Positions 1 to 30,490 of a stretch of 30,490 bases of DNA are shown here, piece by piece. The translations under genes and the position numbers were made by a program. The notes beneath the pieces were generated by a model that saw nothing but the letters and a program-made list of their open reading frames with translations, was not told the origin of the DNA and did no database searches. This DNA comes from Entamoeba histolytica HM-1:IMSS (taxonomy: Eukaryota; Evosea; Mastigamoebida; Endamoebidae), in assembly GCF_000208925.1 (NCBI RefSeq), contig NW_001915013.1, positions 1-30,490 of the forward strand, read 5' to 3'. How positions within the stretch are numbered: the stretch's first letter is position 1; every line of letters starts with the position of its first letter.

Positions 1-462
1 GAATTTTAGTCAAGCATATATTAGAAGTGTATTACCTCCTGAATTATGGAAGAGAATCGAGAATGTAGCATTTGAACCAAATGTTGTGAGAAGCTATGAA
101 CGCTTGAATTATATTTCAGTGCCGGAAGCTATTAGTACACATTCATCTGATGATTATTATCATAAAATTCATATTGGTTCAAGAACAAATCGAGAAGATA
201 ATAAAGGTACTATTTTAAGCCAGCTGATTTTGAAAGAAGAGGATTGCATCAATATTTATATAAACAACCTCATTTTAATAAAATAGAAAGTGGGAAAGAG
301 AATTATGAAATGATGAAGAATGTTCATAAACAATTAAAACATTGGGGAACAAGTGATAAACGTACTGATTATGAAAAAGTATTACTTAGAGTATCTCCTG
401 ATGATGATAAAATTAATCATTTTAAAACAATAAATGGAAAAATTAAATTTTATAATAAATAA
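1..462 (+). pseudogene. C-terminal part of long unknown gene (left-arm copy)
   Basis: Partial: the gene enters from beyond base 1 and is the mirrored copy of the 3' third of the gene at 9739-11176. The reading frame shifts by one base near 213, so the first part ends early at 286. The downstream frame is open from about 215 to a TAA at 460-462. The C-terminal part is rich in Lys, Asp and Asn. Function is not recognised. The same frameshift in both arms means it predates the duplication or was copied by assembly. Confidence 0.6.
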
Positions 463-768
463 TCAATTACTTTCTTTCTTTGGTTTTGTTTCTTCTTCTT
501 TCTTTTTATCTTTTATTATAAATCTATTCTTGTATTCTTTCTTTTGTTCCTCTTTCTTTTTGGGATGTCCCACATTAATCCTTTTTTTTCTAGCTATTCT
601 ATAGACTAAGCTCCAGTATGGTTTCTTTAGTTCTTTTATTTCTTCATCTTTTGTGTATTCTTCAATGGAATTGACTAATTTGACCATGGTGTCTATAAAT
701 TCATCTGCATCCATATATACAAACTTACCCATAGCATGGTCTGCTATCATGTCTTTAATGGTTGTCAT
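463..768 (-). CDS. 101-residue lysine-rich protein, MTT-KD family (left-arm copy)
   Basis: Identical copy of the gene at 9433-9738. Starts MTTIKDMIADHAMGK and ends in a TGA stop, with a strongly basic Lys/Glu tail after residue 70. It abuts the convergent gene fragment that ends at 462. A shorter relative lies at 18393-18599. Function unknown. Confidence 0.7.
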   Translation of the reverse strand: MTTIKDMIADHAMGKFVYMDADEFIDTMVKLVNSIEEYTKDEEIKELKKPYWSLVYRIARKKRINVGHPKKKEEQKKEYKNRFIIKDKKKEEETKPKKESN

Positions 769-836
769 GTATGAATGATTAAACAGATCGAAATAAATAG
801 TTTAAATAGTCAATTTATCTCTTTTATGGTAGTACA

Positions 837-2411
837 TTATTCATACTCGTACTCATATTCATATTCATATTCTATTTCTGGTTCCACTTCTTCTATTTCT
901 TCTACATTTTATTCTGCTTCTTCATTTACATCGACGTTTTCGTTGTTATGTTTAAAGTTATTCCAATATTTTTGTTGATCTTGTAATGTTAACTCTTTTG
1001 GAATGTCTTCAACTCTTAAGTCTTCTTCTTCTTGTTTTATTATTGGTTCAATCTGTTCTGTTAGTATATTTTTAGAATCGCTTTTGTCTCTTTTTTGTGA
1101 TGGATTCGAATAGAATAATATGTCTTTAGCAAGTAATCTATATCTTTTTTCTAATTCATCAACTTCATGCTTACGGGTTTTAACGTCATCGAAGAGTTCT
1201 TTATCATCGATTTTTGTAGTAAGCTTCTTAACTTCTTTGACTTTTCGTTATTTCTTAGCAATAACTGGTTTTTTAATTTGTTTTTCTTCTTTCTCTTTAT
1301 ATTCTTCTCTTTTCTCTTCTATTTTTTAATTGGTAATGTATCATTCATTATTTCATTATTTTGAGCTTCTTCTGTTTCGATTAATGCTTCATTTTGTGGA
1401 TGTTCTATTTTTGTTTCATTTATTGCTTCTTCTCTTTCTTCTTTCTCTTCTATTGGTAAATAGTGTTGTAATTATTCTAAATGTATTCCTCGTTCATAAT
1501 CTCTCTTTTCTTGATATTCATTAGTACTTCTAAATGATGTTTTCGTTTTGAGTTATCTCTATTTTTTATCTATCCATTCTTTAATGGAATGTCTATTCTC
1601 TCTTGGTGGTTTAGGTAGTATAATATTTCTATCTGGTTCTTTTTCATCTTTATGTATTTCTATTTCTTCTTCCATTGCTTTATCTTTTATTTCTTCAAGT
1701 ATTTGTGGGATTTTATCTTCTTTAATGTCCAATAGACTTTTTTCTTTAATTATTGAGCCATTTATGATAAGTCCTTCTTCTTGTGCTTTTATGTATTCAT
1801 CTATATTTTGTCTATTATTTTCTCTTATTATATCTCTTATTTCTAATAATTGTTTTGCCATTTCAGCTTCGTTTGAAGCATCTATTCCTGCTTTTTGTAA
1901 TATCTTTGTAACTGGACTAGTATAGGTTAATATATCTGAAGTATCTTCTGGACTAATTAATTCATATAAAGGTAATTCTTCTTGAAGCTCTTTATCATTG
2001 GTATCAATGTTATCATCTGTTTCTATGTCTATAAGTTGCTCATTCTTATATTCATTTATGTTTGGATCATCAAATATATCTAATTGATTCATTTTCATAT
2101 TTACATCTACGTCTTCAATTATTGAATTCTTTGTTTTATCAATATCAATAAGATTAATTAATTCTAGTCTATCTGTTGTATCTATTTCGATATCTGGTTT
2201 ATAGAATGTACCATCTGTATAATTATCTGGATGTAAATCAACATCATCATCTTCTTCAAAGTAATAATCTTCTCCATTATCTGGATCATATATGTTATTT
2301 ATTTTATTGAATATATAATCATTGTAATTATCATAGTATTGGTTGTTATGAATACTTCTATAACTTCCCCATTTTCTTTTTAACACATTTGGTCTATACC
2401 AATAACTCATT
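837..2411 (-). pseudogene. Long acidic membrane-anchored protein (left-arm copy)
   Basis: Mirrored, apparently identical copy of 7790-9364. The open part runs 1559-2411 from MSYWYRPNVLKRKWGSY to a TAG, followed by coding-like sequence interrupted by stops and one frameshift. Upstream of the Met the same frame stays open into the non-repeated DNA and adds a hydrophobic stretch (LLSFIFILI), so a membrane segment could precede the Met. See the right copy for detail. Confidence 0.6.
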
Positions 2412-2492
2412 ATTAAAATAAAAATAAAAGATAAAAGAAATAAATAGATTAAATTATTTCCGTTTGAATTCAACCATGTCTCAATTATTCGT

Positions 2493-3874
2493 TTACTTTT
2501 GTATATCATTATCTTCTTCTGATACACCTTCAATGAGAGTTGAGTCTTCAGCATTTAATATTGGTTCTTTTCTCTTTAATGGCAAATCAAATACATCTCG
2601 TCTAATTACCTCTTCTAATGGTTCTGACATTTGTAAATCATTTAATATTTCATCTACATAAGCAGCATCTATATCATCTATATTGTCAAATGGTGGTAGT
2701 TCTTCATGTAATTTGTAATTGGCAGCTATTGCATTTATTAAATTTGGTGGTAATTCTCCATATAATTTTTGTAACATTGATATTCTATCATTGTCACTGT
2801 CATTTTCAATATATAATTTCTCCTTTGTAGTAAGTACAACAGTGTTTTTATCTAGCCAGTCTCTATCTCCTTTATTTCCTGCTAAAGTCTGTAAATCTTT
2901 AAAACTACCTGGATTCAATACTATAATGGTGGGCATAGTTATTTCATCTAAATGTCAATATTATACATTGACTCTTGCTTTCTCACCTCAAGTTGAAATA
3001 ATAGCTTTGAAGTCTTCACATTCTATTGAGTTCAAACTTGCATCATCAAAAAGTCGATAGTCGTATTCTCTACTTTCATCATAGCCATCTGCCATGATTC
3101 TTCATCGGAATTCATATACTTGTTTGTCTTTGAGGAGATCGTTGATAAATTCAGTCTTTCCTCGTTTGGTTTCTGAAACAATCACTAAGGCGGGTGGCTT
3201 TTTAATGTCTACTGTTTCTAGAGTGTGCATCCACACTCTTGCTCCCTGGACTACTGGATTTGTTTCTTTCCAGGGACTCAATTTTATATTTATTCTGTTT
3301 CTTCTTTCTCTGCTATGTTGTTTGTCATACATTTCGCTGAATTTTTTCATTGTTCATTACCCAGGCTGGGCTTATATTTCTTAAATAAGCGATTGCTTCA
3401 GCTTTTGAGTTCATCCTAAGGGATTGTTCTATCATCGAATCCCCAACCTTGTACCCCTTTGTCGTCTTTAAATTACCATATTCTTCGAAGACAGCTTTTG
3501 TTTTGTGTTTTTTACTTTGGTTTTTTATGTCATCAATAATACTCAGATATGAACCGTCGAAAGCGTCTAATTTTGTAAACGGACTGAAATTTATCTTCAT
3601 TTCTTTCCCATTGATATTTACGAATGGTTTTCTCATTATATCTACTTGGTTTTCTAATATAAAGAAAACATAGCCATGTTTGTTATTTCCTTCTGTTGTC
3701 TTACCATAAGCTAGATATTTTATATTCTCTTTATTTGTCTTTGTTGAGCACCAAGTCGTTAAAGCTTCTTTCATTGTCTGTAATGTTGGGGGTAGTATGT
3801 AAGTTCTCGAAGTTGATATATGCAAAACCCGCGATTGATTTAAAATGGTAATAGTTTTGTTTATTTGAATTCAT
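2493..3874 (-). pseudogene. rep: CRESS-type Rep (left cassette), degenerate
   Basis: Replication initiator of the CRESS-DNA virus type: HUH endonuclease followed by SF3 helicase. The likely start is the ATG at 3874. A motif-I-like stretch (FAYINFENL) follows, then a frameshift near 3805. The HUH site reads NKHGYVFF, so the second His of HxH is lost. The motif III position reads IIDDIKN, with Asp in place of the catalytic Tyr. The helicase keeps SETKRGKT (Walker A with Ser for the first Gly), YRLFDDASL (Walker B) and PTIIVLNPG (motif C). An acidic tail follows. Stops at 2988-2990, 2961-2963 and 2955-2957 (TGA, TAA, TGA) and a frameshift near 3340 break the frame. Aligned with the Rep at 6377-7753 it is clearly homologous but diverged. 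Confidence 0.75.
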
Positions 3875-4018
3875 TGTTGTTTTTTTTTTTTTGTTCTTTA
3901 AGGTTTTTTTTATATTTTTTAATTTGTCTGTTTTTAAAAAAGTGTCTGTTTGAGTCTTAGGTTTTAATCTTTTTATTATTTAATTTTTTTTTGTTTTTAT
4001 TTATTTATTTAGAAAAGA

Positions 4019-4291
4019 ATGTGCAACGGTATTCTTGTTACTACTCTTTCAGAAATTATGCAGAATATCAAAGAACAGCTGGATTTCCATTTAGAACGTG
4101 ATAATTTTTTGTTTGTTCGTTGTTTAATTTATTGGATTTCTTATTTCCAGAGAAGATGGACTTTTGAAAATTATAAGTTCGATTCTCTGGTTATGAATTA
4201 TTTGGATTTCTTTATTGAAGATTGTCACTCTCTTCTTATTGGAGGTGAAAGATTAGCCAAGCTTCTTATTGCTTTAAGAAATTATACTTGA
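4019..4291 (+). CDS. 90-residue helical protein, family A (left cassette)
   Basis: Intact ORF starting at an ATG, divergent from the left Rep. It is rich in Leu, Ile, Phe and charged residues and probably all helical. It aligns with the 91-residue protein at 5833-6108 over most of its length (LSEIMQNI with LSSIVQDI; CLIYWISYFQRR with CLIYSIMYFIRR). Conservation of length and pattern against a diverged partner argues that it is a real gene. Function unknown; the position next to Rep suggests a replication or regulatory accessory role, which is inference only. Confidence 0.65.
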   Translation: MCNGILVTTLSEIMQNIKEQLDFHLERDNFLFVRCLIYWISYFQRRWTFENYKFDSLVMNYLDFFIEDCHSLLIGGERLAKLLIALRNYT

Positions 4292-4474
4292 TACAAGGGG
4301 ATGCTTATTGTCACAAATATTATACTAGTCATTTCATGTATGAAATCAAGATTTTATTCTTAATGAACATTTTGATTGAAACACTTCCAAAGAACAGTTA
4401 AATAAACTATTAAGAATAATACTATTCTATTATTTAATGATACTACCATCTTTATATAGTTATTATATTATTTG

Positions 4475-4829
4475 ATGTATGGATCAATGCATAAAAATGA
4501 TAGATATGTTTCTGAAGAAGAAACAGAAATAGAAGACAGAGCTTTAAAATTAGCGGATATCAATTCTTTTTAACAGATTTAAAGAGACTGACTGAAACGT
4601 GGAATGTGTTATGTAATAGTTTTGATATATCATTAGGCAATGATCTATTAAGTTGTGTCGCGTCAAGTCTATGACCGAAGGCTATACTAAAACAATAGAA
4701 GAATTTGACAATAAAATTAAAACGTTCAAAAGAAAGAATTTCCTTTTAATTAAAACGATAAAAGAAAAAAGGAAAAGAAGGATGAAGAGAGTAAACCAAG
4801 AAGAAGAACAGTGGAAATATTATAATTGA
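4475..4829 (+). pseudogene. Broken small basic protein
   Basis: A coding-like run begins at the ATG at 4475 and stops by frameshift near 4570. It continues in a second frame to about 4670 (LTDLKRLTETWNVL), then in a third frame to a TGA at 4827-4829. The C-terminal part is highly basic (IKEKRKRRMKRV). The total would be near 118 codons. Composition is coding-like and unlike the AT-only spacer on both sides. Not recognised. Confidence 0.4.
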
Positions 4830-4925
4830 ATATTTCTTAATTAATTTAAAATTTTGGTATTTATTTTTGTTATTTAAACAATAAAAAGAAATAAAAAGCA
4901 TTCAATTAAAATGATCAATATCACG

Positions 4926-5184
4926 AATATACTTACCTGAATCAAGTATATTAAGTAAGAACAAAAGAGGACCATAAACCAATAAATTGGAATGAATATC
5001 TACAATGAGATATTCGACTATTTATTCATTTAGTCCGAGTATTTCAAATGATACTTACATTCCCAAACACGGAACCAATAAATCAAACCATATAATACTA
5101 TTTCAGTATTATTATTCATGGATTGACTTGGCTTCACTCTCGCCTCCTTAGCAATAGCTGGGAGTAATACTGAGAGATGCAGCT
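4926..5184. promoter_or_regulatory. Hairpin cluster at the centre of the inverted repeat; possible origin
   Basis: Five inverted repeats lie in about 260 bases without a gene. AATATACTT/AAGTATATT (4926-4934/4944-4952) has a 9 bp stem. GAATATCT/AGATATTC (4994-5001/5008-5015) has 8 bp. AGTAT/ATACT (5038-5042/5051-5055) has 5 bp. ATAATACT/AGTATTAT (5092-5099/5105-5112) has 8 bp. AGCTG/CAGCT (5156-5160/5180-5184) encloses AGTAATACT. The fourth hairpin is centred at 5102, against the repeat centre at 5100.5. Its minus strand reads TAGTATTAT, one base from the CRESS nonanucleotide TAGTATTAC, but here partly in the stem rather than a loop. Confidence 0.5.
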
Positions 5185-5433
5185 TGTTACAAATACCATT
5201 AAAAAACTTTGAATGCTATATACAATAAAAATGTTTAAATAACAAATTAAATGATTGTATGAGGTAATAAAATGCCTATTATATTATAATTATAATAATT
5301 ATAATAAAAATAGAAATTGCCTGCTTTGTTTCTTTTGCCTGTCTAAATGTCTGTTACATCTTAATATTTAAACTGTTGAAGAGGGGATAACAAACGTATC
5401 AATAGCACGTGTGACTCTCCAGAAGAAAGAAGC

Positions 5434-5752
5434 ATGCAACAACATCTGGGCAATATAAAAATGTCCGATTTAATAGATTACTTCAGAAGTATTGATGACA
5501 TGAAGGTAACTCTGTTCAAATTTTTTAGAATGCTTCGATAAGGAACAGAGAATACCATGCAACTTGCCCACGTATGATATGCTAATGGAGAAAGAAGCAG
5601 AACATGTGAAAGAAATTCACGATATGACAGAAGAAATGATGGAAAATTATGCAGAAGTCATCATGTTATATGAAGAAAAGGCATCAGAAAGTGAATGAGT
5701 AGAGTTAATAAAGAGAATGGAAAAGAAACCAAAAGTTACTAAAGATAATTAA
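5434..5752 (+). pseudogene. Broken small acidic protein
   Basis: The ATG at 5434 opens MQQHLGNIKMSDLIDYF and the frame ends at a TAA near 5537. A shift at the T6 run near 5520 opens a second frame rich in Glu, Met and Lys (YDMLMEKEAEHVKEIHDM). This runs to a TAA at 5750-5752, with one in-frame TGA at 5696-5698. Predicted to be helical. It occupies the place opposite the broken gene at 4475-4829, but the strand is not mirrored and homology is uncertain. Function unknown. Confidence 0.4.
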
Positions 5753-5832
5753 AATTAATTTAATTCTTTTTAATATTAATTTTGGTTTTAATAAATAAAA
5801 ATAAATAAAATAAAAAAATAATAAATTAATTA

Positions 5833-6108
5833 TTATTCCAAATCATTAACGAAATGGAAATTTTCTAACAATTCTAATAAACCTCCAAGTTTATTAAATC
5901 GTTGAACCTTAGTGCAAGAATCAACGAAACATGTTAAACAATAAAATAAAACATCACTATAATTATAGTGTGTCTCCTCAAACCTCCTAATAAAATACAT
6001 GATAGAATAGATTAGACATTTAGATTCTAAATCTAAAGTTTCACTTTCGAGGATATATTTACAGGTTTCGTTGATGTCTTGCACAATGCTAGACAAGAGG
6101 GGGAACAT
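5833..6108 (-). CDS. 91-residue helical protein, family A (right cassette)
   Basis: The frame is open upstream to 6177, but the ATG at 6108 gives 91 residues. This matches the 90-residue partner at 4019-4291 and aligns the two N-termini (MFPLLSSIVQDI with LSEIMQNI). It is intact and divergent from the right Rep, with Leu, Ile, Tyr and Cys-rich helices and no clear signal peptide. A third, more distant member is at 18817-19142. Confidence 0.65.
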   Translation of the reverse strand: MFPLLSSIVQDINETCKYILESETLDLESKCLIYSIMYFIRRFEETHYNYSDVLFYCLTCFVDSCTKVQRFNKLGGLLELLENFHFVNDLE

Positions 6109-6376
6109 CGAATGAAATAAAAAGTACTCCAGTTTAAATAACACATGAAACGTGTAAACAACACGACAGACAGGCACTTAAACAGACAATTCTAAATTAA
6201 TTGAATTATATTATTATAGTTTGACAGACATTCTTCTACCTCATTCATTACCTCATACATACAATAAACAGACAAAATAGAAAATTCCAGGGATAATAAA
6301 TAGTTCATCTTACTAATATCAAACCATTCAATTGAATGTGACATAAACCAAAGGAAAATATTACGAGTTCAGATCA

Positions 6377-7753
6377 ATGCACAGACTCGTAACAATTAAT
6401 TTTATACCAGATGAACAAATGCCAACCGATACAATAATCAAAAACGCTATGGAACAATAGTGTACTACAAGAAATAAAGAGGCATTAAGTAAATCAACAA
6501 GAGGACACAATAAACACGTGCACATGTTCTTTGAACTAGATGAAGTTGCTCATAGTCGCAAAAAAACCTTGTGTACAGCTTAATGGAGAGAAACATTTTG
6601 TTAAATTTACTAAAGTAACTGAAAGTGAACAGTATGATGGAAGTTTTAAAAACATAATAGAATATTTAAAAAATAACATATTAAACATCCCGATAGTGGA
6701 GCTGTATTTAGTGAGATGGGCAAATTAGAAACGGACAGGGGAAGATTTGGAGATAAAGATATAGGTAAAGCGCTAAAAATGCCAGATCTTGAAGAAGCAC
6801 ACGCTTATTTAAAAAGTGTTAGTCTCAAGGGTTATATGAACACTGTTCAAAATTTTGACAAGATATGGAACCAAGAACACGACAGAGATAACTATCGACG
6901 TATTAGAATTAAATTGCAACCTTGGAAAGAAGATAATTATCTTGTCAAAAATAGTAGAATCCGGTTAGAATCAATGTTAAAGGGAAATAAAAAAGAATCA
7001 AAACTCTGGTACTAGTTAGTGATACACGAATGGGTAAGACGGAATTTGTAAATGACCTGCTTAAAGACTTAAAAGTGGATGAATTTAGAAGTCATTTTAT
7101 GCTCAACAGACACAATGAAAATGTTATATATGATATCAGATTATTCGACGATGCGAATTTAAATGACATAACTTGGTCAGAGTTTAAATCACTAACCAGT
7201 ACTAGGAGAAGAGCATATTACAATAAACAATAAAAATTCACATGTAAAAGTGACATCGATTCCAACTATTTTAGTTTTAAATCCAGGAAGTTGGAAAGCT
7301 TTACCACGAACAACTAAAGAATATGAAGACTTCGATTGGCTGGAGAAAAATACAGTAGTGCTACAAACCAAAGAAAAGTTGTTTATTGAACCACCACCTA
7401 AAGCAGAAGCAGTACAAGATAAAAGTAAATATGATAGATTAGATCCCAAACTAGTTGAAATGTTTATGGAGAACGAAGTTGAAGAAGATGTTAGTTTAGA
7501 TGATATGGGAGATGACACAATAGATGATTTAAATGAAATAATAGAAGAATTAGAAGAAGAAAGTATGCCTCCTCCGATAGTACTTGAAGAGCCAATGTCA
7601 GTTGAAGAAAACAGAGAGAAAAAGAAGTCTTTAATATTATCTCTGTTAAAAGAGAATAATAAAGCAATACTACCACCTAAAGAATCAGATGTTGAATTAA
7701 CTCAAAAAGCTAGAGAACTAGCAAATAGGTGGTTAGGTGGTAATTTTAATTAA
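6377..7753 (+). pseudogene. rep: CRESS-type Rep (right cassette), frameshifted
   Basis: HUH endonuclease plus SF3 helicase. The ATG at 6377 opens MHRLVTINFIPDEQ (motif I region). Motif II, HNKHVHMFFEL, keeps both histidines of HxH. The motif III region IIEYLKN keeps a Tyr. The helicase shows SDTRMGKT (Walker A, first Gly replaced by Ser as in the left copy), IRLFDDANL (Walker B) and IPTILVLNPGSW (motif C), then DWLEKNTVV and an acidic tail. The frame is broken by a TAG at 6458-6460, where the left copy has Trp, and by shifts near 6540, 6690, 7000 and 7235. The catalytic motifs survive better here than on the left, suggesting it was active until recently or that some breaks are sequencing errors. 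Confidence 0.78.
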
Positions 7754-7789
7754 CTCTTTTTTTGGTTTATCTTTTATTTTTATTTTAAT

Positions 7790-9364
7790 AATGAGTTATT
7801 GGTATAGACCAAATGTGTTAAAAAGAAAATGGGGAAGTTATAGAAGTATTCATAACAACCAATACTATGATAATTACAATGATTATATATTCAATAAAAT
7901 AAATAACATATATGATCCAGATAATGGAGAAGATTATTACTTTGAAGAAGATGATGATGTTGATTTACATCCAGATAATTATACAGATGGTACATTCTAT
8001 AAACCAGATATCGAAATAGATACAACAGATAGACTAGAATTAATTAATCTTATTGATATTGATAAAACAAAGAATTCAATAATTGAAGACGTAGATGTAA
8101 ATATGAAAATGAATCAATTAGATATATTTGATGATCCAAACATAAATGAATATAAGAATGAGCAACTTATAGACATAGAAACAGATGATAACATTGATAC
8201 CAATGATAAAGAGCTTCAAGAAGAATTACCTTTATATGAATTAATTAGTCCAGAAGATACTTCAGATATATTAACCTATACTAGTCCAGTTACAAAGATA
8301 TTACAAAAAGCAGGAATAGATGCTTCAAACGAAGCTGAAATGGCAAAACAATTATTAGAAATAAGAGATATAATAAGAGAAAATAATAGACAAAATATAG
8401 ATGAATACATAAAAGCACAAGAAGAAGGACTTATCATAAATGGCTCAATAATTAAAGAAAAAAGTCTATTGGACATTAAAGAAGATAAAATCCCACAAAT
8501 ACTTGAAGAAATAAAAGATAAAGCAATGGAAGAAGAAATAGAAATACATAAAGATGAAAAAGAACCAGATAGAAATATTATACTACCTAAACCACCAAGA
8601 GAGAATAGACATTCCATTAAAGAATGGATAGATAAAAAATAGAGATAACTCAAAACGAAAACATCATTTAGAAGTACTAATGAATATCAAGAAAAGAGAG
8701 ATTATGAACGAGGAATACATTTAGAATAATTACAACACTATTTACCAATAGAAGAGAAAGAAGAAAGAGAAGAAGCAATAAATGAAACAAAAATAGAACA
8801 TCCACAAAATGAAGCATTAATCGAAACAGAAGAAGCTCAAAATAATGAAATAATGAATGATACATTACCAATTAAAAAATAGAAGAGAAAAGAGAAGAAT
8901 ATAAAGAGAAAGAAGAAAAACAAATTAAAAAACCAGTTATTGCTAAGAAATAACGAAAAGTCAAAGAAGTTAAGAAGCTTACTACAAAAATCGATGATAA
9001 AGAACTCTTCGATGACGTTAAAACCCGTAAGCATGAAGTTGATGAATTAGAAAAAAGATATAGATTACTTGCTAAAGACATATTATTCTATTCGAATCCA
9101 TCACAAAAAAGAGACAAAAGCGATTCTAAAAATATACTAACAGAACAGATTGAACCAATAATAAAACAAGAAGAAGAAGACTTAAGAGTTGAAGACATTC
9201 CAAAAGAGTTAACATTACAAGATCAACAAAAATATTGGAATAACTTTAAACATAACAACGAAAACGTCGATGTAAATGAAGAAGCAGAATAAAATGTAGA
9301 AGAAATAGAAGAAGTGGAACCAGAAATAGAATATGAATATGAATATGAGTACGAGTATGAATAA
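7790..9364 (+). pseudogene. Long acidic membrane-anchored protein (right-arm copy)
   Basis: It starts MSYWYRPNVLKRKWGSY 36 bases after the Rep stop; a hydrophobic stretch (LSFIFILI) is encoded just upstream in the same frame. The first 284 codons are open and very rich in Asp, Glu, Ile and Asn. After a TAG at 8640-8642, coding-like Glu/Lys-rich sequence goes on in the same frame through stops at 8646, 8727 and 8880. It then continues after a one-base shift in the A6 run at 8874-8880, in a frame with TAA at 8951 and 9290, to a TAA at 9362-9364. It ends in a Tyr-Glu repeat (tatgaa microsatellite). Either one broken gene of about 525 codons or a real 284-residue protein followed by relics. Function unknown. 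Confidence 0.55.
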
Positions 9365-9432
9365 TGTACTACCATAAAAGAGATAAATTGACTATTTAAA
9401 CTATTTATTTCGATCTGTTTAATCATTCATAC

Positions 9433-9738
9433 ATGACAACCATTAAAGACATGATAGCAGACCATGCTATGGGTAAGTTTGTATATATGGATGCAGATGA
9501 ATTTATAGACACCATGGTCAAATTAGTCAATTCCATTGAAGAATACACAAAAGATGAAGAAATAAAAGAACTAAAGAAACCATACTGGAGCTTAGTCTAT
9601 AGAATAGCTAGAAAAAAAAGGATTAATGTGGGACATCCCAAAAAGAAAGAGGAACAAAAGAAAGAATACAAGAATAGATTTATAATAAAAGATAAAAAGA
9701 AAGAAGAAGAAACAAAACCAAAGAAAGAAAGTAATTGA
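9433..9738 (+). CDS. 101-residue lysine-rich protein, MTT-KD family (right-arm copy)
   Basis: Intact from ATG to TGA. The N-terminal 70 residues (MTTIKDMIADHAMGK, then ELKKPYWSLVYRIARKK) match the whole 68-residue protein at 18393-18599 in pattern (MTTLKDIL; LIKHAYWKIVWII). The C-terminal 30 residues are a charged Lys/Glu tail that may bind nucleic acid. It is convergent with the gene ending at 9739, with no gap between the stops. No known domain recognised. Confidence 0.7.
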   Translation: MTTIKDMIADHAMGKFVYMDADEFIDTMVKLVNSIEEYTKDEEIKELKKPYWSLVYRIARKKRINVGHPKKKEEQKKEYKNRFIIKDKKKEEETKPKKESN

Positions 9739-11176
9739 TTATTTATTATAAAATTTAATTTTTCCATTTATTGTTTTAAAATGATTAATTTTATCATCAT
9801 CAGGAGATACTCTAAGTAATACTTTTTCATAATCAGTACGTTTATCACTTGTTCCCCAATGTTTTAATTGTTTATGAACATTCTTCATCATTTCATAATT
9901 CTCTTTCCCACTTTCTATTTTATTAAAATGAGGTTGTTTATATAAATATTGATGCAATCCTCTTCTTTCAAAATCAGCTGGCTTAAAATAGTACCTTTAT
10001 TATCTTCTCGATTTGTTCTTGAACCAATATGAATTTTATGATAATAATCATCAGATGAATGTGTACTAATAGCTTCCGGCACTGAAATATAATTCAAGCG
10101 TTCATAGCTTCTCACAACATTTGGTTCAAATGCTACATTCTCGATTCTCTTCCATAATTCAGGAGGTAATACACTTCTAATATATGCTTGACTAAAATTC
10201 AATTGGTATGGATCATCATCCATCAATTTGTGTTGAATAGTTAAATCATTCAATTTATCAACAACAATATCACTGACTAGTTTAATATCATTCAAATACT
10301 TTATTAAAGCCAAAGGAGCAGCAATACCAGACATTTGATCTACATTTGTTGAATTTAAACATCTCTCCCCCTCTGGTGTTGTTTTAAAACAATTTCCATT
10401 AACACGAATAATCTTTCCATTATACAAAACAGGCAATGTCAAATTTATACTCTCAGGATGAGTAAGATAATACAAAGCTAATTCTTTCTCACTAAAGACA
10501 GTAGAAATATATATTATCAACAATATTTGGATTTTTCTCTATTGCCACCTTCATTAATTCAAGTGCAGTATTCCTCTCAAATAAATCTCCATTCTTATAT
10601 CTCGTTTCTAAATATTTATATAAATTATTTCCTTTCAACGCCTCATTAAATTCATTAAATTCTTTAATATTAAAAATACTACTTACACCAAAAGCTTTTG
10701 CAATATCATTAAAATACTTTGCTCCATATTTTTATATCCTTCTTTAATCCCTTGAACCATTGAAACATCTAAATGAGCAGATGGATCATTAACACTCTTA
10801 CCACCTGTCAATTCACTATATTTATCTTTTATATAATCCTCACGATTGTTATTGGTTTCTTTTCTTCAATAAAATCATCATCTACATCAATAACCATTTT
10901 TCTCATTCTTTGAGGTTCTTTTTCATCTAATGTTTCTTTTCTATTTGGTCAAGGTGGAGTATAATATACTCCTTGATTATTATTCTGTAATATATCACTC
11001 GTATACTTAGAAGTATTAAATGGTTTATATTTTGTTTGATCAACTCTCATAGAAGTACTAAAAGGATGATATTGTTGCTGAGTATCTCTTCTTATTCCAT
11101 CATAATTAAATCGTATTGAACCATATCTTCTTTTATGAAGATTTAATCGTTGTTTTCTCTTCTTAACCAAACACAT
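9739..11176 (-). pseudogene. Long unknown gene with multiple frameshifts
   Basis: The ATG at 11176 opens an Arg/Lys/Tyr-rich N-terminus (MCLVKKRKQRLNLHKRRYGS). An in-frame TGA at 10949-10951 is followed, in the same frame, by clear coding sequence (RKETLDEKEPQRMRKMVIDV). Further single-base shifts lie near 10858, 10727 (a five-T run), 10510 and 9988, with the final TAA at 9739-9741. About 470 codons in all. The middle includes YGAKYFNDIAKAFGVSS. Each shift can be explained by one lost base, several in homopolymers. It lies 12 bases after the membrane protein gene on the same strand, so they are probably co-transcribed. Possibly a minor structural protein; that is inference from position only. 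Confidence 0.6.
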
Positions 11177-11188
11177 TAAAATAAAAAG

Positions 11189-11413
11189 TTAATTAGGGGT
11201 TAAAGTTTTTACTACTTCTAATACTTCTTCTACTGCATTCATAACATTCACTTGTCTTCTACTTTCAAAAAATGCAAAGAAACAGCTAACTATTAACATT
11301 ATACACGATAATATAAGCATGACTATTTTACGGATAATATTCCATGTACTTTCTTTAAACACATCTTCTGTACAATTATGCGAGTGATTAGAATCACTGG
11401 AGTCTGCACTCAT
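11189..11413 (-). CDS. 74-residue single-pass membrane protein
   Basis: Intact from the ATG at 11413. A polar N-terminal third (Ser, Asp, His) is followed by one strongly hydrophobic helix at about residues 29-49 (IVMLILSCIMLIVSCFFAFF), then a short amphipathic C-terminus. This suits a small viral membrane protein. It is head-to-head with the structural gene at 11635 and upstream of the long unknown gene on the same strand. Confidence 0.65.
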   Translation of the reverse strand: MSADSSDSNHSHNCTEDVFKESTWNIIRKIVMLILSCIMLIVSCFFAFFESRRQVNVMNAVEEVLEVVKTLTPN

Positions 11414-11542
11414 ATTATGAATTATTCAGTTCATCTCTTTATTCATATGATTCATTCTAGAAATAACTGTCCTAGTAATACACATGAAGTAGAATTTGTT
11501 TTTAATACCCCATTGAAATTAAATTAAATAAAGGAATGTGAG

Positions 11543-11550
11543 TATATAAA
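11543..11550 (+). promoter_or_regulatory. TATA-like box upstream of the 11635 gene
   Basis: TATATAAA stands about 85 bases before the coding region at 11635, in the divergent intergenic space with the membrane protein gene. It is a plausible core promoter, but such strings are common in AT-rich DNA. Confidence 0.3.
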
Positions 11551-11634
11551 ACTTCTCTTTTTGAATTACTCTTCAATAACACAAATTATAAATCATTTTG
11601 TAATTGTTTTAAAAGAGTTAAAATATTTAAAGCA

Positions 11635-12276
11635 TTGATTAGTCTCTCAATAGGTGAAATAAATGTAGAAGAAATAGGATTAAATTTTCCTATTGTTAGT
11701 ACTACATGGTTTCCAACATATATTCGTTCCAATATTGATCAAGACACTGCTGATGACAAAGATATAAATAAAGTAATTAATATGATTAATTCAAGTACTC
11801 ATTTACAACAACAAGTCTATTATCCAGGTGGAGCATTTCAAATTAATACAATTATTAAAGCTATGACATTACAAGAACAAAACTATTATGGACCTACTAG
11901 AGTAGAAGGATATTGGAAATATGATTCACCTGAACTTCAACCATTTACAAATGAAAATGTAAGTATTCCTTTTTATCCATGGTACTTCATAGGAGTAGAA
12001 ACACCAAATAACAATGATAATAAAAGTATTAAATTTAATTGTCAATGGTATATCACTGTTCATTTTGATAGATATATTTGCACTCCAATAGAAGAAGAAC
12101 AAACAATGAATTTACTTGATTTAAATGTCAATTTAACCAATGAAGAAATCAAACAAAGAGAAACACTCACATATCAAGCAGAAAATAATTCAACATATGA
12201 AAAAGTAACTATAGCATTTCCAGAAAAAGAAGAATCTACATTTATTTTAATTATAAAAGATAAACAAATATATTAA
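11635..12276 (+). CDS. 213-residue putative jelly-roll structural protein
   Basis: Open from upstream of 11635 to a TAA at 12274. There is no in-frame ATG near the start; the frame begins at a TTG, and a one-base error at the CATTGATT stretch could hide an ATG. It is rich in beta-type residues, Trp, Tyr and Pro (YYPGGAFQI, YYGPTRVEGYWKYD, FYPWYFIGVET), and IKFNCQWYITVHFDRYI resembles a final jelly-roll strand. The fibre-like gene follows after 20 bases in the same direction. I infer a capsid or penton-type protein; no family is firmly recognised. Confidence 0.55.
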   Translation: MISLSIGEINVEEIGLNFPIVSTTWFPTYIRSNIDQDTADDKDINKVINMINSSTHLQQQVYYPGGAFQINTIIKAMTLQEQNYYGPTRVEGYWKYDSPELQPFTNENVSIPFYPWYFIGVETPNNNDNKSIKFNCQWYITVHFDRYICTPIEEEQTMNLLDLNVNLTNEEIKQRETLTYQAENNSTYEKVTIAFPEKEESTFILIIKDKQIY

Positions 12277-12296
12277 TTAACTCATTTTTATCATTC

Positions 12297-12747
12297 ATGT
12301 CTATCATTAGCACGACAACCAAACAAGAAACTTTAATAAGAAAAGATGAATTAAATAAAAATACATTCAAAGTAACAGTGAATACAAATGATATAACTAT
12401 CGAAACAACTACAAATGGAATAACAACATTCACCAGTGAAAATTACATTGACCGTATTCAATTAATCAATCAAGTACCTGAACCAAAAATCCAAACAAAA
12501 GCAGTTACTATTACTGAAAATGGTTCATACACTATCACTCCAGATGATAATCTTGATGCACTTGATTATGTTTATGTAACTACAAATGTACCACAATATA
12601 AAATAGATTCTATAAAAATATATAACAACGGAAATAAATTAGCAACAGTAGCAACAGATACAATATATATTACAGAAAATAACACTGATATTGCAGATTT
12701 AATACCAGCAGATGGAAAATTACATAAAGTCGTAAATAATACAGACT
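12297..12747 (+). CDS. Fibre-like protein with phage-tail-type repeat (cut by gap)
   Basis: Starts at the ATG at 12297 and runs open into the scaffold gap, so the C-terminus is missing. It is rich in Thr, Asn and Ile. Around residues 66-95 it carries AVTITENGSYTITPDDN followed by ALDYVYVTTNVP. This matches a motif familiar from tail and surface proteins of Firmicutes phages and bacteria (V-TITENG-Y-TITPD-G-D-L--V-V-VNV). A receptor-binding or fibre role is likely. It is convergent with the capsid gene across the gap. Confidence 0.65.
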
Positions 12748-12847
12748 NNNNNNNNNNNNNNNNNNNNNNNNNNNNNNNNNNNNNNNNNNNNNNNNNNNNN
12801 NNNNNNNNNNNNNNNNNNNNNNNNNNNNNNNNNNNNNNNNNNNNNNN
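12748..12847. other. Scaffold gap of 100 N
   Basis: Exactly 100 unknown bases, the usual placeholder for a gap of unknown size. It removes the 3' ends of both the fibre-like gene and the convergent capsid gene. Confidence 0.99.
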
Positions 12848-13451
12848 GGATTCCATGCTGCATATAAAGTAGATTCAGTTAATACTTCAGCAGTCTTTAC
12901 TGTTGGAAGATAAATACTCTTCTCTTGTAATGAAGATGCAAAAGGTCTTCTTGTAATACCCATCTAGCTCCTGGATAATATGCTCTACTTACTGCACTTG
13001 AATATGAACTCACTTGATAAGGACCTGGTACTATTGGTACATTACTTAATACACTTTGTCCTTCTTGTGTTACTTGACTTGCTACTGCTTTATCTATACC
13101 ATTTCTATCCCATGCAGTGATAACATTAGGAAATGTCATTGCAGCTTGACCAAATGTATTGTAAACAATTTCAGCTGACACTGACACTCCATCTATTTTA
13201 AATTGATCATACATTCCAGCATAATATTGGAAGAATTCCATGCCGCAAAGTAATTTAGTAACATTCATTACAGTTGTAGCACCATTAGTATTTGCTGGAA
13301 TAGCTAATTGTACTGTTTCAGTAGCATTCAACACTACTTGAGTTGAATCTCTTTGTTGAAAAGCAGCTTTTAAATTCCCAACCATAGTACTTCTTAAATT
13401 TCTTCTAGTTGAAGTTGGTCTAGTAGCTGTGGCTCTTCTTGTACGTCTCAT
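12848..13451 (-). pseudogene. cap: CRESS-like capsid protein, frameshifted and cut by gap
   Basis: The ATG at 13451 opens an Arg-rich N-terminus (MRRTRRATATRPTSTRRNLR) of the kind that binds packaged DNA. A beta-rich jelly-roll body follows with YAGMYDQFKIDGVSVSAEI, ITAWDRNG and SSAVSRAYYPGARW, all typical of circular ssDNA virus capsids. A one-base loss in a G run near 12962 moves the rest (ITRRPFASSLQEKSIYLPT) into another frame, which stays open to the gap. Separate in sequence from the larger capsid at 20645-21928. Confidence 0.72.
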
Positions 13452-14510
13452 TTATTTCAATAACTCAGTTGAATCTAAATTAGAGTTTAAATAGATGAAG
13501 TTATACACATAAACAATAAACTGACATTAATCGTTCATAAAATTTTAATCCTATTAAAAGTGGAATAATTAATAACATGTTTAATACATGGCTATAAGAA
13601 TTACAACTTTGTAATGATGAATTGAAATGTGTTGTGCATGTTGTTGTTTATAAAATATTTTTATCGATTAAGGAATAACAAATATTATACATAAATAGAA
13701 TAATGACTACATTAAAGAATTGTGATGTATGATTTTATGATGATATATCAATTCGTATGATAGTTTTGTACCATAATAATTATTTATACAATTGTCACAA
13801 CATCTACTATCACAAATATATACATGTATATAATAATAACGATGTCTCTATGAAATTAATGATGTTTTTTCTGTTATTATACTTTCTATTATCATTATTA
13901 ACATTATATATTTCTTTCTGTCATTATTTCTAAAATTGTTGTATAATAATTATATACAAAAATACATCTAAAATAAATAAATTAAGATCTAATAATATCA
14001 TAGTTTTTGATGAATTTCAAGTGTTAATAGCACACGTAGTTTTATTAAGTAGTGTTTCTTAGTTTTTCATATGATATTTGTGATAAGATGTGGATTATAT
14101 TACTTTGTAAGAGGCATAATTCATGATAAGATATATTACAAACATCGATTGAATCATATTCTCTGTATATTTCTTTTATTACTGAATGATTCATGTAAGT
14201 TTTACATACTGAAATATCAATTTATATTAGTAAACAATATATCCATTCTCTTTTCTATATACAAATATGAATTAATTGAATATTCAACTTCTTTCAACAT
14301 AATATATAACCAATAAGTATTTATAAACAAATAATGAGATAAATTGTGGTAATACAATTATCAATATCATTTTCACGAGAAATAAAATACAATGAAGAAT
14401 TAAGAAATAAAATTCTCATAGAATTATTAACTTTGTTTACTAGTTATTCTTAATTGACATTTAACTGATACTTTTATTTAATTACGACATTTTAATGAAA
14501 AATAATTGTC
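13452..14510. other. AT-rich stretch without recognisable genes
   Basis: Only short, low-complexity frames occur here, none with a domain or coding-like composition. It is probably decayed spacer. Confidence 0.6.
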
Positions 14511-14771
14511 TTGGTTATGAACGAAGTTATATACTTGTGTGAAAATATGGATATTGAAGTTTACTATCAAGACACTGATAATATTCACAATAAAGATGAT
14601 AAATCAACTCAATTGAGATATTATTATCATGAAAAATATAACATAGAGTTGGTTGGAATAAAAATTGATCAGTTTCATTCTGATTTTCATCCAGGCCATG
14701 AGAAAGTTGGTTATTTAAATCCATCTTTCTTTGTAAGAATTTATATTAACGTTCTCACTATCGAATATTGA
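14511..14771 (+). pseudogene. polB: Fragment of Polinton/Maverick-type DNA polymerase B
   Basis: About 85 codons with MNEVIYLCENMDIEVYYQDTDNIH followed by LVGIKIDQFHSDFHPGHE. YYQDTD is the polymerase motif C with the two catalytic aspartates. The flanking residues follow the pattern of protein-primed B-family polymerases of Polintons, in which an RIMNEV-like segment precedes and a GQFHxDF-like segment follows. The rest of a gene of more than 1000 codons is absent on both sides, so this is a relic of the palm domain. Confidence 0.68.
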
Positions 14772-16323
14772 AATATAGAATAGTTAATAAGAATGAAATG
14801 AAATTATCTGATGATATTTTGAAGTGTCTACTGATAAATTTGAGAAAGTGTACAACCATTTTATGAATATGAATATACAGGAAATTCACCAACTTTTGAA
14901 TTATCAAAATATTTTCTTCACATTATTATTGAAAGAAATTTTATTATTAATTCTCTTTCTTCCTTTAAATAAATAATCAAATTTCAAAAATGTTAGCTTA
15001 ATTAAGTCTAAATAATTATTATCATGTTTTATATTATCTTTATTTAATATCATTTCATTATAAAAGAATTATTTTATTTTTTATTACTTCTTTCACTTTT
15101 GTTTTGACATATTCTCAGTTACTTTTCAATTTCTTTCATAGAATTTTGGTATTTTTTCTATCATATTTCTTATTCTTTCTCATAATGGCATTATTATTGT
15201 ATTTCATTTTGAAAATAGGTATTATTTTCGATGCTACACTGGTAGTGCTTTATATAATTTCAATCATATTCCCATTATTTTCTAGTTGTTTTATTTCTGT
15301 TCTTTAACTTTTTGTTAAATCAATTTTCTTATGAATCAATTGGTAGTAATGAGTTATTTAGTTATAGATATTTTTCGACATCATTTAATTCATTGTTTTC
15401 TTCATTATCTAATCTTCTAATTCATTTTGTGTTTAATATCAAATAATAATGTCTTAATTGTTTATTTTACTTGTGTTTTAGTGATTCCATTTGATATTTC
15501 ATTCTGAACTTCTTTTAATTATCTTTTAATTCCTCAATTAATATAATCACATCTTCTTAGTATATTTAATACTTCATTTATATATTCAACTAATTTAGAA
15601 TAAATACTTCCGCTTTTAATACCATTTTAATATTGAATAAAATCTGATGAAGACTAACATATGGTTTTTCTATTCATTTAATCTTAATTTATATTTATTT
15701 AACTTTATAATCTAGGAAATGATAATGACGAAGGAAAATCAATAGTAGATGATTTTGATTATCCAAAGTTAATACAAATAAGATTAAATATTCTATTTTG
15801 TTTAACTATCAAAAAGTCCGATAAATAAATATGAATGTATTAATAATATACATCAACGTTTGATGTACATGTATTTATCACTTCAAACTTATATAATCGA
15901 ATAAGAATATGGTGTATGTCACTTTTAAGACTACATTCAATAATAAGATGAGTAATGATATTAGATTTTATTTGAGTGATATTTTCTATTTTATTCATTT
16001 GTTTTAATAGTATCAAAATAAATTGTGTTGTTGTTGAAATATCGTGTTTTTTAAAATATCGTTTTTATTTAAATATTTTGAACAATTTATTTCAATTAAT
16101 AATTGAAATTAAGTTGTAAGATAAAATATTCATCGATAATACAATTGACTTAATGATGTTTCCTTTACAGTCTTTACGTCGTTTCTATTTTTATTGTGTT
16201 TTATTTGCATTGAAATGTTTTTGTGCCATATTCAAATATGACGTGAAACACACCATTTGGTCATTTCTGGAGAGTCATAGTTAAATAAACCATAATAACT
16301 AACACTAATATCTACCACTCAAA
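14772..16323. other. AT-rich stretch with short coding-like relics
   Basis: Mostly non-coding. A 38-codon open stretch at about 15714-15829 (+) has coding-like composition (VDDFDYPKLIQIRLNILF) but no start and no family. A hydrophobic frame at 15104-15307 looks like translated T-rich DNA rather than a gene. Confidence 0.4.
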
Positions 16324-16467
16324 TTAAAATATATAAATTTCAATACTTCTATTGTCTTGGGATAATTTTTCAGAAGTAATAAATTCCAATGGTAATTTCA
16401 CATTCCATTTACCTGGAAATAAATTAGGAGAAATATTTTGTATTGTGAATATTAAATTTAATTACAT
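16324..16467 (-). pseudogene. Short coding relic, possibly of a minor capsid gene
   Basis: About 46 codons ending at a TAA at 16324, with an ATG-TAA just upstream at 16467-16462. It contains NISPNLFPGKWNVKLPLEFI. The pattern of Pro-Asn-Phe followed by G-x-W-x-V-x-L recalls the start of Polinton-type minor capsid (penton) proteins, but this is too short to be sure. Confidence 0.3.
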
Positions 16468-17105
16468 AAGAAAGACATTTTAATTCGAATAATATTAAAC
16501 AATAATTATAAAAGAAACAAAATAACACAGAAATAACAATTCAACAAATAATAAAACATGCTTGTTACGAAACATTAAAAATGTTATTTATGAGAGTTGA
16601 GATTATAAAATATGTTACAATTTCAATAAATCATTTTATTCGACAATTTCAACAAGTATAATAAGAACAACATATAAACATATTAACACATCAACAAAAT
16701 AAAACACAACATTGAAGTTTTGAAGAAGAAAATACAAATAACATTAATACTAGACATTATGTAAAATATTTATGCAACATTCATCAAATTAAATAAATCA
16801 TCAAGATATAAAAATGTTATTTATGTAATTATTCCAAATTGAATAACTGATTCTAAACATGGTGATATGTTTAATAAAATCGAGAAAGTAATAGAAACAA
16901 TAAATAATATTATTTCTTTGAAGAAAGTTAATTCAAATGAATATTTAATTAATGAAAATTATTCATAATTATTTTTTGAAACGTATAGGTAAGTGTTGAA
17001 TGTTGTCAACAAATAAATGAAGGAGTAAAAAATAACATTTGAAATATAATATTCCATTAATAGTTGTGAAAGACATATAGACAATAATTATGATAATACA
17101 TCAAA
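16468..17105. other. AT-rich stretch, nothing seen
   Basis: No frame with coding-like composition, no repeat and no structured element stood out here. Confidence 0.5.
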
Positions 17106-17877
17106 TTATTTAAAATCATCTATTAGTTCAATTATTTTATTGAATTTCACATCTATTGTTAAATTATCTATTTTTAATACTTCATTTTTATCAATTTCAA
17201 AGTATAAATCATATACAAAAGAACTTATTGTATTTGTTGCAGTCTGTCTAAATATATAATTAAAATTCTTTAGAACATCATTAAAATATTATAATAGTTA
17301 CTATTTATTGCTTGATTGATTTAATTCATTTCATATGTGCATAGCCATAATAATTGTTGTTTTCAAATGTCTTAATCTTGTAATAATTTCTCCCCATGTT
17401 TTATCTTCTTTCATTAATGCAAATGTTGCATCTTCTAATATAATTATTAAGTGTTTTTCTTGTGGTTGTTTATAATATTGCATTAATGCTGGCATAAATT
17501 TCTCATAATTCATTCCATATATTGGTGTTTTAATAAGTCCTTTAAGTTGATTAAATGTTTCATCGTCTCCTGCATTTTGTGATACATAAATAATCGCCTC
17601 ATATTGGTGTTCTATTTTATTGAGTTTTGCTAATTCTTTCATAATAATTGTTGTTTTTCCTGCTCCTTGTTTCCCATTAATAATATTAAAACTATTATAA
17701 TAAAAGAAGATTTGTCGATGAACTTTTTTTAATTTGATTCTCTCCTTTAATATTACTTAATCTTTCTTTAATTTCTTTATCTATTTCTTCTTCTCCAATA
17801 TCATCATCATCGTCTTCTTCTTCATATTCTTCTCTATATTCATTTGTATCATCATCTTCAAAATTATCAAATTCCAT
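17106..17877 (-). pseudogene. FtsK/HerA-like (A32-type) packaging ATPase, broken
   Basis: P-loop ATPase of the kind that packages DNA into viral capsids. The ATG at 17877 opens a very acidic N-terminus (Asp/Glu runs). A shift at the A7 run near 17730 leads into the core, which holds IINGKQGAGKTT (Walker A, about 17656-17691), YEAIIYVSQNAGDD, LIIILEDATF (Walker B) and RLRHLKTTIIMAMH, a pattern typical of A32-like ATPases. The same frame then meets TGA 17331, TAG 17301, TAA 17298 and TAA 17289. It continues coding-like (YFNDVLKNFNYIFRQTATNT) to a TAA at 17106. About 255 codons in all, a usual size for viral packaging ATPases. Confidence 0.6.
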
Positions 17878-17904
17878 AAACTAAATTTATAAAGATTCAA
17901 TTAT

Positions 17905-18234
17905 TTAATAGTTTGTTTGAAAAACTTCTAGTCTTTGTTCTAATAGTCCATTTCGTATTTCTTCATTTGTTTTCATTTCTTGATTATACATATTTCTTAT
18001 CTTCTCTATTTCTTTTCTTAATCGTTTATTCTCGGAAATAATATCTTCCATAAGATCATTCAAATTATCATTTAGTTGTCTTTTAATATACTGATTCATC
18101 TTATCTTTTTGATTTCTTGTTTTCTTGGGTGCTGCTTCTTCTATTGTTGGATTAGTTGCTCTTATTAATACTTGTGGTAATTCATTATTTTCATTTGGTT
18201 GTGTTTCAAAAATGTTTTGTTGTGTATTGTTCAT
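17905..18234 (-). CDS. 109-residue coiled-coil protein
   Basis: Intact from ATG to TAA. The first 45 residues are polar (Asn, Gln, Pro, Thr). From about residue 50 to the end there is a strongly heptad-like charged helix (DLMEDIISENKRLRKEIEKI), predicted to be a coiled coil. It lies 27 bases upstream of the ATPase gene on the same strand and may share a transcript. No family recognised; an oligomerising structural or scaffold protein is possible. Confidence 0.6.
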   Translation of the reverse strand: MNNTQQNIFETQPNENNELPQVLIRATNPTIEEAAPKKTRNQKDKMNQYIKRQLNDNLNDLMEDIISENKRLRKEIEKIRNMYNQEMKTNEEIRNGLLEQRLEVFQTNY

Positions 18235-18392
18235 GTTATTCTTGTTTGTTATTTCATGTTTTCTTTTCCTTTAAATATTATGTTGTATTATTCTTATTAT
18301 TATCCTTTCTATTCTGTATTATATTCATCATTTAAAAACTCTTGTTTTATCATCATATATACGTCATTTGAAACTCATTATTCATTTGAAAC

Positions 18393-18599
18393 ATGACTAC
18401 TTTAAAAGATATTCTTATTATACTTGCTGGTTATGAAATAGATCAACCATCATTAGAAGAAGCAATCAAATTACAAAAACAAATTGGAAATTTAATCCCA
18501 TCAATTCATGAAGAACATCAGAAAAGATTAATAAAACATGCATATTGGAAAATTGTATGGATAATAAATACATTAGCACCATGGGATAATAAAAATTAA
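18393..18599 (+). CDS. 68-residue protein, MTT-KD family
   Basis: Intact from ATG to TAA. MTTLKDILIILAGYE, LEEAIKLQKQIGNLIPSI and LIKHAYWKIVWII follow the same pattern as the N-terminal 70 residues of the proteins at 463-768 and 9433-9738, without their basic tail. It is divergent from the coiled-coil gene. Its presence ties this block to the inverted-repeat element. Function unknown. Confidence 0.6.
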   Translation: MTTLKDILIILAGYEIDQPSLEEAIKLQKQIGNLIPSIHEEHQKRLIKHAYWKIVWIINTLAPWDNKN

Positions 18600-18816
18600 T
18601 TGATTATTTTATTTGAAACTTTCATTTTATTATTAAATATTTATTAAAAGCATTTCTAATTGAATTTATTTCATCTTTCTTTCATTAAATTATGTTAAAA
18701 TTAAATAAATAAATAATAAATAATAAATCAGTTTAAAAAAATTAATTAAATTAAATCTCACATAAATCAATTTTATCAAACTCTTCTTCACTCTTCTGGA
18801 GCTTCAGGAGTATATT

Positions 18817-19142
18817 CTAAATATCGTGTATGCCATCTCTGATACACCAATCATCGATGTATTTCAACAGGCGGTCGATTACCATCTGTGATAAATTTCT
18901 TAATCCAATTAATTGCACTTTGTAAAGAATTGGCAATATTGCTGTATATTCATTATACATAACCTCTATCACATTATAACTCGTATTAGAATAGTTTCTA
19001 TAAAACTCATAATTGTTGAATAACACATTGAAATTATAATCAGTTAATAATGAAACAACGTTATATTTTCACAATCCCCCTTTATTATAAACATTAATTT
19101 AAATCTGTCACTTAAAACATCTAATGTTGTATCACTATTCAT
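18817..19142 (-). pseudogene. Distant family A helical protein with one internal stop
   Basis: The ATG at 19142 opens MNSDTTLDVLSDRFKLMF. A single TGA at 19069-19071 interrupts the frame, which then continues to a TAG at 18817. About 108 codons. The segment around NVLFNNYEFY and the following Ile/Leu/Tyr-rich helices resemble the region upstream of and within the protein at 5833-6177 (HVLFKLEYF). The relation is weak but the gene context is shared. Confidence 0.45.
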
Positions 19143-19223
19143 AATCGTTTGTTGTATGCTTTACAACCGTAGAGACTATCTTTAAATAGCACTAGGATAT
19201 GGTATCAGACATGCCATAAACAA

Positions 19224-19272
19224 TGTTTTGTATAACATTTACGACTATCATCATAAATGTTTTATAAAACAC
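19224..19272. repeat. Imperfect inverted repeat next to the CRESS island
   Basis: TGTTTTGTATAACATTTACG at 19224-19243 is close to the reverse complement of 19252-19272, with an 8-base loop. It lies just outside the first origin repeat and could be a terminator hairpin or a junction feature. Confidence 0.4.
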
Positions 19273-19290
19273 TCCGTGTCACAGTATTAA

Positions 19291-19411
19291 AGTGACCGTA
19301 ATGTTAGGGAAGTTTCCCGAAAAGTAGGGACAACAAATCCCTAACGACAAAGGTGTCACACAAGTCGGGGTAATACTATCCCGACTTGTGACTTTGTGTT
19401 ATATATAACAC
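19291..19411 (-). repeat. CRESS replication origin, copy 1
   Basis: 121 bases, repeated directly at 20225-20345 with few changes. The stem ACAAGTCGGG (19361-19370) pairs perfectly with CCCGACTTGT (19381-19390) around the loop GTAATACTAT. On the minus strand this loop reads TAGTATTAC, the circovirus-type nonanucleotide nicked by Rep. GTTAGGGA and TCCCTAAC (19304-19311/19339-19346) form an inverted pair beside it. A perfect 16-base TATA palindrome at 19397-19412 closes the repeat. It stands downstream of the truncated Rep. Confidence 0.9.
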
Positions 19412-19412
19412 T

Positions 19413-19670
19413 ATAATTTTTTTCATTTCCTTCTCTCTCGTCTTCCTCCTCATGCAATCGCCTTTCAGTTGCCTAGCATAGGTACTTCCTACGGACTCCA
19501 TCCTCGTTGCTTGATACGGAAACAAAAGAAAATTATAATGCATTCGTACTTGACTAACCTTTTCATGAACACGAGCCGCTCACGCGGCCCGTGGAAAACT
19601 AAGGGACGTACAGAAGAGAGTCACTACGTGAACTAAACTTTAAAGCGCTTCGCGCACTAAGGCGAAGGAA
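19413..19670. other. CRESS intergenic region without a gene
   Basis: It has higher GC than the host-like DNA. It includes the short hairpins GCCGC/GCGGC and GCGC/GCGC, and the GGCGAAGGAACT string (19661-19672) that also occurs at 20607-20618 beyond the capsid stop. Otherwise it does not match the intergenic region at 20346-20644, so it probably comes from a related but different viral genome. Confidence 0.55.
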
Positions 19671-20180
19671 CTAAATAGTTAAAAATAATTCAATTACTTT
19701 CTTAGTCTTTCCTATTCCACTGTTTCCATAGATATAAAATACTTTAATATCAGGTTTGTAAACATCATCAACTGTCATAGACTGATCAACAAATTTAACC
19801 TTATTCCAAGTAGCAAATTCACAATAAGGTAAGTCACCTGGATCATCAATAGCTAACAACTCCCTCACTGTATGAGCTCTTCCCTGCTTAGGAGCTTCTC
19901 CTATCTCATCGATTATATCAGAATGCTTCTTTATATAATCTATGTTCTGCTTATTACTCCCCCTGCATTTCTCAATATGTGCCCCATGCATTAATTCTAC
20001 AGAAAGTCTAACATCCTTCTCAAAGCACACAAATATATGGACATGTTCATGTCCAGTTGTAGGTGCTACTTCACGACAACTAATAAGATATTTAAAATAA
20101 GGCTTGGTTGTCAAGGCATCTTTAACAGCAGCATAATGCTGTGGTTGATTAAGTGTTAATTGGAAACGTCTGGCGTGCAT
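19671..20180 (-). pseudogene. rep: CRESS Rep, truncated after Walker A
   Basis: Rolling-circle initiator. From the ATG at 20180 it shows motif I FQLTLNQ (residues 6-12), motif II with HVH at 46-48, motif III NIDYIKK with the nicking Tyr 82 and Lys 85, and Walker A GNSGIGKT at 152-159. Then it stops at residue 169, losing Walker B, motif C and the arginine finger. The last codons and the stop lie in 20 bases identical to the end of the capsid gene (19680-19699 and 20631-20650), so a deletion joined Rep to a capsid 3' end. The nicking domain looks intact; the helicase is lost. Origin copy 2 lies about 120 bases upstream. Confidence 0.85.
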
Positions 20181-20196
20181 TGTTTTTTTAAGATCC

Positions 20197-20279
20197 TTAG
20201 GGTTTTTTAGGGCGCACGATTTTCAAGTGACCGTAATGTTAGGGATGTTTCCCGAAAATTAGGGACAACAATCCCCTAA
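20197..20279. promoter_or_regulatory. TTAGGG/CCCTAA iterons next to origin 2
   Basis: TTAGGG at 20197-20202, 20207-20212, 20239-20244 and 20259-20264, and CCCTAA at 20274-20279, lie between the Rep start and the origin hairpin. Several also occur beside origin 1. Short repeats flanking a CRESS origin are usually Rep-binding iterons. Confidence 0.55.
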
Positions 20280-20345
20280 CACAGAAGGTGTCACACAAGT
20301 CGGGGTAATACTATCCCGACTTGTGACTTTGTGTTATATATAACA
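20225..20345 (-). repeat. CRESS replication origin, copy 2
   Basis: Direct repeat of 19291-19411, 934 bases away. Stem ACAAGTCGGG 20295-20304, loop GTAATACTAT 20305-20314 (TAGTATTAC on the minus strand), stem CCCGACTTGT 20315-20324, TATA near-palindrome 20331-20346. It sits upstream of the truncated Rep and on the 3' side of the capsid gene, as in a circular genome with both genes on one strand. Confidence 0.9.
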
Positions 20346-20439
20346 TGGCGAATGTAGCTGAACTAACCAGACTTTTAATAGGAGGGGAAAAAAAAAGATT
20401 TATGGGAGTTAAAGTATCATTAAGGTACCTTTGCTGTCA

Positions 20440-20560
20440 CCCGACTGTTTTTTTTCCCCCCGTCGCTGCGTCGCTTGCGGCTCCGCTCCGGCTCCGCCTC
20501 CGCTCCCGCCTGTCCTTCGGACCGCTCCTTGCTCCCCAGGGGGGAAAAAAAAAGATCGGG
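20440..20560. repeat. Large GC-rich hairpin
   Basis: TTTTTTTTCCCCCC (20448-20461) pairs perfectly with GGGGGGAAAAAAAA (20539-20552). The stem extends outward with CCCGA (20440-20444) to TCGGG (20556-20560). The 77-base loop is extremely GC-rich, with an inner GTCC-TTC-GGAC hairpin at 20512-20522. Located between the capsid stop and origin 2, it may act as a terminator or replication/packaging structure. Confidence 0.8.
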
Positions 20561-20644
20561 AGACAGAGAGGTATCTTAAAAAAACTATATTAACTCTTCT
20601 ATATTTGGCGAAGGAACTTTCGTAGTTTTCTAAAAATAATTCAA

Positions 20645-21928
20645 TTACTTATTCTTAAGTTGTTTAAATTTGGTATAGAACGTTATTTCAAAATGTTCCA
20701 TTCCACTTATTATTGGTGAGGCATGCAAACCATAAAAATCCCATGCAGATGCATATGCATCAGTTGGGCGATGAGGTTGTCCAATTGTTATTGATTCTGA
20801 AATGGGTATTCCATTAGCTGTAAAGAAATATCCAAATAGAATAGGATCAAAATATGCAACATCTTGTATAGAATAAGAATACTTTTGTTTATTAGTAGGA
20901 TTATCAACTGGATAAGTCTTCTTGGTTCCATTCATTTTAATATATCTCATTAACTTCCTTTTAGATATCTGTTGGTCTAATTTATCTGTAATTGTAATTC
21001 CAGTTTGATTTGAATCTTGATTATTAGTTATCTCATCTACCTTATCTTCTAAATAAGGCTTAACATAGAATTTAAATGGCTTTGTCATATCATATACTTT
21101 ATAAGTCTTAGGCTTATTAGGTCCATAATCAAAGTTCTTTAATTTATATCTAGTATCTTTACATGTTAATGTATAATCCATACTTTCTGGATCAGTTGGT
21201 AATTCCATTGAATAATAATTATCTTTTTCAAATAACACATGCATATTAAATGTTACTTGTGGATAATATAGTAATCCAGTAGCATCTTTATCATAATCAA
21301 ATGCATTTAAACGTTGTACAGGATCTATAACAAGATTAACAGTACTTCCACCCGTTCCAATAACTTGACTTGAATTAGTAGCAATACTTTTAGGCATATA
21401 AGGTAAAGCAACACTCGTTTTAACCTTTGGTATCCATTTAACCTTTACTCCACTAAATTTCCAATAATCATACATATCACAATAAGAATCCCATAGATTT
21501 CCCATTACATTATGATCTAAATATGGATTCCATGCTACAAAAGTAGGTGGTGATAATGCTATTTGCTCTGTTCTTAAAATACTATTAGCAGTATCTACAG
21601 ACTGCACAGTCATAAATTTCTGTCCAATCATTCTAAAATCCAATTCAGCTTCAGCAACAGGTACAGCAATTCCATTATTAGAAGGATAAGCAGCCATACA
21701 TAATATTTGTGGTAAACTATCTCTCTCAGGAATAGCAATAAACTCTACTATTGAGCAAACAAGCTTACTCTTTAATTTAACAGTATTTGGTTGTGATAAC
21801 AACCGGCGTCGTTTATAATATCTTCTTCTTTTTCTATATACACGTCGTTTATATACACGCCTACCACGACGAACAGTAGGTCTTTTAGAAGTCTTTCTTC
21901 TTGTTGTTCTCTTCTTTAAACGAGCCAT
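20645..21928 (-). CDS. cap: CRESS virus capsid protein, intact (427 residues)
   Basis: Single uninterrupted frame from the ATG at 21928. Residues 1-43 are almost all Arg, Lys and Tyr (MARLKKRTTRRKTSKRP and on), the DNA-binding arm of circovirus-type capsids. The body is beta-rich with YCDMYDYWKFSGVKVKWIPK early and MEHFEITFYTKFKQLKNK at the end, matching first and last jelly-roll strands. It is longer than circovirus capsids (about 230 residues), in the range seen in protist-associated CRESS groups. It is downstream of Rep2 on the same strand. Base composition is closer to the viral genes than to the flanks. Lack of damage suggests recent capture. Confidence 0.82.
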   Translation of the reverse strand: MARLKKRTTRRKTSKRPTVRRGRRVYKRRVYRKRRRYYKRRRLLSQPNTVKLKSKLVCSIVEFIAIPERDSLPQILCMAAYPSNNGIAVPVAEAELDFRMIGQKFMTVQSVDTANSILRTEQIALSPPTFVAWNPYLDHNVMGNLWDSYCDMYDYWKFSGVKVKWIPKVKTSVALPYMPKSIATNSSQVIGTGGSTVNLVIDPVQRLNAFDYDKDATGLLYYPQVTFNMHVLFEKDNYYSMELPTDPESMDYTLTCKDTRYKLKNFDYGPNKPKTYKVYDMTKPFKFYVKPYLEDKVDEITNNQDSNQTGITITDKLDQQISKRKLMRYIKMNGTKKTYPVDNPTNKQKYSYSIQDVAYFDPILFGYFFTANGIPISESITIGQPHRPTDAYASAWDFYGLHASPIISGMEHFEITFYTKFKQLKNK

Positions 21929-22066
21929 ATGAGAATTATAAGAAAATGAGGTTTAAATACGTGGTGAATCATCACACTCTATGAGTTTTAAATGAAAAAT
22001 AAATGAATTATTCATAAAATAAAAATAGAAAACTAAAAGAAATAGAAAAAGAATTAGTTAATTAAA

Positions 22067-22922
22067 CTAGTCAAGAGTCACACTCTTCCAAGTGAAGGAG
22101 AGAGAATCTTCTTCTTTAAATTCGAAGACATCAAAGCGTCTTCGAATAGCTTCTGCATCCCGCTCTTCTGGGAAGCATTCATCAATGGTGTATTGACTAG
22201 TGACTACTAAATTATAGTCACTAGCATTAACAGCTATAGCTCCTCCCTTCTTCTCAGCAATGAAGGGGTAACGATCGCACCAAATTTTAAAGTAGTGTGC
22301 AATAAATTTACACATTGTTGGGTCAGCATCTTCTATCAATACACATTTCTAGCCATTATAGCCATCCCACCATTTATTAAGTAGTTTATTAAATACTTCT
22401 TCAGGAGGGAAAGCCTCATGAGCCATACGAGACTTTCCACACCCAGTGGGACCAACTAGCCATATATTTTTATGAGCCAGCTCGCCTTCGTAATTTTTTA
22501 GGCTTCAGCTCAGCAGACCTTCGATCTGCATATGACTGGTATCTAGCATACAACTGAGAATCTTTATCAACTTCACCAGCCTTTATGGTATCAACAAAAT
22601 GGTTCCAAGCATCTTGTAAGCCCTTGCGACCTGATGGGGTGGCTCCCCATTCATAAATATCATCATCCTTATCGCAATATGATCGAATAGAAGTATAATC
22701 TCCTGGAGCTGGATCCCAATGCATTCCTGGGATAAAGGTGGGTCTAACTCTTGGATTAGCATAAGCAAGTAAGACATGAGTATGAATACGACAACTTCGT
22801 TGGCCAATGTGCTGACCAATTAAACCATACACAACAGGCTGTAAAGCTATAGCAGCCAACTGATCAGAAGTTGGCTCAAATAAAGTACCAAACCATCTTC
22901 TAGCACGAAGCACAGCACACAT
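22067..22922 (-). pseudogene. rep: CRESS Rep 2, full length but frameshifted
   Basis: The frame is open from a GTG at 22973, but the ATG at 22922 puts motif I (RWFGTLF) at residues 9-15 as expected. Motif II is RIHTHVLLAY (HxH intact), and motif III SYCDKDDDIYEWG has Tyr and Lys. A shift at the A6 run (22493-22499) leads to Walker A GPTGCGKS, then WWDGYNG followed by a TAG at 22349-22351. Walker B VLIEDADP, motif C NLVVTSQYTIDECF and the arginine-finger region RRRFDVFEF complete the helicase, ending at a TAG at 22067. The TAG falls where CRESS Reps have Gln or Glu. GC is higher than in the flanks. It precedes the capsid gene on the same strand. Confidence 0.85.
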
Positions 22923-22954
22923 GTTTACTGGGTAATACTGTGCCAATAAACATG
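22920..22954 (-). promoter_or_regulatory. CRESS origin hairpin overlapping the Rep 2 start
   Basis: CATGTTTA (22920-22927) pairs with TAAACATG (22947-22954). After one mismatch, TGG pairs with CCA, leaving the loop GTAATACTGTG (22932-22942). The minus strand of the loop reads CAGTATTAC, a recognised CRESS nonanucleotide form. The Rep 2 ATG lies in the stem. It differs in stem sequence from the two origins at 19.3 and 20.3 kb. Confidence 0.8.
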
Positions 22955-22962
22955 TATTTATA
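22955..22962 (-). promoter_or_regulatory. TATA box for Rep 2
   Basis: TATAAATA on the minus strand, directly upstream of the origin hairpin and about 35 bases before the Rep 2 ATG. This supports the ATG at 22922 over the upstream GTG. Confidence 0.5.
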
Positions 22963-22973
22963 GATCTAGCCAC

Positions 22974-23798
22974 GTGTTAGGCAGAACATAGATAGGACAA
23001 TATTATAATAATATAGTTTTTTTATTATTTTATTTATCGAATCCTCCTCTTATCATCATTCATACCTAGTCTAAATTTCTCACTGAGCAAAATTAAGTCA
23101 TCTATCTACAATCTTTTTTCTTTTTTTTGTTACCGTTCGACAAATCAATATTATTCTTTTTTGTTATTATAATATTTTGGTATTGGTGTTCTTTTTATAG
23201 AATTAGATAAGTTGATTACATAACTACTTATTTACTTCAATATTTCTTAGCCATATATATTTTGTAAATGAATTTAGGAAAATATGAATAAAACAAATGT
23301 TGAATATATTTTATTCTAGAAATTTATTTTACTTTTTTATACTTTCATTTGTTTTATATAAGAAAATGAAGAGAAATTGTGACAAAACACTTGTCACATG
23401 TTGGTATTTTGATATTTTATTTCTTAATCATTCTATGATGAGTAGTAAAAATGTAAAATGTTAATATTGATGAATCTAAAAGTATCAAAAAAGATAACAC
23501 TTCATTATTAATAAAAATAAACATGAGAAATACACAAATATATTATATATAAAAAGAGATATAAAGCAAATAATGTTTAGAGAAGAATGGATGATGATAA
23601 AACATTATCATAGTCATTATTTTTTTCTACAACAACATTATATTAAGACATTTTAGAAACAAAAGAAACTATGGTTAAAAATACTCAATTTAGACAACAT
23701 CAATATATTCTCTTCCAATGAAATATTGTTCAAGAATTACAAACATCCTACTAGATATTCTAATTTCTTCTTTTTATTTTAATCTTGTTTTTCTTCAA
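22974..23798. other. AT-rich stretch, nothing seen
   Basis: Composition returns sharply to the AT-rich host-like background. No coding-like frame or repeat was recognised. Confidence 0.5.
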
Positions 23799-24136
23799 AT
23801 GTCAAACAATAACTCAAGATTTCATTTAAACTGTGTCTATAGAAGACTAGTCTTCAATGAGAGTGAGAATGATGATTATAACATTCTTATGGTTTATGAA
23901 ATTTGTTGTATTTGTACATAAAACACATTTCTGACTATGAAATTGTCATCCCTAACTATTCTATTCATAAAAATAGTCAAATTACATTTGAAAATAACAC
24001 CTTTATTGTTGTTGAGAATCAAAATGAAAGAGAAATATTCTTTGACTCATTTGGTGATGATAACCACTCTATTCTAATCGAATTCATTCTTTTTTATTAT
24101 TTTCGTTTTTATTCATTCTATTTTTCTCCAAAGTAA
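23799..24136 (+). pseudogene. Broken unknown gene
   Basis: The ATG at 23799 opens MSNNNSRFHLNCVYRRLVF and ends at a TAA near 23921. A shift leads into a second frame (ITFENNTFIVVENQNEREIF) that runs to a TAA at 24134-24136. Mixed polar composition unlike translated spacer. Convergent with the helicase relic. Not recognised. Confidence 0.4.
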
Positions 24137-24234
24137 ATAGTATCTATACACTAAGAGACAATACATAGAGGAAAATTAAATATAATTATCTTCTTAAAAT
24201 TTATTCAATTATGTTATTCATTTTATTAATCTAA

Positions 24235-24673
24235 TTAATTCTCATCTGTATGAACTACTTCAATTAATCTATTGAATTTCTTTCATAACTATTCTTAATT
24301 TCAAATAATTCTTCTGAATTAAATGTAGATGTAATTATTAATGTATAATTAACTGGATTAATTACAATATTATCTTCTTTACTACTTATTTGTACTTCAA
24401 AATTATAATAATCTCCACATGTAAATATACTGTTTTAATATATTTAACATTGTTTTTATCAATGTCATCTAATAAAATTACTTTTTGTTTTTTATAATTT
24501 CTCCATATTTTACTTGTACTTTTATTATATGGAATTAATTGCCTTATTCTTTTACACATTTCATTACCTGTTAATGTCTTTCCTGTCACAGTCTTTCAAA
24601 ACAAAAAGATGTTCTTCCTTTCTATTCCCTTTATTACCGTCTCTTCATTTATACATCCTTTCTCAAAACTCAT
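24235..24673 (-). pseudogene. rep: Helicase-only CRESS Rep, broken
   Basis: SF3 helicase of CRESS Rep type without a visible HUH domain. The ATG at 24673 opens MSFEKGCINEETVIKGIERK. A TGA follows exactly where the first Gly of Walker A is expected, and the rest of the loop is KTVTGKT. Next come IWRNYKKQKVILLDDID (Walker B), a shift near 24425, GDYYNFEVQI, NYTLIITSTFNSEELFEI (motif C with the usual Phe-rich follow-on) and, after a further shift near 24283, RLIEVVHTDE. The order matches the helicase half of circovirus/nanovirus-like Reps. Divergent from the gene at 24710. Confidence 0.7.
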
Positions 24674-24709
24674 CTTTGTTTTTTCAGTTCTTATCTCTTT
24701 AAATATTCA

Positions 24710-25548
24710 ATGTCTACTAATAGGGGTAATCTTCCTCATAAAATTGAACAATGATTTAAAAAGACAACAAAACAAAATATATTGAACAACTTAGAAAGTC
24801 TATCACTGAATGAAATATTCATACTGATATTTATTTTTATATCACTTAATTCAACAAATCTATCAATTTCAAATTGTTCTTACTGATATTGGTGCTCAAA
24901 GAAATAACAATCACATCATGTATCCTGTTTGTTCTATTTATTTTAAAAGAGATATTAAAACTCCTTTGAATATATCTATTTACAAGCAACTCACTACAAA
25001 TTTATTTTCTTTAAATAGACTTAAAGGTTATAGATACTCATTGAAATCAACTTTCAAATATTTGTGTTAATTCTTGACTAATGTTATGATTATTATTAGA
25101 TACAATTATCCTGATAGGAATTTTCTCTATTAACTTTAACTTCAGAGTTTATACTCAACAAAATACTTTCATTTCTGAACTTAAATCAAAGGATGATTTA
25201 ACTCTATTTGTTCATAATCCTGCCATCACTATATTTAATCTTCTCAAAACACATTTCACTCATAATAATAACTTGTTGTTTTACGAAATCAACTCATTAA
25301 CACTCTACTCATCTATCAGAATAATGTTGGTCTATTTGATTCTTAAATGATTCATCTCTATTGACTCAGAAAAAGGACTTCCTAAAGTCAATCAAATTGA
25401 TACTTTGAATTTCACTGTTGACAATCTCGTTGTTTTGAATATTAATGAAAATACTCATGTTAACACTCAATCTAATCAACCTGTTGTTCAAATCGATGAT
25501 TTCTTATTCACAAATCTTCAACATACTTTACTATTACTTTCTAATTAA
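24710..25548 (+). pseudogene. Unknown gene with many frame breaks
   Basis: The ATG at 24710 opens MSTNRGNLPHKIEQ, then a TGA. Coding-like sequence continues through several frames (IVLTDIGAQRNNNHIMYPV; FISELKSKDDLTLFVHN; LPKVNQIDTLNFTVDNLVV) to a TAA at 25546-25548. About 275 codons. No family recognised. It is followed after 50 bases by the possible annealing protein on the same strand, so the two were probably one transcription unit. Confidence 0.45.
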
Positions 25549-25599
25549 TGTTTTATTATTTCTTTAATTCTATGAATCTATTATTTTTCTCTTTTCATT

Positions 25600-26682
25600 A
25601 TGAGTCTCACAAGTGCTAATAACACTAATAGTAAGAAAACAAAAAATTAACATCCCCACTTATCATGAAAAACTTAGATGTGACTTAGAAAGTCGAATTA
25701 ATCTTGAGAAACAAAACCAAAAAGATGTCTTTGAATTTATAGATGAGTATTTTGATCAGAACAAAATATTCAATTAGAAAGAATGAAAACAATGGGTTCT
25801 AAAGATTTAGTTAAAATATTTAGTCCTCCTATTAATGTAGACTTCTTGAATAATATGTTTAATGAAAATCTTCTTTCTGCTGTTATGTATAATAAAATTC
25901 TTCAATTTAATCAATCACATGTCATTAGAAAATTAAATGAGTTGTATGTCGATAAAAATATCTTTGATATCCTTCAATTAAACAGTATTGAATTGATTAG
26001 ACACTTTAATATAGATAGTAACATCTTTCTAAAATGGAAACACAGGGGAAATAAAACGATGTGGATACCTACTCCTGTTTGTACTTTAATTCTCAATAAT
26101 CTTCTTAGTCCAGGAAGTTGGGAAGTAATTGAAAGAATAGAAAGTAATGAAAAGAATGAGATATTCAGTATTCATGGGAAATTAGTCTTATGGTTAGGAA
26201 ATGGTACACATTATGAAACGGATGGGTATACCACTAAATTCTTTGAACAAAAAATTACTTCTTCAAATTATTACAATGCTATGAAATCTCATAGAACATG
26301 GTTTACTCTTCTATTATTGTCTCAAGCTTTTCAATGTTTTCTTTCTATTAATAGTGTCAATGCTGAAATAATGGAAAATATAGGTCAAACTGAAATATTC
26401 TTGGATGAATTAAAAAAGAACAATCACAGTCTAAAATGTATAGAACCTATTCTTATTGAACAGTCTCATCACTTGAATCAAAATGATGTTAAAGAGATTC
26501 GTTTGAATGAGGATGTTGAATATTCTAATTCTAGTAGTACTATGACTACTCATACTTCTATGATTGAGAAGATTCCGTTAAAAGAAACTGATGAATCTAT
26601 TAAGATTATAATAGTCAATGATAATGCTACTCATACTATTAATTTATTTAACAATGAAAATGATAACTTAGATGATTTTTAA
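25600..26682 (+). pseudogene. Possible Rad52-like single-strand annealing protein
   Basis: The longest open part, 25783-26682 (299 codons), is intact. An upstream piece from the ATG at 25600 joins through shifts near 25650 and 25770. The segment LILNNLLSPGSWEVIERI, then FSIHGKLVLWLGNG with HYETDGYTT, then NYYNAMKSHRTW resembles the Rad52/Rad22 fold pattern. In that pattern a G-x-W-x-x-V helix-strand is followed by a strand with dG--ye--G and an Ala/Lys-rich helix. The C-terminal 110 residues are acidic and polar. This is pattern recognition only. If right, it would anneal ssDNA during replication or recombination of the element. Confidence 0.5.
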
Positions 26683-26902
26683 ATGAAATAATTGATGAAA
26701 TTAACGAAAAATAAATGAATTAATTGATTATTTCTTCTTATTTAGTGTTAAATCTATTTCTTGTCTGTTCATTCCTTTTTCTTCTTGTTTAATCATAACA
26801 TAACCTAAATATCTAATATCATTAATACTTCATAGTAATCCTTTAAATGGGGATGAATCATTGATGTAATACATCATACGCTCAAAGATAAATTCATTCA
26901 AG

Positions 26903-27612
26903 TTAGTAAAGAGCCATCAATCGAACAATTTGTATCATTATCTCTTTTATCATATGGAATATATTAATCATTTCATTTGTATTTTTAACTCTAAAGAATG
27001 TTTCAATTGCCACTATATTAATAAGATTTTCCTTTCCAAATACACTATAGATATCTCCATAATTCGTTTCAATTATAATAATCATTTTGTTATGTGAATC
27101 ATATTGTTGGAGTCGATTTCTTGCTCCTTGAATTTCATTCATCATTTCTCCATATTCACTATCTGTAGCTTTTTCAAATAGAATTCCATCTACATTCTTC
27201 TCATCTTCTTCATTAATAACCAATTTCTTTTCTTCTTTATACTTCAAATTTATATTATTGTAATAATCTATAATATATTGAGAATCATAATTTTCATTCC
27301 TATTTTCTTCTATTCTTCTCATTCCTAATTCAATTGGTCTCCATATCATAATTTCTGCTGTTTTGAAATATTCACTTGGAAGATGAATATAATAGTTTCT
27401 CAATTCTTCATTTCCATTTCGTATTTTCTGTTATTCTTTATGAATATAATTGACATATTCTCTATCATATTTCTGTTTTTTTTTGTATAAATAACATTCA
27501 TTGCTTCTTCTATCTTATCTATAATCTCCATAAGTTCTTCTTTTTCTTCATCTTCTCTACTTATTCTTGTACTTATCAATGTTATAATATTACCAATCTC
27601 TTCATTACTCAT
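26903..27612 (-). pseudogene. Possible ERCC4-like nuclease, one frameshift
   Basis: The ATG at 27612 opens MSNEEIGNIITLISTRISRE. One shift near 27405 joins the N-terminal 70 residues to a 166-residue open part that ends at 26903. In the C-terminal half, VDGILFEKATDSEYGEMM is followed by RNRLQQYDSHNKMIIIIE and then AIETFFRVKNTNEMINIF. This follows the order of the ERCC4/MUS81 nuclease core (a Glu-x-Lys strand, an Arg-containing helix, a hydrophobic strand ending in Glu, then a V-x-T segment), but the canonical ERK is degenerate. Convergent with the possible annealing protein. Confidence 0.45.
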
Positions 27613-27671
27613 TGTACTTTCGGCAACGAAAAAAAGCAAATAATTGAAACAGAAGAGAATGAATGATATAA

Positions 27672-27890
27672 AAGAATAAAAAGAAAGTAAAAAGTTTGAT
27701 ATGATGAAGAAAGAATAAAAGTAGAAAGTAGAGAATATAAAAAGAAAGAAGATAAAGTGTAATAAAACAAAAGAGATGATAAAAGAAGAAAAGAAAGAAA
27801 AAAAATAAAGGATGCAAATTTTATTTCAACAAATAAAAAAAGCGCAAAATTTAATGATGCAAAATTTAATGATGCAAAATATTTTGAAAT
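27672..27890. repeat. Diverged direct repeat, first copy
   Basis: Shares, in the same order, AAAAGAATAAAAAGAAAGTA, GTAATAAAA, AGAAGAAAAGAA and AATTTAATGATG with 28578-28740. It also contains a local tandem repeat of GCAAAATTTAATGAT at 27844-27873, with a partial third unit. Confidence 0.45.
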
Positions 27891-28577
27891 AAAAATAAAT
27901 CATCATTTGATATTATTATATTTGATAATAATTTATATTATATATATTAAATATAATATATTTCTTTATTATTTATCTTTCTTTTTATTATTTCATATAT
28001 TAAATTATTATTATTCATTCATTTATTATTTATATTTCATTTATTAAATAAAATGAAAATGAAATTGTAAAATATCAATTAAATATTCATGAATAATAAT
28101 TTATTAATATTTAATAATTGAAATAACAAATAATAATGTAACAATAATGATATATTCAATATATTCTTTATTAGATTTGTTCAATATTAGTTTATTCTAT
28201 TTCATTATCATTTCATTGTCTTCATTATTTTATTTCATTATTTCATATTCATTTATTATTTTTAAAATCAAATAAACAATAATATTGATATTCATTCATC
28301 ATATTCATTTAATATAATAAATATACACAACATTTCAGAATAAATAATAAATAATTGAGAATGAAAATATTGATTATATTTAATATTTTGTTCAACATAA
28401 AATCAATAAAATATATATTTTGATAATACACAAATGAAATAATAAAGAAATATACAATACTCAAGAACTAATAAAAAAGAAATAAAAAGAATAAATGAAT
28501 ATAAAATTGATAAATAATAGAAGAAAGAAATAGAAAAACAACGAAAAACAAATAATATAAAAAGAATATAAATATAT

Positions 28578-28740
28578 AAAAGAATAAAAAGAAAGTATAA
28601 GAAGAAAGAATATAAAAATAATAAATCACAAAGATGTAATAAAAGAAGAAAAGAAGAAATAAAAAGTGTATTTTTAATGTAAAAATTAGAAATATTCAAT
28701 AAAAGTGTCTAATTTAATGATGTAAAATAATTAATATTAT
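28578..28740. repeat. Diverged direct repeat, second copy
   Basis: Partner of 27672-27890, with the same landmarks in the same order and several indels. Confidence 0.45.
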
Positions 28741-29457
28741 TTTATTAATGAAAATATTTTACTCTTTTTATGTTTATTATTTATATGTATAACTTCATTC
28801 TAATGTTTATTATATAATCAATCATATGTGTTATGTTATTATAACATATAATAAGTGATAAAATATAAATGAAAATGATATGAATATATAACATAGATAG
28901 AATAAAAACAAAAGAATAATAAGAATAAATGAAATAAAAGGAGAAATGATAGTCAATGATATAATAATAAAATCAAAGTATAAAATATAAAATTAATAAT
29001 AATATAAATAAAAAGAGAATAAATATAAATTGAAAATAGATATAAAAATGATAATAATATAAAAGATGAATAAGATGAATAAACAAATACATTTAAATAT
29101 AAAAGAATAACAATAAGAAAATCTAAATAATATAAACATAAAAATAATCAAATAAGAAGAATATAATAATATAATAATATATAGATAATAAGAATAACAC
29201 AATAATATATAGATAATATAAACAGAGAAATAAATATATAAAAATACGATAGATAAATAATAAAAATAATAAAAATAATAAAAATAATAATTAAATATGA
29301 ATAATCAAATCATCTATTTCATTAATATTTCATACAAAATGAATAGAAATGATAATAAAATATAAACATAAATATTTATATATTCTGTATTTATCATACT
29401 TTTTATTTTTTGATTATTATTTTTAGGAGCAAAATATAATAAATGGAATATTCTATT

Positions 29458-29477
29458 GATGCAAATTTTTTTGCATC
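29458..29477. repeat. Short perfect hairpin
   Basis: GATGCAAA and TTTGCATC form an 8 bp stem around four T. The GATGCAAA word also occurs at 27815 and in the tandem repeat at 27844-27883, so it may mark the edges of a repeated unit. Confidence 0.45.
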
Positions 29478-30490
29478 TTTTTTCTTTTTTGTAAATTATT
29501 TAGATGCATTTTTTCTTTGCTAATTTTCGTACCTATGAATTATCATTTATTTTTAATTATATTATTTATTGTTGTAGTATTAATTATTTTTCATTTCTAT
29601 TATCATCAAAACAACTATTTCTTACATTATTATATTTTATTATTCTTATGAAATTTATTGAATAAATCACTTCATTTATTGAACACTAAATAATATCATT
29701 CTCATTTAAATGTAACCATATTTTGATATTTCTTAAATAACAAATTAAATGCATTGAAATAGAATGATAATTATGAATATCTTTTATTTCATTTCTGTGT
29801 TTGTATTAAAAATTGATGAAATGTTGAAAATAAAATAAATTACCATGTCATTGAGTTGAAGTTCAATTTGTTCTATTCTTCTTTGTATAGATTATTAGTT
29901 CTTTCTCATAAAATAATGTTGTAATTGTAAAACGAGTATTTTAATACAAAATATTCAATAAATTACTCATAATATGAAATATTCATTTATACTTCTCCAT
30001 GAATTTCCATTGTTTCAAGAAAACAATTCTCTTGTATTATTATTCTTGTAAATATGTTTATCTTCTTCTTAATTCAAAAACCCATTATTCTTGAATATGT
30101 TCCAGATGGTGAAATTCAAATAGTTGGTATTCAAATATCACTCAATCAATATTTGCAATTGAACATCATTGTGGATATAATTGATGGCTTTCCTCTTTAT
30201 ACTTATTTATAACATTCTTATTAACATTAATAATATTGTTATACACAGTTTGAAATGGTTTTTAGATAAAGAACAAGATTCAATACCTTGCTTTTTGAAG
30301 TATTTGTTTTATATGTCGTTGAATGAATTAAACAGAAAATGATTGAAATACTACTTCTCAAAATAACTTTACATCTGAAATTAAATCATTTTGTAAATAT
30401 GTTCATTTGAATGAAATGACTTTCACTTTATATTTAATATTATATCATACAATATATGTTAATATTAAATTGTCTTGATGAAATTCTAAT

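What the first reader, a model, noticed from the sequence alone, without database searches (positions are those of the whole stretch)
1..10200. Giant inverted repeat with identical arms but two different Rep cassettes inside
The arms (2435 bases) match perfectly wherever compared, even in their frameshifts. Between them, two mirrored cassettes carry homologous Rep and family A genes that are strongly diverged. The arms break right behind the two Rep genes. This looks like cassette exchange, gene conversion of the arms, or a dimeric linear element whose initiator genes evolve apart. A fold-back assembly of two related copies is the main alternative.
Basis: partly seen in the sequence, partly recalled or inferred. 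Interest (0 to 1): 0.75.

Follow-up and report, generated by a model that had tools for sequence, protein, structure and literature searches.

The report
Head-to-head amoeba virus relics
The mirrored stretch is two broken copies of an old DNA virus lying head to head in the genome of the gut amoeba Entamoeba; better-kept copies in the same genome end in T-shaped DNA hairpins like those of parvoviruses, which points to an unusual virus whose replication-starter gene is swapped between copies.

Summary
The inverted repeat is in the sequence: 1-2435 and 7766-10200 are exact reverse complements. Base 1 is the contig end, so the arm length is a minimum. The genome is Entamoeba histolytica. The region is two truncated copies, head to head, of an endogenous virus; gene 2 gives 9 places on 8 contigs, window included. 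Order: Rep (CRESS-type) - gene 2 - gene 3 - two genes - circovirus-like capsid. The two Reps belong to lineages also seen elsewhere, so they did not diverge in place. Rep divergence is old (dS 1.0-1.3, three pairs) while gene 2 and gene 4 are young (dS 0.06-0.13, seven pairs): Rep cassettes move on a shared backbone, and the window is the extreme case. Exact arm identity may be inflated by assembly and cannot be tested here. The larger finding lies outside the window: several copies are bounded by palindromes, five of nine T-shaped (fold z -19 and -21), with inner arms in both orders (flip/flop) as in parvoviruses. I infer a linear, hairpin-ended virus of about 10-11 kb with a CRESS-type initiator. 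The window's junction shows no hairpin.

The parts
1..2435 (-). left arm: gene 2 plus the end of gene 3 of the left copy, truncated by the contig end
7766..10200 (+). right arm, exact reverse complement of 1-2435
2493..3825 (-). type A Rep of the left copy, in three open frames (2493-2936, 3102-3350, 3325-3825)
4019..4291 (+). 90-aa ORF upstream of Rep A, opposite strand; collinear with C142
4278..4290 (.). head-to-head join of the two copies; no hairpin left
4281..5382 (+). left-end region of the right copy, collinear with C69 from just inside the C69 hairpin
5833..6177 (-). 114-aa ORF upstream of Rep B, opposite strand
6338..7750 (+). type B Rep of the right copy, pseudogene (16 in-frame stops in the alignment)
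7791..8639 (+). gene 2, first 283 residues, right copy (mirror 1562-2410 on -)
8179..8471 (+). type A allele of the gene 2 variable block (mirror 1730-2022)
9433..9738 (+). 101-aa ORF in the arm (mirror 463-768 on -)
9739..10871 (-). gene 3, long form, frame broken; 10225-10872 is absent from the short form in C142, C189, C123, C48
10872..12747 (+). genes 4 and 5 of the right copy
12748..12847 (.). run of 100 N
12848..13504 (-). start of the circovirus-like capsid gene; the copy ends before a hairpin

Best explanation
The window holds two truncated copies of an endogenous Entamoeba virus in head-to-head orientation. Intact relatives in the same genome are about 10-11 kb long, encode a CRESS-type Rep, a circovirus-like capsid and at least three other genes, and are bounded by long palindromes, some T-shaped with the inner arms in flip or flop order. 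Most likely mechanism (inferred): the virus was linear with hairpin telomeres and replicated by hairpin transfer, so head-to-head joins are a natural product. Joins and ends then lost their hairpins by deletion, as between 4278 and 4290. The Rep cassette with its hairpin recombines as a unit against the shared backbone, with a preferred border at the Rep / gene 2 boundary. In the window, one copy's gene 2-gene 3 stretch overwrote the other's up to that border, most likely right onto left, leaving identical arms behind two different Reps. Shown: pair, gene order, Rep types, mosaics, dS contrast, palindromes. Inferred: linear genome, hairpin transfer, conversion and its direction.
For: Gene order and copies. 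Rep motifs: H66, H68, Y115, G239-K240, D277-D278, N321 invariant in 18 rows; Foldseek best hit Vientovirus Rep 6.6e-08, then AAV2 Rep68 6.3e-06, on a moderate model (pLDDT 69.5). Capsid model hits nodavirus and circovirus coats. Palindromes at nine element ends or joins; five T-shaped apexes in 184,581 bases read, 0 in three resamples; fold z -18.9 and -20.8; sequence searches of the genome put them on these element contigs only. Apex order B-C at the C123 left end but C'-B' at C69 left, C69 right and C123 right, and both orders in the second type (C174, C189). Hairpin type matches Rep type at 5 of 5 Rep ends and 4 of 5 capsid ends. Gene 2 allele matches Rep type in 8 of 9 copies, the right window copy being the exception. 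Rep dS 1.0-1.3 against 0.06-0.13 for genes 2 and 4. The arms' first 115 bases are 91-95% like types B and C but 82% like A.
Against: No reads were available, so neither the join nor the arm identity is verified. Base 1 coincides with a likely assembly-graph edge. A circular genome with one large origin palindrome, integrated with the palindrome at both ends, is not excluded; C142 has a capsid-end | palindrome | Rep-end arrangement that a circle or a tandem would also give. Four of nine palindromes are not T-shaped by the scan. Outside the hairpins of C123 and C189 the same ~265-base flank recurs in inverted orientation at both ends, which simple insertion does not explain. Only one type A relative (C142) is available in this genome. 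Only one end of C189 keeps its hairpin.
Confidence: 0.6

Rival explanations
1. Assembly artefact of the arms: the assembler collapsed two similar copies into one repeat unit and used its consensus twice, so the exact identity, and possibly the left linkage, is artificial.
For: The left arm runs to the contig end, whose mirror (10200) lies 8-25 bases before the long/short branch of gene 3 (10208-10225), and the inner end lies where type A and B homology ends. Other contigs also end inside repeats (C69, C189, C11).
Against: Repeats at other contig ends are not forced to identity (96.5% in C48, 96.8% in C11, 99.6% in C189; 100% over 179 bases in C69). Near-identical stretches shared by copies with different Reps also occur on separate contigs (C123 and C142, 93-100%). 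Collapse would itself need very similar arms.
Confidence: 0.3
2. Ordinary circular CRESS virus: the palindrome is the replication origin of a large circular genome, present at both ends because more than one unit was integrated.
For: CRESS-type Rep and circovirus-like capsid. Small circular CRESS viruses are known from Entamoeba (PMC7493932). C142 shows capsid end, palindrome, Rep end in series.
Against: Stems of about 65-80 pairs with two inner mini-hairpins in flip and flop order resemble parvovirus telomeres, not the short origin stem-loop recalled for CRESS viruses. C123 and C69 carry a whole palindrome at each end.
Confidence: 0.25
3. The unit is a DNA transposon or ERE1-based composite element that captured viral genes; the TIR is hairpin plus flank plus ERE1 repeat.
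For: Inverted ~265-base flanks and AT-rich repeats outside C123, C189 and C69, and AT-rich repeats on both sides of the viral DNA in C142 and C11.
Against: C48 shares only 33 bases of that flank, and the flank is not needed for the hairpins. A capsid gene is open in five copies.
Confidence: 0.12

Closest known systems
Endogenous CRESS elements of Entamoeba (Naryaviridae, Nenyaviridae; Kinsella et al. 2020, PMC7493932; passages and section 8 seen)
   Same: Same host genus, CRESS-type Rep, Rep and Cap integrated in the amoeba genome.
   Different: Those are described there as circular genomes; recalled as only a few kb. The present copies are about 10-11 kb, carry several extra genes and have terminal T-shaped palindromes. 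No tree against those families was made here.
Parvoviridae / AAV (recalled)
   Same: HUH plus SF3 initiator, jelly-roll capsid, terminal T-shaped palindromes in flip and flop, head-to-head forms, integrated copies with deleted termini.
   Different: Rep folds closest to a CRESS Rep, capsid closest to circovirus and nodavirus coats, about twice the genome size, protist host.
Circoviridae capsid family (Pfam PF02443)
   Same: Weak similarity of the capsid start, E 0.006, and structural hits to circovirus coats.
   Different: Score 17.3 bits is below the family cut-off of 36.2.
ERE1 of E. histolytica (PMC2657916, passages seen)
   Same: The 13-20% GC block at 27285-29533 has the size of the 2,221-bp ERE1 terminal repeat.
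   Different: It flanks viral DNA here; identity was inferred from size and composition, not from the published sequence.

Membership tests
CRESS DNA viruses (Cressdnaviricota) | Rep with HUH nicking domain and SF3 helicase | tested here: met
   Motif residues invariant in 18 rows; Foldseek best hit a CRESS Rep. Pfam CRESS models match only weakly.
CRESS DNA viruses (Cressdnaviricota) | circular genome | tested here: inconclusive
   Only integrated copies seen; termini look linear, one serial join in C142.
Naryaviridae / Nenyaviridae | Rep inside those clades | not tested
   No reference Rep sequences of those families were compared.
Parvoviridae | terminal hairpin palindromes | tested here: met
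   for copies outside the window
Parvoviridae | NS1-type initiator nearest to parvovirus proteins | tested here: not met
   Best structural hit is a CRESS Rep; AAV2 Rep68 is second; no PDB sequence match.
Parvoviridae | genome of 4-6 kb | tested here: not met
   10.4 kb (C123) and 11.2 kb (C69) from hairpin to hairpin; the 4-6 kb figure is from the abstract of PMC11357303 in the listing.
AAV-like rolling-hairpin replication (as mechanism) | flip and flop orders of the inner palindrome | tested here: met
   C123 left against C69 left; C174 against C189
AAV-like rolling-hairpin replication (as mechanism) | linear covalently closed or hairpin-ended replicative molecules | not testable with these tools
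   needs DNA from cells

The most novel reading that the evidence does not exclude
Entamoeba carries, or carried, a lineage of linear, hairpin-ended DNA viruses of about 10-11 kb that unite a CRESS-type Rep and circovirus-like capsid with parvovirus-like T-shaped telomeres, and in which initiator and cognate telomere travel together as an exchangeable cassette on a common backbone; the window is a head-to-head pair caught after such an exchange and arm homogenisation.
Probability: 0.5. Interest if true: 0.85.

Novelty: new variant of a known kind. Interest (0 to 1): 0.7.

Why it matters
If the hairpin reading holds, it links two ways of copying ssDNA genomes that are usually kept apart: circular genomes started by CRESS Reps and linear genomes with parvovirus hairpins. 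Matching hairpin and Rep types, swapped as a unit, would let initiator-origin specificity be studied in a protist. The window gives a concrete, PCR-sized test of whether inverted viral copies are homogenised in a living genome.

Tried and rejected
Rejected: fold-back of a single molecule (the spacer is not palindromic and holds two different Reps). Divergence of two Reps inside one dimer (both lineages occur elsewhere). Conversion simply from left to right: the type A variable block fits it, but the first ~115 bases of the arms are like types B and C and lack an 8-9-residue gap of C142, so the arms are a mosaic and right-to-left is favoured at the inner border.

Led nowhere: search for a hairpin relic at the right copy's end (z -0.15) and at the join (z 0.53); one search folded a wrongly chosen stretch of C174 (z 1.33) and is not used. 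No relative in IMG/VR (two short peptide patterns each) or in the phage collection. No tRNA or Rfam match in the window. PHROGs gave nothing useful. No PDB match by sequence for Rep or capsid profiles. An exact match of annotated protein CL6EHI_145300 to four pieces of 6779-8639 across the right junction (residue 269 not matched) is not counted as independent support, because that assembly's 19.92-Mb contig suggests to me a reference-guided build.

Not done: a tree against Naryaviridae and Nenyaviridae; the ends of the second family (C49, C72, C82, C86, C88) beyond their first 1500 bases.

Full report
Observation. The arms 1-2435 and 7766-10200 are exact reverse complements; the first mismatch is at 2436. 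The spacer is not mirrored: the two copies join near 4278-4290. Base 1 is the contig end, so the outer limit of the left arm is unknown.

Host. The window is contig C239 of a 16,953,004-base genome in 392 contigs. Annotated E. histolytica proteins P0003, P0025 and P0027 match contigs C123, C11 and C142 at 100% over their full lengths (names), so the genome is E. histolytica or a very close strain. I suspect a filtered reference assembly, but did not test that.

What the two cassettes are. Gene 2 in the arms has 9 matches on 8 contigs: the two in the window and one each in C142, C69, C123, C189, C11, C174 and C48. The order in better-kept copies is small ORFs, Rep (459-489 aa), gene 2, gene 3 on the other strand, genes of about 320 and 270 aa, and a 507-aa capsid on the other strand. 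Capsid frames are open in 5 copies (C189, C48, C174, C123, C69); the window has only its first part, and one search lists none in C142 or C11. The right window copy is collinear in blocks with C69 from 4281 to 13499, with the N gap inside; the left one with C142 from 4289 down to 1.

Rep and capsid. In an 18-row alignment the two histidines, a tyrosine, the Walker A lysine, the Walker B aspartates and the motif C asparagine are invariant. Pfam sees only weak matches. The model (pLDDT 69.5) finds Vientovirus Rep first and AAV2 Rep68 second. The capsid model (pLDDT 58.6) finds nodavirus and circovirus coats among jelly-roll proteins. TM-scores over the whole chains are low, so these are fold assignments only.

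Two Rep lineages. The left Rep is nearest to E. nuttalli P0022 and metagenome proteins P0019 and P0020 (68-85% by piece). The right one belongs with P0001-P0011. A third type is in C11, C48 and C174. The lineages predate the window.

Mosaics. A variable block of gene 2 (8179-8471) has three alleles: A in C142 and both arms, B in C123, C189 and C69, C in C11, C48 and C174; between types about 20-40% of residues match, within types at least 77 of 98 (C174 is covered over 55 residues only). Allele and Rep type agree in 8 of 9 copies; the right window copy is the exception. The first ~115 bases of the arms, however, are like B and C (91-95%) rather than A (82%). So the arms are a mosaic, and the border at the Rep suggests right-to-left overwriting. 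C123 and C142 have different Reps yet are 93-100% identical over the equivalent of 8915-10225 in 150-column steps. Rep dS between C189, C69 and C123 is 1.0-1.3 with dN/dS 0.10-0.14; gene 2 dS for C189-C69 is 0.078 and gene 4 dS over six pairs is 0.056-0.126. Thus 'same backbone, different Rep' is a family trait.

Hairpins. Nine palindromes sit at ends or joins of copies: C123 (2), C69 (2), C189, C174, C48, C142, C11. A scan of 184,581 bases finds the T-shaped apex at five of them (C123 twice, C69 twice, C174) and none in three first-order resamples; C189 looks like a damaged T by eye. C123 left folds at -68.9 kcal/mol (z -18.9), C69 left at -72.6 (z -20.8). Read from outside inwards, the mini-hairpins come as B-C at C123 left and as C'-B' at C69 left, C69 right and C123 right; in the second type C174 is B-C and C189 C'-B'. 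Genome searches with the two hairpins hit only C123, C69, C174, C189, C48 and C11 (the tool warns that a DNA search can miss common words); the apex pattern has 5 hits and 0 in the reversed control. Types follow Rep: first type at the Rep ends of C123 and C69, with a 20-25 base remnant at C189; second at C11; a third, unrelated palindrome at C142. At capsid ends C123 and C69 have the first, C174 and C48 the second, and C189 (Rep B) the second, a mismatch.

The window's join and right end carry no hairpin. C48 also begins head to head: 1-650 against 1180-1828 at 96.5% with a different centre. In C142 a palindrome lies between a capsid start and the Rep end of the next copy.

Assembly caution. 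The mirror of base 1 lies 8-25 bases from where long and short gene 3 forms part (10208-10225), and the inner arm ends coincide with the end of A/B homology. A collapsed repeat used twice would look like this. Against it, repeats at other contig ends differ by 0.4-3.5% (C69's 179 bases do not). The left Rep region has no closer match elsewhere in the genome than C142 at 80%. I put artefactual identity at 0.3.

Literature. PMC7493932 (passages and section 8) reports whole CRESS genomes in Entamoeba and calls them circular; PMC2657916 (passages) describes ERE1. PMC11071296 (passages) notes parvovirus-like and cress-like mixtures, with no mention of Entamoeba found. Searches listed nothing on hairpin-ended elements in Entamoeba; only open-licence papers were searchable and I read listings, not texts, for the rest.

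Verdict. Real structure in sequence, ordinary in being nested endogenous virus DNA, unusual in showing initiator exchange on a homogenised backbone, and pointing to a family with hairpin termini that I find worth a specialist's attention.

Noticed in passing
C123:9379-9548 and 19603-19782; C69:1042-1236 and 12057-12234; C174:27174-27297 (loci L031, L040, L033, L038, L047): T-shaped terminal palindromes with flip/flop inner arms at the ends of Rep/Cap elements.
   Followed up: yes
G000 contigs C49, C72, C82, C86, C88 (14.4-16.8 kb): A second family with a distant Rep (23-27%) and a related capsid start (39-40%), each pair about 5 kb apart.
   Followed up: partly
window 19280-22973: A different, higher-GC CRESS-like insertion: Rep piece 19671-20180 (Pfam Viral_Rep 2.6e-07), 427-aa ORF 20645-21928, and a 131-base direct repeat at 19280 and 20215.
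   Followed up: no
window 27285-29533: AT-rich block, probably an ERE1 terminal repeat; its right edge has 44 matches in the genome, many near contig ends.
   Followed up: partly
C123:9223-9372, C189:18365-18629 and 28865-29129, C69:784-1042: The same ~265-base flank lies outside the hairpins in inverted orientation at both ends; unexplained.
   Followed up: partly
C48:1-1828 (L032): Second head-to-head pair, arms 96.5% identical, centre different, left copy cut by the contig end.
   Followed up: partly
window 2493-3825 and C142:16158-17667: Both type A Reps change frame at the same run of A; shared mutation or shared sequencing error.
   Followed up: no
C335:17970-19016: A further distant Rep (35%) in a 482-aa open frame on a 72.9-kb contig.
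   Followed up: no
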